64,000 nt of DNA from an uncultured Bacteroidales bacterium (lineage in GTDB: Bacteria; Bacteroidota; Bacteroidia; Bacteroidales; UBA932): assembly GCA_900317845.1 (NCBI GenBank), contig ONII01000004.1:62001-126000 (forward strand), read 5' to 3'. Positions 1 to 64,000 of the stretch are shown here, piece after piece (position 1 is the stretch's first letter; each line of letters opens with the position of its first letter). The position numbers were made by a program, and so were the translations under genes. The notes beneath the pieces are model-generated. The model did no database searches. It had not been told where the DNA came from and saw only the letters and a list, made by a program, of their open reading frames with translations.

Positions 1-534
1 TGTGTTTGGGGAAAGGGTGCCAGCTCCCCAGCGCTGCGGGGCGTCCTTTAGATAGGCAGCAAAGCCCGTGCAAAAATCCTTATCCACCTGGGCCAGGGTA
101 ACGGCCCGGCCCTTGTAGGCTGCGTCTAAATAGTGCTGTAAGTGGGTGCGGGCGGTCTTTATCCCCTCCGCGGTGTTGCTGGCCTTGCGCCCGGCATCCT
201 GGGCGGCCTTATCGGCCCGGTCTTGCCGCTGCTGCATCCAGTCCAAAAGTAGCAAGGCTTTCCCGGCCTGGTTTTTTATCCCGGCCTCCCCGTTTACTAT
301 TTCCTTAATCCGCTGGGCCTTTATCGCGTTGGCCGCGTCCCTGGTTACCTGGTTGGCGGTTTTATCCTCCGGGTGGTTGGGGCGCTCTGGGATTAGGTAT
401 AACTTTAGAAATTCATAGCTGCGCACCCCGTCCCGGTAAATATCCAGGTAAATAGATTTGCTGCCTTTCGCCAGCTCTTTAAAACGGATTGTTACGGGTT
501 CCTTTGCCCGCTGCTGCTTTTTCGGTCTTGCCAT
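1..534 (-). CDS. Tyrosine recombinase (phage-type integrase), N-terminal part, cut by window edge
   Basis: The open frame reads leftward from ATG at 534 through position 1 without a stop (178 codons visible). The protein starts MARPKKQQRAKEPVTIRFKE and continues with SKSIYLDIYRDGVRSYEFL, the arm-binding N-terminal domain typical of Bacteroidota site-specific integrases. A helical SAM-like core-binding segment follows at about residues 90-175. The catalytic domain with the R-H-R-Y residues would lie outside the window, so activity cannot be judged. Proteins of this family catalyse integration and excision of conjugative elements, prophages or genomic islands. The gene faces away from ychF, so the element it belongs to should extend to the left. 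A Bacteroidota-type promoter and short repeats lie just upstream. The family call is confident; the type of element is unknown. Confidence 0.88.
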   Translation of the reverse strand, partial: MARPKKQQRAKEPVTIRFKELAKGSKSIYLDIYRDGVRSYEFLKLYLIPERPNHPEDKTANQVTRDAANAIKAQRIKEIVNGEAGIKNQAGKALLLLDWMQQRQDRADKAAQDAGRKASNTAEGIKTARTHLQHYLDAAYKGRAVTLAQVDKDFCTGFAAYLKDAPQRWGAGTLSPNT

Positions 535-562
535 AATAGAAATACTTAACTTGTTACGGGTA

Positions 563-597
563 CAAATATAGGCAAAAAATCCGAAACGAGTAACAAA
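563..597 (-). promoter_or_regulatory. Promoter of the integrase gene
   Basis: On the minus strand a -7 element TATATTTG (563-570) matches the Bacteroidota consensus TAnnTTTG. A TTTG at 594-597 lies 23 bp upstream as the -33 element. The predicted transcript starts near 556 and gives a leader of about 20 nt before ATG 534. The -33 element lies inside one of the GTAACAAA repeats, so a protein binding the repeats would compete with RNA polymerase. Confidence 0.6.
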
Positions 598-627
598 CGA
601 GTAACAAAATTTGCGAAAAGTAACAAA
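587..627. repeat. GTAACAAA repeats upstream of the integrase
   Basis: CGAGTAACAAA occurs twice in direct tandem (587-597 and 598-608). A third GTAACAAA lies at 620-627 and an inverted GTTAC at 553-557. Short direct repeats beside a tyrosine recombinase gene are often its arm-type binding sites, or sites for an excisionase. This is inference from position and spacing. Confidence 0.55.
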
Positions 628-649
628 AAGTGCGTTTAAGAAAGTCAAA

Positions 650-683
650 CAAAGGAAAAAGAAAAAGCGGCCTAAAAGCCGCT
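650..683 (-). terminator. Rho-independent terminator downstream of ychF
   Basis: Read on the minus strand, AGCGGC and GCCGCT (666-671 and 678-683) form a 6-bp stem around a 6-nt loop. A T-rich run (TTTTTCTTTTTCC) follows. It lies 46 bp past the ychF stop and closes the minus-strand gene cluster. Confidence 0.75.
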
Positions 684-728
684 AATTCAATGGATTATAT
701 TTTACTTACTTTTCCTTAATTTTACCCC

Positions 729-1832
729 TTACACGTTAAAGAGGAAGTGCATGATGTCACCGTCCTGGACTACGTAGTCCTTGCCTTCGATGCCCATCTT
801 GCCGGCGGCGCGGACGGCGGCTTCCGTCTTGTAGTGGACAAAGTCCTCATACTTAATTACTTCTGCCCGGATGAAGCCGCGCTCGAAGTCCGTGTGGATG
901 ACACCGGCGGCGCGGGGCGCCTTGTCCCCGGCCTTGATGGTCCAGGCGCGGCATTCGTCGGCCCCGGCCGTGAAGAAGGTGCGGAGGCCCAGCAGCTTGT
1001 ACGCGCTCTGGATGAGGCGCACTACGCCGCTCTCCTTGAGGCCCATCTCTTCCAGGAACATCTGCCGGTCTTCATAGTCCTCAATCTCCGCGATTTCAGC
1101 CTCCGTACGCGCGGCAATCACCAGAATCTCTGCGTTCTCCGCCGCAACGGCAGCACGCACAGCCTCCACGTAAGCGTTGCCGGTAGCCGCGGAAGCCTCG
1201 TCCACGTTGCACACATACAGCACCGGCTTGTTGGTGATGAGGAACAGGTCCTTAGCCATTTGCTCTTCCTCTGCATTCTCCGGCACCACTTCCCGGCAGG
1301 AATGGCCCTGCTCCAGGACCGCCTTGTAACGGAGCAGCAAGGACAGCAGTTTTTTAGCCTCCTTGTCCCCGCCGGTAGTAGCCATTTTCTCCACCTTCTT
1401 GATACGGTTCTCTACCGTCTCCAGATCCTTAATCTGCAGCTCTGCGTCCACCACCTCTTTGTCCCGTACCGGGTCCACGGAACCATCCACATGGACGATA
1501 TTTCCGTCGTCGAAGCAGCGCAGCACGTGCAGGATGGCGTCTGTCTCGCGAATATTGGCCAGGAACTGGTTGCCCAGGCCCTCCCCGCGGGAAGCCCCCT
1601 TCACCAGGCCGGCAATGTCCACGATTTCCACGGTAGCGGGAATGGTGCGCTTGGGCTGGCAAATGTCCGTGAGCACCTCCAGGCGCTTGTCCGGCACATT
1701 GGTGGAACCCACATTGGGGTCGATGGTGCAGAAAGGGAAATTGGCGCTCTGGGCTTTCCCGGAGCTCACACAGTTAAATAAAGTAGACTTGCCCACATTG
1801 GGCAAGCCTACGATTCCACATTTTAATGACAT
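729..1832 (-). CDS. ychF: Redox-regulated ribosome-binding ATPase YchF
   Basis: At 367 residues this is the usual YchF length. The P-loop GLPNVGKST is at residues 9-17, the G3 motif DIAGLVKGASRGEG at about 73-86, and the YchF-specific NVDE in place of NKxD at about 210, which explains ATP rather than GTP preference in the family. A TGS domain forms the C-terminus (about 280-367). YchF binds the ribosome and is linked to translation quality control and stress response. The gene starts 11 bp after the ppiD stop and is probably co-transcribed with it. A terminator follows at 650-683. Confidence 0.97.
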   Translation of the reverse strand: MSLKCGIVGLPNVGKSTLFNCVSSGKAQSANFPFCTIDPNVGSTNVPDKRLEVLTDICQPKRTIPATVEIVDIAGLVKGASRGEGLGNQFLANIRETDAILHVLRCFDDGNIVHVDGSVDPVRDKEVVDAELQIKDLETVENRIKKVEKMATTGGDKEAKKLLSLLLRYKAVLEQGHSCREVVPENAEEEQMAKDLFLITNKPVLYVCNVDEASAATGNAYVEAVRAAVAAENAEILVIAARTEAEIAEIEDYEDRQMFLEEMGLKESGVVRLIQSAYKLLGLRTFFTAGADECRAWTIKAGDKAPRAAGVIHTDFERGFIRAEVIKYEDFVHYKTEAAVRAAGKMGIEGKDYVVQDGDIMHFLFNV

Positions 1833-1843
1833 ATGTGCATCTA

Positions 1844-3931
1844 CTAATAGAAACGGGCGCGGTTGTCGTCCACGTTCTTCTCCGTCATGAGCGGGAGGAG
1901 CATCTGGGCGTGATAGGAGTCCAGACGGGCCTGGGCGCTCTTGGCGTCGTCTTCCGTGTAGTAGGAACCTACCTCGCGGCCGTTCACCTGGAACACATAG
2001 GTGCCCATGACACCGGCCACAGGACCGCTAAGCACACCTTCCTTGGCGGCAGCCACGGCACCCACGAAAGCGGGCTCGGTGGAAGGAGCGGAATTGGTGG
2101 AGAAGGTAACATCCGAAAGCGTTGACACCGTGGTGCCGAGTTTCTCGGCAATAGCCTCCAGGGAGGTAAGTCCGGCAATTTCACCAGCCACATCCTGGCA
2201 GCGCTTGGCGGCGTACTGCTCACGGTAGAGCTGGTTCTTGATATTCTCGGATACCTCCTCCAGCTTGGCGTAGCCCTCTTTGTGGGCAGCCTTTACAGCC
2301 ACCACAAAGAAGTAGTTGTTGTCTACGGTGATGATACCGGAAGCCTTGCCGGGCTTGTTGTCAAACGCCCAACGGGTTACTTCCTTGGCATGGCCGATAG
2401 CACCGTAAGAATCCGTACCCTCGTTGATGGTCAGGGAGCGGGAATAGGTGCCGGTGGAGTCACAAGCAGCCTTGTAGTTGGCATACTTGCCGGCAGCACG
2501 CACGGCCAGAATGTTAGCCTTGTTATAGGTGTCTGCGTAGGTTTCCTTGCTGGGCAGGGTGGCTTTTTCCAGGATGGCCACTTTCTTCTTGGCAACGGGC
2601 TTGGTGGTCTTGGTTACCTCCACAATGTGCGTACCATACATGGTATTCACAATGTAAGGCTTGCCGACAGCGGCCGTGAGCACAGACTCGAAGCCCGGGA
2701 TCATGGCGTTCTGGGTCATCCAGCCCAGGTTGCCCTGCTCGCCGTCATAGGAGTTGCCTTTGTCGGCAGAATACTGCATGGCCAGGATGGCGAAGTTGTT
2801 CTTGTTCACCACGGTAAGCAGGCTGTCTGCGGTTTGACGGGCATTGGCGCCCTGCAGCATGATGTGACGCACATACACGGAATCCGGCACATTGGCCAGT
2901 TCCATGATACGGGCGGCGAAGAAGGTGGTACCGGACTGGTATACCGGGGAAACACCGGCATTGTTTTCTGCCACGAAGGTGTCTACATCACGGTTTACGG
3001 TGCGAAGATCGCCACCCTTGTACCAGTTGTCCGACCACTGGCGGTCGCTGTTGCGCTGCAGGAAAGCGCGCACATTGTCCGTAGAAGCGAATTCGTCGTA
3101 CAGGGTGACGAATTCATCGTTCTGGGCAGCTACGTCTTTGGGAGAGGGCTTCACTTCATACACAACATACTCGATGTCGCGGGTGGCCTTCTGGCGGAAG
3201 TTTTCCTTGTGGGCGTCGTAGAACTTCTGGATGTCGGCCTTGGACACCACCACGGTAGAATCCTGCGGGAAGTAGGTGTTGGGGGACATGACAAAGCTCA
3301 CCTGAGCGGTGGTATTGTTCTCTGCAATGGCGCGGCGGCTTTCCACGGAGTTCACATAGGAAGCGGCGTTGAAAAGGCCCACATACTTCTCGTTGAAGCG
3401 GTTGCTGCGAACGGCGTTTTGCAGGTAGTTGCGAAGCAGGATACCGCGGCCGGATTCGTCCTCCTGGACATTCTCCATGAAGTCGCGTACGGCGGAAGCG
3501 GAGAAAGCACCGTTTTCGTCGTTGAAGATACCCATGCCGCTGAGCACCGGGGAAACATTGTCACCCACAAACATGTCGATTTGCTCCTGCTGGCCCACGC
3601 GGATACCGGCATCCTCGATGGTGGGGATGACCAGGTAGCGGTCTACCAGGTTGTTCCAGGCCATGTCGCGGGTCTGGCGCTGGGCCTGTTCGCTGGAAGC
3701 GGACTGGCCGGTGAGCATTTCCCGCACGTCAGAGAACTGCTTTACCTCTGACTCGAAGTCCTGATAGGAAACGGATTTGCCATTGATTTTACCTACGTCG
3801 TACTTGGAAGACGCAGACTGGACAGTCTGGATGATGTCCGACGGGTTAACAAGGAAGAGTAAAAGACCGAAGGCAATGATGAGCGAAGCACCAATGCCGA
3901 ATTTAGTTCTGATGGTCTCAAGAGCTGCCAT
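1844..3931 (-). CDS. ppiD: PpiD-like periplasmic peptidyl-prolyl isomerase / folding chaperone
   Basis: The 695-residue protein has a short cytoplasmic start, one membrane anchor (about residues 14-33) and a SurA-N-like chaperone region (about 45-200). A parvulin-type PPIC domain covers about 350-450, visible as VRHIMLQ, GNLGWMTQNAMIPGFE and YGTHIVEVTK. A second, degenerate parvulin-like region may lie further on. Family members help outer-membrane and secreted proteins fold as they leave the Sec translocon. It lies between lptC and ychF on the same strand. Bacteroidota PpiD proteins are often about 700 residues, so the length is normal. Confidence 0.92.
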   Translation of the reverse strand: MAALETIRTKFGIGASLIIAFGLLLFLVNPSDIIQTVQSASSKYDVGKINGKSVSYQDFESEVKQFSDVREMLTGQSASSEQAQRQTRDMAWNNLVDRYLVIPTIEDAGIRVGQQEQIDMFVGDNVSPVLSGMGIFNDENGAFSASAVRDFMENVQEDESGRGILLRNYLQNAVRSNRFNEKYVGLFNAASYVNSVESRRAIAENNTTAQVSFVMSPNTYFPQDSTVVVSKADIQKFYDAHKENFRQKATRDIEYVVYEVKPSPKDVAAQNDEFVTLYDEFASTDNVRAFLQRNSDRQWSDNWYKGGDLRTVNRDVDTFVAENNAGVSPVYQSGTTFFAARIMELANVPDSVYVRHIMLQGANARQTADSLLTVVNKNNFAILAMQYSADKGNSYDGEQGNLGWMTQNAMIPGFESVLTAAVGKPYIVNTMYGTHIVEVTKTTKPVAKKKVAILEKATLPSKETYADTYNKANILAVRAAGKYANYKAACDSTGTYSRSLTINEGTDSYGAIGHAKEVTRWAFDNKPGKASGIITVDNNYFFVVAVKAAHKEGYAKLEEVSENIKNQLYREQYAAKRCQDVAGEIAGLTSLEAIAEKLGTTVSTLSDVTFSTNSAPSTEPAFVGAVAAAKEGVLSGPVAGVMGTYVFQVNGREVGSYYTEDDAKSAQARLDSYHAQMLLPLMTEKNVDDNRARFY

Positions 3932-3978
3932 TTTTACGTATATTTTTTAATTTTTCTTCAATTTTTGCCTAAGGGCTG

Positions 3979-3986
3979 CAAAAATA
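3979..3986 (-). promoter_or_regulatory. Candidate -7 element in front of ppiD
   Basis: TATTTTTG on the minus strand matches TAnnTTTG and lies about 48 bp upstream of the ppiD start, in the only sizeable gap (77 bp) of this gene cluster. No well-spaced TTTG at -33 is obvious, so this may be a weak internal promoter. Confidence 0.35.
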
Positions 3987-4008
3987 CGAATTTTCTTCCA
4001 AACAATCA

Positions 4009-4635
4009 CTATTTTTTTAGCATCGGGCCGATAAAATTCACCGAATCCACAACAACTTGCGTAGTGTCGCTGCCCAGGATAAACTCGTTGTCGAAGGGAT
4101 GCTTGAGGATAGCGTTGCGCGCCATTTCGTCCGAGCGCATGCCATACCCCTGCATGGAACCGGAAGGAGAATACATGAGAATGTAGCAGTCTGTCCAAAT
4201 CTCATGCGCCTTGCTGTCCCAGTACAAGGTGTCCGTCTTCATGGTTTCGTTCTTGATGGCATTGTGAACCACCACGTTGCCATAGGCCGACCACTTGTCG
4301 CGCGCACCGTCCGGCGTTTTGTCGTGCCGGGCCTGTTCCGCGTCGATGGTGGTTTCCAGGAGCCCGTCCTCGTTGTACCCGAATACGTGAATCCCCTTGG
4401 GGAATAGGTCGTACGACAAGGTATCCCGCTCGTACACCTCCATCCTGGAGGATTCTACGCGCATTTTTACCTGGCCGTTTTCCGACTGCACAAAGAACAT
4501 GCTGTCCACCACCTGGATGGGAATTTTGTTCAAATCCAGCTTTTCCGCCTCCGACAAATTGCCCTTACAGGAAAAAACGACGAAAGCAACCGCCGAAGCG
4601 GTTGCCATCAGTTGAAGTATGCTTTTAATAGTCAC
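4009..4635 (-). CDS. lptC: LPS export system protein LptC
   Basis: The 208-residue protein starts at GTG, directly abutting the TAA of the TPR gene. It has a hydrophobic N-terminus ending in a possible lipobox (VFSC, residue about 23). The body shows the LptC/OstA-like beta-jellyroll pattern with alternating short strands, for example QVKMRVESSRMEVYERD and TTIDAEQARHDKTPDG. LptC receives lipopolysaccharide from the LptBFG transporter and passes it to the LptA bridge. E. coli LptC is held by a transmembrane helix, whereas this one looks like a lipoprotein. The neighbours (TPR protein, PpiD) fit an envelope biogenesis operon. Confidence 0.88.
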   Translation of the reverse strand: MTIKSILQLMATASAVAFVVFSCKGNLSEAEKLDLNKIPIQVVDSMFFVQSENGQVKMRVESSRMEVYERDTLSYDLFPKGIHVFGYNEDGLLETTIDAEQARHDKTPDGARDKWSAYGNVVVHNAIKNETMKTDTLYWDSKAHEIWTDCYILMYSPSGSMQGYGMRSDEMARNAILKHPFDNEFILGSDTTQVVVDSVNFIGPMLKK

Positions 4636-5952
4636 TTACTGCACGCGAACAGTGGTGGTTGCAGTCATGCCGCCGCAGGAAACGGTGTAGGACTGACCCT
4701 TGGTTACATCGTACATGAAGGCCTCGGAAGCCTCCGGATAGTAGCGGCTGACGCTGGCCAGGGAAGAAGCGGCTTCGTCTGCCACGGAAGGATCTGCGTT
4801 GCGGGCCTTCTGGTAGTAGTCTGCGGCAGCCCAGTAACGGGCCCACTTGTCTACGGTGTCACCACAGGTGGCGGAAGCCCAGAGGTTACCCATGATCAGA
4901 TAACCCTTGCCGGCATAACCATAGTCCATTTCGATGGCCTTTTTGGCAGCCTCATACGCTTTTCCGCGCAGGCCGTTCTTATAGCAGAATGCGGCCATTT
5001 CGTAATAGTACTGGGCGTCGGTAGCTTCGTCGGACTCGGGAGAGTTGATGGCCTCTTCCAGGTAGCCCGCGGCATCTGCCACATTGCCACGGGCCGCATT
5101 CAGGCGGTACAGGGCAAAGGCGCTGCGGAACGAAGGATCCAGCTTGTACATGGAAGTAACGGCATTGAGGTACAGGTCGTTGGAGGCGCAGTCCTCTGCG
5201 GTGTTCATAAGCTTGACGATATTGCTCACCAGGGCCAGGTTGTTGGGATCGGCCTGATAACGGGGGCCGAAGATGGCGATGAGGTTGTCGCAGGAGGCCA
5301 CCTTGCTGTCTGCGAAGATGCTCTCGATGGTGGCTTTGGCCTTGAGGTTGTCCTCTTTCTCGGCGTCGTTCTTGGCGGTAGCACCTTCCACGTTGGCCGT
5401 TACTTTGTCGTACATGGCAATGACATCGTCTGCGGTGAGCTGGTTCTCACGATACAGGGCGATGGAAGCCTGCAGCAGGTTCACCAGCAGGGAGCCGTTG
5501 GATTTGGGACCCAGCTCGTCTACAATGGCGCCCACATTCTTGTAAATGTAAGCGGGATTGGCGCTGCGGTAATTGATCATGTACTGACCTTTATTGTTCA
5601 TGATATCCAGTTTCTTTTTGGGATAGGCGGCCATACGCTGGTCCTGCAGGGCCAGGATGGTGTCCACAATGGCCTCACGGTGCGTTGCATCCTTGGTCTG
5701 GTTGTACAGACGGGTCATGAGCGTGGTACCATGAACGAACATGTTCTGTGAAGCGGTAGCGGGGCAGAGGGAGTAAGCCTTGCGCCAGTTGGGCAGAGCG
5801 GAATCGTAGTTCTTCTGCTTGTAGTACTCCTGATAGTAGGAGAGGTACTTGATGCACTCTGCGCTGTCTGCGCCATACTTACCCTGGGCAGAGAGTTTCT
5901 GTCCGGCAAATACAGCCATTACGGCGAAGAAAATGAGCGTAATCTTTTTCAT
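4636..5952 (-). CDS. Periplasmic tetratricopeptide-repeat protein
   Basis: The 438-residue protein has a Sec signal peptide (MKKITLIFFAVMAVFAGQ, cleavage near SAQ). The rest is helical repeats of TPR type, for example YLSYYQEYYKQKNYDSALPN at about 35-54 and several pairs between 270 and 400. Its C-terminal tail reads SYTVSCGGMTATTTVRV. TPR proteins of this kind bind other proteins in the periplasm. The specific partner is unknown. It sits between a beta-barrel protein gene and lptC with no gap to the latter, pointing to an envelope role. Confidence 0.8.
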   Translation of the reverse strand: MKKITLIFFAVMAVFAGQKLSAQGKYGADSAECIKYLSYYQEYYKQKNYDSALPNWRKAYSLCPATASQNMFVHGTTLMTRLYNQTKDATHREAIVDTILALQDQRMAAYPKKKLDIMNNKGQYMINYRSANPAYIYKNVGAIVDELGPKSNGSLLVNLLQASIALYRENQLTADDVIAMYDKVTANVEGATAKNDAEKEDNLKAKATIESIFADSKVASCDNLIAIFGPRYQADPNNLALVSNIVKLMNTAEDCASNDLYLNAVTSMYKLDPSFRSAFALYRLNAARGNVADAAGYLEEAINSPESDEATDAQYYYEMAAFCYKNGLRGKAYEAAKKAIEMDYGYAGKGYLIMGNLWASATCGDTVDKWARYWAAADYYQKARNADPSVADEAASSLASVSRYYPEASEAFMYDVTKGQSYTVSCGGMTATTTVRVQ

Positions 5953-5997
5953 AACATCAGTATTTTAAATTATTTTTTGTCAACTTTTGTGCCAAGG

Positions 5998-7290
5998 CTA
6001 TTCGTACGGCCGCTTCTGGAACCAGATATCGAAGATATTGATGCCGATATTGAAGCCAAAATACGTCTCTTTTACCTGGGACGATGCAAGTCCCCTTCTG
6101 CCAAAATCCAGCCCCACCGTAACGCCATTATACCAGCGGAAAACGGGGATGGTCATACCCAGGGTAACCCCCACGGCATTCACATGTTCTCCGCCTACCG
6201 TATAATAGGACTGGTCAAAGTAGGCTCCGGCCCGATAGGTGCACCGCCGCATGAAGTAGCGGATGTCGTTCCGGTTGGGCGTGTACGCAAAACCGGCCCG
6301 GACGGCCTGCCCTACGGACGGGGCGAAGGCAACTGCACCTACATTGGAGAAACCCCGCACCAGATCCATGCCGCTGCGGCTCCAGTCCGTGCGCGTATAG
6401 TCCACCTCGATAAGCAGTTTGTCCGTGTTGCGGTAGCTGATGCCCACACCCAGTTCATCGCCCATATACAGTCCTTTGTCTCCCAACTGGGAAGTAGTAC
6501 TGACACGATCATAGGCACCGCGTTCCTCATAGTGCATGGTATGGCCGTTAATCTTGGTGGAGAACTTGTAGGTGGCACCGAAGGTAAGGGCGTGACCGGT
6601 AGTGAGCGGCTGCTCATATTGGATACCCAGCTTAGCCGTGAAATTGTTCACCTGCAGGGAGTCTCCGGAGGCAATGTCCCGGAAGGATTCTACGTCATAG
6701 TCCACGGTGGCCTGCTTGTTTATGTTACCAAAGCAGTAATTGGCCTGCGCACCAATGGAAAGCCGGTTCCAGAACGTGCCGGCAAAGGCGGCAAATACCT
6801 GATAGATGCCCCCATTTCCCTTGGAGGTGAAGGTGCGGTACTGGGCATCCGGATCCATCTCGGCATACACAATCTTATATCCTACGTCGCTGATGGGGGT
6901 GATGCCCACCATGGCGGCGGTGTGCTTCCACAGAGGGAACGACATCACAAAATCGTCTATGTTGAAGGTGGTATTGAGCGCTCTTTTGTTTCCTTCGCTG
7001 AACAGGGAAATGCGGCCGCCCAGGCCAAAGTCCGCCATAAAGGAAAGGGAGTCCCTGGCGGTCATGGAGGCGGGGTTCAGAATATTGATATAGCGGTTGT
7101 TACGGGCTGCAATGCCCACGCCGCCCATACTGCGGTTCCAGGCCGTACCGGGCTGGTGCAACTGGCCTACGCCGAAGACGGAGTACGGCGAAAAACCACT
7201 GTACGTGCCGTCCGTCTGGGCAGCAAGTGTCCAGCCGGAAAAAAGCAGCAACAGCGTTACCGCTACCCTATTGATGAAGCTTCTGAACAT
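5998..7290 (-). CDS. Outer-membrane beta-barrel protein (FadL/PorV-like)
   Basis: The 430-residue protein has a signal peptide (to about residue 24, TLAAQ). It is then rich in glycine, aromatic residues and alternating hydrophobic strands. The segment SPYSVFGVGQLHQPGTAWNR followed by an NPAS turn is typical of Bacteroidota barrels related to OmpP1/FadL or PorV. The C-terminus ends in a strand with aromatic residues. Function is not certain. Its start codon overlaps the 3' end of coaX by 23 bp, so the two are translationally linked. Confidence 0.72.
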   Translation of the reverse strand: MFRSFINRVAVTLLLLFSGWTLAAQTDGTYSGFSPYSVFGVGQLHQPGTAWNRSMGGVGIAARNNRYINILNPASMTARDSLSFMADFGLGGRISLFSEGNKRALNTTFNIDDFVMSFPLWKHTAAMVGITPISDVGYKIVYAEMDPDAQYRTFTSKGNGGIYQVFAAFAGTFWNRLSIGAQANYCFGNINKQATVDYDVESFRDIASGDSLQVNNFTAKLGIQYEQPLTTGHALTFGATYKFSTKINGHTMHYEERGAYDRVSTTSQLGDKGLYMGDELGVGISYRNTDKLLIEVDYTRTDWSRSGMDLVRGFSNVGAVAFAPSVGQAVRAGFAYTPNRNDIRYFMRRCTYRAGAYFDQSYYTVGGEHVNAVGVTLGMTIPVFRWYNGVTVGLDFGRRGLASSQVKETYFGFNIGINIFDIWFQKRPYE

Positions 7291-7996
7291 ATTCGTCCGC
7301 TATTAAAGCCATGCCCATGAGGACAAGGTTACAAATTGCAAAGATGGAACTTTTCATCCGTTTTGCAAAATAATTCGCATCGCCGCCCGTAAACACCACA
7401 ATGTTGTCCGGGTACAAATTCAGGTAGCCTTCTATTTCAAAAACAATGCCTGAAACCACGCCGCTGGCGATGGAAGCCGTTTCCGAAAGACCCACAACCT
7501 CCGGATTCTGGGGCATATCCACCAGCGGGAGAGACCGGGAATACCGGTTGAGCGCCTTGAAACGCGTGCGGCAGCCCAGGGAAATATTTCCGCCCCTGTA
7601 CATGCCGTCTTCCCCGGTAAAATCTACCGACAAGGTGGTGCCAAAATCCACAATGGTGCACCCGCGGCCCTTGAACAGGTAACGGGCGGCCAGGATGGAA
7701 GCGGCACGGTCGTACGACAGGTACGACGGCAGGCCATGTGCTACCAAAAACTCCTTGTTGCTGCTGTCCAGGATGAGCAGATACGTGCACTCTTCCCTGA
7801 GCACGGCGGCATCGGCCTCAGAAATGGCATACACGGAAGAGAGCAGCAGTACTTCCGGTTTTTCCCGCCGGGTGAGCGAGAGGATGAAGTCCATGAACTT
7901 CTCTCCCTGGTAACGGAAGGTTTTCCCAAGGGTCATCCTTTCCGACCAGGCCGCCTTAAGCGCTGTATTTCCTATTTCTACCAGTAAATTGGACAT
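7268..7996 (-). CDS. coaX: Type III pantothenate kinase
   Basis: The protein phosphorylates pantothenate, the first step of CoA synthesis. It has 242 residues from ATG 7996; an upstream TTG at 8005 is possible but would start inside the promoter. Motifs: LLVEIGNTALK (phosphate-binding, residues 4-14), SYDRAASILAA, VDFGTTLSVDF, GGNISLGCRTRFKAL and TGGDA. The first motif carries Glu where most CoaX proteins carry Asp (DIGNT), a conservative change of a metal- or ATP-contacting position. The gene overlaps the barrel protein downstream and starts 18 bp after the mfd stop, next to its own promoter. Confidence 0.9.
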   Translation of the reverse strand: MSNLLVEIGNTALKAAWSERMTLGKTFRYQGEKFMDFILSLTRREKPEVLLLSSVYAISEADAAVLREECTYLLILDSSNKEFLVAHGLPSYLSYDRAASILAARYLFKGRGCTIVDFGTTLSVDFTGEDGMYRGGNISLGCRTRFKALNRYSRSLPLVDMPQNPEVVGLSETASIASGVVSGIVFEIEGYLNLYPDNIVVFTGGDANYFAKRMKSSIFAICNLVLMGMALIADEYVQKLHQ

Positions 7997-8002
7997 AGCC
8001 TG

Positions 8003-8033
8003 CAAATTTAGCGATTATTGCAGTTTTTTCAAA
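8003..8033 (-). promoter_or_regulatory. coaX promoter giving a very short or absent leader
   Basis: The minus strand carries TTTG (8030-8033), a 19-bp spacer and TAAATTTG (8003-8010), a full Bacteroidota promoter. Transcription would start near 7996, which is the A of the coaX ATG, so the mRNA may be leaderless. The -33 box lies inside the end of mfd. Confidence 0.65.
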
Positions 8034-11000
8034 ATGGAATAAGCCTTCTCCAGCGAATCTATACCGCGGGAAACGGTCCGGAGCCTGCCGCCGTCCTGAT
8101 TGAATTTATACTCAGTGGGATGCTCGTTCACCTTGCCCAGCACCGTTTCAAATACTTTGGACTGGTAATAACCACCCATGGGATTGCTCACAAAGAACAT
8201 GATTTGCATGCCGTTCTTGATGATGATTTTCTCAAACCCAAGCAGCTGGCCCAAGTTTCTGATTTTCACTACATACAGCAGGTTTTCCACCTCCTGCGGA
8301 AGCGGACCGAAGCGGTCGGCCACCTGGGCGCCAAGCCGGTCAATCTCCCGTTCGTCCGTCATGGCATCCAGCATCTTGTAAATGCGAATTTTCTCTGCCG
8401 TAATGTCTATGTAATCGTCCGGAATAAAGGCGGGTTTGTCGGTTTCGATGGTGCAGTCGTCCACGTATTTTTCCTGCGTGGAACGCGTCGTGAAGCCGGT
8501 TTCCATTCCCAACTCTTCCATGGCTTCCGACAGAATCTTCTGGTAGGTCTCGTAGCCCATGTCGGAAATGAAGCCGCTTTGCTCCGCACCCAGGAGGTTG
8601 CCGGCGCCGCGGATATCCAGATCCTGCATGGCAATGTTGAAGCCGCTGCCCAGGTCGCTGAACTCCTCGATGGCCCGAAGCCGCCTCCGGGCATCGTCCG
8701 AAAGGCTCACGAGCGGCGGAACAATGAGGTAGCAGAAGGCTTTTTTGTTGGAGCGGCCCACACGGCCGCGCAGCTGGTGAAGGTCGCTCAGGCCAATGTT
8801 CTGCGCCTGGTTGATGATGATGGTGTTGGCATTGGGAATATCCAGGCCGTTTTCCACGATGGTGGTGCAGAGCAGAAGGTCATAGTCGCCCCGCATAAAG
8901 GCTAACATTCTGTCTTCCAGATCTTTTGATTCCATCTGGCCGTGTGCAACGCAAATTTTCATGTCCGGCACCAGGCGGTGGAGGATATCGGCAATGGCGG
9001 GCAGTTCCTCTACCCGGTTATGCAGGAAGAACACCTGGCCGCCCCGGTTGAGCTCGTAGTTGATGATGCTCTTGACTTCGTCCTCGTTAAAGAGGATAAT
9101 TTCCGTCTGGATGGGAATGCGGTTGGGCGGCGGCGTCTGGATGATGGACAGGTCGCGGGCGCCCAAAAGAGAAAATTGCAGCGTACGCGGGATGGGCGTT
9201 GCCGTGAGCGTAAGGGTGTCCACCGTATGCTTGAGCTGGCGCAGCTTTTCCTTGGCACTCACGCCGAACTTTTGTTCCTCGTCAATAATCAACAGGCCCA
9301 GATCCTTGAATTCGAAGCTGTCGGAAAGGATTTTGTGCGTGCCTATCAGAATGTCTATCTTCCCTTCTTTCAGGCGTTTTTTGATGTCCGACAGTTGTTT
9401 GGCGCTGCGCAGGCGGCTCACGTATTCCACCGTGCACGGAAGGTGGGCGAGGCGGGCCTTGAAGGTCTCGAAATGCTGGAGCGAAAGGATGGTGGTGGGC
9501 ACCAGCACTGCCACCTGTTTGGAGTCCGTAGCGGCCTTGAACGCCGCCCGGATGGCAATTTCCGTTTTTCCGAAGCCAACATCGCCACACACCAGCCGGT
9601 CCATGGGGCAGGTATCTTCCATATCCTCTTTGACGGCCTTGGTGGCACGCTCTTGATCCGGGGTGTCTTCGTACATGAAGGACGATTCCAACTCCTCCTG
9701 CAGGTAGGTGTCCGGCGAAAAAGCAAAACCTTTGGAAGCGCGGCGCTTGGCATAGAGCTGGATGAGTTCCTTGGCGATATCCTTTACGCGGGACTTGGCC
9801 GCCTGCTTCATATTGCCCCAGATCTTGGAACCCAGTTTGTTCACGCGCGGCGGCTCCCCTTCCTTGGAACGGAAACGGGATATCTTGTGCAGCGAATGGA
9901 CCGACACGAACACTACGTCACCCCCGCTGTAGAGCAGTTTCACTACCTCGTGCACGCGGCCTTTGTCGTCCTTCATCTTTACCAGGCCGCCAAAGACACC
10001 CACGCCATGGTCGATGTGCACCACAAAATCGCCTATGTTGAAGGCGCTGAGGTCGTTCATCGTGAGCTGCTCGCTCTTTTCCACCGTCCGTCGCATGCGT
10101 ACGCGGTGGAAGCGGTCAAAAATCTCGTGGTCCGTGTACAGGCAAACGCGGTCCTCATGGTCGATAAAGCCGCTGTGGATGTTCCTGCCCTTCACGAATT
10201 CCGGCAGCAAGGCATGTTGTTCCTGTAGCATGATGGAGCGCAGGCGTTCCAGCTGACTTTCCTTCTCCCCTACTATATATACCTTATAATTTTCCTCCAG
10301 CCGGGAGCGGATGTCTCCCATGAGCAGTTCAAAATTCTTGTTGAACACCGGCTGCGGGGAAATGTTGAACTGCACCTTCTCAACGTCCTCTTTCTGGAGC
10401 GGAATATCCAGATACACATGCTTGAAAGCGCAGACGGGCGCAAAGAAGTCCTTTTCCTTGTACATGTCCGACGAATCCAGCCAGACGAGGGTATTTGCAG
10501 GTAAAAGGTCGATGAGACTCTCCCCTTCTTCCGTCTCGCGGGCAGCAATGTCCGGGTAAATATCGGCCCGGGAAATGCGGTCGATGGAAAGCTGCGTATT
10601 GCAGTCGAAAGTGTGAATCTTTTCTACCTCGTCGCCAAAGAAACTCAGGCGGTACGGCTTGTCGGAGGAATAGGAAAAAATGTCGATGACGGCGCCGCGA
10701 AGGGCGAACTGGCCCGGGGCCGATACAAAGTCCACCTTCTCGAAGCCTTCTTCCTGGAGGCGCACCCGGATGCTGTCGTAGGGAATTTCCTGCCCTTCCT
10801 TTATACTGAAAAGGGCGTTTTGCAATTTTTGGGCGCTGGGCACCTTTTCCTCCACCGCCTCCGGATAGGTGACGATGAACAACTTTTCCGGGGCCTTCCA
10901 ATTCAGCAACTTGCCGATAGCCGCCGTGCGCTGCACGCCCAGGGACGATTTATAATTGCTGCGCTCCACGCTTTTTCCCATCTCCGGCAGGAAGAACACG

Positions 11001-11206
11001 CAGTCCCCTTCTACCATATTATATAGGTCTGCCGCGCAGTATTCTGCCGATTCCCGGGTGGGGAGCAGGATAAAGTGGACGTCTTCCTGCGCCACCTGGG
11101 ACAGGACCATCCACCGGGCCGACAAGAAGAGCCCGCCGCAAAAGACTTCTTCCTTTTCTTGAAGTTGTTTTTGCAGCAGTGCAGTTGATTTTTGACTTAT
11201 CAACAT
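8015..11206 (-). CDS. mfd: Transcription-repair coupling factor Mfd
   Basis: Mfd removes RNA polymerase stalled at DNA lesions and recruits UvrA. From ATG 11206 the protein has 1063 residues. It has the UvrB-like N-terminal part, the CarD-like RNA polymerase interaction domain (GDFVVHIDHGVGVFGGL), and the RecG-like helicase with Walker A GDVGFGKTE, DEEQ box and TATPIPRTL. The TRCF C-terminal domain follows. Starts at 11251 or 11308 are open in frame. They would add residues (VINRLSTAKTKG) lacking Mfd resemblance and encoded by the DnaA-box-like repeats, so I prefer 11206. The two later start codons have weak purine stretches. Confidence 0.96.
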   Translation of the reverse strand: MLISQKSTALLQKQLQEKEEVFCGGLFLSARWMVLSQVAQEDVHFILLPTRESAEYCAADLYNMVEGDCVFFLPEMGKSVERSNYKSSLGVQRTAAIGKLLNWKAPEKLFIVTYPEAVEEKVPSAQKLQNALFSIKEGQEIPYDSIRVRLQEEGFEKVDFVSAPGQFALRGAVIDIFSYSSDKPYRLSFFGDEVEKIHTFDCNTQLSIDRISRADIYPDIAARETEEGESLIDLLPANTLVWLDSSDMYKEKDFFAPVCAFKHVYLDIPLQKEDVEKVQFNISPQPVFNKNFELLMGDIRSRLEENYKVYIVGEKESQLERLRSIMLQEQHALLPEFVKGRNIHSGFIDHEDRVCLYTDHEIFDRFHRVRMRRTVEKSEQLTMNDLSAFNIGDFVVHIDHGVGVFGGLVKMKDDKGRVHEVVKLLYSGGDVVFVSVHSLHKISRFRSKEGEPPRVNKLGSKIWGNMKQAAKSRVKDIAKELIQLYAKRRASKGFAFSPDTYLQEELESSFMYEDTPDQERATKAVKEDMEDTCPMDRLVCGDVGFGKTEIAIRAAFKAATDSKQVAVLVPTTILSLQHFETFKARLAHLPCTVEYVSRLRSAKQLSDIKKRLKEGKIDILIGTHKILSDSFEFKDLGLLIIDEEQKFGVSAKEKLRQLKHTVDTLTLTATPIPRTLQFSLLGARDLSIIQTPPPNRIPIQTEIILFNEDEVKSIINYELNRGGQVFFLHNRVEELPAIADILHRLVPDMKICVAHGQMESKDLEDRMLAFMRGDYDLLLCTTIVENGLDIPNANTIIINQAQNIGLSDLHQLRGRVGRSNKKAFCYLIVPPLVSLSDDARRRLRAIEEFSDLGSGFNIAMQDLDIRGAGNLLGAEQSGFISDMGYETYQKILSEAMEELGMETGFTTRSTQEKYVDDCTIETDKPAFIPDDYIDITAEKIRIYKMLDAMTDEREIDRLGAQVADRFGPLPQEVENLLYVVKIRNLGQLLGFEKIIIKNGMQIMFFVSNPMGGYYQSKVFETVLGKVNEHPTEYKFNQDGGRLRTVSRGIDSLEKAYSILKKLQ

Positions 11207-11460
11207 TCCCTTGGTTTTGGCTGTTGATAACCTGTTGATAACCCTGTTCATAACCCTCCCGGCTTTTGTGGGTAAGATTTCCGCACCGGCCACTAACAGG
11301 CCATCCACACGATATCAGCAGGTTTTCAACAATTTATTTTTTACTCAATATATTGATTTTTAATGGCTTATAGATAGTTTTCAACATATTGACAAGCACA
11401 TTAAAAACAACAATTCTTAAAAATAAAAACTATATTTGTATTTGAATTGATTGAACCTTG
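11197..11460. other. DnaA-box-like cluster and AT-rich stretch; candidate origin of replication
   Basis: TTATCAACA lies at 11197-11205. Its complement TGTTGATAA lies at 11222-11230 and 11233-11241, the variant TGTTCATAA at 11245-11253, and TGTGGGTAA (one mismatch to the canonical box) at 11267-11275. TTTTCAACA lies at 11323-11331 and 11378-11386. The DnaA consensus is TTATCCACA. Three of the boxes are spaced 11-12 bp apart, so they fall on the same face of the helix. From about 11330 to 11455 the sequence is strongly AT-rich. The region separates a leftward block from a rightward block of genes. No unwinding element or origin function can be proven here. Confidence 0.42.
11431..11438 (+). promoter_or_regulatory. 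-7 element of ruvB
   Basis: TATATTTG matches TAnnTTTG and lies 26 bp before the ruvB ATG, in the AT-rich stretch. A clear TTTG at -33 is missing. Confidence 0.5.
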
Positions 11461-11464
11461 AGCC

Positions 11465-12505
11465 ATGACCGACTTTGATCCGCACAATCCGGCAGACCGC
11501 AAAGATAACGAATTTGAGGGAATTATCCGCCCCCAGGGGCTGGACGATTTTACCGGACAGAAGGAGATTGTATCCAATCTGAATATCTATATAAAGGCCG
11601 CCAAAATGCGTGGGGAGGCGTTGGACCATGTTTTGTTCCACGGGCCTCCGGGACTTGGAAAAACCACGCTGGCCCATATCATCGCCAACGAGATGGGCGT
11701 GAACATGAAGGTGACTTCCGGTCCGGTGCTGGACAAGCCCGGGGACCTGGCGGGGCTCCTCACCGGCCTGGAGGCCGGGGATGTGCTGTTCATCGATGAA
11801 ATCCACCGGCTTTCTCCGGAGGTGGAGGAGTACCTGTACTCCGCCATGGAAGATTACGTGATTGATATCATGATTGACAAAGGACCGGGGGCGCGTTCCG
11901 TGCGCATCAACCTGAATCCTTTTACGCTGGTGGGGGCCACCACGCGGAGTGGTTTGCTGACGGCGCCGCTGCGGGACCGCTTTGGCATTAACTGCGCGCT
12001 GGAATATTACGATACGGAGGATTTGAAACACATTGTCCTTCGCAGCGCCCGCATTCTTGCTTTGGAAATTGACGATGATGCCGCCTATGAGATTGCCCTT
12101 CGCAGCCGCGGTACGGCGCGTATCGCCAATGCGCTCCTCAAGCGCGTGCGGGACTTTGCACAGGTGCTCGGAGACGGTCGTATCAACCTGGAAATCACGC
12201 GTTTTGCGCTGAATAAGCTCAAGATTGACAAGCGCGGACTGGATGCCATCGACAACAAGATTCTGCGCACCATGATCCTTACCTTCAAAGGAGGGCCGGT
12301 GGGCGTTGGTACGCTGGCCACTTCCATTAGTGAGGATGCCGGAACGCTGGAGGAGGTGTACGAGCCTTTCCTTATCAAGGAGGGTTTCATTATCCGCACC
12401 CAGCGGGGGCGTATCGCCACGGAACTGGCCTACCAGCACCTGGGAATGGACGCCTATCTGGCTCAGCGAAAATACAATCCGGACGAGAGTGGTTCGCTTT
12501 TTTAA
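11465..12505 (+). CDS. ruvB: Holliday junction branch migration ATPase RuvB
   Basis: The 346-residue protein shows the full RuvB pattern: Walker [12 protein letters not shown] (about residues 59-69), Walker B FIDEIHRL (about 104-111), sensor 1 GATTRSGLL and the arginine-finger region LRDRFG. The C-terminal winged helix ([21 protein letters not shown]) is complete. RuvB hexamers drive branch migration at Holliday junctions loaded by RuvA. The ruvA gene is also in this window, at 53835-54422, so the pair is not an operon here. The gene is preceded by a TAnnTTTG element. Confidence 0.98.
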
Positions 12506-12537
12506 CGAAAAGTCCTAATTTATTCACGAAAAATGCT

Positions 12538-12545
12538 TAATTTTG
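12538..12545 (+). promoter_or_regulatory. -7 element of the sdhAB operon
   Basis: TAATTTTG matches TAnnTTTG and lies 28 bp upstream of the sdhA ATG, in the 68-bp gap after ruvB. Confidence 0.5.
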
Positions 12546-12573
12546 CGAGTTAGCAAATACAATTATTAACTAT

Positions 12574-14523
12574 ATGGCCGATTCTAAACTTATTTCCAAG
12601 ATTCCGGACGGACCGCTCAAAGAAAAATGGTCCAAGCGTAAAGCAGAAATCCGGATTGTTTCTCCGAACAACAAACGGAAGCTGGAAGTGATTGTGGTAG
12701 GTACTGGTCTTGGCGGCGCTTCTGCAGCTGCGTCTCTGGGTGAGATGGGCTACAACGTCAAGATTTTCTGCATCAGCGACTCCCCCCGCCGGGCGCACTC
12801 CATTGCCGCCCAGGGTGGTATCAATGCTGCCAAAAACTACCAGAACGACAACGACTCCGTTTACCGTCTGTTCTACGACACCATCAAAGGTGGTGACTAT
12901 CGTTCCCGCGAAGCCAACGTGTATCGTCTGGCAGAGGTAAGTGCCGCCATTATCGACCAGTGCGTGGCACAGGGTGTTCCTTTTGCCCGTGAATACGGCG
13001 GATACCTGGCCAACCGTTCCTTCGGTGGTGTGCAGGTGAGCCGTACCTTCTACGCCCGCGGACAAACCGGCCAGCAGCTCCTGTTGGGTGCCTATGCTTC
13101 CCTGAACAAGGAGATTGCCGCCGGCACCGTGAAGAGCTATCCGCGTCACGAGATGCTGGATCTGGTGATTATCAACGGTGAGGCCAAGGGTATCATCGCC
13201 CGTAACCTCGTTACCGGTGAAATCGAGCGCTTCGGCGCCCATGCCGTTGTGCTGGCAACCGGTGGGTATGGCAATACCTATTTCCTCTCCACCAACGCCA
13301 TGAACTCCAACGGCAGCGCCGCCATGCAGGCCTACCGCAAAGGTGCTTTCTTCGCCAATCCTTGCTTTGCCCAGATTCACCCTACCTGTATTCCGGTACA
13401 CGGCGACCAGCAGTGCAAACTGACGCTTATGTCAGAGTCCCTGCGTAACGACGGCCGCATCTGGGTACCCAAGAAGAAGGAAGATGTTGCCAAACTGCGC
13501 AGCCACCAGATCAAACCGTCCCAGATTCCGGAAGAGGACAGGGATTACTATCTGGAGCGCCGTTATCCGGCCTTCGGTAACTTGGTTCCGCGTGACGTGG
13601 CTTCCCGCGCCGCCAAAGAGCGCTGCGATGCCGGTTACGGCGTAAACGAGACCGGCCTGGCCGTATTCCTGGATTTTGCCGACGCCATCAAGCGCCTGGG
13701 TCACCAGCGGGTGCAGGAGCGGTATGGTAACCTCTTCGACATGTACGAAAAGATTACCTCCACTTCCCCTTGGGAGGAGCCGATGATGATTTACCCGGCC
13801 ATCCACTACACCATGGGCGGCCTGTGGGTAGACTATGACCTCCAGACCACCATTCCGGGCCTGTATGCCATTGGCGAGGCCAACTTCTCGGACCACGGCG
13901 GCAACCGCCTGGGTGCCAGTGCCCTTATGCAGGGCCTTGCCGACGGTTACTTTGTGCTGCCTTACACCATCGGCGATTATCTTTCCCATAAATTTGCCGA
14001 GCCCAAGACGGATACCAACGCCCCTGAATTTGCAGCGGCGGAAAAAGCCGTGAAGGAGCGCATCGCCAAGCTCTTTGCCGTGAAGGGTACGGAGCCGGTA
14101 GATGCCATCCACAAGAAACTGGGTCACATTATGTGGGAATATGTAGGTATGGCGCGCAACGAGGCCGGCCTCAAGAAGGGCATCGAGGAAATCAAGAAGC
14201 TCCGCGAAGAATTCTGGAAGACGGTCCGCGTACCCGGCACCAACGAGGAATTTAACCAGGAACTGGAAAAAGCCCTGCGCCTGGTAGACTTCTTTGACAT
14301 TGGTGAACTCATGGCCTATGACGCCCTGAACCGCCGCGAATCCTGCGGTGGCCATTTCCGCGAGGAAATGCAGACGGAAGAAGGCGAGACCAAGCGCGAC
14401 GACGAGAACTTCATGTATGTAGCCGCCTGGGAATACAAGGGCGAAGGCAAGGAGCCGGAGCTGCACAAGGAAGAACTCAAGTACGAAAACATCAAGATTG
14501 CAACCCGTAACTACAAAGACTAA
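12574..14523 (+). CDS. sdhA: Succinate dehydrogenase / fumarate reductase flavoprotein subunit
   Basis: The 649-residue protein is of the long Bacteroidota type. It contains the FAD-binding motif [20 protein letters not shown], the covalent-FAD histidine region [15 protein letters not shown], the substrate-site HPTCIPVHG, and the catalytic arginine segment [11 protein letters not shown]. The capping domain ([20 protein letters not shown]) is intact. In anaerobic Bacteroidales the complex works mainly as a fumarate reductase at the end of succinate and propionate fermentation. It passes electrons through SdhB to a cytochrome b anchor. SdhB follows after 8 bp. The anchor gene sdhC, usually just upstream, is not present here. 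Confidence 0.96.
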
Positions 14524-14531
14524 TCCCGAGT

Positions 14532-15275
14532 ATGGAATATAATGTAAAAGTATGGCGTCAGAAGAACGCCAAAGCAAAAGGCCATTTCGAGACCTACCAC
14601 GTTACGGATGTGGAGGAAGATGCTTCGTTCCTCGAAATGCTGGATATCCTGAACGATCAACTCATTCGTAAGGGCATCGAGCCCATCGCCTTCGACCACG
14701 ACTGCCGTGAGGGAATCTGCGGTGCCTGTTCCCTGTATGTGGACGGCCGTGCCCACGGTCCGGACGACCAGGTAACCACCTGCCAGCTGTTCATGCGTCA
14801 CTTTAAACCCGGTGCCACCATCACCGTGGAGCCTTGGCGCAGCGGCGCTTTCCCGGTAATCAAGGACCTGGTGGTGGATCGTACCGCCTTCGATAAGATT
14901 ATGCAGGCCGGCGGTTTCATTACCGTACGTGCCGGCAGCGCCCAGGACGGCAATACGCAGCTCATCCCGCACGACGATGCAGAGCTGTCCATGGATGCAG
15001 CCGCCTGCGTTGGTTGCGGCGCCTGTGTTGCCACCTGTAAGAACGGTTCCGCCATGCTGTTTGTGGCTGCCCGCGTAAGCTCCCTGGCCCTGCTGCCGCA
15101 AGGCCGTCCGGAAGCCGCCCGCCGCGCCCGCGCCATGGTGGCCAAGATGGACGAGTTGGGCTTTGGCAACTGCACCAACACCCGCGCCTGCGAGATGGAG
15201 TGCCCCAAGCACGTTACCATCGATCACATTGCCCGCCTGAACCGCGAGTATCTGAAGGCCCGTTTCAGCGAATAA
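14532..15275 (+). CDS. sdhB: Succinate dehydrogenase / fumarate reductase iron-sulfur subunit
   Basis: The 247-residue protein carries the [2Fe-2S] ligands in [15 protein letters not shown] and VTTCQLF, and a second set in [14 protein letters not shown] and [14 protein letters not shown] for the [4Fe-4S] and [3Fe-4S] clusters. It moves electrons between the flavin in SdhA and the quinone site in the membrane anchor. It is followed by a strong terminator, so the transcript ends here with no third subunit. Confidence 0.96.
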
Positions 15276-15292
15276 GAAGAAGTATTTATTGA

Positions 15293-15336
15293 AAATGGGC
15301 CGTGCAAATTGAGCATGGCCCATTTACTTTTTATTT
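15293..15336 (+). terminator. Terminator of the sdhAB operon
   Basis: AAATGGGCC (15293-15301) pairs perfectly with GGCCCATTT (15317-15325), and the stem extends inward by four more pairs around a short loop. A T-rich run follows. It lies 18 bp after the sdhB stop. Confidence 0.85.
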
Positions 15337-15709
15337 ATGTACACGTGCGCATACGTACGAGGGGGTTACAGGTTTTTAAGAAGGTACAAGGGATTGAAAA
15401 TAAGCGATGAACGTAATTATTTAAAAAAATTAAAAAATTTTTAAAGTTTTAAATTATTATAAAAGATTGTGTTTTTCTCATAAAATATAACTATCTTGCC
15501 CCAAATTTTAAATAAATAAGGATTTAACTGACCGAAAAGACTTAATATATCGCATTAAATGCACTTTTGGGCGGATTTGCAAAATTGAAATTGTTTTCCA
15601 ATCTTTGCAGCCGTATATCCGTAATTGTATACGGACAAAAAGTAGTGTATTGCTCGCGCAAACTATGAAACGTGTATCAATATTTATGTTTAATTAATCT
15701 ATTGTGCTT
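15337..15709 (+). promoter_or_regulatory. Intergenic leader with SusC operon promoter and 5' hairpin
   Basis: This AT-rich gap before the nine-gene outer-membrane operon has no gene. TTTG at 15576-15579, a 20-bp spacer and AATCTTTG at 15600-15607 (one mismatch to TAnnTTTG) form the likely promoter. An inverted repeat, CCGTATA (15611-15617) and TATACGG (15628-15634), sits at the expected transcript start. It leaves about 75 nt of leader to ATG 15710. Nothing recognisable as an anti-sigma or two-component regulator gene is adjacent, so the control of the operon is unknown. Confidence 0.55.
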
Positions 15710-18700
15710 ATGAAAAAAATCCGCATTTTTTTCACGGCCATGGTATTACTGGCTCTGTCTGTAGCAGCCCAGGCACAGAACATCACTGTGAAGGGTACTG
15801 TGAAGAACGAGGCTGGTGAGGCTATTGTGGGTGCCAACGTGCTCCTGCAGGGTAGCCGCACTGTGTATACCATGTCGGACGTTAACGGTGCATTTACCAT
15901 TAACGTTCCCGCCAATGGTGTTCTGGAAGTGAACTGCATGGGTTATCAAAACGCCCAGATCCAGGTGAACAACCGCACTTCCATCGCCATTGTCCTTACA
16001 GATGACAACCAGCTCCTGGAGGAGACCATCGTTGTGGCCTATGGTACCGCAACCAAGAGTTCCTTCACGGGTTCCGCCGCCCAGGTGGAAACTGAGGTCA
16101 TCGAGAAAAAAGTGGCCACCAGCGTTACCAGCGCCCTCGCCGGTACCACCCCTGGTGTGCAGGTAACTTCCGCCAGCGGCGACCCGTCCGGCGGTGGTGC
16201 TCCCACGATCCGCATCCGTGGTATCGGTTCCATGAGTGCCTCCAACGCCCCGCTCTACATTGTGGACGGTGTTCCGTACGATGGCTCCATCTCCGACATC
16301 AACCCGCAGGATGTTGAGTCCATGTCCGTTCTTAAGGATGCTGCCGCCAGCGCCATTTATGGTCACCGCGGTGCAAACGGTGTTGTGATTATTACCACCA
16401 AGAAAGGTAAGAGCGGCGACGCCCAGGTGAAGTTCGACGGCCGTTGGGGCGTGAACTCCCGCCTCATCCCGCAGTACGACGTTATCTCCGATCCCGGTCA
16501 GTACTACGAGACCTACTACACCATGCTGTACAACCAGTATCTGTATTCCGGTCACTCTGTGGCAGAGAGCTACGCTTATGCCAACCAGTACCTCCTGGAC
16601 GAGAAAAACGGTGGTCTAGGTTATCTGGTATACACTGTTCCGGACGGACAGAACCTGGTGGGTACCAACTTCAAGCTGAACCCCAACGCAACGCTGGGTT
16701 ACTTTGACGGTGAGTTCTACTACACCCCGGACGACTGGTACAAAGAAACCTTCCACAACGGCTTCCGTCACGAATACAATGTGAGCGCTTCCGGTGGTGG
16801 CAGCAAGTTCAACTACTACGCCAACGTAGGTTTCCTGCAGAACAAAGGTATTGTTAACAACTCCGACTACAAGCGTTACACGGGCCGTATCAACGCCGAC
16901 TATCAGGCTAAGAGCTGGCTGCGTTTCTCCACCAGCCTGAGCTTCTCGCATTCCGATTCCCAGACGGCAGACTGGTCCGACAGCTTCGGTTCTTCCGGTA
17001 ACCTGTTCTATATCACCAACAATATTGGCCCCATCTATCCGCTGTACGTGCGTAAGCTGGACGAGAACGGCAATCCTTATATCCTTAAGGAGGACGGTCG
17101 TATTGTGTACGACATATCCACCAACTCCAACCAGCATCGTCCTTCCATCGTGGGGAACGCTGTCCGCGACAATGAGTTTGACAGCAACCGTTCCTACGCC
17201 GACGTTCTCACCGGTAAGTTCGGTATCAACCTCACTCCTATCAAGGGCCTGTCCCTGAATGCCAACATTGGTTTCACCAGCGACAACACCCGTTCCAGTG
17301 AACTGAGCAGCCAGTTCGCCGGTTCCTCCGGTACGGATGGTTACGTGAGTGTGGGCCACGGCCGCATGTTCACCGTGAACCAGCAGTATCTGGCCGAATA
17401 TAAGTTCGATATCGCCGATGTCCACAACCTGGACTTCCTGGCCGGTTACGAGAATTACAGCTATACGTACCAGAGCCTGAGCGGCAGCAACAACCACCTG
17501 TTTAACCCGTATGTGGGTGAACTCAACAATGCTGACGGTACAGATTCCAACGTAAGCGCCCATTCCTACACCAACCGCTATGTGACCCAGGGTTTCCTGG
17601 CCCGCGCCCAGTACGACTACGACGGCCGTATCTTCGTTTCCGGTAGCTACCGTCGCGATGCCTCTTCCCGCTTTGCACAGGGGCACCAGTGGGGTAACTT
17701 CGGTTCCTTCGGTGCCGCCTGGCTCATCAGCAAGGAGTCTTGGTTCAATGCCAAGTTTGTGGATATGCTCAAACTGAAAGTGAGCTACGGTGTGCAGGGT
17801 AACGATAACCTGGGTAGCTACTATCCCTACTCGGACCAGTACACCCACTCCTGGAACAAAGATACCGGTTATGCTGTAGAACTCAGCTACGTGGGTAATG
17901 AGAACCTCACCTGGGAAACCTCGCATTCCTTCAACATCGGTACGGACTTCGAGCTCTTCAAGGGCTACCTGAACGGTACCATCGAGTACTTCTCCCGTAA
18001 GACCACGGACCTGCTCTATTCCAAGAACGTTCCGCTGAGCGCCGGTAACCCTACCGGTCGTATCCCGGTGAACGTGGGTTCCATCCTGAACAACGGTGTG
18101 GAACTGTCCCTGGACGGTGCCATCATCCGCAACCGCAACGTCAACTGGAGTTGGAACTTCAACTTGAGCCACTACAAGAACAAGATTCTCTCCCTGGATG
18201 AAAGTGTTTCCGAGGACGGTATCCGCGGCGGCAACTACATCTATAAGGTGGGTGGTTCCCTGTACGAGGCCTACATGTACCGTTACGCAGGTGTAAACCA
18301 GGAAGGTCAGGCCCAGTACTACGGTGAATTCCTGAAGGAAGACTACGAAGACTTGAAGGCCGGTGCATTTGTGCAGCGTCCTACCCAGAAGATGATTGAC
18401 AACAATCTCACTGAGACCAAAGTCAGCACCAAGTTTTCCGAGGCTTCCCAGTATGATCTTGGCACCGTTCTTCCCGCTGTGTACGGTGGTTTCGGTACCT
18501 CCCTCAGCGCTTACGGTGTAGACTTCAGCATCCAGCTGTCCTACCAGCTCGGTGGTAAATACTATGACGGTACTTACCAGAACCTCATGCACACGCAGGC
18601 TTCGGCCGGTAACGCCTGGCACAAGGATATCCTGAACGCCTGGACCCCGACCAACACCAACACCAATATCCCTCGTAACGATGGCGATATCCAGGTGGCC

Positions 18701-18979
18701 CAGAGCGCCCTTGACCGTTTCCTGGTGAGCGCCAGCTACCTGAGCGTGAACAATGTAACCCTCGGTTATACGTTCCCGGCCAAGTGGACCAAGAAGATTC
18801 ATATCCAGGGTCTGCGTATCTATGTTGCCGGTGACAACCTGGGTGTCCTTACTGCCCGCAAGGGTATCGACCCTCGCTTCTCCATGGGCCTTGGTTCCAT
18901 GACCAGCGGTACCGGTCTGAACAGCGGTTACTACTCCGCCATGCGGAATATCACCGGTGGTATTACCCTTACCTTCTAA
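15710..18979 (+). CDS. susC: SusC/RagA-family TonB-dependent outer-membrane transporter
   Basis: The 1089-residue protein has a signal peptide (MKKIRIFFTAMVLLALSVAAQA). It then has a carboxypeptidase-D-like beta-sandwich (about residues 25-105), a plug domain with the SusC hallmarks IRIRGIGSM and PLYIVDGVPYDG, and a 22-stranded barrel ending in GITLTF. SusC barrels pull large ligands through the outer membrane, energised by TonB-ExbBD. The SusD partner follows after 18 bp. I chose ATG 15710 over GTG 15704 because the signal peptide starts there. The operon encodes a protease and no glycosidase, so peptide ligands (as for RagAB) are more likely than glycans. Confidence 0.95.
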   Translation: MKKIRIFFTAMVLLALSVAAQAQNITVKGTVKNEAGEAIVGANVLLQGSRTVYTMSDVNGAFTINVPANGVLEVNCMGYQNAQIQVNNRTSIAIVLTDDNQLLEETIVVAYGTATKSSFTGSAAQVETEVIEKKVATSVTSALAGTTPGVQVTSASGDPSGGGAPTIRIRGIGSMSASNAPLYIVDGVPYDGSISDINPQDVESMSVLKDAAASAIYGHRGANGVVIITTKKGKSGDAQVKFDGRWGVNSRLIPQYDVISDPGQYYETYYTMLYNQYLYSGHSVAESYAYANQYLLDEKNGGLGYLVYTVPDGQNLVGTNFKLNPNATLGYFDGEFYYTPDDWYKETFHNGFRHEYNVSASGGGSKFNYYANVGFLQNKGIVNNSDYKRYTGRINADYQAKSWLRFSTSLSFSHSDSQTADWSDSFGSSGNLFYITNNIGPIYPLYVRKLDENGNPYILKEDGRIVYDISTNSNQHRPSIVGNAVRDNEFDSNRSYADVLTGKFGINLTPIKGLSLNANIGFTSDNTRSSELSSQFAGSSGTDGYVSVGHGRMFTVNQQYLAEYKFDIADVHNLDFLAGYENYSYTYQSLSGSNNHLFNPYVGELNNADGTDSNVSAHSYTNRYVTQGFLARAQYDYDGRIFVSGSYRRDASSRFAQGHQWGNFGSFGAAWLISKESWFNAKFVDMLKLKVSYGVQGNDNLGSYYPYSDQYTHSWNKDTGYAVELSYVGNENLTWETSHSFNIGTDFELFKGYLNGTIEYFSRKTTDLLYSKNVPLSAGNPTGRIPVNVGSILNNGVELSLDGAIIRNRNVNWSWNFNLSHYKNKILSLDESVSEDGIRGGNYIYKVGGSLYEAYMYRYAGVNQEGQAQYYGEFLKEDYEDLKAGAFVQRPTQKMIDNNLTETKVSTKFSEASQYDLGTVLPAVYGGFGTSLSAYGVDFSIQLSYQLGGKYYDGTYQNLMHTQASAGNAWHKDILNAWTPTNTNTNIPRNDGDIQVAQSALDRFLVSASYLSVNNVTLGYTFPAKWTKKIHIQGLRIYVAGDNLGVLTARKGIDPRFSMGLGSMTSGTGLNSGYYSAMRNITGGITLTF

Positions 18980-18997
18980 TTTAAAACCGTTCAAGCA

Positions 18998-20638
18998 ATG
19001 AAACTCAATACATATATTTCGGTTTTATTCGTGGGACTCGTGCTGGGTGCTTCCTGCACCAAGCTCAATGAGATTGTCCCTCAGAGCGGCACCATGCTCA
19101 AGAGTCAGCTTCAGGCCACCAATGCCGCTGTTCCTTCCCGTTCCGCTGCATCGTTCAACGGTCTTTTCAACCCGCTGGGTATGCCGAACTACTACGACTA
19201 TGGTACTCCGGACGACTTTGGCGTGCTCATGATGCTCTTCTGCAACGACCTTGAGAGTGCCGACGCCACCGCATCCGACAACAACTACAACTGGTTCTCC
19301 GTGTGCGGTGAGTACTCTTCCCGTAACGCCAACTACCGTAACCCGGTTATCCGTTACCGTGCTCCTTACAGCATTATTGCTTCCGTGAACGATTTCCTGG
19401 CCGGCTTCGGCGAGGATGTGGAAGATCCCGAGGTTCTTGCCATGATGGGCCAGGCCGAGGCTCTCCGCGCCTATGCTTACATGCTGCTCGCCAGCGACTT
19501 CCAGTTCAATTACACGGACCACAAGGACGATCTTTGCGTGCCCATTTGCTCCAAGGAGACTCCGGATCCCACTCATAACCCCCGCGCTACCGTTGCCCAG
19601 ATTTATGAGATTATCATGAAGGACCTGGACGACGCTATTGAGAAGTTGGAGGGTTTCGAGCGCAGTAACAAAAAGTACATTGACCAGCAGGTGGCTTACG
19701 GTCTCCGCGCCCGCGCCAACCTGAACATGGGCAACTATGCTGCCGCCGCCGCCGATGCAGAAGCCGCTGCTGAGGGTTACACTCCTGCTACCATTGAGGA
19801 GGTGAGCAAGCCCGCTTTCCAGGATATCGAAGAGCACAACTGGCTCTGGGGCTTTGACATGACCGCCGATGCCGCCAAGACCTCCCTTTATGCTACCACC
19901 TCTTCCTGGTTGCGTTCCTTCTCCGCTAAGGCCTATGCCGCCGGTACCGGTACCTACACCTGCATCAACAAAATCCTGTACGACAAGATTTCCTCTTCGG
20001 ATGTGCGTAAGGGCTGGTGGGTGGATGAAAACCTTTACTCCCCGCTTCTGAATAGTCTTACCTGGGATGCCGGCGGGGCCGGTAAAGTTTCCGGTCAGGA
20101 TATTGCTGATTTTGAGTATTCAGAAAAATACGCCTTCGTTCCTTATACCAACGTGAAGTTCGGTTGTACCCCTATCGGCACCACTGAAAACGCTGAGGAT
20201 ATGCCGCTGATGCGTGTTGAGGAAATGATTCTCATCCAGGCAGAAGGCTATCTGAAGAGTGGTAACGAAGCCAAGGCCAAGCAGATTCTCGAAGACTTTG
20301 TGAAGACCTATCGTGATCCTGAGTACAATGCTGCCTTCGGCGCTCGTAACCTGGCCGATGAAATCTGGTTCCAGCGTCGTATCGAACTCTGGGGTGAAGG
20401 TTTCGCTATCCACGATACCAAGCGTCTGAACAAACCCCTGGTGCGCTTCCTGGGCACGCCCGAGAGCACCAATGTTTCTCCTGCATTCCGCTTCAATATG
20501 GCCGCCGACGACGGCTGGCTGCTGATGCGCTTCTCCAACAAAGAGCTGAACACCAACTTCAGCATTGTTGACAACACGAACGGTGAACTGCCCAAGATGG
20601 ACCAGAACCCGACCCTTCGTGACGGTGTTACTGACTAA
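18998..20638 (+). CDS. susD: SusD/RagB-family surface ligand-binding lipoprotein
   Basis: The 546-residue protein has a lipobox LGASC (Cys at about residue 20), helical TPR-like segments (AEALRAYAYMLLASDFQFNY, VAYGLRARANLNMGNYAAA) and the C-terminal RIELWGEGFAIHDTKRL motif characteristic of SusD. These proteins form a lid on the SusC barrel and capture ligand at the cell surface. It lies 18 bp after susC and 17 bp before the next lipoprotein gene. Confidence 0.94.
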   Translation: MKLNTYISVLFVGLVLGASCTKLNEIVPQSGTMLKSQLQATNAAVPSRSAASFNGLFNPLGMPNYYDYGTPDDFGVLMMLFCNDLESADATASDNNYNWFSVCGEYSSRNANYRNPVIRYRAPYSIIASVNDFLAGFGEDVEDPEVLAMMGQAEALRAYAYMLLASDFQFNYTDHKDDLCVPICSKETPDPTHNPRATVAQIYEIIMKDLDDAIEKLEGFERSNKKYIDQQVAYGLRARANLNMGNYAAAAADAEAAAEGYTPATIEEVSKPAFQDIEEHNWLWGFDMTADAAKTSLYATTSSWLRSFSAKAYAAGTGTYTCINKILYDKISSSDVRKGWWVDENLYSPLLNSLTWDAGGAGKVSGQDIADFEYSEKYAFVPYTNVKFGCTPIGTTENAEDMPLMRVEEMILIQAEGYLKSGNEAKAKQILEDFVKTYRDPEYNAAFGARNLADEIWFQRRIELWGEGFAIHDTKRLNKPLVRFLGTPESTNVSPAFRFNMAADDGWLLMRFSNKELNTNFSIVDNTNGELPKMDQNPTLRDGVTD

Positions 20639-20655
20639 TTAAATGAGGAACACGT

Positions 20656-23067
20656 ATGAAAAAGTTTATTAATATTCTTTTAGCTGCAGCCGTAACTGCC
20701 CTCGCCGTGGTGTCTTGCCAGAAAGAGGAGCAGATAAAGCCCGGCACTCCGGATCCGGAAGGATGCTATGGCGTCTATTTCCCCATTCAGGAGACGAGTG
20801 GCAGTCACATTTATAGCCCCGATATGGATCGTAGTGTAACCATTACGGTTGCCCGTACCAACACCAGCGGTGCTATCACGGTTCCCTTTACCGTGGTTTC
20901 TGAGGACAAGGACGTCTTCCAATTCGGCGACATCGAATTTGCCGACGGCCAGGACGAGACCGAACTGGAGGTTACCTTCGCCGACATCGAAGAAGGTAAG
21001 ACCTGCTCCTTCTCCGTTCAGCTGAACGACGACAACGCCTATGTTTCCCACTATAACAGCGGAGCCATTGCTTTTGATTTCTCCGTCCTGTGTGTGGAAA
21101 TGGTGGACTTCATGACCGAAGATGGCTCCAAGAAAGCCATGCTCACTTTCTCCGATGATGTTTTCTGGGGAGAGGTTCATGACGATGTCTATCTCCAGTA
21201 CTATGAAGTGAATGGTATTCGTTATTGCACCACCACCGGCGGTAAACTGGTATCCCCTGCAGACGGCACCGAAGGCGAAGGTCCTTGGGGCACCGACGTT
21301 CAGATGAGCTTCCTGTGGCATACGGATGTACAGTTGGAAGTGAATGGTGTTAAATATGACTATATTGAGGTGCTCCCTCAATATCATGGTTGGTTCAACA
21401 GCACCAGAAATTCCGAGGTGTGGTATGCCGACTACTACAACTACTACCAGAACAATGCTTCCACCCCGTACAATGGCGATGCCATCAAGTTCTACACGAA
21501 CAACGGTGAAAGCTATCCTCCGTGCTACTATGACGGCCATGGCGGATTTATCTTCAACCTGGCCTACTACATGCCCACTTCCGGTGGTTATTGGTATGGT
21601 TTCAAGCTGAATGCTCCTGTTGCTATCGCAGAGGGTTATCTCCGCGTAGACTACAGCCTGGAGGTTGATGCAGATTACCCCGACAAGGGTATTACCCCTA
21701 TTCTCTTTACGGTTGGTGCCGATGTCGCCAAGGTTGACTATGCCATTTACGAAGGCAGCCTCAACTCTGTGCAGGTACAGGCCCGCGTAGATGCTATCTC
21801 CGCCGGTAAAGAAGAAAACGTTGTGACCGTCAGTGAGTTCACGTTCGACGAGGACGAGGAAATCTATTATGCGCAGTTCGGTGTTTCTCCTGAAACCACC
21901 GGCGAGTACACCCTGGTAGCCGTTTCCTTCAACAAGACCACGGAAGAAATCACCGAGTCTGTTGCTCAGAATGCCCAGAGCCTCTCTTTCTACCATGTAG
22001 CTGCCGCCGATGATGAGAATTTGGATGTTAAGGTATCTGTCTTCACAGAGGATACCCCTGCCCGTTACAAGAACTTCCACAAATATGACTCCTTCGCTTA
22101 CGGTGTAAGCGGCGAAGACCTGAAAGAGGTTCACATTGCCTTCTATACCGCAAGCGTTGTTCAAAAGTATGGTACCGATGCGGTCTTGAACGATGCCAAG
22201 GCAGACCTTGACGGCGAATATGTAGTTAGCGAGGATGTGCTGGCCGAGATCAACGCCGACGGTGGCCACTACACCATTGCTGAGAAAATGGACCCCAAGA
22301 CTACCTACTATGTGGTGGTTTGGGCAACCAACGGCAGCAAGGAAGGCTATGCGATAGCGAATTATACCACTGAAGCTCTTCCGTACGTTTGGAATAGCCT
22401 GGGTAAGGGTACCATCACCGATGGTTTCTTCAACGGCCTGTTCAACGGCAAAGCCGATGTGACTACCTCTTGCGATGTCTATGAGGAAGCTACCACGCCG
22501 GGTCTGTACATGGTTACCGGTTTCCAGTGCGCTGTTGTCGCCGCCTTCTTCGGTATCACTCCAGAAGAGATGGCGCCGTACGAGAATGGCAACTGGAGAA
22601 ATGCCGAGGTTGTTATCGACGCTACCAAACCTGATGCTGTTGTTATCGAAGCTCAGGACTATGGTATTTTAGTTAACCAGAACTATGGTTTCTTCATGAT
22701 TGAAACCGAACCTACCGGAACCCTGAAAGATGGTGCTATCACCTGGCCTGCAGAGGAAATGTATGTGGGTATGCCTGTTCTCGGCAAGTGGTACTATGGT
22801 AACTCCGACGGTACATTTAAGATTACGCTTCCTTCCGCTGTTGGTGGAACTCCTACCATTGCTCCTGCAGCTGCCTCCAATGGCCAGGTGAAGGACGAGG
22901 TCCTGTCCTCTTCCGCTACCCGCTACAGCAGGCCGGTTGTCAAGTACGAGCGCGAGGTAAAATCCATCTCCGTGGAAACCAAAGCCGTGAACTACAGCGG
23001 CCGCAATGTTTCCCAGCCCAAGGGCGGTAAAGTTGAGACCAAGGCTGTAACGCCCTTTGTCAAGTAA
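20656..23067 (+). CDS. Large surface lipoprotein of the SusCD operon, unknown fold
   Basis: The 803-residue protein begins MKKFINILLAAAVTALAVVSC, a clear lipoprotein signal. The mature part is rich in beta-strand patterns, aromatic residues and acidic residues. The first 130 residues (SVTITVARTNTSGAITVPFT, DEDGQDE-like acidic turns) resemble Calx-beta-like or immunoglobulin-like modules seen in SusE/SusF-position proteins. Two more fibronectin-like stretches lie near 400-600. The position directly after SusD is the usual place of accessory ligand-binding lipoproteins. The ligand is unknown. The C-terminus is basic and repetitive, with VSVETKAVNYSGR-like motifs. Confidence 0.72.
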   Translation: MKKFINILLAAAVTALAVVSCQKEEQIKPGTPDPEGCYGVYFPIQETSGSHIYSPDMDRSVTITVARTNTSGAITVPFTVVSEDKDVFQFGDIEFADGQDETELEVTFADIEEGKTCSFSVQLNDDNAYVSHYNSGAIAFDFSVLCVEMVDFMTEDGSKKAMLTFSDDVFWGEVHDDVYLQYYEVNGIRYCTTTGGKLVSPADGTEGEGPWGTDVQMSFLWHTDVQLEVNGVKYDYIEVLPQYHGWFNSTRNSEVWYADYYNYYQNNASTPYNGDAIKFYTNNGESYPPCYYDGHGGFIFNLAYYMPTSGGYWYGFKLNAPVAIAEGYLRVDYSLEVDADYPDKGITPILFTVGADVAKVDYAIYEGSLNSVQVQARVDAISAGKEENVVTVSEFTFDEDEEIYYAQFGVSPETTGEYTLVAVSFNKTTEEITESVAQNAQSLSFYHVAAADDENLDVKVSVFTEDTPARYKNFHKYDSFAYGVSGEDLKEVHIAFYTASVVQKYGTDAVLNDAKADLDGEYVVSEDVLAEINADGGHYTIAEKMDPKTTYYVVVWATNGSKEGYAIANYTTEALPYVWNSLGKGTITDGFFNGLFNGKADVTTSCDVYEEATTPGLYMVTGFQCAVVAAFFGITPEEMAPYENGNWRNAEVVIDATKPDAVVIEAQDYGILVNQNYGFFMIETEPTGTLKDGAITWPAEEMYVGMPVLGKWYYGNSDGTFKITLPSAVGGTPTIAPAAASNGQVKDEVLSSSATRYSRPVVKYEREVKSISVETKAVNYSGRNVSQPKGGKVETKAVTPFVK

Positions 23068-23085
23068 GTTAAATTACTGATATTG

Positions 23086-23127
23086 CGACATTTGAGACCC
23101 GGCGGGAAGCCGCCGGGCCTCTTGTCG
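23086..23127 (+). promoter_or_regulatory. Long GC-rich hairpin between lipoprotein and protease genes
   Basis: CCCGGCGG (23098-23105) and CCGCCGGG (23110-23117) form an 8-bp stem with a GAAG loop. It is extended by GAG/CTC and by CGACA (23086-23090) with TGTCG (23123-23127). No T-run follows on the plus strand, so it is not a classic terminator for the operon. It may protect the upstream mRNA or reduce read-through, giving more SusCD than protease. On the minus strand a T-rich run follows. Confidence 0.55.
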
Positions 23128-23148
23128 TAAAAAAGAGAAAAAAGGCAC

Positions 23149-25176
23149 ATGAAAAAAGGCTATTTACTGTTTGTAGCTGCTGTGGCTGTGGCCACGGTGT
23201 CTTGCCGGCAGGAAAAAATGGGCCCGGAAGCGGAAACTGCCGCTTCTCAAGGCTCATTGGAAACCAAAGTGGTGCAGCTCAGCGATGACTACAGCACGTC
23301 TTCCTTCCAGCTGAAATTTGCATCCGTTCCCACGGAGGAAATGCTCTCCGACTTGCTTGAGAGCAAAGGAATTGCTTCGGTTGAGCCCCTTTTTGTTTCC
23401 CGTAAAGACCGGAAAGAACTGGAAAGCCGGTTTGGCCTGGACCGCTGGTATGTCGTTACCCTTGAGGAAGGTGCCAATGTGCACCAGGAAATCCGCAAAG
23501 CGGCCGGAATGGCTTCCGTAGCCATGGCGGAATACGTATGCTATCCGCAGAAAGCGTCCGATGGCATTGCCTACCCCGCCCAAGAGCTTGTTCAGACAAA
23601 GGGAACAAAGGATGGTTTCAACGACCCCATGCTGCTGGACCAGTGGCACTACAACAACCAGGGTAGCAAAACCTATTCTCCTACCGCTGTGAAGGGCGCA
23701 GACGTCAATGTGAAAGACGTCTGGAGCCGCCTCACCTGCGGAGATCCCGACATTATTGTGGCGGTGGTGGACGAGGCCGTTTGCTACACCAACCCTGACC
23801 TGGTGGACAATATGTGGAAAAACGACGGCGAAGTTCCCGGAAACGGCATCGATGACGACGGAAACGGCTACATTGACGATGTTTACGGCTTCAATTTCGT
23901 GGACAACAACGCCAACATCAATTGGGAGAACAAGGATGATTCCGGTCACGGAACCCACTGCGCCGGCACCATTGCTGCCGTGAGCAACAACAATCGCGGT
24001 GTGGCCGGTATTGCCGGCGGCAGCGGCAAAAAAGACGGTTGCCGCATTATGTCATGCCAGATTTTCTCCGGAAGAAGAGGCGGTTCTACGGCCAGGGCCA
24101 TCAAGTATGCTGCGGATAACGGCGCGTCTGTCATTTCCTGCTCTTATGGTTTCACCGTGCCTTTTGCCTCGGACAATGCCTTTATCGCTTCTACCGGGTC
24201 GGCAGAAATTGATGCCATCCATTACTTTGAGGCCTGCAAGAACAACAGCGTGCTGGACGGCAACATTGCCATTTTTGCCGCCGGTAATGAGAATCACAAC
24301 TATGCCCATTACCCGGGTGCCTTTTACGATATCATCAGTGTGTCGGCCTTTGGTCCGGACTTCCTGCCCACCTACTATACCAATTACGGTCCGGGTTGTA
24401 ACATCTGTGCGCCCGGCGGAGAAGCCGGCCATCTGACCGGAACCAAAGAGCAGTATCAAAAGTCCATGGTGCTCTCTACCCTGCCCAAGGATATTGCCGG
24501 TTCCGACTATGGCTATATGCAGGGAACCTCCATGGCCTGCCCGCACGTGAGCGGCGTGGTGGCCCTGGCCCTCTCCTATGCCAAGCAGCTGGGTAAGAAA
24601 TATACCGTGCAGGCGTTCAAGGAACTGATTCTGGCTTCTACGGACGACATTGACCAGCGGATTGCCAGTACGGCTACCAAGACCTACCAGACCGGGTGGA
24701 GCATTGCCCCGCTCAATCTGGCTCCCTATTATCACCAGATGGGAACGGGTGCCATCGATGCCTGGCGCGTGATGATGCACATTGAGGGAACGCCCACGGA
24801 AACGGCCCAGATTGGCCGCTCCCAGTGGATAGACCTTACCCCCTTGTTCGGTACATCCTCCACGTCCCTGACCTACCTTTCCGTGGAAGTTCCTCAGGAA
24901 ACCATCACTTCCATGGGGCTGGATAACGTGAAACCGGCTAACGACGCCAAGCATCCGGCTATTATGGATGAGAGCGGAAAGGCTTGCGTGCAGTTTGGCC
25001 GCCTGTATGTGTATCCCACCAAGTTGGGCTCCGGTAAAATCAAGATTACCGCCGTGGGTGGCGGTGACCACGTAGGTGGAGGCAACAATCCTCCCGGCGG
25101 TATGGCGCTCACCCAGGAAATTTCACTCATCGCCCGCGACGTGGACGGTGGCAACGGTACAGGAGGATGGTTATAG
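23149..25176 (+). CDS. Subtilisin-like (S8) serine protease, surface lipoprotein
   Basis: The 675-residue protein has a lipobox (ATVSC, Cys at about residue 19). An N-terminal region of about 150 residues resembling a fervidolysin-type propeptide follows, then the S8 catalytic domain. The Asp is in VAVVDEAVCYTNPDL, the His in DDSGHGTHCAGTIAA, the oxyanion Asn in FAAGNENHN and the Ser in MQGTSMACPHVSGVVAL. A C-terminal beta region (about 530-675) ends in a Gly-rich tail (GGGDHVGGGNNPPGG). The protein probably cuts proteins at the cell surface to supply peptides for the SusCD pair upstream. The Asp motif has DEAV in place of the usual DTGV, a tolerated variation. Confidence 0.9.
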   Translation: MKKGYLLFVAAVAVATVSCRQEKMGPEAETAASQGSLETKVVQLSDDYSTSSFQLKFASVPTEEMLSDLLESKGIASVEPLFVSRKDRKELESRFGLDRWYVVTLEEGANVHQEIRKAAGMASVAMAEYVCYPQKASDGIAYPAQELVQTKGTKDGFNDPMLLDQWHYNNQGSKTYSPTAVKGADVNVKDVWSRLTCGDPDIIVAVVDEAVCYTNPDLVDNMWKNDGEVPGNGIDDDGNGYIDDVYGFNFVDNNANINWENKDDSGHGTHCAGTIAAVSNNNRGVAGIAGGSGKKDGCRIMSCQIFSGRRGGSTARAIKYAADNGASVISCSYGFTVPFASDNAFIASTGSAEIDAIHYFEACKNNSVLDGNIAIFAAGNENHNYAHYPGAFYDIISVSAFGPDFLPTYYTNYGPGCNICAPGGEAGHLTGTKEQYQKSMVLSTLPKDIAGSDYGYMQGTSMACPHVSGVVALALSYAKQLGKKYTVQAFKELILASTDDIDQRIASTATKTYQTGWSIAPLNLAPYYHQMGTGAIDAWRVMMHIEGTPTETAQIGRSQWIDLTPLFGTSSTSLTYLSVEVPQETITSMGLDNVKPANDAKHPAIMDESGKACVQFGRLYVYPTKLGSGKIKITAVGGGDHVGGGNNPPGGMALTQEISLIARDVDGGNGTGGWL

Positions 25177-25177
25177 T

Positions 25178-25591
25178 ATGAAAAAGTTTTGGCTTTTGGC
25201 AGTAGCCGTAACGTTGTTTGCGGCCTGCAACAAGAATAATGCTTCTTCTGCGCTGGATGTAACCGGCGCGTGGGAACTCACCGGTGTGGCCACCAAAGCC
25301 ACCGTGGGCTCGGAGACTGTTGAGGTGTATGTGGAGTTTGCCGCTGCAGGCACCTTTACCCTGTACCAGAAACTGGGCCAGGGCCGATATACGGTATTTC
25401 GCGGCAATTACAGTGTAGATTCCGCCGCAGGCAAACTATCCGGGAAATACAGCGCCGGAAAGTCCTGGGGACCTTATACGGCCACGCAAGAGGGCGGAAC
25501 CCTTACCCTTGTGTCGGATGGCGGCAAAGAGGTGGATACCTACAAAAAGATAGACGCCATTCCGGATTCGGTGAAAAACAACACGTATTAA
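25178..25591 (+). CDS. Small lipocalin-like lipoprotein
   Basis: The 137-residue protein has a lipobox (LFAACN). The mature part reads DVTGAWELTGVATKA, then strands ending in YSVDSAAGKLSGKYSAGKSWG, a pattern of small lipocalin-like beta-barrels (DUF4923/DUF5004-like). It begins one base after the protease stop. The frame is open further upstream, but the ATG at 25178 gives a proper signal peptide. Role unknown; possibly an inhibitor or ligand-binding partner of the adjacent protease. Confidence 0.68.
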   Translation: MKKFWLLAVAVTLFAACNKNNASSALDVTGAWELTGVATKATVGSETVEVYVEFAAAGTFTLYQKLGQGRYTVFRGNYSVDSAAGKLSGKYSAGKSWGPYTATQEGGTLTLVSDGGKEVDTYKKIDAIPDSVKNNTY

Positions 25592-25595
25592 TACA

Positions 25596-28500
25596 GTGAA
25601 AGTCAAGCACTTATTACTTAAAAGCATCTGTGCAGCGGGACTCCTGGGTTCCGCTGCGCTGGTGCAAGCCCAGGATTTCCAGCAGCAGGCGGGAGAATTG
25701 TCCACCCTGTACAGGGGCCGTACGCCGGCGGTATATCCGTACCGCTACAATGGCACCGTGTACTGGAACACGCGCTACTTCTCCAAGGGGGATTTGCTCT
25801 ATAACGGCAAATTCTACCGGGAGGTGTGGCTGAATCCGGACGCCTTCACCGGAGACCTGGTGACGCGTCCCTCGGAGCAGGCGGCCGCCATTGTGCTGGA
25901 CCGTGACCAGGTGGCGTGGTTCACCCTGGAAGGCCGCCGTTTTGTGAACTTGCAGTACCTGGGCTACCCGGATGCTCCGGAGGGCTTTTTCGAGGTGCTC
26001 AAGGACGGACAGGAGCCCCTCCTGCTGCAGCGCCGCAAAGTGCTCCGAAACGACGCCCATCGGCAAAATGAACTGCCCCTGGACTGGGATAACAATTACA
26101 GCCCGGAAGTGATTACGTTCTTTGTCCCCAAAGACACGTATTATACGCTCACGGGCGGCAAGGTGAAAAAGCTGGGCGGCGGGGCTGCCCGGCGCAAAAT
26201 GCGTGAGGCCAGCCATCCGGAGGAAAGCATTTTCCCCGACGAACATACCCTGGTGTGGCACCCCACGCGCGAGGCACAAGAGGGCATGGTGCCTGCGCGC
26301 ACCGTGAACAAAGTGGGAATGGGATTGCCGGACGGTTATTTCTCAGAGCAAAAAGAGGATACCGCCACAGTGAACTATGCCCAAAACGCTCTTACAGCCA
26401 CCTACAGGAACAAAATCTACGAGATTGGCACGGAGGCCAAAGGCAGCACGGCCCGCGTAAGCGGAACAGTGTATGAGGCCGAAAGCGGATTGCCGCTTCC
26501 CGGTGTGGTCATCTTTGACGGAAACACCTCCACCTATGTGCGTTCCAATGCCAAGGGACAGTACAACATTACCCTTCCCGTTGGCGATAACAAACTGAAT
26601 TTCAATGCCGATAACAAAACGGACCTGGAACTGAGCGTGGTGGTGCACGGGCCCGGGGAACTGGACGTAGTGATGAGCGAGAAGGTGATTCTCCTTAAGG
26701 GAGCCATTGTGTCGGCAGAGAGTATGGCGCAGCACCGCAATACCGCCATGGGCGTGGAAAGCGTGAGCATGCGCACCATTGGAAAGATACCCTCCGCTTT
26801 TGGCGAGGGCGATATTATCAAGGCCGTGCTTACGCTGCCCGGCGTGAAGACGGTGGGCGAGGCCTCCGGCGGTTTCAACGTGCGCGGCGGATCGGCCGAC
26901 CAAAACCTCATCCTGTACAACGACAACACCATTTACAACCCCAGCCACCTGTTTGGCATGTTCTCCAGCTTTAACCCGGACCTGGTGGACGAGGTGCAGC
27001 TGTACAAGAGTTCCATTCCGGCAGAATACGGGGGACGCATCTCGTCGGTGCTTCAGGTGAGTACCAAAGAAGGCAGCACCGACCGCGTGCATGGCTCGGT
27101 GGGTATCGGCCTTTTGACCAGCCGCGCCCATGTGGAAGGGCCAATCGGCAAAAAGACCACCTTTGTTGCCGGCGGGCGCATCACCTATTCGGACTACCTG
27201 ATGATACTCCTGCCCAAAAACAGCGCTTACGCGGGCGGCAGTGCCATGTTCGGCGATGCCAACCTGTCCGTGACGCACCACTTTGACAGCGAGAATTCCA
27301 TCCAGGCCTTCGGCTATTTTGCCAGCGACAAGTTTGGGTTTAGCGGAGACACCACCTTCCGCTACACCAACATCAACGGCTCTGTTGCCTACAAGCACAA
27401 GGGGGCCGATGGCAAAAACTGGAAGATAAGCGCCGGCTATGACCATTACGCCAACACCATTGGCGCCCATGCCTGGGAAACCGGGGCATACGATATGCAA
27501 ACATTTATCCGTCAGGCCTTTGTAAAGGCTGGCGGCAGCATTCCGCTGGGTCGGCATACCCTGGGAGCGGGCGTGGACCTGGTGGGCTACGGCCTGGATC
27601 CGGGCATCATGGCTCCTTTCGGCCCCAATTCCCAGGTAAAGGCCACCCGCCTGAACCGCGAATGGGGCTTTGAACCGGCGTTGTACGTGTCGGACAACTG
27701 GGCTATTACGGACATTTTCTCCGTGGATGCGGGTATCCGCCTGTCCTCGTTCCTGGCGCTGAACCCCAGCAAGTTCTACATCGGCCCGGAATTCCGTATT
27801 TCCACCAAAGTGTCGCCGGTAGAGAATTTCTCCATCAAGGCGGGCTTTAACACCATGCGGCAGTATATCCACCTCATTTCCAATACGGCGGCGGTGTCGC
27901 CCATGGATACCTGGCGGTTGTCGTCGGCCGATATTGCGCCGACAACCGGTTGGCAGGGCGCCGCGGGCGTGTACTGGACGCTCCTGGGCTCTGGAATCGA
28001 CCTGTCCCTGGAGGGCTATTACAAGCAAAGCCGCAACGCGCTGGATTACAAGAGCGGCGCCATGTTGTCCATGAATCCGCAACTGGCCGACGCCCTGGTG
28101 CCTGTGTTTGGACGGGCCTATGGCGTGGAGGTGATGATGAAGCGCCCTGTGGGCAAGGTAACCGGCTGGCTCTCTTACAGTTATTCCCGCAGCCAGCTGC
28201 GCGAGATGCAGGACCGCGGCACGGAAACCATCAATGGCGGTGCCTGGTACAATGCCCCCTACGACAAACCGCACGAGATTAAACTGGCGCTCAACTGGGC
28301 CATGACCCACCGCTTTAGCTTGTCGGTGAACCTGGACTATTCCACGGGACGGCCTACCACCATCCCCATAGGCCGATATCGTTACAACGGAGACTGGCAC
28401 CTGGCCTACAGTGAGCGCAACAGCTACCGCATTCCGGACTATTTCCGCATGGATGCAGCGCTTAACATAGACCCGGGTCATTACAAACGGGCCTGGGTGC

Positions 28501-28655
28501 ATGCGTCGTTTACTATCGGCGTATATAACATTACGGGCCGGAAGAACCCTTATTCCGTGTTCTTCAAGACCGACCACAGCGGCAACCTGAACGGCTATAT
28601 GCTGTCGGTGTTCGCCAGCCAGATTCCTTACATTAACATTAATCTCCTGTTCTGA
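25596..28655 (+). CDS. TonB-dependent receptor with long N-terminal extension
   Basis: The 1019-residue protein starts at GTG and has a signal peptide ending near ALVQAQ. Residues about 25-280 are an unusual extension of unknown fold. A carboxypeptidase-D-like domain (GTVYEAESGLPLPGVVIFDG) follows, then a plug domain with FNVRGGSADQNLILYNDN and YKSSIPAEYGGRISSVL. The rest is a beta-barrel ending in a strand with terminal Phe. A DUF4249 lipoprotein follows with a 1-bp overlap, a pairing common in Bacteroidota. Ligand unknown; the operon context suggests peptides or a protein-derived nutrient. Confidence 0.88.
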   Translation: MKVKHLLLKSICAAGLLGSAALVQAQDFQQQAGELSTLYRGRTPAVYPYRYNGTVYWNTRYFSKGDLLYNGKFYREVWLNPDAFTGDLVTRPSEQAAAIVLDRDQVAWFTLEGRRFVNLQYLGYPDAPEGFFEVLKDGQEPLLLQRRKVLRNDAHRQNELPLDWDNNYSPEVITFFVPKDTYYTLTGGKVKKLGGGAARRKMREASHPEESIFPDEHTLVWHPTREAQEGMVPARTVNKVGMGLPDGYFSEQKEDTATVNYAQNALTATYRNKIYEIGTEAKGSTARVSGTVYEAESGLPLPGVVIFDGNTSTYVRSNAKGQYNITLPVGDNKLNFNADNKTDLELSVVVHGPGELDVVMSEKVILLKGAIVSAESMAQHRNTAMGVESVSMRTIGKIPSAFGEGDIIKAVLTLPGVKTVGEASGGFNVRGGSADQNLILYNDNTIYNPSHLFGMFSSFNPDLVDEVQLYKSSIPAEYGGRISSVLQVSTKEGSTDRVHGSVGIGLLTSRAHVEGPIGKKTTFVAGGRITYSDYLMILLPKNSAYAGGSAMFGDANLSVTHHFDSENSIQAFGYFASDKFGFSGDTTFRYTNINGSVAYKHKGADGKNWKISAGYDHYANTIGAHAWETGAYDMQTFIRQAFVKAGGSIPLGRHTLGAGVDLVGYGLDPGIMAPFGPNSQVKATRLNREWGFEPALYVSDNWAITDIFSVDAGIRLSSFLALNPSKFYIGPEFRISTKVSPVENFSIKAGFNTMRQYIHLISNTAAVSPMDTWRLSSADIAPTTGWQGAAGVYWTLLGSGIDLSLEGYYKQSRNALDYKSGAMLSMNPQLADALVPVFGRAYGVEVMMKRPVGKVTGWLSYSYSRSQLREMQDRGTETINGGAWYNAPYDKPHEIKLALNWAMTHRFSLSVNLDYSTGRPTTIPIGRYRYNGDWHLAYSERNSYRIPDYFRMDAALNIDPGHYKRAWVHASFTIGVYNITGRKNPYSVFFKTDHSGNLNGYMLSVFASQIPYININLLF

Positions 28656-29779
28656 TGAAAAAGTTTGTGATAACAGCGTTGGCAGCGCTCCTGGTGGGCG
28701 CCTGCGTGTATCCGTACAAGCCGGAACTGGAGGAAAAAGACCTGGAGAAGCAGCTGGTGGTGGACGGAAAAATCCTGGTGGGCGGCACCAGCACCATTAC
28801 AGTGAACTACTTGCAGCCGCTAAACGCTTCCTCTGCGGGCATTCCGCTGGCGGAGGCCTGGGTGGAGGACGATAAAGGCAATAAGTACTATCCGGATAAC
28901 GACCATGCCAAGGGCAGCTATTTTGTGATACAGATGCCTTGGGCGCCTTCGGATGCGCAGTACAGGACCGTGATCAAGTGCGATGCGGAAACCTATGTAT
29001 CGGCCTGGCTCACCCCGGACCCGGCGCCGGAAATTACCGATATCCGTTTTACGGCCGACGAAGGGTATGTGCATGTTCTGGCAGACCTGGATACCCATAT
29101 GGAGCGTCCGGGCAACTATGGCTTCATGTACGAGGAAACCTGGGAATTCCATTCGGACTTTTATCCGGAACTGTTTATTAATCCCGATACCTGGGAATAC
29201 TACCAGCCCATGGGCGGCTATCCTTTCTTCTGGTGTTACAAGTCGGTGGCCTCGCAGGGACTGGTGCTGCTGGGGACGGAATCGCTCCAGGCCGATGGCG
29301 GAATCATCCGCGGCGTTCCGGTGAAATCCTTTGCCCGCACCGACACCCGCAACCACCGCAAGTATTCCATTCTGGTAAAGGCGTTTGCGCTTTCGCGGGA
29401 AGCCTACAATTTTAACCGGCAGCTGGAGGAAATGGCCGAGATTGGCGGCGACCTCTTTACCCCGGACCCCGGCGCGCTTCCCAGCAATGTGGTGTGCGAG
29501 AGCAATGCGAACAAAAAGGCGATGGGCATGGTGCTTGTGGGCAATGTTTCCTCCAAGCGGGTGTTCTTTACCAGCCCTTACCTTATCAGGCGCAATGCCA
29601 CGGCCGATTTTGTGGATGTCCCGCAAAATGAGATGTCCTACTATTATTATGAACTGAATTACAGGCCCGTGCAGAAGGTGGCCGGAGAACAGGGTACGTT
29701 CAACGGCTGGGCGCCGCACCGCTGCATCAATTGCGTAGAGGCCGGCGGCACGCTGGAAAAACCGTATTTTTGGGAGTAG
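28655..29779 (+). CDS. DUF4249 surface lipoprotein
   Basis: The 374-residue protein has a lipobox (LVGAC, Cys at about 17), followed by the DUF4249 signature KQLVVDGKILVGGTSTITVN and a beta-rich body. DUF4249 proteins are nearly always encoded next to a TonB-dependent receptor like the one upstream and probably cap or assist it. Start and upstream stop overlap (TGATG-type junction), showing translational coupling. Confidence 0.85.
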   Translation: MKKFVITALAALLVGACVYPYKPELEEKDLEKQLVVDGKILVGGTSTITVNYLQPLNASSAGIPLAEAWVEDDKGNKYYPDNDHAKGSYFVIQMPWAPSDAQYRTVIKCDAETYVSAWLTPDPAPEITDIRFTADEGYVHVLADLDTHMERPGNYGFMYEETWEFHSDFYPELFINPDTWEYYQPMGGYPFFWCYKSVASQGLVLLGTESLQADGGIIRGVPVKSFARTDTRNHRKYSILVKAFALSREAYNFNRQLEEMAEIGGDLFTPDPGALPSNVVCESNANKKAMGMVLVGNVSSKRVFFTSPYLIRRNATADFVDVPQNEMSYYYYELNYRPVQKVAGEQGTFNGWAPHRCINCVEAGGTLEKPYFWE

Positions 29780-29784
29780 GCGCA

Positions 29785-31401
29785 ATGAAAAGACTGCTGA
29801 GTACTTGGATTTTACTGCTCGCGGGGCTGGTGGCCCTGGCGGGTGAACGCATCTATATTGTCACGGACCGCAATGCCTATATTGCCGGCGACATGGTGTA
29901 CTGCTCCCTGTTTGTTGTGGACGAAACAGGCGCGCAGAGCAACTTCAGCGCCGTGTCCTACCTGGAACTCATTTCTGCGGAGGGGACGGCTGTAGAGGCT
30001 AAAATCGGCCTGTTTGCCGGGCGCGGAGCTGGAGCGTTCCGTCTGCCTGCCGGCATGCCCACCGGAAACTACTCTCTGGTGGCCTATACTTCCGGCAGCG
30101 CGTATGACCCTGCTGGTGCCCGCACCCTGGCTGTGTTCAATACCACATCGGTGGCGCGGGTGAAGGGCGGCGTGCAGCTGAATAAGGCGTGGAAGCCTTA
30201 TCCGGCCCTGCCCGAGGAAGCCCGGGGCGGCATCCACCTTTCCATGAGCGGCCGTGCCCGCCAGGGACAGGTTGCCACACTGCTACTTTCCGGTGCCCCT
30301 GAGGCTGCTTCGGTGGCCGTTTCCGTGGTCCGCGAGGATGGTCTTGCGCCGGCCGATGGCCGCTCGCTGGAAGCCTTCCTGCAGGGCTCCCCTGCCCCCC
30401 GTTCGCGGGATGCCGGTGAATATGAAGGCGAGATTATCGACGCTACGGTAGAGGGTCTGTCGGCCGGTGGAGGTGAGGTAACCGCCACTTTGTCCACCGC
30501 AGGCGCTCCGTCCAGCGTGTATCTGGGCCGGAGTACTGAGAATGGCCATATTCAGTTCTATACCAACAATATCTACGGGGACCGTGAGCTGGTGTGCGAG
30601 GTGCTTTCGCTGGAGGGAAAGCCGGCGCACATTAACCTGGCATCGCCTTTTACGCATCCTTCGGTGGGCGCGATTGCTCCGCTGGAGCTTGGGCCGGAGC
30701 AGCGTTCGCTGCTGATTTCCCGGAAATCGGCCCTGGCTTCAGAGCTGCAGCTGGATACGCTGCTGGAGTTCCTGCCCAAGCGGGAGGAGCTGCTGCTGGA
30801 CCCGGGCACCCGCAAGCGGTATCACCTGGACGATTATACCCGCTTCCCTACCGTACGGGAGATTTGCGTGGAGTTTATCCCGCAGCTTTCTTTTGTGAAG
30901 CGCGACGGGCGCTGGCGCATCCGCATGATGTTTACCGACGGGGCCGACCAGCGGCATTACATGCAGGAGAACGTGCTGGTGATGATGGACGGCGTGGTGC
31001 TGTCGGACCATGGCATGCTGGAGTCGTTTGACGCCATGCTGCTGGAGGATATCGACCTGTATCAGCAGTCGGTGGTGCTGGGCGGCGTGCCGTACAACGG
31101 AGTGGTGAACTTTATCTCCAAGAACAATTACGTGACGGCGCTCTCGTTCCCGCCCAGCGTGCGCGTGGTGGACTTCAAGGGCGTTTCCTATCCCCTGGCT
31201 TACTCCGGCGGGGTTCCTGCTGAGGGGGCCGATTGGCGTCAGCTGCTATACTGGCATCCGGCACTGTCTGTGCCCTCCGGCGGTGTAGTGCATCTTCCCC
31301 TTACTATGCCGGCCTATCCGGGCACTTTCCGGGTGCAGGTGGAGGGCTGGACGGCTTCCGGGAAAGTGGTTAGAGCCAGTTATCGGTTTGAAGTGGAGTA
31401 A
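29785..31401 (+). CDS. Secreted macroglobulin-like (MG2-type) protein
   Basis: The 538-residue protein has a signal peptide (MKRLLSTWILLLAGLVALA). Residues about 20-130 read RIYIVTDRNAYIAGDMVYCS and LPAGMPTGNYSLVAYT, a pattern of MG2-like beta-sandwich domains of alpha-2-macroglobulin relatives. A later region (LDDYTRFPTVREICVEFIP, NVLVMMDGVVLSDHGML) resembles a TonB plug-like fold that Bacteroidota MG2 proteins often carry. No thioester motif (CGEQ) is present, so it is not a classical protease trap. The ATG at 29785 was chosen because the signal peptide begins there. Confidence 0.68.
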   Translation: MKRLLSTWILLLAGLVALAGERIYIVTDRNAYIAGDMVYCSLFVVDETGAQSNFSAVSYLELISAEGTAVEAKIGLFAGRGAGAFRLPAGMPTGNYSLVAYTSGSAYDPAGARTLAVFNTTSVARVKGGVQLNKAWKPYPALPEEARGGIHLSMSGRARQGQVATLLLSGAPEAASVAVSVVREDGLAPADGRSLEAFLQGSPAPRSRDAGEYEGEIIDATVEGLSAGGGEVTATLSTAGAPSSVYLGRSTENGHIQFYTNNIYGDRELVCEVLSLEGKPAHINLASPFTHPSVGAIAPLELGPEQRSLLISRKSALASELQLDTLLEFLPKREELLLDPGTRKRYHLDDYTRFPTVREICVEFIPQLSFVKRDGRWRIRMMFTDGADQRHYMQENVLVMMDGVVLSDHGMLESFDAMLLEDIDLYQQSVVLGGVPYNGVVNFISKNNYVTALSFPPSVRVVDFKGVSYPLAYSGGVPAEGADWRQLLYWHPALSVPSGGVVHLPLTMPAYPGTFRVQVEGWTASGKVVRASYRFEVE

Positions 31402-31421
31402 AAAAGTTGTAACTTCGCGCC

Positions 31422-32279
31422 ATGAAAAAGTGGACGCTTAGTTTGGTGCTGCTGCTTGGGGCCTGGCTGTTGCCGGCCCAAAACACGGCTATGCTGTTTT
31501 TGCCCGTGAATCGGGACGCCGCTACTGTGGGCGGTGCGCAGGCACTTTCTTCCCTGTATAACCCGGCCGCCATTCCCTTCACGGGGAGCGATGTCCAGTT
31601 GTCTTACCAGCGGTGGGCACCGTCGGTGGCATCGGCCAACCACCTGAACCTGCTTTCCGGCATCCGCATTGGCAAACGCGTGGGGATGGGCCTTACGGTG
31701 GGGTACCAGATGGGCGAGGAATTTGCCCTTACGGACGGTTCGTTTTTCATGCCTTCGGACCTTTTGGTGGGCCTGGGCGCCGGTGTTGCGTTTACGGATT
31801 ACCTGTCCCTGGGCGTGAAGGCCAAATATGCCCGTCAGGGACTCACGAAAGAGGTTGCCTATCAGGCGTTTGCGGCCGATGCCTTCCTGCTTTTCTCCAT
31901 GGCGGGTTTCAAGGCTACGGCCGGTGTGGCTTCGGTGGGAACGCCCGTGAAGGCGGCGGGCGGCGGGAGTTATGCGCTGCCGGCTTCGGCCGTTGTGGGG
32001 CTGGGATATGGGTTTGCGTTCGGGCTGTCTCTGGTGGCCGATACCGATATCTACTTTGCCGGGGGCTTTGCTTTTGCCGGGGGCGTGCAGTATGCCTGGA
32101 AGGACATGCTCTTTGCCCGTGCGGGGTACCATTACGGTTCCGCCACGGCGCCCGTGCCTTCGTACCTGGCCCTGGGGCTGGGGGTGAAGTTTATCGGCAT
32201 TCACCTGGACGTGAGCTACTTGACCGCCTCCAAGGCCCTCGGGAACAGCTTCACCATCGGCCTGGGCTATGCCTTTTAA
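31422..32279 (+). CDS. PorV/PorQ-like outer-membrane beta-barrel protein
   Basis: The 285-residue protein has a signal peptide and then the family feature of alternating glycine-rich strands: NRDAATVGGAQALSSLYNPA near the start, and repeated short strands such as VGLGAGVAFTDYLSLGVKAK. The C-terminal strand ends in GLGYAF. Family members include PorV and PorQ of the type IX secretion system and unrelated small barrels. No other type IX gene is nearby, so the function remains open. It is the last gene of the nine-gene operon and is followed by the TTAAAGCACA repeats. Confidence 0.7.
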   Translation: MKKWTLSLVLLLGAWLLPAQNTAMLFLPVNRDAATVGGAQALSSLYNPAAIPFTGSDVQLSYQRWAPSVASANHLNLLSGIRIGKRVGMGLTVGYQMGEEFALTDGSFFMPSDLLVGLGAGVAFTDYLSLGVKAKYARQGLTKEVAYQAFAADAFLLFSMAGFKATAGVASVGTPVKAAGGGSYALPASAVVGLGYGFAFGLSLVADTDIYFAGGFAFAGGVQYAWKDMLFARAGYHYGSATAPVPSYLALGLGVKFIGIHLDVSYLTASKALGNSFTIGLGYAF

Positions 32280-32338
32280 TGCTTCCCGGGCGTTTTAATG
32301 CTCCCCTGACTCTGGGTTGCCGCTCTCGCCGGGCCGCG

Positions 32339-32617
32339 TTAAAGCACACCCACCCCCTTTGAGTGCCCTCAGTGGCCTCCTGCTGTGCTTTAATGCCCTC
32401 TCTGGGCTGCGTTAAAGCACACCCACCCTCATCTGAGTGACCTCAGTGGCCTCCCGCTGTGCTTTAACCACCCTCCCCGGTCCCCGTTAAAGCACACCCA
32501 CCCTCATCTGAGTGACCCCTGTGGCCTCCTGCCGTGCTTTAACCACCTCCCCGGGCCCCGTTAAAGCACATCTCCCCCCCCTCTGAGTGCCCTCAGTGGC
32601 CTCCTGTTGTGCTTTAA
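32339..32617 (+). repeat. Left TTAAAGCACA repeat cluster (four units, 73-75 bp period)
   Basis: Four units of 55-57 bp at 32339-32393, 32412-32467, 32487-32542 and 32561-32617. Each begins TTAAAGCACA and ends TGTGCTTTAA (one end is CGTGCTTTAA), separated by 18-19 bp. The inner part is similar between units (GAGTGNCCTCAGTGGCCTCC). The cluster lies 60 bp downstream of the last gene of the outer-membrane operon. It reads in the same sense relative to that operon as the right cluster does relative to the NRPS operon. Confidence 0.9.
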
Positions 32618-32759
32618 TGCCCGGCAGGTCCCACTGCTGCCACGTTTTGGCCCCAAATTGCGCCACTGGCGGACCTTCTGGCCCGCCAATGCTACGTTTT
32701 CGCCCATTTTCGCGCCCGTGGCGGTCCTCCCCGCCCTCGAAGGTCCCTCCCGTTGTGAT

Positions 32760-32856
32760 AGCTAATCGCTTGATAATCATGGATTTGTGTACTAATCCTC
32801 GTTCGGATTTTGAACGAGGATTATATGGCATCTTACTAATAATCAAGCGATTAGCT
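32760..32856. repeat. 97-bp palindromic element, copy 1
   Basis: Outer arms of 15 bp (32760-32774 and 32842-32856) are perfectly complementary (AGCTAATCGCTTGAT and its complement). An inner 12-bp hairpin, TAATCCTCGTTC and GAACGAGGATTA, lies at 32793-32823 around a GGATTTT loop. A second copy with the same core is at 34756-34783. The form suggests a small MITE-like or REP-like element. It lies 58 bp past the hflX stop and may also end that transcript. Confidence 0.8.
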
Positions 32857-32914
32857 GCCACGACGGGGATGATACAATCGGCCCCGGTACAGCAGAGCGG
32901 ATGAAGCCTTGCCC

Positions 32915-34099
32915 TTACCAGAGGAAGTTGTTGAAAGGATAGCGGCCGGCATGAATTTCCGCAACAATTTTGTAGAGGTCGTTGCGGAGTTTTTCGATGC
33001 CAATCTTCTCCCGGGCACTGATGAAGATGCAGGGAGTTTTTTCGCTGGCGATCCAGCTGGTTTTGAGCTCCTCCAGCGTGCGGTTGATGGGCTGCTTGGG
33101 CGTGAGCGAGAATTCGTCATAGGGCTCGTAGGTGTAGGCGTCCACCTTGTTGAACACCACGTACACCGGTTTGTTGGCGGCGCCAATGTCCCGAAGGGTC
33201 TGTTCCACCACCTGCATCTGCTCCTCGAAGTCCGGGTGTGAGATATCGACCACGTGCACCAGCACATCGGCCTCGCGGACCTCGTCCAGGGTGCTCTTGA
33301 AAGCCTCCACCAGCTGGGTGGGCAGTTTGCGGATAAAGCCTACGGTGTCGCTCAGCAGGAACGGCACGTTCTCTATCACCACTTTGCGCACGGTGGTATC
33401 CAGCGTAGCAAAGAGCTTGTTCTCCGCAAAGACGTCGGACTTGGCGAGCAAATTCATCAGGGTGCTCTTTCCCACATTGGTATAGCCCACCAGGGCCAGC
33501 CGCACCAGGGAGCCTCTGTTGCCCCTTTGCGTGGCCATTTGCTTGTCCACCTTTTTGAGGTCCTCCTTGAGTTTGGAGATGCGCTGCTTGACAATACGGC
33601 GGTCGATTTCGATCTGGGTTTCACCCATACCGCCGCGGGTTCCCATACCGCCGCGCTGGCGCTCCAGGTGCGTCCACATGCCTGCCAGGCGCGGAAGCAT
33701 GTAGTTGTAATGGGCCAGCTCCACCTGCATTTTGGCGTAGGAGGTTTTGGCCCGCTGGGCAAAGATTTCCAGGATAAGGGACGTCCTGTCGATAACGTCC
33801 GAGCAGGCAATCACCTTTTCGATGTTGCGCTGCTGCATGCCCGTGAGTTCATCGTCAAAGATGACGTACTCAATCTCGTTCTCCTGACAGTATTTCTTGA
33901 TTTCCTCCAGCTTTCCGGGGCCGATATAGGTGGCTTTGTCCGGGCGGTCCAGCCGCTGGGTGAACATTTTGTCCGGGAGTGCGCCGGCGGTCTCGGCCAG
34001 GAAGGCGAGTTCGTCCAGGTATTCCTGCACTTTGCGTTCGCCGCCCTTTTCCAGGATGACGCCCACAAATACCGCTTTGTTAGTTTTAAATTCGCTCAT
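32915..34099 (-). CDS. hflX: Ribosome-associated GTPase HflX
   Basis: The 394-residue protein from ATG 34099 matches the HflX family. An N-terminal HflX domain (about 1-190, RLDRPDKATYIGPGKLEEIK) is followed by a glycine-rich loop (RQRGGMGTRGGMGETQIEID) and a coiled coil. The G domain carries GYTNVGKST, DTVGFIRKLP and NKVD. HflX splits stalled 70S ribosomes during stress. The frame is open up to 34150, but MSEFKTNK at 34099 fits the family start and lies just after a TAnnTTTG element. The gene is flanked on both sides by repeat families and stands alone. Confidence 0.96.
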   Translation of the reverse strand: MSEFKTNKAVFVGVILEKGGERKVQEYLDELAFLAETAGALPDKMFTQRLDRPDKATYIGPGKLEEIKKYCQENEIEYVIFDDELTGMQQRNIEKVIACSDVIDRTSLILEIFAQRAKTSYAKMQVELAHYNYMLPRLAGMWTHLERQRGGMGTRGGMGETQIEIDRRIVKQRISKLKEDLKKVDKQMATQRGNRGSLVRLALVGYTNVGKSTLMNLLAKSDVFAENKLFATLDTTVRKVVIENVPFLLSDTVGFIRKLPTQLVEAFKSTLDEVREADVLVHVVDISHPDFEEQMQVVEQTLRDIGAANKPVYVVFNKVDAYTYEPYDEFSLTPKQPINRTLEELKTSWIASEKTPCIFISAREKIGIEKLRNDLYKIVAEIHAGRYPFNNFLW

Positions 34100-34106
34100 A
34101 CGAGTG

Positions 34107-34114
34107 CAAAGGTA
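34107..34114 (-). promoter_or_regulatory. -7 element of hflX
   Basis: The minus strand reads TACCTTTG, matching TAnnTTTG, 7 bp upstream of the hflX ATG, with TTGA 19 bp further upstream. The leader would be near zero, so hflX may be leaderless. Confidence 0.5.
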
Positions 34115-34151
34115 CAAAAAAAGAGATGCCCGGTCAAGCCTGGTCTCCATG

Positions 34152-34288
34152 CCGGAAGGGAAGCGGGAGAATTTTCTGGGCCCTTTAACGAAGCCCGGAA
34201 AATTTTTCCCGCTAACCGCCGAGCCGCGTAATGCGAGGCGGTGGTTCCGTGTCCTGCCAGCCGCCGCACTTGGTATTGTGCGGCGGCC
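34152..34288 (+). ncRNA. Three-hairpin structured element, copy A
   Basis: Three successive stem-loops are visible. Hairpin 1: 34163-34181 pairs with 34193-34212 around a loop CCTTTAACGAA. Hairpin 2: CCGCC (34216-34220) with GGCGG (34237-34241), with an inner CGC/GCG. A conserved unpaired stretch GGTTCCGTGT (34243-34252) follows. Hairpin 3: CCGCCGCAC (34261-34269) with GTGCGGCGG (34278-34286). A second copy on the opposite strand at 34833-34966 keeps loops and linker while its stem 1 differs by compensating base pairs. No match to a known RNA family could be recalled. Whether it is transcribed is unknown. Confidence 0.6.
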
Positions 34289-34293
34289 AACCT

Positions 34294-34650
34294 TTGGTGC
34301 AGGTCGGTGAGGGGCGTGGCGCAGGTCAGTGTACCCAACGGTACAGGTCAGTAAGGAGCCTGGTACAGGTCATTGAGGTGAACGGCGCAAGTCTGTTTGT
34401 ACCCTACTGACCGGCACCATGAATCGCCATTCTGGGTATTTTAGCGGTGCAGGTCACCACCATCAAATCGGACCTGACCCCTTACCCCACCGACCTGCAC
34501 CACCGACCCCACTCTCCTGCGCCGCTTACTTCACAGACCTGTAGCATCCCCCTCTGGCCTATACCGCTGACTGCGCCCTCCTACACCACTTATCGTACCG
34601 ACCCGCTCCACACTACCCCGACCTGCACCGTTCACTGTACCCTCCTGCTC
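34294..34650. repeat. Degenerate GGTRCAGGTC repeats in direct then inverted orientation
   Basis: From 34296 to about 34400, five units of 22-24 bp resemble GGYRCAGGTCAGTGAGG. From about 34470 to 34650 the same motif recurs on the other strand (CCGACCTGCACC, CAGACCTGTAGC, CCGACCTGCACC). No open reading frame with coding character spans this gap. Function unknown. Confidence 0.6.
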
Positions 34651-34755
34651 CACTTACCGCACTATCCTTTATAACCTGTACAAAAATTATCCGCCACATT
34701 TGCACACAGAGCGAGTGGCAACTAAGATTTTGACTATCAATAAAATATAATACAT

Positions 34756-34783
34756 TCCTCGTTCGGATTTTGAACGAGGATTA
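34756..34783. repeat. Palindromic element, copy 2 (core)
   Basis: TCCTCGTTC (34756-34764) and GAACGAGGA (34772-34780) form a hairpin with the same GGATTTT loop as copy 1 at 32793-32823. The 27-base core from TCCTCG to GATTA is identical. The outer arms have diverged and no longer pair. It lies directly next to structured element B. Confidence 0.75.
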
Positions 34784-34832
34784 GTATGTAAATCATTGTG
34801 GAAGAAGATGTTAGCTGTCACGGAGAGGTGCA

Positions 34833-34966
34833 CCGCCGCACACAACCAGGTGCGGCGGTTACCAGTACACGGAACCGCCGCCTCGCAATACGCGGCTCGG
34901 CGGCTAGCGGAAACCCTCTCGGGCACCGTTAAAGGGCCCAAGAGGGTTCCGCTTTCCTTCCGGAAG
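34833..34966 (-). ncRNA. Three-hairpin structured element, copy B
   Basis: This is an inverted copy of the element at 34152-34288, read on the minus strand. Hairpin 1 pairs 34907-34924 with 34936-34952 around the loop CCTTTAACGGT. Its stem middle is CCCTCT/AGAGGG where copy A has AATTTTC/GAAAATT, so pairing is kept while sequence changed. Hairpins 2 (34878-34903) and 3 (34833-34858), the linker GGTTCCGTGT and the leading TCCGGAAGG are conserved. Low sequence identity in the stems with conserved loops is the hallmark of selection on structure. Confidence 0.6.
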
Positions 34967-35106
34967 TCGCTGAGTCCACAGTCACAGAACCTTCGGAGGT
35001 GGGGTGGGCAGGACCAGCCACGAGCGGGGCAACCGCAACGGTCAGGGAGGACCGCCACGGGCGCATTTGGGGGCAAAAACGTGGCAACATCTGGACCAGC
35101 CAGTGG

Positions 35107-35460
35107 TTAAAGCACACCATGTGGCCACAGAGGGTACTCAGAGGGGGATGGGTGTGCTTTAACGGGGGCTGGGGAGGATGGTTAAAGCACAGGGGAATGG
35201 CTCTGAGGACGGTCTGAAGGGGGTGGGTGTGCTTTAATGGGGTTCAGGGATGGTGGTTAAAGCACAGGGGCATGGCTCTGAGGACGGCCTGGAGGGGGTA
35301 GGTGTGCTTTAACGTGAGCCAGGAGGGTGGTTAAAGCACAACAGGATGCCGCAGAGGGTGCTCTGATGAGGGAGGGTGTGCTTTAATGGGGTTCAGGGAT
35401 GGTGGTTAAAGCACAGGAGGATGCCCCAGAGACCACTCAGAGGGGGTAGGTGTGCTTTAA
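35107..35460 (-). repeat. Right TTAAAGCACA repeat cluster (five units, 75 bp period)
   Basis: Five units at 35107-35162, 35182-35237, 35257-35312, 35331-35386 and 35406-35460 are each framed by TTAAAGCACA and TGTGCTTTAA, 18-19 bp apart. Inner sequences are the reverse complement of those of the left cluster, so relative to the NRPS transcript they have the same orientation as the left cluster has to the outer-membrane operon. The cluster starts 172 bp beyond the stop of the second NRPS gene. Confidence 0.9.
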
Positions 35461-35475
35461 TGGGGGCCTGGGAGG

Positions 35476-35632
35476 GGCAAACCTTGCCCCGGCAGGACGA
35501 GGCAAGCCGGCAGGACGAGGCAAGCCGAGCATGACGGGCAAGTCGGGCATGACGAGGCAAACCGGTCAGGCCGGGCAGGACGGTCAAACCAGCCAAACCA
35601 GTCAGGCCAGCCAAGCCAGGCAGGCCAGGAGG
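35476..35632. repeat. Low-complexity tandem repeats after the NRPS operon
   Basis: GGCAGGACGAGGCAAGCC occurs twice in tandem. It is followed by variants containing GCATGACGGGCAAG and by CAGTCAGGCCAGCCAAGCCAG-like units. The ATGACGGGC motif also occurs inside the first NRPS gene (45410-45450). No gene is seen here. Confidence 0.65.
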
Positions 35633-38600
35633 TTATCCGAAATACTGCAGGGTTCGGAGCATTTCAAAAATCATATCCACATAGGCGGAGGAGGTGTGGT
35701 CCCAGGTGAAGCCCAGGCGGTAGAGCACCTGCATGGTGAAGTGCACGGATGGCTGGTTGATCACTGTCTCCTGCTCGGTGGGGGACTGGGCATAGGCCAC
35801 CAGGCTGCTCAGGAGCTGGGCCTTGTCCGGCTGGGCCATCAGGGCCTGCACCTGCGCCATAAATTCCGGGAATTCCACGTAATCCATCCTGTTGCCGTCT
35901 ATCTTCTGCAGCCGGGACACGATGTCTTCCATGGGCAGCAGGTGGTTGTTGGACACATTGAAGACGCAGTTTTCCCGCGGCGTTGTGGCCAGGAGCATCA
36001 TCGCGTGGGCGCTGTCGTCCACCGGCGAGAATTCCATCTTGGCATCCAGCAGGGAGTACGGGCAGGCCCCCAGCAGTTTGTAGGCCCTCAGGCGACCCAT
36101 GGTCGAGTTGGCATTGAAGTTTACCTGGAACTCGCCGTCCGCAGAGCGGGGCGACAGGTTGCCGGCGCGAAGGATCTTGGCGTTGAGGGCTCCGGCGGCC
36201 ATCCGCCCCAGAATGAACCGTTCCGCCATAAACTTGGAATGGACGTACTGGTTGGAGGTTTGCTGGCCAAAGTACAGCTGCTGTTCCGTGAGCTGTTTGG
36301 GACGACTGCCCGGGCTGGTACCGGACACGCTCTCCGTGGAGACGTGCACCAGACGGGCGGCCGTGGCCTCGCAGAAGGCGCAGAGGTTCTTGGCCCCGCC
36401 GTAGTTAATATCCTCAATATCAGTTCCCTTTGAGAAGTGCTTCACATTGGCGGCGCAGTTCACCACTACGCTCCAGGGAATGCCGGAAGCCTTGAGGGAA
36501 TCGAACACGGCCGGCTGGGTGATGTCCCCGTTCACTACGCGGATGCGCCTCCCAACAAGCGGCCGGTAATCTTTCTCAAAGTAGTACACCAGCATCTCTT
36601 TCAGGCGGCGCTCCGCCGAGAGGGTTCCCTTGGGCCGGAGGAGGCACCAGATGACAGTTTCTTCCGGCGTGTTTTCCACCAGCTCCCGCAGCATGTGGAT
36701 GCCCAGGAAGCCGGTGGCGCCTGTAAGCAGAATCTGCCCCTCCAAGCTTTGCTGCCGCCCGTTCAGGAAGGCCTCCAGCGTATTGCCGGCCAGCAGCTTG
36801 TCGATAGCGGTATAGTCGTACTGGCTAATCTCGCTGTCTTCCTTGGGAGCAGCCGGGACTCCCCCACCCAGGAAGGCGCCCAGCTCGCGGGCGGTAGGAT
36901 GGGCGAAGACATCGGCATAGGCAAACTTGAGACCGCGTTTTTCTGCGCATACCATCACGTTGGTCACCATGAGCGAAGAACCGCCCAGGTCGAAGAAATT
37001 GTCCGTTGCACCCACCTTTTCCATGCCCAGGACCTCGGCGAAAATCTCGCACAGGTCCTTTTCCAGGTCCGTGGCGGGGGCCACATATTCCCCTCCGGCG
37101 TCGGGCGTGGGTTTGGGCAGGGCCTTGCGGTCCACCTTCTGGTTCACGTTGAGCGGAATCCGGTCCAGCTGGACAAAGGAGGCCGGCACCATGTACGGCG
37201 GCTTGCGCTCCTGGATGAAGGCCTTGGCGGCCGGGATGTCAAAAGTGCCGTCAGAGACCACATACGCGGCGATAAACTTGCCGCCGGAAGGGTTGTCGAA
37301 GGCCTGCACCGTGATGTCCTTCACGCCCGGGCATTCCCGCAGCACTTCCTCCACTTCCTTCAGCTCGATGCGGAAGCCGCGAATCTTCACCTGACCGTCC
37401 TGACGGCCCACAAATTCGATGTTGCCGTCGGTTCTCCAGCGCACAATGTCGCCGCTCCGGTAGGCCCGCATGCCTTTGTGGAAAGGATTGTCGATAAAGA
37501 CCTCCGCCGTCTTTTCAGGCCGATTAAGATACCCCCTGCCCACGCAAGGGTTTCCGGCAATGAGCAGTTCTCCGGCGGCGCCCACCGGCACGCGACGGAA
37601 GTCGCCGTCCATCACATACATGCTGGTGTTGTCCAGGGCGTGGCCGATAGGAATGTTGGCCTCGCGCTTCTTCACGTCGAAGATGGTGGAGAAGATGGTG
37701 CACTCGGTGGGGCCGTAGCCGTTGTGGAAGCCATAGGAAGGCGGATCCATGGAAACCAGCTTTTCGCCGCCCACGGAGAGGTGCTTGAGGGACTTGTTGT
37801 CCGGGAAGTTCTTGGCGTACATCACACCCACCTGCGTGGTCATGAAGCTGTGGGTGATGCCGTTATCCGTGATAAAGGCATCCAGCTGGCTCATGTCGTG
37901 GCGGGTTTCCTCCGGGATAATGTGCAGGCATCCGCCGGCGGTGAGCACGGGATACATGTCCATCATGCACGCGTCGAAGCCGTAGCTGGCATAGGCCGCC
38001 ACCCGGCTGTGGTCCGTAAGCTTATAGTATTTCTGGTACCAGGCGCAGAAATTCACCAGGTTGTGGTGCTCCAGCATCACGCCCTTGGGTACGCCCGTGG
38101 AGCCGGAAGTGTACAGCAGGATAAAGAGGTTTTCCGGCCCGGGACCCGCAGGAACGGGGCCTTCTGGCAGGGACTCCAGCTCGTCGGTAGTGAGCACGGG
38201 TCCCGTGTACTCATTGAGCAGCGGCAGGAACTCTTGATCGGCAATGAGCAGTTTGGCCGATGCGTCCTTCACCATAAAATTGAGGCGCTCCTGCGGGTAG
38301 GAGGGATCCAGCGGCTGATAGGCGCAGCCGGCCTTGAGAATGCCCAGGGAAGCCAGCGCCATCCACTGGTTGCGGCCGATAAGTACGGATACCACGTCTT
38401 CCGTCTTCAGGCCCCTTGCGGCAATGGCGGCGGCGATGCGGTCCGTGAGGGCGTTGGCCTGCGCATACGTGCAGGTATAGTCCTGATAGCAAACAGCGGG
38501 CGCATCGGGCGTCTTTTGCGCCTGCCTGCGGAAGAGACTGACGATGGTTTGGCTCTCGTCCACCTTCAGGCTATAATGGTTGAAGCTTTCCAGCTCTTTG

Positions 38601-41600
38601 AGGCGCTCTCCGTCCACGAAGGGCACCTCGCAAAGTTTTTCGTGCGCCAGCAGGCCCCGGACCACGCATTCCATGGCATCGGCAAAGGCCTCCATAATGG
38701 CTTTGCTGTATTTGCTGTTGTCGTAGCCCAGTACGATGGCCTCCTTGCCCTCGGTGCCGTCGATGTAGATGCTCAGCGGGAACTTGGGCGCCCCGGCGTC
38801 CATATTTTCTCCCGTCACCGGCTTCCCGTTGATGCGGTAATCGGCCAGCACGCCCACCTGGTAGGCCAGCATCACCTGCGGCTGGAAGCCGAACTCCGCC
38901 GCTACCTTGGCAAAAGGATACTCCTGGTGCTGCAAGGTGGCCTGGAAGTCTTCGTCGCACTGTTTGAGGAAGGCTTCGGTGCTTTCCGTGGAGCAGTCTC
39001 CGGCAAGGGCCAGGGTGTTCACGAACATACCAAAGCTGTCGGCTGTTTTGAGGTTGCCGCGGCCATTGCTGATGGTGCAGATATACACCTTCTTGCTGGC
39101 ATTGTAGGCACTCAGGGTGAGGTAGGCGGCGCCCAGGTAGAAGCAGGCGGGCGAGATGCCCATTTTTTTGCAGAGCGGATGGATGTTGGCCTGAACCAGC
39201 TTTTGGAGGAAGACCTCGCGACCGGGCTGGTCGCTGTGCTCCAGGTCCGGAATGATGGTGGAAGGGCTCTCCAGGCCGTCCAGCTGCCGGGCAAAGAAGT
39301 CCCGGGCCCGGGCATAGGCCTCGCTGCCCTCCGCGGCTTTCTGCCAGGCGGCGTACTGGAAGTAGGTATAGGCCTCGGGGACTATCTCTTTTCCTTCCAG
39401 CGCGGAGCAGACTTCCTGGATAAAGAGGTCATAGCTGCGGCCGTCAAACACCAGGTGGTGGAAGTCGCTCAACAGGTATGTCTTGTCTTTTCCGGGCACA
39501 ATCACCACCTTCCCCAGCGGACCTTTGCCAAGGTCGAAGGGAAGGATGAAGCTCTCTTTCAAGGCTTCCAGTTCTCCCTCCTGGATGGAGACGGGGATGG
39601 GAATGTCGGTGGGGACCTGGCACACCTGTCCGTCTATCCGGTTAAAGCAGGACTGCAGGGCGGGATGGGCCGCCAGAACCTTCCGGACGGCCTCCTGCAG
39701 GGCCTGGGCCGATACATCCCCGGGGAAAGTCCACAGCATGGGAATGTTGTAGATGGTTTCCTGCGGGGCTTTCATGCAGTCCAGGAACACGCCGGCCTGC
39801 TGGTTGGTGAGGAGCTGGGGGTGGAGAGATTCTTCGCTTCGCTCAGAATGACAGGAAGCATCCCCGGCCATCCAGCTTTTAAGAATCTCGTTCTCAATGC
39901 TTTGCAGGGTGGCCGTTTTGGCAAAGCTGTTCATGTCGGCCTGAATGCCGTAGCGCTTGAACAGTTCGGTGGCCAGGCGCAGGCCGCTCAGGGAGCTGAG
40001 GCCGTAGAGCATGAGGGGTTCCGTGAGAGAGGCCCCTTCTATTCCGGTGGTTTCCTTGAGGAGGGCCACCAGTTCTTCTTCCAGGAGGTTGAGTGGCGCG
40101 GCCCCCTGGCCCTGGGCCTTTTTCGCCTGCGGCTTGGGCAGGGCCTTTACGTCCACCTTCTGGTTCACATTGAGCGGAATGGCTTCTATCTGCAGGGTGA
40201 CGGATGGCACCATGTAGGGCGGCTTGCGCTCCAGGATAAAGGCATTGAGGGCGGTGGTGTCTATCTCCCGGTCGCTCACCACGTACGCGGCCAGGAACTT
40301 GCCGCCGCCTTCCTGGTCAAAGGCCTGTACGGTGACGTCCTTGATGTCCGGGAATTCGCGGATGACGGCTTCCACCTCCTTGAGTTCTATGCGGAAGCCG
40401 CGGATTTTCACCTGGGCGTCTTTTCGGCCGATATATTCGATGTCTCCGTCGGGGCGGTAGCGCACAATGTCTCCGGTGCGGTACAGGCGCTTGTAGGCAG
40501 GATCTTGCTCATACGGGTTGCATGCAAAGGACTCTGCGGTTTTGTCCGGACGGCCCAGATAACCGTCTCCCACCTGCTCACCGGCCTCCAGCAGTTCTCC
40601 GGCGGCTCCCACGGGCACGCGCTTTCCGGCCTTATTCACTACATAACAGTGGATGCCGGGCATGGGAATGCCAATGGGGATGTTCTCTTCCTGCTTTTGC
40701 ACCTCCTTGGAAACCACATAACAGAGACTCTCGGAGGGGCCGTAGCAGTTGAACAGCTTGTAGCTGGGCAGCGGCAGGGCGCTCAGCTTTTCGCCGCCGG
40801 TGTACAGCACCTGCAGGCCCTTGCAACTGGGGTAGTTGATGGCAAACTGGGTGGCCACCTGGGTGGTCATGAAGCTGTGGGTAATGCCGTTCTCCTCAAA
40901 ATATTGGTGCAGTGCCTGGAGGTCCAGCCGGATTTCCTCGGGAATGAGGTACAGGGTGGCCCCGGCCGCCAGCGCACCATACAGGTCTCCCACAAAGGCA
41001 TCGAAGCCAAAACTGGAGTAGGCCGTGAGTTTGCTTTGGGCCGATATGTCCGTGCGCCAGGCATGGCGCTGGGCGAAGAGGCTTACGTTGCGGTGATTCA
41101 GCATACAGCCCTTGGGCGTACCGGTGGTGCCGCTGGTGTACAGGAGCACAAAGAGGTCCTCCGGCTTGGGGAGGGAAACAGGCTTGCCATCCGGCAGGGA
41201 AGGAATGTCCTTCGTTGCAAGCACCGGACCCTGGAAGCCCTCCACCAGTTCTGCCAGGCCTTCATCGGCAATGAGGAGGGCACTGGAGGCGTCTTGTACC
41301 ATGAACCGGAGGCGCTCCTTGGGATAGGACGGGTCCAGCGGCTGGTAGGCGCAGCCGGCTTTGATTACGCCCAGCGGGGCAATGACAGTGTATTCGCTCC
41401 GGCCCAGGATAATGGACACCACATGGCCGGGCTTGACGGTTTTTTCAATGTAGACGGCCAGTTTGTCCGACAGAAGATCTACTTCCTTGTAGGTCAGTTT
41501 CTTATCCTTGCATACAAGGGCCAGTTGCTCCGGCGCTTCTTGTACCCTTTCCCGCCAGAAATCCACCACGGTTTTCCCGGGATTTCCCACGGAGGCATCC

Positions 41601-42877
41601 GGATTGAAGCTGTCCAGCAGCTTGATCTGTTCCGGTGTGGCAAAGTCCAGCTGCCCTACGGTGTCGGCCTGCCTGAGCGACAGCACCGCGGCGGCCATAC
41701 TCTGGGCAAAGTTCCGCAGGATGCCCTCCGTGAACATGCTGGGCCGATACCAGAAGCGCATCATGTAAGGGCGGTCGGTGGGCGTAAAGAGCTCCACGGC
41801 GAGGTTCAGGCCCGGCGGATTGGTGCGGAGGTCTTCTCCCAGGACACGTTCTCCCGCGAGAACCAGCGAAGGGACTTCTACCACAAACTGGCCCTGGAAT
41901 CCAAAGTTGATGCCCGGGCCCAGGCCCAGGTAGGTGCCGCAGTCGGCCATGGAAAAGAACGGACGGGCCCTCAGGCCCATGGTCTGCGCCTTCATGTGGT
42001 CCAGCACCTCGCTCACCGGCGTATCCGGGGTGGCGTTCACAAAGGTGGGCAGGGTGTGCACGCACATGGTGAAGGCGGTTCTTGCCGCCACGCCCTTGCG
42101 GCCGTTCCAGATGGTGGAGAAGCTGGCGGCGTTGTCGGCATTCCAGGAGGCCAGCGTGAGGCCGAAGAGGGCGGTGAAAAGGATGCTGTCCGCATAACGG
42201 TAGCGCTCCAGGACCTCGTGCATGGCGGCGCTGTCCAGCGGCAGTTCCACCAGCAGCGACTTATAGGCCGACGGCTTGGCGCCAAAGACATCCGGCACAA
42301 TCCGGCTTTCGGTCTCCGTGGCCGGGCCGAACTCCTGCGCGAACCACTGCTTGGCCTCCTCGAAGGCCTCGCTTTCCCGCTGCGCCTGCTCTTGACGGGC
42401 AATATCGGCCCCGCTTATCTTCTCTGCCGGGACCTCCAGGCCCTCGTAGGCGGCCTGCAAATCCTGCAGCATGATCGGGATACAGGCACCGTCTGCAATG
42501 ATGTGGTGAAAGTCCCCGTAGAAGTAGGCGGCATTCGGCGTTTTGTAGAGCTCCAGGCGGAAGAGGCGGTCTTTGTGCAGGTCCATGGGCCGCGCAAAGG
42601 TCCCCCTTACCTGGTCGATGCTGTCTATTTCCTGAATCTCTGCCGTCCACGTTTCCTCAAGCTGTTCCATACACGGGACCCCGTCCACTTCCTTCACGCG
42701 GGAAAGGATGTAGGGATGGGCGGCCACAAAGGCCTCCAGGGCCTTTTTAAATTGTTGGAGGTCGATGGAAGGAGGCAACTTGAACAGCAGGGCCTGCTGG
42801 TAGTTGCCGGAATGGGCGTCCAGTCCCTGGCTGGAGAGGAACATGCTCAGTTGCGCTTGGGAAAGTGGAGAGGTCAT
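35633..42877 (-). CDS. Nonribosomal peptide synthetase, C-A-T-C-A-T-R
   Basis: The 2414-residue megasynthase has, in order: condensation domain (1-440, HHIIADG near 125); adenylation domain (445-925, YTSGTTG near 582); carrier (GLSSLSG near 959); condensation (1018-1440, HHLVFDG near 1140); adenylation (1450-1930, YTSGSTG near 1589); carrier (LGGSSL near 1964); and a thioester reductase domain (2050-2414, ILLTGATGFLG near 2050, YVHSK further on). The reductase should release the chain as an aldehyde using NAD(P)H. An N-terminal condensation domain with no carrier before it could acylate the first amino acid or accept a chain from elsewhere. By eye, the pocket residues of the adenylation domains read D-A-G-F-Y-G-C-C-Y and D-A-M-F-S-G-G-I-F. 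The gene follows its sister by 6 bp. Confidence 0.96.
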   Translation of the reverse strand: MTSPLSQAQLSMFLSSQGLDAHSGNYQQALLFKLPPSIDLQQFKKALEAFVAAHPYILSRVKEVDGVPCMEQLEETWTAEIQEIDSIDQVRGTFARPMDLHKDRLFRLELYKTPNAAYFYGDFHHIIADGACIPIMLQDLQAAYEGLEVPAEKISGADIARQEQAQRESEAFEEAKQWFAQEFGPATETESRIVPDVFGAKPSAYKSLLVELPLDSAAMHEVLERYRYADSILFTALFGLTLASWNADNAASFSTIWNGRKGVAARTAFTMCVHTLPTFVNATPDTPVSEVLDHMKAQTMGLRARPFFSMADCGTYLGLGPGINFGFQGQFVVEVPSLVLAGERVLGEDLRTNPPGLNLAVELFTPTDRPYMMRFWYRPSMFTEGILRNFAQSMAAAVLSLRQADTVGQLDFATPEQIKLLDSFNPDASVGNPGKTVVDFWRERVQEAPEQLALVCKDKKLTYKEVDLLSDKLAVYIEKTVKPGHVVSIILGRSEYTVIAPLGVIKAGCAYQPLDPSYPKERLRFMVQDASSALLIADEGLAELVEGFQGPVLATKDIPSLPDGKPVSLPKPEDLFVLLYTSGTTGTPKGCMLNHRNVSLFAQRHAWRTDISAQSKLTAYSSFGFDAFVGDLYGALAAGATLYLIPEEIRLDLQALHQYFEENGITHSFMTTQVATQFAINYPSCKGLQVLYTGGEKLSALPLPSYKLFNCYGPSESLCYVVSKEVQKQEENIPIGIPMPGIHCYVVNKAGKRVPVGAAGELLEAGEQVGDGYLGRPDKTAESFACNPYEQDPAYKRLYRTGDIVRYRPDGDIEYIGRKDAQVKIRGFRIELKEVEAVIREFPDIKDVTVQAFDQEGGGKFLAAYVVSDREIDTTALNAFILERKPPYMVPSVTLQIEAIPLNVNQKVDVKALPKPQAKKAQGQGAAPLNLLEEELVALLKETTGIEGASLTEPLMLYGLSSLSGLRLATELFKRYGIQADMNSFAKTATLQSIENEILKSWMAGDASCHSERSEESLHPQLLTNQQAGVFLDCMKAPQETIYNIPMLWTFPGDVSAQALQEAVRKVLAAHPALQSCFNRIDGQVCQVPTDIPIPVSIQEGELEALKESFILPFDLGKGPLGKVVIVPGKDKTYLLSDFHHLVFDGRSYDLFIQEVCSALEGKEIVPEAYTYFQYAAWQKAAEGSEAYARARDFFARQLDGLESPSTIIPDLEHSDQPGREVFLQKLVQANIHPLCKKMGISPACFYLGAAYLTLSAYNASKKVYICTISNGRGNLKTADSFGMFVNTLALAGDCSTESTEAFLKQCDEDFQATLQHQEYPFAKVAAEFGFQPQVMLAYQVGVLADYRINGKPVTGENMDAGAPKFPLSIYIDGTEGKEAIVLGYDNSKYSKAIMEAFADAMECVVRGLLAHEKLCEVPFVDGERLKELESFNHYSLKVDESQTIVSLFRRQAQKTPDAPAVCYQDYTCTYAQANALTDRIAAAIAARGLKTEDVVSVLIGRNQWMALASLGILKAGCAYQPLDPSYPQERLNFMVKDASAKLLIADQEFLPLLNEYTGPVLTTDELESLPEGPVPAGPGPENLFILLYTSGSTGVPKGVMLEHHNLVNFCAWYQKYYKLTDHSRVAAYASYGFDACMMDMYPVLTAGGCLHIIPEETRHDMSQLDAFITDNGITHSFMTTQVGVMYAKNFPDNKSLKHLSVGGEKLVSMDPPSYGFHNGYGPTECTIFSTIFDVKKREANIPIGHALDNTSMYVMDGDFRRVPVGAAGELLIAGNPCVGRGYLNRPEKTAEVFIDNPFHKGMRAYRSGDIVRWRTDGNIEFVGRQDGQVKIRGFRIELKEVEEVLRECPGVKDITVQAFDNPSGGKFIAAYVVSDGTFDIPAAKAFIQERKPPYMVPASFVQLDRIPLNVNQKVDRKALPKPTPDAGGEYVAPATDLEKDLCEIFAEVLGMEKVGATDNFFDLGGSSLMVTNVMVCAEKRGLKFAYADVFAHPTARELGAFLGGGVPAAPKEDSEISQYDYTAIDKLLAGNTLEAFLNGRQQSLEGQILLTGATGFLGIHMLRELVENTPEETVIWCLLRPKGTLSAERRLKEMLVYYFEKDYRPLVGRRIRVVNGDITQPAVFDSLKASGIPWSVVVNCAANVKHFSKGTDIEDINYGGAKNLCAFCEATAARLVHVSTESVSGTSPGSRPKQLTEQQLYFGQQTSNQYVHSKFMAERFILGRMAAGALNAKILRAGNLSPRSADGEFQVNFNANSTMGRLRAYKLLGACPYSLLDAKMEFSPVDDSAHAMMLLATTPRENCVFNVSNNHLLPMEDIVSRLQKIDGNRMDYVEFPEFMAQVQALMAQPDKAQLLSSLVAYAQSPTEQETVINQPSVHFTMQVLYRLGFTWDHTSSAYVDMIFEMLRTLQYFG
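39827..39854 (-). repeat. 28-bp dispersed repeat translated inside NRPS linker
   Basis: On the minus strand the repeat runs from CTGTCATTCTGAGC to GCGAAGAATCT. It encodes SCHSERSEES between the first carrier and the second condensation domain (residues about 1005-1015). The same repeat occurs at 47138-47165 and 51839-51866. Confidence 0.9.
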
Positions 42878-42883
42878 GGCGGA

Positions 42884-45800
42884 TTATCCAAAATATTGCA
42901 GGGTTCGGAGCATCTCGAAGATAAGGTCCAGGTAGTCGCTGGAGGTGTGGTCCCAGCGGAAGCCCAGGCGGTGCAGCACTTGCATGGTGTAGGCGGTGGA
43001 AGGAACGGTTTCTACGCCTTCCGCTTCTGCGGCGGACTGCTGGTAGGCTACCAGCGGCGCCATGATGCGCGTCTTGGCAGGGTCTGCGTTGGCTTTTTCC
43101 ACACGGCGGCCGAATTCGTCGTTCTCCACGTATTCCAGCGGTTTGCCGTCAATCTTCTCCAGACGCACCAGAATATCGTCCATGGGGATGAGGTGGTTGT
43201 TGGACACGTTGAAGACGCAGTTCTCCAGCGGCGTGCGGGAGAGCAGGACCATGGCGCGGGCCGACTGGTCGATGGGCGAGAACTCCATCTGTCCTTCCAG
43301 TAGCTGGAACGGGCAGGCGCCCAGCATCTTGAAGGCCTTGAGACGTCCCATGGAGGCGTTGGCGTTCAGGTTCACCTGGAACTCGCCGTCCTCCGCGCGG
43401 GGCGACAGGTTGCCGGCGCGCATGATTTTGGCCTTGAGCGTTCCTGCAACCATGTGCTCCAGGATATAGCGCTCTGCCAGGAACTTGGAGTGGACATACT
43501 GGTTGTCCGTGAGCTGACCGAAGAAGAGCATCTGCTCCGTGAGGGTTCCGGGAACATAGCCCGGGGTAAGGCCGCCCACGCTCTCGGTGGAGACATGTAC
43601 CAGGTAGGCGCCATTGCGCTCGCAAAGGGCCACCAGGTTCTTGACGCCGCCGTAGTTAATGTCCTCAATGTCCGTTCCTTTGGAGAAGTGCTTCACATTG
43701 GCGGCGCAGTTGAACACCGTGTCTATCTGCGTAAGCGGCTCCAGCGTCTGGGGCTGGGTAATGTCTCCCGCGACGGGCCGGATGCGCGTTCCCAGGAGCT
43801 TGCGGTAGTCTTTCTCGAAGTAATACACCAGCATTTCGCGCAGGCGGCGCTCCGGGGAAACGCTGCCCTTGGGCCTGAGCAGGCACCAGATGGTGGTGTC
43901 CGGCCCGGTGCTCTCGATGAGTTCCTTGAGCATGTGGATGCCCAGGAAGCCCGTGGCGCCGGTGAGCAGGATATTGCGTCCCAGGTGGAGGTGTTCCCCG
44001 CCCAGGAAGGATTCCAGCGTGTTTTTGGAGAGCAGGGCGTCGATGGCGGAGTAGTCGTAGTCCGTAATGTTGCTGTCCTGCTCCTGTACCGCTACCTCGC
44101 CTGTGAGGAAGGCCGCAAGGGAGCGGGCCGACGGGTGCGAGAACACGTCCGAATAGGCAAAGTGCAGGCCTTGTTTCTCGGCGCTCACCATCACGTTGGT
44201 GACCATGAGCGAGGAACCTCCCAGGTCGAAGAAGGAGTCCGTGGCGCCCACGCGCTCCATGCCCAAGATATCGGCAAAGATGGCGCAAAGGGCTTTTTCC
44301 GTTTCGCCGACGGGGGCGACGTACTCGTCCATGGAGGTGGGAACGAGCTCCGGCAGGGCCTTGCGGTCTACCTTCTGGTTCACGTTGAGCGGAATCTTGT
44401 CCAGCTGCATCCAGGCGGCGGGTACCATGTAGGACGGCTTGCGCTCGCGGATGAAGTCGCCGGCGGCTTTGGGGTCGAAGGTGCCTTCCGCCACCACATA
44501 CGCAGCCAGGAACTTGCCGCCGGACGGGGCGTCCAGCGCCTGCACCGTGACGTCTTTCACGCCCGGGAACTCCTGCAGCACGCCTTCCACTTCCTTGAGC
44601 TCGATGCGGAAGCCGCGGATCTTGACCTGACGGTCCTTTCTGCCCACAAATTCAATATTGCCGTCGGCCCGGTACCGTACAATATCGCCGGAGTGGTACA
44701 TGCGCGTACCCGGCTGGAACGGACTGTCCACAAAGCATTCGGCCGTCTTTTCCGGGTTGTTGAGGTAGCCGCGGCCCACACCGGCGCCGCTGATGAGCAG
44801 CTCACCGGCGGCCCCCACGGGCAGGCGACGCAGGTGACGGTCGGCCACGTACAGCGGCATGTTGCTCAGCGGATGGCCGATAGGAATGTTTTCCTCCCGC
44901 TCCTCCACCTTGAAGATGGTGGTGAAGATGGTGCATTCCGTGGGGCCGTACCCATTGTAGAAATTGTAGGACGGCGGCGGCATGGAGATGAGTTTTTCAC
45001 CGCCCACGGAGAGGTGCCTGAGGACCGGATTGTCCGGGTAGTTCTTGGCATACATCACACCTACCTGGGTGGTCATGAAGCTGTGGGTTACGCCATTGTC
45101 GATGAGGAAGCGGTTCAGGGCGCCCAGGTCGTGACGGACATCCTCTGGGATGATGCAGATGCAGGCTCCGCAGGAGAGGGCGGGATACTGGTCCATCATG
45201 TTGGCGTCGAAGCCGTAGCTGGCGAAGGCCGCCACTTTGTCTCCGGGCTGGAGCTTGTAGTAGTCCTGGTACCAGGCGCAGAAGTTCACCAGGTTGCGGT
45301 GTTCCAGCATAACGCCCTTGGGCGTGCCGGTGGAACCGGAAGTGTACAGCAGGATGTACAGGTTCTCCGGCTTGGGATTGCCGATCGGGGTCGGCAATGA
45401 CGCCCCGCCCGTCATGCCCGGCAACGACGAATTGTCCGTCATGCCCGGCAGCGACCGGGCATCTTCCAGCTCCGCCGTGGTGAGCACGGGCCCGGTGTAG
45501 TCCCCTACCAGCGGGATGAGTTCTTTGTCGGCAATGAGGAGCTTGGCGCCGGAGTCCTGAATCATGAAGTTGAGGCGCTCCGTGGGGTAGGACGGATCCA
45601 GCGGCTGGTAGGCGCAGCCTGCTTTCATGGCAGCCAGGGAGGCCTTGGTCATCCAGGCGTTGCGGTTAATCAGGACCGAAACCACATCTTCTTCCCCGAG
45701 ACCGTACGACAGGATTTTGGCCGCCAGGGCATCCGTATAGGCGTCCAGTTCCTTATAGCTGATGGTTTTTCCGTCGAAGAGCACGGCCGGAGCATCCGGG

Positions 45801-48800
45801 GTGGCCTGGGCCTGTTTGCGGAACAGGTCCACGATGGTGAGGCTCAGGTCCACTTCCTGGGTGTAGTTGTTAAAGCTGTCCAGCTGCTTGAGGCGTTCCC
45901 CGTCCACAAACGGAATCTCCGTGAGCGGAACGTTCTTCAGCAGACCCCGCACCACGCACTCCATGGCGTCTGCAAAGGACTGGATGAGCGGCTCCGAGTA
46001 CAGGCTGCTGTCGTAGGCCAGGGCCAGTTCCGGGGCCTCCTCCGTTCCTTCGATGAAGATGCTCAGCGGGAACTTGGGGGTGTCCTGCGTAATGAGCTCG
46101 TCCTCAAGCGGTTTGCCGTTGATGGTGTACTTTTCCACGAGCCCTACTTGGTAGGCCAGCATAACCGCCGGGTGGAAGTCGTAGGCCGATGCCACGCGGG
46201 CGAAGGGATAGTTCTGGTAAGAGAGCGTGGTGGCAAAGTTGCGGTCCGTCTCCTTGAGGAAGTCATCGGCCTTCCGGTCCCCTACCTCTCCGGAAAGGGC
46301 CATGGTGTTCACGAACATGCCGTAGGTGTCGGCGCAGCGCATGTCACTGCGGCCGTTGGCCACCGTGCACATGTAAATTTTTTGCTGCCCGCAGAACGCG
46401 CCTATCGTGACGTAGGCGGCACCCAGGAAGTAGCTGGCCGGGGAGATGCCCAGTTCATGGCAGCGGGCCATGACATCGGCCCCAATCTTTTTGCGGAGCC
46501 AGATTTCGTGGCCAATCTCGTCTTCCAGGGGCGTTTTGTCCGGTATAACGCCGGTTTCGTCCTCCTTGCCGGCGATTTGCGCGGCAAAGAAGGCTTCTGC
46601 CTCCTGGAATGCTGCGCTGTCCTGGTAGGCTTTTTGGTCTCGGGCGTAGCTAAAGTAGGTATAGTCCTCTTTTTCAGGTGCTTTGCCTTCCAGGGCGGCG
46701 GTGAGCTGGCCCAGGAAAAGGTCGTAGGAGTGGCCGTCAAAGATGAGGTGGTGGAAGTCGCCCATCAGGCGCAGCTTGCCGGGCGTTTGCACCAGGGTGA
46801 GCCTGTAGAGCGGACCGGAAAGGTCGAAGGGCTGCATGAAGGCCTCTTTGAGAGCCTCGTATTCTTCTTCGCTGCCCAGCTTGACGGAAGGGATTTCTTC
46901 CTCTGCCCGGGCGGGCACCAGGTACACTTTTCCGTCCCGCTGCTCAATGCGGGCGGTAAGGGCTGGATGGGCCTCCAGTACGTCCAGAAGGGCTTTTTTG
47001 ACCTCCCCTGCCAGCGTTCCTTCCGGGAAGGTGAGGATGAACGGCAGGTTGTAAGCGGTGGACGAAGGGTTCCTGACGCAGTCCAGGTATAGGCCGGTTT
47101 GCTGGAAGGTGAGCTCCTGGGGCTGGTCTTCCCCATTAGATTCTTCGCTGCGCTCAGAATGACAGGAATCTCCCGACAGAAGGATGTCCAGGATATCGTT
47201 CTCTATGCTTTGCAGGCTGGCGGTTTTGGCAAAGCTGTTCATGTCCGGCTCCAGGCCGAAGCGCTTGTACAGTTCCGTAGCCAGGCGCAGGGCACCCAGG
47301 GACGACAGGCCACTGTAATACAGCGGGTCTGTGAGGCCGAAGCCGCCAATGCCCACGCTCTCCTTGATGATGTCGCTGATTTGCTGTTCCAGCTTGTTGA
47401 GCGGCGCCACGTGGGCCTCCGCCTTGTGCTCCTGCGGTTCCGGCTTGGGAAGGGCCTTCACGTCCACTTTCTGGTTCACATTCAGCGGAATGGCTTCTAT
47501 CTGCATGGTAACGGCCGGCACCATGTACGGCGGTTTTTTGCTGGCAATAAAGGCGTCCAGCTCCTGGATGTTTATCTCCTTGGGGCTGACGATGTACGCT
47601 GCCAGGAACTTGCCGGCACCGGCGCCGGGCTCGTCAAAGGCCTGCACCGTAACGTCTTTAATGTCAGGGAATTCGCGGATGATGGCCTCTACTTCCTTGA
47701 GCTCGATGCGGAAGCCGCGGATTTTCACCTGGCCGTCTTTTCGGCCCATGAATTCAATTTTGCCGTCTTCCCGCTCGCGGACAATGTCTCCGGTGCGGTA
47801 GGCCGTGGCGTACTTGGGGTCATCGTCAAAGGGATTCTTCACAAAGACCTCTGCGGTTTTGTCCGGCCGGTTGAGGTAGCCCAGGCCCACCTGTTTTCCG
47901 GTGATCCAGAGTTCTCCCGGCTCGCCTTTGGGCACCTGCTTGCCGTCCTTGACCACATAGACCTTAATATCTTTGAGGGGAAGGCCGATGGGGATGTTCT
48001 CTTCCTGTTTTTTCACTTCTTCGCAGAGCACGTAGCAGATGGTTTCCGTGGGGCCGTAGCAGTTGAACAGGCGGTAGTGCGGCAGCGGGAAGCTGGACAT
48101 TTTTTCGCCGCCGGTGTACAGAATTTTGAGGCCCTTGCAGTCCGGATAGTTGATGGCGAACTGGGTGGCCACCTGGGTGGTCATGAAGCAGCAGGTGATG
48201 CCGTTTTGCTCAAAATACTCGTGCAGGGCGGGCAGGTTGAGCCGGATGCGATCCGGAATAATGTAGAGGGTGGCACCGCTGATGATAGCGCTGTACAGGT
48301 CCGCCACAAAGGCGTCGAAGCCAAAGCTGGCGTAGGCTGTCATGCGGGTGGTATGGTCCATGCCCATGAGCTCGCTGTGGTGGCTGCAAAAGGCGTAAAT
48401 GTTCCTGTGGCAGAGCATGCAGCCCTTGGGCGTGCCGGTGGTGCCGCTGGTGTACAGCAGGATGAACAGGTCCTCCGGTTTGGGCGGCTGTGCCTTGGGC
48501 GTGCCGGGATGCAGTTTGCGGATGTCGGCGGTTTTCAGGACGGGGCCCTTGTACTCCTTCAGGATGGGAAGGAGGTCTTCGTCGGCCACCAGCATTTTTG
48601 CGCCGGCGTCTTTCATCATGAATTCCAGGCGCTCCGGCGGGTACGAAGGGTCCAGCGGGAGGTAGGCGCAACCGGCTTTGAGCGCGCCCAGCGGGGCCAG
48701 CATCATGTACTCGTTGCGGCCCAGCATAATGCCCACAACGCTTCCTGCGGGCACTTGGGTTTCTATATAAGCGGCGAGGTTGTCTGTCAGTTTTTCTACC

Positions 48801-48910
48801 TCTGCGTAGGTCAAACGGATGTTTTCATAGACCACGGCAGTTTGGTTGGAATGGGCTTTCACCTGTTGGTGAAAAGCTTCCAGAACAGTGTTGCAAGAAC
48901 TTTGGCTCAT
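42884..48910 (-). CDS. Nonribosomal peptide synthetase, A-T-C-A-T-R (AusA-like architecture)
   Basis: The 2008-residue enzyme has: adenylation (15-500, YTSGTTG near 154); carrier (YYSGLSSLGA near 536); condensation (600-1010, HHLIFDG near 722); adenylation (1050-1530, YTSGSTG near 1191); carrier (FFDLGGSSLMV near 1566); and thioester reductase (1645-2008, GATGFLG near 1651, YVHSK near 1807). This is the layout of staphylococcal AusA, whose dipeptide aldehyde cyclises to pyrazinones. Pocket residues by eye: D-A-A-F-Y-G-C-C-Y and D-A-M-F-S-G-G-I-F. GTG at 48913 precedes the ATG by one codon; I use the ATG. A promoter-like TAAATTTG lies upstream. No phosphopantetheinyl transferase gene is near. 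Confidence 0.96.
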   Translation of the reverse strand: MSQSSCNTVLEAFHQQVKAHSNQTAVVYENIRLTYAEVEKLTDNLAAYIETQVPAGSVVGIMLGRNEYMMLAPLGALKAGCAYLPLDPSYPPERLEFMMKDAGAKMLVADEDLLPILKEYKGPVLKTADIRKLHPGTPKAQPPKPEDLFILLYTSGTTGTPKGCMLCHRNIYAFCSHHSELMGMDHTTRMTAYASFGFDAFVADLYSAIISGATLYIIPDRIRLNLPALHEYFEQNGITCCFMTTQVATQFAINYPDCKGLKILYTGGEKMSSFPLPHYRLFNCYGPTETICYVLCEEVKKQEENIPIGLPLKDIKVYVVKDGKQVPKGEPGELWITGKQVGLGYLNRPDKTAEVFVKNPFDDDPKYATAYRTGDIVREREDGKIEFMGRKDGQVKIRGFRIELKEVEAIIREFPDIKDVTVQAFDEPGAGAGKFLAAYIVSPKEINIQELDAFIASKKPPYMVPAVTMQIEAIPLNVNQKVDVKALPKPEPQEHKAEAHVAPLNKLEQQISDIIKESVGIGGFGLTDPLYYSGLSSLGALRLATELYKRFGLEPDMNSFAKTASLQSIENDILDILLSGDSCHSERSEESNGEDQPQELTFQQTGLYLDCVRNPSSTAYNLPFILTFPEGTLAGEVKKALLDVLEAHPALTARIEQRDGKVYLVPARAEEEIPSVKLGSEEEYEALKEAFMQPFDLSGPLYRLTLVQTPGKLRLMGDFHHLIFDGHSYDLFLGQLTAALEGKAPEKEDYTYFSYARDQKAYQDSAAFQEAEAFFAAQIAGKEDETGVIPDKTPLEDEIGHEIWLRKKIGADVMARCHELGISPASYFLGAAYVTIGAFCGQQKIYMCTVANGRSDMRCADTYGMFVNTMALSGEVGDRKADDFLKETDRNFATTLSYQNYPFARVASAYDFHPAVMLAYQVGLVEKYTINGKPLEDELITQDTPKFPLSIFIEGTEEAPELALAYDSSLYSEPLIQSFADAMECVVRGLLKNVPLTEIPFVDGERLKQLDSFNNYTQEVDLSLTIVDLFRKQAQATPDAPAVLFDGKTISYKELDAYTDALAAKILSYGLGEEDVVSVLINRNAWMTKASLAAMKAGCAYQPLDPSYPTERLNFMIQDSGAKLLIADKELIPLVGDYTGPVLTTAELEDARSLPGMTDNSSLPGMTGGASLPTPIGNPKPENLYILLYTSGSTGTPKGVMLEHRNLVNFCAWYQDYYKLQPGDKVAAFASYGFDANMMDQYPALSCGACICIIPEDVRHDLGALNRFLIDNGVTHSFMTTQVGVMYAKNYPDNPVLRHLSVGGEKLISMPPPSYNFYNGYGPTECTIFTTIFKVEEREENIPIGHPLSNMPLYVADRHLRRLPVGAAGELLISGAGVGRGYLNNPEKTAECFVDSPFQPGTRMYHSGDIVRYRADGNIEFVGRKDRQVKIRGFRIELKEVEGVLQEFPGVKDVTVQALDAPSGGKFLAAYVVAEGTFDPKAAGDFIRERKPSYMVPAAWMQLDKIPLNVNQKVDRKALPELVPTSMDEYVAPVGETEKALCAIFADILGMERVGATDSFFDLGGSSLMVTNVMVSAEKQGLHFAYSDVFSHPSARSLAAFLTGEVAVQEQDSNITDYDYSAIDALLSKNTLESFLGGEHLHLGRNILLTGATGFLGIHMLKELIESTGPDTTIWCLLRPKGSVSPERRLREMLVYYFEKDYRKLLGTRIRPVAGDITQPQTLEPLTQIDTVFNCAANVKHFSKGTDIEDINYGGVKNLVALCERNGAYLVHVSTESVGGLTPGYVPGTLTEQMLFFGQLTDNQYVHSKFLAERYILEHMVAGTLKAKIMRAGNLSPRAEDGEFQVNLNANASMGRLKAFKMLGACPFQLLEGQMEFSPIDQSARAMVLLSRTPLENCVFNVSNNHLIPMDDILVRLEKIDGKPLEYVENDEFGRRVEKANADPAKTRIMAPLVAYQQSAAEAEGVETVPSTAYTMQVLHRLGFRWDHTSSDYLDLIFEMLRTLQYFG
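45380..45465 (-). repeat. Repeat-derived insertion in the second adenylation domain of the first NRPS
   Basis: CGTCATGCCCGGC occurs twice (near 45410 and 45437). Read in frame it gives SLPGMT twice in about 25 extra residues (about 1150-1177) between the ELEDA and PKPENLY segments. The sister NRPS has only about six residues there (ESLPEGPVPAGPGPENLF). The insertion lies just before the A3 loop YTSGSTG. Confidence 0.75.
47138..47165 (-). repeat. 28-bp dispersed repeat translated inside first NRPS linker
   Basis: The repeat encodes SCHSERSEES (residues about 580-590) between carrier 1 and the condensation domain, the same place as in the sister NRPS. It differs from the 39827 copy at one base. 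Confidence 0.9.
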
Positions 48911-48931
48911 CACTTTAGTGTTTGGTTTTCA

Positions 48932-48939
48932 CAAATTTA
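48932..48939 (-). promoter_or_regulatory. -7 element of the NRPS operon
   Basis: The minus strand reads TAAATTTG, a match to TAnnTTTG, 21 bp upstream of ATG 48910. It lies in an AT-rich 100-bp gap shared with the divergent phosphatase gene. No clean TTTG is seen at -33, so an activator or another sigma factor may be needed. Confidence 0.45.
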
Positions 48940-49013
48940 AATATAATTTTCAATTTTTATCGTTTTGAGTTGTCGAAAACAAATGATAACTTTACAGTTT
49001 GATAGAAAAAGGC

Positions 49014-51119
49014 ATGAAAAAACTGGATTCCGCTTGGATAACCCGCGTGGGAATTGTGGTCTTCGCCGCTGTGCTGGTGGAGGTCATTTCCGTGGTGCAG
49101 TACCAGCGGCTCCGTGGTATGATGGCGGAGGAGATGAACCTTAGGAGCAAGGTGGTCCTGGGCTCCATGGTCCACGATATCGAGCATATGCTGGAACTCA
49201 CGGAGGTTACCCTGGCAGAGAACAAGTGGGACATCATGCGGCACCTGAACAATCCGGATTCCCTTTTCCCGGTTATGGTGCGTCTGATCGACGACAATCC
49301 CAACGTGGTGGGCGGCTGCCTGGCCTTCATGCCTTATTACTATCCTTCCCTCGGCCGCCTTTTTGAGCCCTATGCCCACAAATTGCCGGATGGCAGTATT
49401 GTGACCGAACAACTAGGTACGCCGGAGCACGATTATAGCCAAAATCCGGAATTCCTCTGGTCCCTGGATCACCTGGGGCCCTCCTGGACAGACCCTTATC
49501 TCTACGGGACGGACTCCCTTTCCTATGCCACCTATTCTGTGCCCATCTACAATAATGAGGGCCGGTTGGCGGCCCTGTGCGGTCTGGACATCGACCTTTC
49601 TTGGCTGGGAGATACACTCAATGCCCATCAGCCCTACGAGAATTCTTTTGGCCTGTTACTCACTGTAGAGGGCGATCTGGTGGCCGGGCCTTCAGTGGCG
49701 CGCATTCCCCGGGAGGAGGTTTTCCGGGTAGTGGAAATTGTAAATGGGCGGGTGCCCGAGACCGATTTTCCGGGTCTTGCCATCCGGAAAACGCAACTGG
49801 AAAAGGAGCCTTTCTGGCAACTCATCCAGGTGTACCAGACGAACGAAGTCTTTGGGCCGATGCAAAAGATGCGGCACCAGCACATCCTCTTTATGCTGCT
49901 GGGTCTGGCTGTCCTCGCTTTCATGATCAACCGCTACGCGCGGAACGAGAACAAACTCAGGGTGGCATCGGCCGAGCAGGCGCGAATAGGCGGAGAACTG
50001 GCGGTTGCACGGGATATTCAGCAGCAAATGCTCCCCAAGGTGTTTCCTTCCTATGTATATGGCACGCTGGAACCGGCGCTGGAAGTGGGCGGAGACCTGT
50101 ACGACTTCTACATCCGGGACGGCAAGCTGTTCTTCTGTATTGGCGATGTAAGCGGCAAGGGGGTACCGTCGGCCATGCTCATGTCCATGATTCATTCGCT
50201 GTTCCGCGTGGTGTCCCGGAAGGAGGAGAGCCCTTCGCAGATTCTGGGGGCCCTGAACAACCAGCTTTGCGCCGGCGACGACAACAATATGTTTGTGACG
50301 TGCTTTGTGGGTTGCCTGGACTTGTATACGGGTAAGCTCAATTATGCGAATGCCGGTCATGATAAACCCTTTCTTCTTACTTCATCGGCCTCTTTGCTGC
50401 CGGTCAAGGCGAATCTTCCCCTAGGCGTTTTCCCGGATACGCAGTTCGAACTTCAGTCCATGCTGCTTTCTCCTGGCAGCACGCTTTTCCTTTATACCGA
50501 TGGTCTTACGGAGGCTAAGAACAAGTTTCGCCAGGCCCTGGGTCGTGAAAGGGTTCAGCAAGTGTTGGATTATTCTATGAGCATTGGCGCAGATACTCCT
50601 GAGGAGCTTGTGGGTGCGTTGAGTGCAGAGGCTCGTACTTTTGCCGAAGATTGTCCCCAGAGCGACGACCTCACTCTCCTTTGTATCCGGTTCCAGCCGG
50701 GCCATACCCTTTCCGAGAACATCACGCTTGGAAACAATAAGGAAGAGGTGGCGGCCCTGAGCGATTTTGTAAAGCATTTCCTGGGGCAAATCGAGATGGA
50801 GCGCCGGGTTTCCGCAGGGCTTCGTCTGGCGCTGGAGGAGGTCGTGGTGAACGTGATGAATTACGCCTATCCTCCCGGCGAGCACGGGGAGGTAACAGTG
50901 TATGCAGACAGCAATTATAAAGAGGTCCGGTTCACGGTTGTGGACTCCGGCTTCCCCTTCGACCCCACGGCTGTTTTGTCGGTAGATACCACCCTGGATG
51001 CCCAGAACCGCCCTATTGGAGGCCTGGGAATCCACCTTACCCGTAAAATGGTAGACTCCGTTTCCTACTCCCGTAAACACGGATTCAATGTATTAACTTT
51101 AACCAAATCCATATCATGA
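49014..51119 (+). CDS. Membrane SpoIIE-type phosphatase with sensor and kinase-like domains
   Basis: The 701-residue protein has two membrane helices (about 9-27 and 290-305) flanking an extracytoplasmic Cache-like sensor (about 30-285). After a HAMP-like coil comes a PP2C/SpoIIE phosphatase (EVGGDLYDFY, IGDVSGKGVPSAMLM, LYTDGLTEA, CPQSDDLTLLCIRF). A C-terminal RsbW-like ATPase domain (EEVVVNVMNYAYP, GGLGIHLTRKMVD) follows. Such proteins dephosphorylate a STAS antagonist and here may also rephosphorylate it. The STAS gene follows with a 4-bp overlap. ATG 49014 fits best; a TTG at 48999 is in frame. It is divergent from the NRPS operon. Confidence 0.9.
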   Translation: MKKLDSAWITRVGIVVFAAVLVEVISVVQYQRLRGMMAEEMNLRSKVVLGSMVHDIEHMLELTEVTLAENKWDIMRHLNNPDSLFPVMVRLIDDNPNVVGGCLAFMPYYYPSLGRLFEPYAHKLPDGSIVTEQLGTPEHDYSQNPEFLWSLDHLGPSWTDPYLYGTDSLSYATYSVPIYNNEGRLAALCGLDIDLSWLGDTLNAHQPYENSFGLLLTVEGDLVAGPSVARIPREEVFRVVEIVNGRVPETDFPGLAIRKTQLEKEPFWQLIQVYQTNEVFGPMQKMRHQHILFMLLGLAVLAFMINRYARNENKLRVASAEQARIGGELAVARDIQQQMLPKVFPSYVYGTLEPALEVGGDLYDFYIRDGKLFFCIGDVSGKGVPSAMLMSMIHSLFRVVSRKEESPSQILGALNNQLCAGDDNNMFVTCFVGCLDLYTGKLNYANAGHDKPFLLTSSASLLPVKANLPLGVFPDTQFELQSMLLSPGSTLFLYTDGLTEAKNKFRQALGRERVQQVLDYSMSIGADTPEELVGALSAEARTFAEDCPQSDDLTLLCIRFQPGHTLSENITLGNNKEEVAALSDFVKHFLGQIEMERRVSAGLRLALEEVVVNVMNYAYPPGEHGEVTVYADSNYKEVRFTVVDSGFPFDPTAVLSVDTTLDAQNRPIGGLGIHLTRKMVDSVSYSRKHGFNVLTLTKSIS

Positions 51120-51418
51120 CAACAAAAGTAGAAGAACAGGACGGCAAGTTTGTCGTTACTTTTAATGGCGAGCTGGATACTGCTGCCGCAGCAGAGACGG
51201 AAGAGGCCTTGGCGCCTGTGATGGAGAGCCTGGGCAAGGATATTATTTTTGACTGCACAGACCTGGAGTATATTGCTTCCAGCGGGCTTCGTCTGCTGCT
51301 GGGAGTCCTTAAGAAAGCACAGGCTGCCGGCTCCCATGTGGTCCTGAAAAACGTGAACGACGTGGTTAAGGATGTGCTGGACTTAACCGGTTTTGTAGCC
51401 CTTTTCGATATAGAGTAA
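51116..51418 (+). CDS. STAS-domain anti-sigma factor antagonist
   Basis: The 100-residue protein has the STAS fold with the phosphorylation loop DCTDLEYIASSGLRLLLGVL. The serines in YIASSGL are the candidate phospho-site, equivalent to that in SpoIIAA/RsbV. It overlaps the phosphatase gene by 4 bp (ATGA) and ends one base before ybeY. No cognate sigma or anti-sigma factor gene is in the window; the target may be the ATPase domain of the phosphatase itself or a distant partner. Confidence 0.92.
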   Translation: MTTKVEEQDGKFVVTFNGELDTAAAAETEEALAPVMESLGKDIIFDCTDLEYIASSGLRLLLGVLKKAQAAGSHVVLKNVNDVVKDVLDLTGFVALFDIE

Positions 51419-51838
51419 ATGGTTTCCTACTTTACAGAGGATATTGCGTTTCCGTTTAAGGAAAAACGCCTTACTTCGCGTTGGCTCAAGTTTGTTGCAG
51501 AGAGTGAGGCCAAGCGCCTGGGAGATATATCGGTTATATTTTGTTCCGATAATTATATTCTGGATGTCAATATAAAATATCTGAAACACGATTATTATAC
51601 CGACATCATCACCTTTGACTACTGTGAAGGGAATCGGCTCAGCGGAGACCTCTTTATCAGCATTGATTCCGTGCGTGAAAATGCCGCTTTTTACGGGACG
51701 GAGTTTGCGGATGAACTCAACCGGGTCATTGTCCATGGCGTGCTGCATCTGATTGGTTACGACGACCATACAGAGGAAGATATCGCCGTGATGCGGGCCA
51801 AGGAAAACTACTACCTGTCCCAGCGTCCTAATATGTAA
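51419..51838 (+). CDS. ybeY: rRNA maturation endoribonuclease YbeY
   Basis: The 139-residue protein contains the zinc motif HGVLHLIGYDDH (about residues 105-116) typical of YbeY. The enzyme takes part in 16S rRNA 3'-end maturation and ribosome quality control. It immediately follows the STAS gene and is probably read from the same transcript. Confidence 0.93.
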   Translation: MVSYFTEDIAFPFKEKRLTSRWLKFVAESEAKRLGDISVIFCSDNYILDVNIKYLKHDYYTDIITFDYCEGNRLSGDLFISIDSVRENAAFYGTEFADELNRVIVHGVLHLIGYDDHTEEDIAVMRAKENYYLSQRPNM

Positions 51839-51866
51839 CTGTCATTCTGAGCGTTGCGAAGAATCT
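51839..51866 (+). repeat. 28-bp dispersed repeat forming the mnmG leader
   Basis: The repeat runs from CTGTCATTCTGAGC to GCGAAGAATCT, as in both NRPS genes, here on the plus strand. It begins one base after the ybeY stop and ends 2 bp before the mnmG ATG, so it occupies the place where a ribosome-binding site would be. Confidence 0.9.
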
Positions 51867-51868
51867 GT

Positions 51869-53809
51869 ATGAACAATTCTTTTGATGTCATTGTGATCGG
51901 TGGAGGCCATGCCGGCTGTGAAGCGGCGATGGCCGCTGCCAATATGGGCTCATCCGTTTTGCTGCTCACACCGGACCTGAACGGTCTAGCCAAGATGAGC
52001 TGCAACCCTGCGGTGGGCGGCATTGCCAAAGGTCAGATTGTCCGGGAGATTGATGCCCTGGGCGGATACTCAGGTTTGGTGACGGATGCCGCCACGCTTC
52101 AGTTTCGCATGCTCAATCGTTCCAAGGGACCTGCCATGTGGAGCCCGCGGGCACAATGTGATAAACAGCGCTTTTCTGCAACCTGGTTAAAATTTCTTCT
52201 AAGTAATTGTAATTTAAGGATTTACGCAGATTTTGCCGCGGATTTCCTCTTTGAGAATCAAAAAATTACCGCTGTTCGCACTGTTACAGGGGCTATTTTT
52301 TATGCTGGCGCCTTTATTTTGACTGCCGGCACCTTTCTGAACGGGCGGATGTACATTGGACAGCATTCCTTCGAAGGCGGCCGCATAGGGGAAAAGGCGT
52401 CGTACGGAATCTCCGACCAATTGGCGTCACTGGGAATTCCTACTGCCCGGATGAAAACGGGCACTCCCCCGCGCATCGACTTTCGGTCCGTGGATATTTC
52501 GCGTCTGCAGCGACAGGCTGGGGATGCGGAGCCTGAGCGTTTTTCCTTCCTGGATGTGCCTTCTGCAGTACAGGAGGGTGGTTCCCAGATGGATTGTTAC
52601 CTTCTCCATACCAACGAAAAGGTTCACGACATCCTTCGTACGGGTTTTGACCGCTCTCCCCTTTTTACGGGCATGATTCACGGAAAAGGGCCGCGTTACT
52701 GTCCTAGCATTGAGGATAAGCTACGTACGTTTGCCGATAAAGATTCGCACCAGCTCTTCCTGGAGCCAGAGGGGCGTGAGTCTCCGGAATATTACCTGCA
52801 GGGATTCTCTTCTTCCCTTCCGCTGGAAGTGCAGTTAGAGGCCATGCATGCCATTGAAGGCCTGGAAAATGCCGTGGTCTTTAAGCCGGCCTATGCGGTA
52901 GAATACGACTACTTTGACCCGCAATATTTACATTATTCACTGCGCTCCAAGGTGGTGGAAAATCTCTTCCTGGCCGGTCAGGTGAATGGTACCACCGGTT
53001 ATGAGGAAGCGGCCGCCCAGGGCATTGTGGCGGGTATGAATGCCCATTTGTGGTTGCAGGAGAAAGACGCTCTGGTGCTTCGCCGGGACCAGGCCTATAT
53101 TGGCGTTCTCATTGACGACCTTATCAATAAAGGTGTGGATGAGCCTTACCGCATGTTTACCTCCCGCGCAGAGTATCGCATTCTTTTGCGTCAAGACAAT
53201 GCGGACTTCCGTCTCACGGCTCTTTCGCATAATCTGGGGCTTGCTACGCAGGCCCGTTATGCGGCCATGATGCGCAAACAGGAGGCGGTGGAATCCCTTT
53301 CGGACCTCTGTCGCGATACAAAAGTGAAGCCTGCTACGGTGAATGCCTACCTGGAATCGATCGGCTCCACTCCCCTTTCCGAGGGTAAACATCTGGAAGA
53401 TCTGGTCTCCCGTCCAGAGATTTCATTGGATGAAATTTTGAAAATTGTTCCACGTGGAACAAAGTCTGGCGACTTTGTTCAAAATGCTTCGCATGACCGG
53501 GGGGCGTTCCCCCCAGACCCCCTGCGTCGCTCCGCTCCGACATTTTCAAGCGAAGTCATTGCGGCTGTGGAAGTGGCTATCAAATACGCAGGCTACATTG
53601 AGCGGGAGAAGTTACAAGCTCAGAAGAATGCCCGCCTGGAGTATATCCGGATTCCTTCCGACTTTGATTTTGACCAAATTCAGAGTTTGTCCATTGAGTG
53701 TCGCCAGAAATTGAAAAGATATAAGCCCGAGACCATTGCTCAGGCTTCCAGAATCTCCGGGGTCTCCCCCGCCGATATTTCCGTTTTGCTGGTTTATTTC
53801 GGTCGTTAA
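51869..53809 (+). CDS. mnmG: tRNA uridine-5-carboxymethylaminomethyl enzyme MnmG, with an insertion
   Basis: The 646-residue protein has the FAD-binding [17 protein letters not shown], the MnmG signature [22 protein letters not shown], and [12 protein letters not shown]. The family C-terminus is [19 protein letters not shown] and [16 protein letters not shown]. With MnmE it forms cmnm5U34 in tRNA. Members usually have 615-630 residues. Residues about 526-562 hold an extra segment ([19 protein letters not shown] and onwards) encoded by a parS palindrome and a repeat-like stretch. The real start is ATG 51869; the frame is open a little further upstream. Confidence 0.95.
53446..53461. other. parS site 1 (ParB-binding palindrome) inside mnmG
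   Basis: TGTTCCACGTGGAACA is a perfect 16-bp palindrome and fits the parS consensus TGTTNCACGTGNAACA. Here it codes for part of IVPRGTK in MnmG. Its right half overlaps a 10-bp inverted repeat, GAACAAAGTC-tggc-GACTTTGTTC (53457-53480). Confidence 0.85.
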
Positions 53810-53818
53810 CTCGAAAAT

Positions 53819-53834
53819 TGTTCCACGTGGAACA
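53819..53834. other. parS site 2 between mnmG and ruvA
   Basis: A second identical TGTTCCACGTGGAACA, 373 bp from the first, sits in the 25-bp gap between the convergent mnmG and ruvA genes and touches the ruvA stop codon. Both copies are preceded by GAAAAT. ParB spreads from such sites to load SMC and segregate the origin region. Confidence 0.88.
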
Positions 53835-54422
53835 TTAAAGTTTTTGCAGGGCAGACTTGATGATGTCTTCCACCTTTGCGTTGGGGTGTTCTTTGAGTAT
53901 GCCCGGCATGACCTTGCTGATATTGGCTTTGGAGAATCCCAGCATGGTAAGGGCGGTTGTGGCCTCGTCCACCACGGCGGAATTGTCGGCCTTGAAGAGG
54001 ATGGGACTGTCTGCGCCCTCCCCTTTTGCCACTTTGTCTTTTAACTCCAAAATGAGCCGTTGGGCACTCTTGAGGCCAATCCCTTTCACACTCTTGATCC
54101 GGTTTACGTCTCCAGCGAGGATGGCCTGGCGGATTTCCTCCGAGCTGAGCGTGGACAGCATCATGCGGGCCGACGCCACGCCTATGCCGGATACGCCTAT
54201 GAGCAGGCGGAACAGTTCCCGTTCGTCCTTGGTGGCAAAACCGTAGAACAATTCTTCGTCTTCCCGAATGTAGTGATGGATGTATGCTACGGCCTGGGTT
54301 TGCAGCTGGAAGGCCTCATAGGTTTGAAGGGAAATGAGGATGCTGTAGCCAATTCCATGGTTTTCCAGAATGAGCTCCGTTGGAGTTAATTCAATGATTT
54401 GTCCTTTAATATAGTCTATCAT
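53835..54422 (-). CDS. ruvA: Holliday junction recognition protein RuvA
   Basis: The 195-residue protein has the OB-fold start MIDYIKGQIIELTPTELILE, the paired helix-hairpin-helix motifs LIGVSGIGVASARMML and VKGIGLKSAQRLILEL, and a C-terminal three-helix domain III that contacts RuvB (DEATTALTMLGFSKANISKV). The gene is convergent with mnmG and divergent from sufS. ruvB lies 42 kb away, on the other strand. Confidence 0.96.
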   Translation of the reverse strand: MIDYIKGQIIELTPTELILENHGIGYSILISLQTYEAFQLQTQAVAYIHHYIREDEELFYGFATKDERELFRLLIGVSGIGVASARMMLSTLSSEEIRQAILAGDVNRIKSVKGIGLKSAQRLILELKDKVAKGEGADSPILFKADNSAVVDEATTALTMLGFSKANISKVMPGILKEHPNAKVEDIIKSALQKL

Positions 54423-54426
54423 AACG

Positions 54427-54444
54427 CAAAATTATGTAAATTTG
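54427..54444. promoter_or_regulatory. Divergent -7 elements of ruvA and sufS
   Basis: The minus strand reads TAATTTTG (54427-54434) upstream of ruvA and the plus strand reads TAAATTTG (54437-54444) upstream of sufS. They are 2 bp apart, so RNA polymerase cannot occupy both at once. The ruvA leader would be a few bases at most; the sufS leader about 10 nt. Confidence 0.5.
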
Positions 54445-54461
54445 CAGACTTATCCAAAGAT

Positions 54462-55679
54462 ATGGTAGAAGAGATTCGCAAACAGTTCCCCGCCCTTTCC
54501 GCACACGTGTACGGCAAGCCGCTGGTGTATCTGGACAACGCTGCCACCGCCATGCGCCCGCAGTCGGTAGTAGATACCTGGTCGCAGTCCGTGCTGGCGG
54601 GAAATGCGAACATCCATCGAGCCGTCCATTATTTGGCAGGTGTTGCAACGGAGGCCTATGAAGGCGCTCGCGACTGCGTTCAGGCGTTCATCAACGCGTC
54701 CAGTCGGGAGGAAATTGTGTTTACCTCCGGTGCCACGGCAGCCGTTAATCTGGTGGCCTTCTCTTTTGGGGAAGCGTTCATCGGAGAAGGCGACGAAGTA
54801 ATTGTTTCTACAGCGGAGCATCATTCCAATATTGTCCCCTGGCAATTGCTTTGTGAGCGCAAAAAGGCCGTTCTTAAAGTGCTGGACATTCGTGAAAACG
54901 GTACCTTGGCTGTAGAACAGTTGGAAAAACTGCTTTCTCAGCGCACCAAAATTGTAGCTATCTCTAACATTTCCAATGTGTTAGGCCTTATAAACCCCGT
55001 GCGGGAAATCGCTCAGATTTGTCATGCCCATGGGGTTCCGGTGCTGGTAGATGGTGCGCAAGGCATTGTACATGAGCCCGTGGATGTCCAAGCGCTGGAC
55101 TGCGACTTCTATGTGTTCTCCGGACACAAACTGTATGCTGCAACGGGAACGGGCGTCCTTTACGGTAAGCGCAAATGGCTGGACGCCATGCCTCCGTATA
55201 TGGGTGGCGGCGAAATGATCAAAAGCGTGAGTTTTGCCCAAACCACCTTCGCTCCCCTGCCGGAAAAATTTGAGGCCGGTACGCAAAACTTCAACGGGGC
55301 CCCTACCCTGGTCCCGGCCATCCGTTTTGTGCAGGAGGCCCGCGCTAATGTGGCCGTGCAAGCGGAACAGGCCGCCATCACGGAATATGTCTATACGAAA
55401 CTAACTGAGGATGAGCGTATTACGCTATATGGGACATCTCTCGAGCAAAAAATTCCGCTCTTCTCGTTTGCCGTTAAAGGCGCCCACCATGAGGACCTTG
55501 CGCTCATTATGGATAAGATGGGCGTGGCTCTCCGCTCCGGCCAAATGTGTGCAGAGCCGCTCATGGACCGGCTGGGGGTGACGGGGCTTTTGAGGGCTTC
55601 CTTCGGCCCGTACAATACCCTTCAGGAAGCGGAGTATTTTATCAAGTGCCTGGATAAGGCCATTAATATGCTACTATGA
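54462..55679 (+). CDS. sufS: Cysteine desulfurase SufS
   Basis: The 405-residue PLP enzyme takes sulfur from cysteine. The PLP lysine is in FSGHKLYAATGTG, with upstream HHSN and DGAQ motifs. The persulfide-forming cysteine is in RSGQMCAEPLM near the C-terminus, of the group II (SufS) short-loop type. It is translationally coupled to sufE (4-bp overlap). The open frame extends upstream to 54399; ATG 54462 lies just after the TAAATTTG element. The scaffold genes sufB, sufC and sufD are not nearby. Confidence 0.95.
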   Translation: MVEEIRKQFPALSAHVYGKPLVYLDNAATAMRPQSVVDTWSQSVLAGNANIHRAVHYLAGVATEAYEGARDCVQAFINASSREEIVFTSGATAAVNLVAFSFGEAFIGEGDEVIVSTAEHHSNIVPWQLLCERKKAVLKVLDIRENGTLAVEQLEKLLSQRTKIVAISNISNVLGLINPVREIAQICHAHGVPVLVDGAQGIVHEPVDVQALDCDFYVFSGHKLYAATGTGVLYGKRKWLDAMPPYMGGGEMIKSVSFAQTTFAPLPEKFEAGTQNFNGAPTLVPAIRFVQEARANVAVQAEQAAITEYVYTKLTEDERITLYGTSLEQKIPLFSFAVKGAHHEDLALIMDKMGVALRSGQMCAEPLMDRLGVTGLLRASFGPYNTLQEAEYFIKCLDKAINMLL

Positions 55680-56077
55680 GTTTAGAGGAAAAGAAACAGC
55701 AGATTGTAGAGGATTTTTCCGTCTACGACGAGTGGCTGGACAAATACGAGTATCTGATTGAACTGGGGAAAAGCCTGGAGGCCTTCCCGGAGGAGAAAAA
55801 GACGGAGGAGCGGCTCATCAAGGGCTGTCAGTCGCGCGTGTGGCTGGACAGCGAGGAGCGGGACGGCCGGCTGTATTTTACGGCCGACAGCGATGCCATC
55901 ATCACCAAAGGCATCATTTCGCTGCTTATCAGCGTGTACTCCGGCAGCACCAAGGAAGAGATTGCCGCGGACGATTTTGGCTTTGTGGCGGAGATAGGCC
56001 TAAAGGACAACCTCTCCCCTACCCGTGCCAACGGGCTGGTGTCCATGATAGAGCGGATTAAAGAGATTGCCGGTTAA
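55676..56077 (+). CDS. sufE: Sulfur acceptor protein SufE
   Basis: The 133-residue protein has the SufE pattern, with the acceptor cysteine in IKGCQSRVWL (about residue 50) and KGIISLLISVYSG. SufE takes persulfide sulfur from SufS and hands it to the SufBCD scaffold. It overlaps sufS by 4 bp. Confidence 0.94.
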   Translation: MSLEEKKQQIVEDFSVYDEWLDKYEYLIELGKSLEAFPEEKKTEERLIKGCQSRVWLDSEERDGRLYFTADSDAIITKGIISLLISVYSGSTKEEIAADDFGFVAEIGLKDNLSPTRANGLVSMIERIKEIAG

Positions 56078-56080
56078 GAT

Positions 56081-56455
56081 ATGGAAAAAGACATACTTAC
56101 AGCAGAGGACGTACAGGCGCTGCAGCCGCTTTACGCGGCGGTGATATCGGCCCTGAAGGAGGTCTACGACCCGGAGATTCCGGTGAATATCTATGACCTG
56201 GGGCTCATTTACGAACTCACCATCAATAAGTCGCGTGAGGTGTCCATCCTCATGACCTTCACTGCTCCCAACTGCCCCATGGCAGACCAAGTGCTGGCAG
56301 AGGTGCAACAGGGTGTGGAGGCTGTCCCGGGCGTCACCAAATGCAGTATTGAGCTCACCTTTGAGCCCGAATGGGACCGCAGCATGCTCTCGGAAGAGGC
56401 CCGCGTGGAACTGGGACTGGACTATGAGGAGGACGATTACAGCAAACTGAATTAA
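56081..56455 (+). CDS. sufT: SufT-like / MIP18-family (DUF59) iron-sulfur maturation protein
   Basis: The 124-residue protein shows the DUF59 pattern with VYDPEIPVNIYDLGLIYEL and TAPNCPMADQVLAEV, including the conserved Cys. These proteins help deliver or mature Fe-S clusters, and the gene lies 3 bp after sufE. The symbol is assigned by family and context and is less certain than the function class. Confidence 0.85.
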   Translation: MEKDILTAEDVQALQPLYAAVISALKEVYDPEIPVNIYDLGLIYELTINKSREVSILMTFTAPNCPMADQVLAEVQQGVEAVPGVTKCSIELTFEPEWDRSMLSEEARVELGLDYEEDDYSKLN

Positions 56456-56937
56456 TGGAAAGAATCAATGTATATCTGGGGCTGGGCTCCAACCTGGGAG
56501 ACCGGGATGTGAACCTGCTGCGGGCCGTGAATCTGCTGGACCAGGCGTTTGGCACGCATCCGGAGCGCATCTCCCGCATTGTGGAAACGCCCGCATGGGG
56601 CTTTGAAGGGCCCTCCTTCCTGAACCTTTGCGTGTTGTACCGTCTCCCTCGCGTGGGCTCCCCTACGGAACACGGCATGGAGATATTGCGACAGGTGAAG
56701 GCGGTGGAAAAGGCCATGGGACGGGAAGAAGAGCCACTGTTCGATGCAGATGGCAAACGCCTGTACCACAACCGTATCATCGACATCGACCTGCTGTGTT
56801 ATGGCGCGGAAACTATTCATACAGAGGAGCTTACAGTCCCCCACCCGCTTATTGGCCAGCGGGACTTCGTGAAAAAGCCGCTATTGGAAATTTCCAAACC
56901 GGAGATCCGCACGGCGTTTCCGGAAATTTTTGCGTAA
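56455..56937 (+). CDS. folK: 2-amino-4-hydroxy-6-hydroxymethyldihydropteridine diphosphokinase FolK
   Basis: The 160-residue enzyme pyrophosphorylates the pterin precursor of folate. Motifs: YLGLGSNLGDR at the start, WGFEGPSFLN, RLYHNRIIDIDLLCYG and the PHP of TVPHPLIGQRDF. It overlaps the SufT-like gene by 1 bp, so it is part of the same transcript even though its pathway differs. Confidence 0.94.
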   Translation: MERINVYLGLGSNLGDRDVNLLRAVNLLDQAFGTHPERISRIVETPAWGFEGPSFLNLCVLYRLPRVGSPTEHGMEILRQVKAVEKAMGREEEPLFDADGKRLYHNRIIDIDLLCYGAETIHTEELTVPHPLIGQRDFVKKPLLEISKPEIRTAFPEIFA

Positions 56938-56959
56938 ATTTGCGAGATTTCTCGACTTC

Positions 56960-56995
56960 GCTCGAAATGACAGAAAGGAAGCTCGAAATGACAGA
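56960..56995. repeat. Dispersed repeat between folK and glyS
   Basis: GCTCGAAATGACAGA occurs twice in direct orientation (56960-56974 and 56981-56995), next to TCTCGACTTC. The TGTCATTTCGAGC half resembles the TGTCATTCTGAGC half of the 28-bp repeats elsewhere in the window, suggesting a related family. Confidence 0.7.
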
Positions 56996-57007
56996 ATAAA
57001 GTAATAT

Positions 57008-58546
57008 ATGACACAAGATGAACTTTTTAAGGTGCTGGTAGCCCACTGCAAGGAGTACGGATTCATTTTCCCCTCCAGCGAAATTTACGATGGTCTGGCT
57101 GCCGTTTATGATTATGGCCAGATGGGCGTGCAGCTCAAAAACAACATCAAGAACTATTGGTGGGAGGCCATGACCCGTCTGAACGAGAATATCGTGGGCA
57201 TTGACTCCGCCATCTTCATGCATCCCCGCATTTGGGAGGCTTCCGGCCACGTGGGCGCCTTCAACGACCCGCTTATCGACAATAAGGACTCCAAGAAACG
57301 CTACAGGGCCGATGTCCTCATCGAGGACTTCCTGGGCAAGATCGAGGAGAAGATCGAGAAAGAGGTGGCCAAGGGCCGCAAGAAGTTTGGCGATGCCTTT
57401 AACGAGGAACAGTTCCGCGCCACCAACCCCAATGTGCTGCGTGAAAAGGCCAAATGGGAAGAAGTACACAACCGCTATGTGGCGGCAGAAAAAGCCAACG
57501 ATCTGGCCGAGTATCGCCAGATTATCATCGACAACAATATTGTGTGCCCTATCAGCGGCACCTGCAACTGGACGGAGGTGCGTCAGTTTAACCTCATGTT
57601 CCAAACCTCCATGGGCAGCACTGCAGAAGGCGCCAACACCATTTATCTGCGTCCGGAGACCGCTCAGGGCATCTTTGTGAACTACCTGAACGTGCAGAAG
57701 ACCGGCCGCATGAAGATTCCTTTCGGCATCGCCCAGATTGGCAAGGCGTTCCGCAACGAGATTGTGGCCCGTCAGTTCATCTTCCGCATGCGGGAGTTCG
57801 AGCAAATGGAGATGCAGTTCTTCATCAAGCCCGGCACCGAGCTGGATTGGTTCAAAAAATGGAAGGAAACCCGCATGAAATGGCATGTGAACCTGGGCAT
57901 GGGAGCCGAGAATTACCGCTTCCACGACCATGAGAAACTGGCCCACTATGCCAATGCCGCCACGGACATTGAGTTCAACTTCCCCTTCGGCTTCAAGGAG
58001 CTGGAAGGCATCCACAGCCGCACCAATTTTGATCTGGGCAACCACCAGAAGTTCTCCGGCAAAAAGATTGAATACTTTGACCCTGAGGAGAATACCTCTT
58101 ACACGCCGTACGTCATTGAAACGTCCATCGGCGTAGACCGTATGTGCCTGGCCGTGCTGGCGCACTCCTATACGGTGGAGAAGCTGGAAAATGGCGAGGA
58201 ACGTGTGGTGATGCGCATCCCTGCTCCGCTTGCTCCCATCAAGGTGGCCGTGATGCCGCTGGTGAAAAAGGACGGTCTGCCGGAAATGGCCCAGAAGGTG
58301 GTGGACGAGCTTAAGTACGACTTCTCCTACCAGTACGATGAAAAAGACTCCATCGGCAAGCGCTATCGCCGCCAGGATGCCATTGGTACGCCTTTCTGCG
58401 TCACCGTGGACCACGATACCCTGAACGACGGCTGCGTGACCGTACGCGACCGCGACACCATGACCCAGGAGCGCGTGAAGATTGAGGACCTCCGTGCCCT
58501 TATCGAGAAGAAGGTGAGCCTGACCAACCTGCTTCGCAACCTGTAG
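57008..58546 (+). CDS. glyS: Glycyl-tRNA synthetase (dimeric, class II)
   Basis: The 512-residue enzyme charges glycine to tRNA. It has an N-terminal catalytic domain with the GlyRS start (FVFPSSEIYDG-like, DYGQMGVQLKNNI), the class II motifs LRPETAQGIFVNY and IGKAFRNEI, and the motif 3 ETSIGVDRMCLA. A C-terminal anticodon-binding domain follows (APIKVAVMPLVKKDG). It is of the homodimeric type used by Bacteroidota and eukaryotes, in contrast to the alpha2-beta2 form of E. coli. Confidence 0.96.
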   Translation: MTQDELFKVLVAHCKEYGFIFPSSEIYDGLAAVYDYGQMGVQLKNNIKNYWWEAMTRLNENIVGIDSAIFMHPRIWEASGHVGAFNDPLIDNKDSKKRYRADVLIEDFLGKIEEKIEKEVAKGRKKFGDAFNEEQFRATNPNVLREKAKWEEVHNRYVAAEKANDLAEYRQIIIDNNIVCPISGTCNWTEVRQFNLMFQTSMGSTAEGANTIYLRPETAQGIFVNYLNVQKTGRMKIPFGIAQIGKAFRNEIVARQFIFRMREFEQMEMQFFIKPGTELDWFKKWKETRMKWHVNLGMGAENYRFHDHEKLAHYANAATDIEFNFPFGFKELEGIHSRTNFDLGNHQKFSGKKIEYFDPEENTSYTPYVIETSIGVDRMCLAVLAHSYTVEKLENGEERVVMRIPAPLAPIKVAVMPLVKKDGLPEMAQKVVDELKYDFSYQYDEKDSIGKRYRRQDAIGTPFCVTVDHDTLNDGCVTVRDRDTMTQERVKIEDLRALIEKKVSLTNLLRNL

Positions 58547-58549
58547 CCT

Positions 58550-59125
58550 ATGGGAGCCCTTGCGCTGCTTGTAACGGCTATTCTGGCCACGCTGGTGCTT
58601 TATTTCTGGGCACGCAAAGCCCAGCTCGAAAAGCAGCTGCTGGAGGAGCGCGAGGAAAATGAACGGATGATGTCGGTGGCTGAGGACCTGGAAAGGCGCC
58701 TCAGCCACCTTAAACAACAAAAGAAGAACACGCCCGCTCTGGGGGTGGATGTGCTGGATCGCCTTTGCCAGCAGTATTACGTATACGAAGGCACCGACAA
58801 CCTGCAGCCCCGCATTGTAAAAGAAGTCCGTTCCGTGGTGGAAGGCTTACGGACCGATGCCGCTATGCAGCGGTCGCTTGAGCAGGCGCTCAACGAGCAA
58901 AACAACCAGGTGATGGAGAAACTCCGCGCCTTTTTCCCCCGCTGGAAAGAAGAAGATTTTCTGCTGTATTTATTCACCGCTTCCGGCTTTTCTTCCACTA
59001 CGCTCTCTACCCTTTTGGAGAAAGATAAGCCGTATATCTACAATCATCTGTATCGGCTCAAGGAGCGCATCAAGGTGTCCGGTTCTCCGGACCGGGACCT
59101 GTTTTTGGCCTGTTTGGAGCGCTAA
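58550..59125 (+). CDS. Membrane-tethered coiled-coil protein with a C-terminal HTH-like region
   Basis: The 191-residue protein has one transmembrane helix (about residues 3-20), a coiled coil (about 23-60, rich in Glu, Lys and Leu) and a helical body. Its C-terminus (GFSSTTLSTLLEKDKPYIYN then HLYRLKERIK) resembles the LuxR-like helix-turn-helix at the end of Bacteroidota TPR-containing regulators. It lacks the TPR sensor those have. It starts 3 bp after glyS. DNA-binding is an inference from the pattern only; it could be another helical module. Confidence 0.55.
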   Translation: MGALALLVTAILATLVLYFWARKAQLEKQLLEEREENERMMSVAEDLERRLSHLKQQKKNTPALGVDVLDRLCQQYYVYEGTDNLQPRIVKEVRSVVEGLRTDAAMQRSLEQALNEQNNQVMEKLRAFFPRWKEEDFLLYLFTASGFSSTTLSTLLEKDKPYIYNHLYRLKERIKVSGSPDRDLFLACLER

Positions 59126-59269
59126 CGGCACGGTGGAAAACGGCAAAATTTCGGTGGTATTCGGCGCTTTGTTAGGCAGGTGCGAGAATTTTCCAAAAAT
59201 GAAGCCTTGTAAAAAGCTGACAATCAAGCACTTATGAAATAGCGTTGCGAGAATGTTTTTATTAAAATG

Positions 59270-59301
59270 TTTGCGTGCGTGGAAAGGTGATTTTATCTTT
59301 G
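59270..59301 (+). promoter_or_regulatory. tonB promoter
   Basis: TTTG (59270-59273), a 20-bp spacer and TATCTTTG (59294-59301) make a complete Bacteroidota promoter, 33 bp upstream of ATG 59335. Confidence 0.8.
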
Positions 59302-59334
59302 CATTTGGAAAATAACCCAAAAACAAACAATACC

Positions 59335-60027
59335 ATGGAAATTAAAAAGTCGGAAAAAGCCAGTCTTGAAAACAAGCGACTGCTCTTCACGGAGGCCGGT
59401 CTGGTAATCGCCCTCCTGATTGTGTACTTTGCTTTCAACTGGAGCTCCCGTGAGGCCAAGGTGGCCGCCCTCGAGGACACCACCCAGGTGGTCGTGGAAG
59501 AAGAAATGATTGCCATCCAGGACAATCTTCCGCCGCCCCCGCCGGAGGCTCCCTCCATCCCGGTCCTGAGCGACCAGATCGATATCGTGGACGACGACAT
59601 CAAACTGGACGACGACCTGTTCATCAACCTGGAAGACAACAACCAGGCTGTTGAGATTCAGGACTACAAAGAGGCCGCCGTGGAAGAAGAGGAAGTGGAA
59701 GAAGAAGCCATTCCTTTCCAGTTGGTAGAGCAGAAGCCTTCCTTTAATGGTGGCGATGCCAACGAATTCTCCAAGTGGGTGAACTCCCGCCTGGTGTATC
59801 CGGAAATTGCCAAGGAAAACGGTGTGCAGGGTCGTGTAACCCTCCAGTTCACCGTGGAAGCAGACGGCCGCGTGACCAACGTGCGCGTGCTCCGTGGCGT
59901 GGATGAATCCCTGGACAAGGAAGCTGTGCGTGTTGTTTCCAGCTCTCCCAAATGGAAGCCGGGTAAGCAGCGTGACCGCGCCGTAAAGGTAACCTACACC
60001 TTCCCGGTTATCTTCCAGCTCCGCTAA
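59335..60027 (+). CDS. tonB: TonB energy-transducing protein
   Basis: The 230-residue protein has one membrane anchor (about 22-38) and a proline-rich acidic linker (LPPPPPEAPSIPVL, then runs of Asp and Glu). The TonB C-terminal domain (YPEIAKENGVQGRVTLQFTV, VLRGVDESLDKEAVRVV) follows. TonB links the ExbB-ExbD motor to outer-membrane receptors such as the three in this window. exbB and exbD are not adjacent. I chose ATG 59335 because it lies downstream of the promoter and matches the family start. A terminator follows. Confidence 0.95.
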   Translation: MEIKKSEKASLENKRLLFTEAGLVIALLIVYFAFNWSSREAKVAALEDTTQVVVEEEMIAIQDNLPPPPPEAPSIPVLSDQIDIVDDDIKLDDDLFINLEDNNQAVEIQDYKEAAVEEEEVEEEAIPFQLVEQKPSFNGGDANEFSKWVNSRLVYPEIAKENGVQGRVTLQFTVEADGRVTNVRVLRGVDESLDKEAVRVVSSSPKWKPGKQRDRAVKVTYTFPVIFQLR

Positions 60028-60049
60028 TTTCCGGAGGTGTTTTTCTAGT

Positions 60050-60081
60050 CGGCTTGCAGGTAACTGCAGGCCGTTTTTTTT
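60050..60081 (+). terminator. tonB terminator
   Basis: CGGCTTGCAG (60050-60059) pairs with CTGCAGGCCG (60064-60073) with one wobble pair around a GTAA loop, followed by eight T. It lies 23 bp after the tonB stop. Confidence 0.9.
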
Positions 60082-60128
60082 GTAAAATCCCCACAAATGG
60101 GGATAGGGGAGTGCGCAAAAAATAACCT

Positions 60129-60320
60129 GTGATTTCCGGCGAGCATCTGACGCACTATTATGGTAAGCGCAAGATCTACGAGGACCTGAATTTCACGGTG
60201 GAGCCGGGCCGGATTGTGGGCCTTCTGGGCAAGAATGGCACCGGCATGAGCCGGAAGGGGAGTGTCGATATTGTTGAAATGGCTTCCAACACCCTTCGGG
60301 AAGAGAAAACGCGCCTGTAA
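60129..60320 (+). pseudogene. Truncated ABC transporter ATP-binding fragment
   Basis: A GTG-started frame of 63 codons begins ISGEHLTHYYGKRKIYEDLN followed by GLLGKNGTG, the start of an ABC ATPase up to the Walker A loop. Then the frame changes character (MSRKGSVDIVEM and onwards) and stops. The invariant Walker A Lys is replaced by Met and the rest of the domain (signature motif, Walker B) is missing. An imperfect inverted repeat, CCGGAAGGG (60251-60259) and CCCTTCGGG (60292-60300), lies exactly after the break. It is most likely a remnant left by insertion or deletion. Confidence 0.7.
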
Positions 60321-60360
60321 ATACCCAAAAATAGGGATTGCCGCGCGTACGCGTAACCAC

Positions 60361-60368
60361 TACCTTTG
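60361..60368 (+). promoter_or_regulatory. -7 element of the third TonB-dependent receptor operon
   Basis: TACCTTTG matches TAnnTTTG and ends 11 bp before ATG 60380. The leader would be only about 5 nt. Confidence 0.55.
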
Positions 60369-60379
60369 CTGTCCGATTC

Positions 60380-63088
60380 ATGACGGTTAAGGTAGTTCAT
60401 ATTTTTACGATTTTCTTCAGCCTCCTGGCTTTCTGCGCTGCGGCAGAGGCCCAGGAGGTTTATTCCGGTACCGTCAAGGATGCGCAGACGGGGGAGCCCG
60501 TTCCCGGCGCCGCCGTCACGCAAGGGAAAAACTGGGCCATAACGGATTCTTTGGGTATATTTTCGCTGAAAACCTACCAAAACACGTCGTTTACCATCAC
60601 GTGCCTGGGCTATAAAACCCTCGAGGCAGCGCCGGAAAAGGGGGGCGTCTACCGCCTTCAGCCAGACATTTTCGCCCTCCAGGAAGTGGTGGTTACGGCG
60701 CAGGAGGAGCGGGGCGTTACGGCTACGTCCGTTATCGGCAAGGATGCCATCGAGCACATTCAGCCGTCCAGCATCAAGGACGTGCTGGAGCTGCTTCCCG
60801 GCGGCCGTGCCGTGGACCCCAACCTGGCCTCTCCGCAGGTGGCGAACCTTCGCAGCGCGGCTTCGGTGAGCGGCAATTATGCCACATCGGCCCTGGGAAC
60901 GGCCGTGTACATTGACGGGAAGCCGGTGGGAAACAACGCCAATTTGCAGTCATCGCCCGCCTACAGCAACCTGGGCAGCAGCTACGTGAATTATGGCACG
61001 GACCTCCGCACCATCACCACGGAAGACATCGAGTCGGTGGAAGTGGTGCGCGGCATTGCCTCCGTGGAGTACGGAGACCTCACCAGCGGCCTGATGAAAA
61101 TCACGCGCAAACGCGGCGGAAAAATGCTCCGGGCCCGTTTTAAGGCCGATATGGGCTCCAAGCTCTTCTATGTAGGCAAAGTCTTCCAGTGGAAGACTTT
61201 CACGCTCAATGTGGGCGCCAACTACCTCCATTCCATGGCCGATCCCCGGAACCCGCGCCAGAATTACCAGCGCGTCACCGGCACGGTCCGCCTGGGTAAA
61301 ACCTGGAAAAAAGCGCTGGAATACGTGTTCAACGCTTCGCTGGACTACACGGGCTCTTTCGACAACCAAAAGAGCGACCAAAACCAGGATTTTGGCGCCA
61401 TGGGCCCCATAGAAACCTATTTCTCGTCCTATAACAAGCTGGATGCCGGCCTGGATTATTCCGTGAAGGCGCGGGACAACGCTTCGGCGTTCCGCAGCTG
61501 GGTAACGTCGGCCTCGCTCACCGTGGAAAACGACCGCATCCGCCGCTGGAAATACGTGATTAACGGTGCCGAACAACCTTACAGTACGGCCACGGAGCCG
61601 GGGGAGTGGGATGCCCTTATCCTCCCGGTCCGCTACGAATCCAACCTGGAGGTAAAAGGCCTTCCGCTATACGCTTACCTGCAGTCGGCCGTCACCTTCA
61701 AATGGGGTGAGCAGCGGCTCAAAGGGGGCCTCCAGTGGACCCTGGACAAGAACCTGGGCGAGGGGACTGTATTTGATATCACCCGCCCTTTCTCCTCGGT
61801 CACCAGCGCCCGTCCGCGGCCGTATTATGCCATCCCGGCCAATCACCAGCTATCGCTGTACGCAGAGGAAAACGGCAGCGCCCAATTGGGCTGGGGGGCG
61901 TTGGAATGGGCCGCCGGCGTGCGAATGAGCATGCTGCTGGGCGCGGGCAAAGCGTTCCAGGTAAATGCCCGTCCGTATGTGGACCCGCGCGCCAACGTCC
62001 GCTATAATTTCCCCACCGCCATCGTTAAGGGACACCGCCTGGACGCGGGCATTTATGCCGGCGCAGGCCTTCATACCAAATTCCCCACCATGGACATGCT
62101 GTACCCGGAGCCGGTGTACGGTGACATCCAGGTGTTCAACTACTGGCCCGTAGAGGCACAGCTTCGCCGTTCCTACATGTACGTGTACAAGGAAGACCCC
62201 ACCAATTACGCCCTGGCGCCTGCCCGCAACTTCAAGTGGGAGGTGGGGGCCGATCTTTCCTGGAACGGTTTCCACCTGTCCGTGGACTATTTCCGGGAAA
62301 ACATGACCTCCGGCTTCCGCAGCAGCTCCCGTTACGGACGGTATATCGTCAAGCGTTACGACGGCAGCGGGATTGACAAAAACGCCCTTACAGGCCCGCC
62401 GGACGTGACTTCTCTGCCCTGGAAGGCCGATACCCTCCTGCAGGCGCACGGCATCACCACCAACGGTTCCCAGACCCTCAAGCAGGGCGTGGAATTTACG
62501 TTTTCCTCGCCCCGCATCCGGGCCATCAATACGCGCATTACGGCCAACGGCGCCTGGTTTGTTACCAAAAACACCAACAGTGCGCCGCTGTACTATGTTC
62601 CGTCGGCCATCGTCAGCGGCAGCCGGTACAATTATGTGGGGTATTATGAGGTGAACGACGGCAGCACCTTTACCCAGCTTAATACCAACATTATGCTGGA
62701 TACGCAGATCCCGCGACTGGGGCTCATCCTGTCCGTATCCTGCCAAACCTCCTGGTTCAGCAACCACTATCCCATTGCGCGCTCCACCATGCCGCTGTCC
62801 TACCTGGACAAAAACCTGGTGGAACACCCCTATACGGAGGCCGATGCGCAGGACCCGGTACTCCGCTACCTGGTACTGGAGGAGAGTTCCATGAACTACA
62901 ATTACCTGGTGCCCTTTGCTACGTACTTTAACCTGAAGGCCACCAAAAAGTTCCTGAATGGGAGAATGGGCATTTCGCTCTTTGTGAACCGCCTCCTGGC
63001 CATTGCACCGGACTATTACATGAACGGCGCCTTTGTGCGGCGTTCCTCCACCCCGTACTTCGGGATGGAAATTGACTTTAAACTATGA
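60380..63088 (+). CDS. TonB-dependent receptor with carboxypeptidase-D-like N-terminal domain
   Basis: The 902-residue protein has a signal peptide ending near AAAEAQ. A CarboxypepD-regulatory-like domain (SGTVKDAQTGEPVPGAAVTQ) follows, then the plug (AVYIDGKPVGNN, VEVVRGIASVEYGDLTSGL). The barrel ends in YFGMEIDFKL. It lacks the SusC-specific long insert and has no SusD partner, so it is a receptor for a small ligand such as a metal chelate, a cofactor or a peptide. The next gene overlaps it by 4 bp. The upstream frame is open from 60338, but ATG 60380 follows the promoter and begins the signal peptide. Confidence 0.9.
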   Translation: MTVKVVHIFTIFFSLLAFCAAAEAQEVYSGTVKDAQTGEPVPGAAVTQGKNWAITDSLGIFSLKTYQNTSFTITCLGYKTLEAAPEKGGVYRLQPDIFALQEVVVTAQEERGVTATSVIGKDAIEHIQPSSIKDVLELLPGGRAVDPNLASPQVANLRSAASVSGNYATSALGTAVYIDGKPVGNNANLQSSPAYSNLGSSYVNYGTDLRTITTEDIESVEVVRGIASVEYGDLTSGLMKITRKRGGKMLRARFKADMGSKLFYVGKVFQWKTFTLNVGANYLHSMADPRNPRQNYQRVTGTVRLGKTWKKALEYVFNASLDYTGSFDNQKSDQNQDFGAMGPIETYFSSYNKLDAGLDYSVKARDNASAFRSWVTSASLTVENDRIRRWKYVINGAEQPYSTATEPGEWDALILPVRYESNLEVKGLPLYAYLQSAVTFKWGEQRLKGGLQWTLDKNLGEGTVFDITRPFSSVTSARPRPYYAIPANHQLSLYAEENGSAQLGWGALEWAAGVRMSMLLGAGKAFQVNARPYVDPRANVRYNFPTAIVKGHRLDAGIYAGAGLHTKFPTMDMLYPEPVYGDIQVFNYWPVEAQLRRSYMYVYKEDPTNYALAPARNFKWEVGADLSWNGFHLSVDYFRENMTSGFRSSSRYGRYIVKRYDGSGIDKNALTGPPDVTSLPWKADTLLQAHGITTNGSQTLKQGVEFTFSSPRIRAINTRITANGAWFVTKNTNSAPLYYVPSAIVSGSRYNYVGYYEVNDGSTFTQLNTNIMLDTQIPRLGLILSVSCQTSWFSNHYPIARSTMPLSYLDKNLVEHPYTEADAQDPVLRYLVLEESSMNYNYLVPFATYFNLKATKKFLNGRMGISLFVNRLLAIAPDYYMNGAFVRRSSTPYFGMEIDFKL

Positions 63089-63459
63089 AAAAGTTCGCCC
63101 TCATATTGTCCTTGCTGGTGCTGGTTTCCTGCTCCAGGCAAAACCTGTTCTGCCGGGTAACGCTCCAGGTAGATTCCGCACAGCCCGTAGTGGCGCTTAC
63201 GGTAGATAACAGCCTGGAAGGCAATTATTTCCGGAACCTGAACACCGGGGAAACCTATCCGTTCCCCGTATTCGTGAACGGCAAGTGCGAACTGCAGGTA
63301 TTAAAAGGCGTGTATGTGCTGGCGTTCGACGGGGTGGCCGCCGGCGCGGACGGAACGGCCCGGCGGGTGCGCTCGGCCCAGTATGCCACCATGCTGGATG
63401 CCGTAACGCTTACGGCCGATGACGCCACGGTAACGCTTAAACTGCTGGAACTGCAATGA
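63085..63459 (+). CDS. Small lipoprotein of the receptor operon
   Basis: The 124-residue protein starts MKKFALILSLLVLVSCSRQ (Cys at about 16, lipoprotein). The mature part is a short beta-sandwich-like sequence (RVTLQVDSAQPVVALTVDNS). It overlaps the receptor by 4 bp and the next gene by 4 bp. It might be a shortened relative of the DUF4876 proteins seen with such receptors, but the similarity is not clear enough to claim. Confidence 0.65.
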   Translation: MKKFALILSLLVLVSCSRQNLFCRVTLQVDSAQPVVALTVDNSLEGNYFRNLNTGETYPFPVFVNGKCELQVLKGVYVLAFDGVAAGADGTARRVRSAQYATMLDAVTLTADDATVTLKLLELQ

Positions 63460-64000
63460 GAAAGTGTTGGCTCATACTTGCTTTGTTAACGGGCGTGACG
63501 CTGCCGCTTACCGGTCAGGTGCGCTCGGAAGGCCAGACCCTGCTTTTCCAGCCGGAGGAGAACCGAACCCGGACGCAGGTGGGCTTCCGGATGCGGGAAG
63601 AGGACGACGCCTGTCTCCCGGCAGAGGGAAAAGGCCTCCTGCAAGGGGAGTTCCGCGCCCACTCCCGCCACAGCCTGAACTCCATCCACCGGGTAGAGGG
63701 TCACGCCTCCTACGAGCGGGGCGTCAAGCGGGCCGTAAACTGGAACACCTCGTCGGACTGGGACCTCCTGGCCCCGTACATTACGTTGGATACGGTGGGC
63801 GGAGACCTGCAAAAGGAGCAGTACCGCTTTGCCGCTCGTTTTGCCTCGCGTCCGGGCCGTTTCTTCTACAGCTTATGGGCCGACTATCGCGCCTTGCACG
63901 AGTATCGGAACGTGGATCCGCGTCCGCGCAACATTACGGCCGACTTACAAGTATCGGCCCAAGGGGGCCTGCAAATGGGGGCCTATGCGCTTTCCCTGGA
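63456..64000 (+). CDS. Outer-membrane protein (DUF6850-like), 5' part, cut by window edge
   Basis: From ATG 63456 the frame stays open to the window end (181 codons). The protein begins MRKCWLILALLTGVTLPLTG, a signal peptide. It continues with a region rich in Arg and aromatic residues (GFRMREEDDACLPAEGKG, FASRPGRFFYSLWADYRAL) like DUF6850-type beta-barrels encoded next to TonB-dependent receptors. The ATGA overlap with the preceding gene shows translational coupling. Full length and function cannot be judged. Confidence 0.55.
   Translation, partial: MRKCWLILALLTGVTLPLTGQVRSEGQTLLFQPEENRTRTQVGFRMREEDDACLPAEGKGLLQGEFRAHSRHSLNSIHRVEGHASYERGVKRAVNWNTSSDWDLLAPYITLDTVGGDLQKEQYRFAARFASRPGRFFYSLWADYRALHEYRNVDPRPRNITADLQVSAQGGLQMGAYALSL

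Follow-up and report, generated by a model that had tools for sequence, protein, structure and literature searches.

A 17-kb block carrying two NRPSs (N1 and N2) and a divergently transcribed SpoIIE-STAS module separates ybeY from hflX in the window, the whole 64-kb stretch of Bacteroidales DNA that was analysed; the two flanking genes are neighbours in relatives of the same genus. We read this block, with reasonable though not strong confidence, as a self-contained biosynthetic island that combines paired aldehyde synthetases, a sensor switch, and exchange as one unit. New to us are the link between SpoIIE-STAS and the synthetases and the swapped synthetase-plus-regulator alleles at the ybeY/hflX site. 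Rumen peptide-aldehyde synthetases gain a candidate regulator and signal input, through which the conditions of their expression would become testable. The first-pass annotation of this DNA saw N1 and overlooked N2, the regulatory module and the island; its assignment of the DNA to a Bacteroidales-type genome agrees with the nearest named records, which are Bacteroidales MAGs.

Two reductase-ended synthetases

N1 can be read from the ATG at 48910 or from an alternative GTG at 48913 (ORF 42884-48913, minus strand, 2009 aa). Its stop codon is followed after 6 bp by the ATG of N2, which lies downstream on the same strand. Pfam finds in N1 two AMP-binding stretches (match at 5.5e-148), one Condensation domain, two PP-binding domains and a C-terminal NAD_binding_4 domain. 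The domain order of both synthetases was assigned with HMMs made from the domains of the window's own synthetases, and with Pfam it bears out the A-T-C-A-T-R synthetase annotated at 42884-48910. The features are:

42884..48910, minus strand: N1 synthetase, A-T-C-A-T-R, intact, 2008 aa with the ATG start
47447..48904, minus strand: N1 A1, pocket residues DAAFYGCCY
47165..47410, minus strand: N1 T1 carrier, GLSSL serine present
47138..47164, minus strand: 24-bp interspersed genome repeat inside codons CHSERSEES, in frame, in the N1 T1-C linker
45878..47125, minus strand: N1 condensation domain, HHLIFDG
44351..45844, minus strand: N1 A2, pocket residues DAMFSGGIF
44093..44320, minus strand: N1 T2 carrier, LGGSSL
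42887..43990, minus strand: N1 thioester reductase (R) domain, GATGFLG, STES and YVHSK kept
35633..42877, minus strand: N2 synthetase, C-A-T-C-A-T-R, complete, 2414 aa from an ATG
41612..42877, minus strand: N2 C1, leading condensation domain, HHIIADG, 24% identical to the N1 C domain
40136..41584, minus strand: N2 A1, pocket residues DAGFYGCCY
39860..40099, minus strand: N2 T1 carrier, GLSSL
39827..39853, minus strand: the 24-bp repeat again, in frame, in the same linker of N2
38588..39823, minus strand: N2 C2 condensation domain, HHLVFDG
37115..38557, minus strand: N2 A2, pocket residues DAMFSGGIF
36857..37084, minus strand: N2 T2 carrier, LGGSSL
35636..36757, minus strand: N2 thioester reductase domain, the residues checked kept

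All reductase, carrier and condensation residues examined are kept in N1 and N2. N1 ends in an SDR-type R domain with the GxxGxxG, Thr, Tyr and Lys of a reductase-released NRPS. The first-pass annotation named a loss of reductase catalytic residues as a refutation. None was seen when the R domain of N1 was aligned with 15 others, 39-81% identical to it: GxxGxxG, S136/T137, Y167 and K171 (aligned-fragment numbering) are invariant in all 16.

Nine-residue pocket codes were placed by GrsA landmarks and read without a code table, and for this reason the amino-acid call goes no further than "probably hydrophobic". The A1 pockets of N1 and N2 are near-identical (DAAFYGCCY vs DAGFYGCCY) and the A2 pocket, DAMFSGGIF, is found in both and in 51 of the 93 A2 domains examined, despite a difference of 31-36% between the A domains of N1 and N2. 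C1 of N2 is N-terminal and without an upstream carrier in cis, which is the position of a starter condensation domain. Against solved C domains, the C1 profile places bacitracin, tyrocidine and PvdL at the top, far above the rhizomide-type and CDA PDB entries, which we take to be starter C domains; the C2 profile ranks much the same chains.

N1 would load two amino acids, probably hydrophobic, join them in one condensation, and use NAD(P)H to release the product reductively as a dipeptide aldehyde. Such an aldehyde would have a free N-terminus and could close to a dihydropyrazinone or pyrazinone. In N2 the leading C domain would first cap the N-terminus, an acyl group being the probable cap, and an identical or very similar pair of amino acids would then be joined; because of the cap the aldehyde of N2 would be unable to cyclise that way and would stay reactive, as an aldehyde of the protease-inhibitor type. 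Release as aldehydes is highly probable, and the aldehyde/pyrazinone class proposed in the first-pass annotation would still be the likely one. The nearly identical pockets and the extra leading C of N2 led us to infer that such paired lines make free and N-capped forms of one dipeptide aldehyde; that the same dipeptide is made with and without a cap is slightly favoured, the amino acids and the cap being predicted from domain content and pocket residues.

In an alternative model, the locus encodes an AusA-type pyrazinone pathway in which the pyrazinone itself is the signal and the N2 cap a detail. The domain order of N1 is indeed that of AusA, A-T-C-A-T-R in the consulted part of PMC12153313, but a capped N-terminus would prevent the ring from closing. 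Synthetases that begin with C are also the commoner: 57 of the 105 rows of the R-domain tree start with C vs 21 that start with A or are cut. This model is thus improbable, and paired capped and uncapped aldehydes are preferred.

Comparison with known synthetases

The staphylococcal synthetase AusA/PznA activates Val, then Phe/Tyr. It has its domain order in common with N1 and shares reductive release (for AusA, from the parts of PMC12153313 and PMC8210680 consulted), and among NCBIfam models it is the AusA one, NF047350, that N1 and N2 each match best. Unlike AusA, N2 has an additional leading C, so the A-T-C-A-T-R order is that of N1 only. Both synthetases missed the 2500-bit cut-off of this equivalog (N1, 953.9 bits; N2, 984.4 bits). 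The R domain of N1 matched PDB 6vtj at 2e-58 vs 4e-27 for the AusA R domain, and it shares 26% identity with that of an S. epidermidis NRPS from a plasmid record. Of the 30 records found by searching plasmids, none reached 60% identity, the highest listed being 32.6%. By these sequence measures N1 and N2 are AusA-like in layout and not AusA orthologues; the likeness claimed in the first-pass annotation holds for domain order and fails for orthology.

N1 also differs from AusA in being partnered with N2 and SpoIIE-STAS rather than with an adjoining AusB-type gene: no AusB-type PPTase was found among the 24 neighbouring ORFs scanned, and the island contains neither an exporter nor a dedicated PPTase. 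The one PPTase-family gene of the genome sits on a different contig, and the NCBIfam model it matches best is AcpT, below cut-off. Among relatives, 19 of the 91 evaluable loci have a PPTase close to the synthetase; that of L134, the sole one compared with NCBIfam, best matches AusB, below cut-off.

Gut dipeptide-aldehyde NRPS lines end in a reductase and come mostly from Firmicutes. These synthetases (ruminopeptin of Ruminococcus bromii; the gut pyrazinone/aldehyde family) make dipeptide aldehydes, as proposed here for N1 and N2. One study (PMC12327764) obtained the gut aldehydes in the form of pyrazinones; its consulted part describes them as NRPS-made and mentions no regulation or island context.

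The SpoIIE-STAS module and the ybeY/hflX island

The regulatory genes and the edges of the island are as follows:

48911..48998, unstranded: divergent intergenic region N1/SpoIIE, AT-rich, 88 bp
48999..51119, plus strand: Cache-type sensor - SpoIIE PP2C phosphatase - HATPase (RsbW-like), 706 aa
51116..51418, plus strand: STAS anti-anti-sigma-type protein, 100 aa
51419..51838, plus strand: ybeY, right island edge, housekeeping flank
35103..35476, unstranded: repeat array in the N2-hflX gap, unit ~75 bp, inverted vs the array at 32325-32617
32915..34150, minus strand: hflX, left island edge, housekeeping flank

PP2C phosphatase, HATPase kinase and STAS protein, the parts of a partner-switching module, are all present, as in RsbU/SpoIIE - RsbV/SpoIIAA - RsbW. 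Unlike in RsbU/RsbV/RsbW, the phosphatase and HATPase are fused with a Cache-type sensor (MCP-like_PDC_1 above the Pfam cut-off, dCache_1 below), and neither a sigma factor nor another output was found among the 24 neighbouring ORFs scanned. The minus strand of 48911-48998 contains TAAATTTG, a candidate -7 box that fits the Bacteroidetes consensus TAnnTTTG. The divergent Cache-SpoIIE-HATPase protein would sense an extracytoplasmic ligand and then dephosphorylate the STAS protein, which would in turn switch a putative partner controlling the synthetases.

Neighbours were counted with HMMs made from the neighbours found in a first, superseded count (SpoIIE 45, STAS 26 of 103 loci); 91 of 101 loci were evaluable, with 12 duplicates dropped and at least 4 kb of total flank required. 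In 50 of the 91, SpoIIE is found no more than 4 kb from the synthetase, as against about 1% predicted by how dense SpoIIE genes are in the window's family; STAS is this close in 46 and both are in 43. These counts are not independent since the loci are related (near-duplicates such as L048/L049/L050 are still included). SpoIIE adjacency spans 15 of 19 R-domain lineages and, within the window's family alone, is seen at 18 of 32 loci vs 0.39 expected from SpoIIE density. The strand and position of SpoIIE relative to the synthetase vary among loci, and one genome, G162, has two divergent synthetases, each with SpoIIE adjoining. The remaining 41 of the 91 loci lack SpoIIE over the 4-kb distance; they include all six at which the synthetase is flanked by an ECF sigma factor and a PPTase (L057-L060, L062, L064). 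That SpoIIE-STAS regulates the synthetase, or is functionally tied to it, is fairly likely. The module has other jobs too, since 111 of the 140 SpoIIE-containing genomes (of 249 in the family) have no R-domain match.

The rumen archaeon Methanobrevibacter ruminantium has a related case in mru0068, which in the consulted parts of PMC2812497 has two C-A-T modules, with two serine phosphatases, an anti-sigma factor antagonist and MatE as neighbours; its terminal domain is a thioesterase in the text and a thioester reductase in the legend of Figure S8. It resembles the window in its two C-A-T modules and its phosphatase/anti-sigma antagonist neighbours, and differs in being archaeal, a single case and without an A-starting partner; those parts contain no neighbour survey or island data. 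Because of these similar neighbours, the unit may by analogy be shared by rumen bacteria and archaea.

Between ybeY and hflX there are only STAS, SpoIIE, N1, N2, repeats and small ORFs, two of which, in the hflX-N2 gap, gave no Pfam match. Among 41 genomes of the genus, ybeY and hflX lie less than 100 bp apart in 5 and 0.8-1.6 kb apart in 26, the island is present in 3, and ybeY and/or hflX were not found in 7; close relatives thus have the empty site of a genomic island. No tRNA was found in the window, and no integrase or tRNA att site at the island. In genome G253, the flanks are nearly identical to those of the window (HflX 99%, YbeY 98%, MnmG 93%) vs 60% identity for SpoIIE, 78% for STAS and 72% for the synthetase. 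Closely related genomes therefore have different synthetase-plus-regulator alleles at one chromosomal site. Given the empty sites, and near-identical flanks around diverged alleles, it seems that regulator and synthetase move jointly; they would enter and leave the ybeY/hflX junction as one unit, and an exchangeable island of this kind is probable.

Differing contents of the ybeY/hflX site among close relatives, and the frequency of SpoIIE in the family, would also fit an unrelated sensor that merely shares a recombination hotspot with the synthetases. This is unlikely, as the pair recurs in other gene orders, interleaved with PPTase and outer-membrane protein genes, at loci with no ybeY, mnmG or hflX homologue found nearby, e.g. 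L134 and L138. A 440-aa neighbour matched Pfam Alginate_exp at L103 (31.1 bits; cut-off 25.2), fell below cut-off at L134 and L146, and at L051 had no match at 0.001.

A functional tie between module and synthetases can be extended, speculatively, to a widespread exchangeable signalling cassette of rumen Bacteroidales. Cache-SpoIIE-STAS would detect the aldehyde/pyrazinone as its cognate ligand (or else a community signal, e.g. AI-2) and would gate paired synthetases for capped and uncapped forms of one dipeptide; whole sensor-plus-synthetase alleles would be swapped at fixed chromosomal positions, giving kin different chemotypes and different sensing.

Relatives and the history of the pair

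A homologue search of genome contigs, a step suggested in the first-pass annotation, confirmed 572 related stretches; of the best 80 of these, 79 are titled as Bacteroidota taxa and one as "bacterium P3". Among 8,160 rumen genomes, 5,346 NRPS clusters were reported, 934 of them in Bacteroidaceae and the vast majority in Firmicutes (PMC8241843, consulted in part). Synthetases of this kind are not rare in rumen Bacteroidales, and the statement that NRPSs are uncommon in Bacteroidales fails for the rumen.

N1 and N2 might instead form one line, in which C1 takes the dipeptidyl carrier intermediate of N1 to give a tetrapeptide aldehyde and the N1 reductase is bypassed. The single strand and 6-bp spacing would suit this arrangement, as would the recurrence of the N1-N2 order in L075 and, broken and cut by a contig end, in L072. 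However, the R domain of N1 is intact, so N1 would release its own product. No second synthetase ORF is found in the fetched stretch at 50 of the 54 relatives' loci with a complete C-A-T-C-A-T-R, and no other synthetase, within limited flanks, at 13 of the 14 full-length A-T-C-A-T-R loci of the N1 clade outside the window. A single line is thus very unlikely, and two separately releasing synthetases are favoured. That the genes are decaying or silent is hardly credible: their distribution is patchy (30 of 249 family genomes) and relatives L052, L107, L115 and L140 are broken or split, but N1 and N2 are full length, with residues kept and under purifying selection (dN/dS 0.10 for N1 vs L069, 0.13 for N1 vs L070, 0.14 for N2 vs L089). 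N1 is far beyond chance, given this dN/dS of 0.10 and the 96% identity between its R domain and the one in L069.

The tree of R domains, built from 105 rows by a quick method with one support measure, puts N1 in a 24-row clade (SH-aLRT 100) and groups N2 with L089, L075 and L090 (99). These separate clades lead us to reject a recent tandem duplication as the origin of N1-N2. The idea that the N1 clade lost its leading C in one clean step is complicated by L087, a member with a C start. L087 looks like a recombinant by sequence: its C1-A1-T1-C2 part is nearest the N2 group and its A2-T2-R part nearest the N1 group.

Paired synthetases and their predicted products

Two nonribosomal peptide synthetase (NRPS) genes built of adenylation (A), carrier (T), condensation (C) and thioester reductase (R) domains adjoin in the window, with 6 bp between the N1 stop and the N2 start:

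42884-48910, minus strand: N1, A-T-C-A-T-R synthetase, 2008 aa
35633-42877: N2, C-A-T-C-A-T-R synthetase, 2414 aa

The first-pass annotation had described a single synthetase gene. N1 is indeed a full 2008-aa frame with those domains in order, but the neighbouring N2 was overlooked. All three condensation-domain matches of the 2.41-Mb genome (estimated completeness 97.75%) fall in these two genes. Loss of the N1 reductase residues, named beforehand as grounds for rejection, was not found: GATGFLG, S136/T137, Y167 and K171 (fragment numbering) are retained, and are invariant among 16 aligned R domains. Carrier serines and condensation HHxxxDG motifs were seen by eye in both proteins. Both genes are under purifying selection, with dN/dS of 0.10 to 0.14 against relatives.

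For N1 and N2 alike, the staphylococcal aureusimine synthetase AusA is the best NCBIfam model, at 954 and 984 bits, far under the cut-off of 2500. The proposed AusA likeness holds for the predicted chemistry, that of a reductase-releasing dimodular line, but neither protein is AusA. The R domain of N1 is closer to PDB 6vtj (1.8e-58; labelled 'Non-ribosomal peptide synthetase' in the search output), which we take to be an archaeal domain from a rumen methanogen, than to that of AusA (3.7e-27).

With the nine pocket positions placed through GrsA landmarks, the first A domains read DAAFYGCCY (N1) and DAGFYGCCY (N2), and the second are identical, DAMFSGGIF, the commonest A2 string in the set (51 of 93). 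Because the pockets are alike, we infer that the two synthetases take identical or similar amino acids, the main difference being the leading C domain of N2. The uncapped dipeptide aldehyde predicted for N1 could close to a pyrazinone. If the leading C domain of N2 is a starter, its product would be an N-capped dipeptide aldehyde that does not close in this way; ranking against solved C domains gave no confirmation of the starter type. C-A-T-C-A-T-R lines are evidently independent of an N1, since the fetched stretch holds no other synthetase at 50 of the 54 relatives' loci with a complete line.

Recent duplication does not account for the pair: N1 and N2 are 64 (A1), 64 (T1), 48 (C), 69 (A2), 74 (T2) and 67% (R) identical, and an R-domain tree, built by a quick method with a single support measure, places them in different supported groups. 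The N1 group has 24 rows (support 100): 17 A-start or cut, six partial and one C-start (L087). The N1-then-N2 order recurs at locus L075, and at L072, where it is broken and ended by the contig end.

Of the 249 family genomes, 30 carry related R domains, spread over 7 of 25 genera. A species-genome scan confirmed at least 572 related stretches; of the best 80 of these, 79 are titled with Bacteroidota taxa and one 'bacterium P3', many titles naming ruminant stomach compartments. PMC8241843 already describes rumen NRPS clusters of Bacteroidota in bulk, and assigns the vast majority of rumen NRPS clusters to Firmicutes. The remark that NRPSs are uncommon in Bacteroidales therefore does not make the locus unusual.

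A SpoIIE-STAS module beside the synthetases

Divergent from N1, with 88 bp between, lies a gene for a Cache-type sensor, SpoIIE phosphatase and HATPase protein (SpoIIE), followed by a gene for an anti-anti-sigma-type protein (STAS). After duplicates were dropped, 101 loci remained, 91 with sufficient flank. Within 4 kb of the synthetase, 50 of these 91 carry SpoIIE, 46 STAS and 43 both; other neighbours are a PPTase (19), an alginate-export-like outer-membrane protein (15), an SNF transporter (9) and MatE (5). The loci counted are related to one another; grouped by R domain at 70% single linkage, SpoIIE is found in 15 of 19 lineages (5 of 8 at 60%, 18 of 25 evaluable at 75%). SpoIIE density predicts about 1.2% per locus, or 0.39 of 32 family loci; 18 were seen. 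Counting against the link, 41 of the 91 loci lack SpoIIE within 4 kb, and 111 family genomes that lack an R-domain match have SpoIIE too, as do 29 of the 30 with a match (lists compared by eye).

The placement of SpoIIE varies: upstream divergent, upstream on the same strand, or downstream. At L134 and L138, SpoIIE, STAS and PPTase are all in line with the synthetase. Among the linked SpoIIE proteins, some are shorter and match neither a HATPase nor a sensor domain (L037 second copy, L048). At six loci from a different genus of this family (L057, L058, L059, L060, L062, L064), an ECF sigma factor, a conserved 400-aa protein and a PPTase adjoin the synthetase and take the place of SpoIIE-STAS; in the Pfam search of L057, the one locus run, the sigma factor matched and the 400-aa protein had no match. 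The window's genome has a second SpoIIE adjoining a STAS, distant from the synthetases (G000:C25:127875-129186).

A similar neighbourhood surrounds mru0068 in one archaeal genome, according to PMC2812497, and the AI-2 paper PMC9540692 counts SpoIIE among dCache receptor types. No description of the SpoIIE-synthetase link was found in titles and abstract openings of open-licence literature (including PMC7804863 and PMC9540692) on SpoIIE with NRPS and Prevotella, Bacteroidetes partner switching, and rumen or Bacteroid peptide aldehydes. Three features seem to be new: that N1 and N2 are paired, that partner-switching genes recur as neighbours, and the apparent swapping of alleles described below.

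Apparent exchange at the ybeY/hflX site

The housekeeping genes ybeY and hflX flank the island. By listed coordinates in 41 genus genomes, their gap is under 100 bp in five and 0.8 to 1.6 kb in 26 (TonB-type sequence in both of the two fetched); three hold an island, and in the other seven only one of the genes, or neither, was located. The window insert is 17.3 kb (STAS, SpoIIE, N1, N2 and repeats). At 8.9 kb, the insert of the relative G284 has only N1.

In the relative G253, whose ybeY and island lie on one contig and hflX on another, HflX, YbeY and MnmG are 99, 98 and 93% identical to the window proteins, whereas SpoIIE is 60% and STAS 78% identical, and a C-starting synthetase, ended by the contig end, is 72% identical to the first 1159 residues of N2. 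From these near-identical flanks and diverged contents, synthetase and candidate regulator appear to have been exchanged together. A tRNA search and a scan of ORFs found no integrase or tRNA, and we therefore infer that homologous recombination in the flanking sequence mediated the exchange.

At the same site, L087:3881-11110 encodes a chimeric synthetase, its front part closest to the N2 group and its A2-T2-R closest to the N1 group. At L070:3203-10465, synthetase and HflX form a single 2421-aa open frame, which may be a natural fusion, a lost stop or an assembly error.

Repeats and hflX orientation

Inverted arrays of about 75-bp repeats (32325-32617 and 35103-35476) bracket hflX (32915-34150), possibly making it an invertible segment. 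G253 (locus L157) matches the window colinearly along the left flank, at 94%, but has hflX flipped, as do L155, L073 and L075; the exact 10-base repeat core was not found in these last three. A 24-bp interspersed repeat is read in frame within the T1-C linker of both synthetases, at 47138-47164 in N1 and 39827-39853 in N2. It has 28 genome sites at two or fewer mismatches, both synthetase copies included (reversed control, 0). The linker of L070 also has it, those of L076 and L078 have variants, and the other 11 relatives with linkers examined have none. A repeat-like peptide, SLPGMT, occurs twice in the N1 A2 domain (window about 45400-45454) and once in L114.
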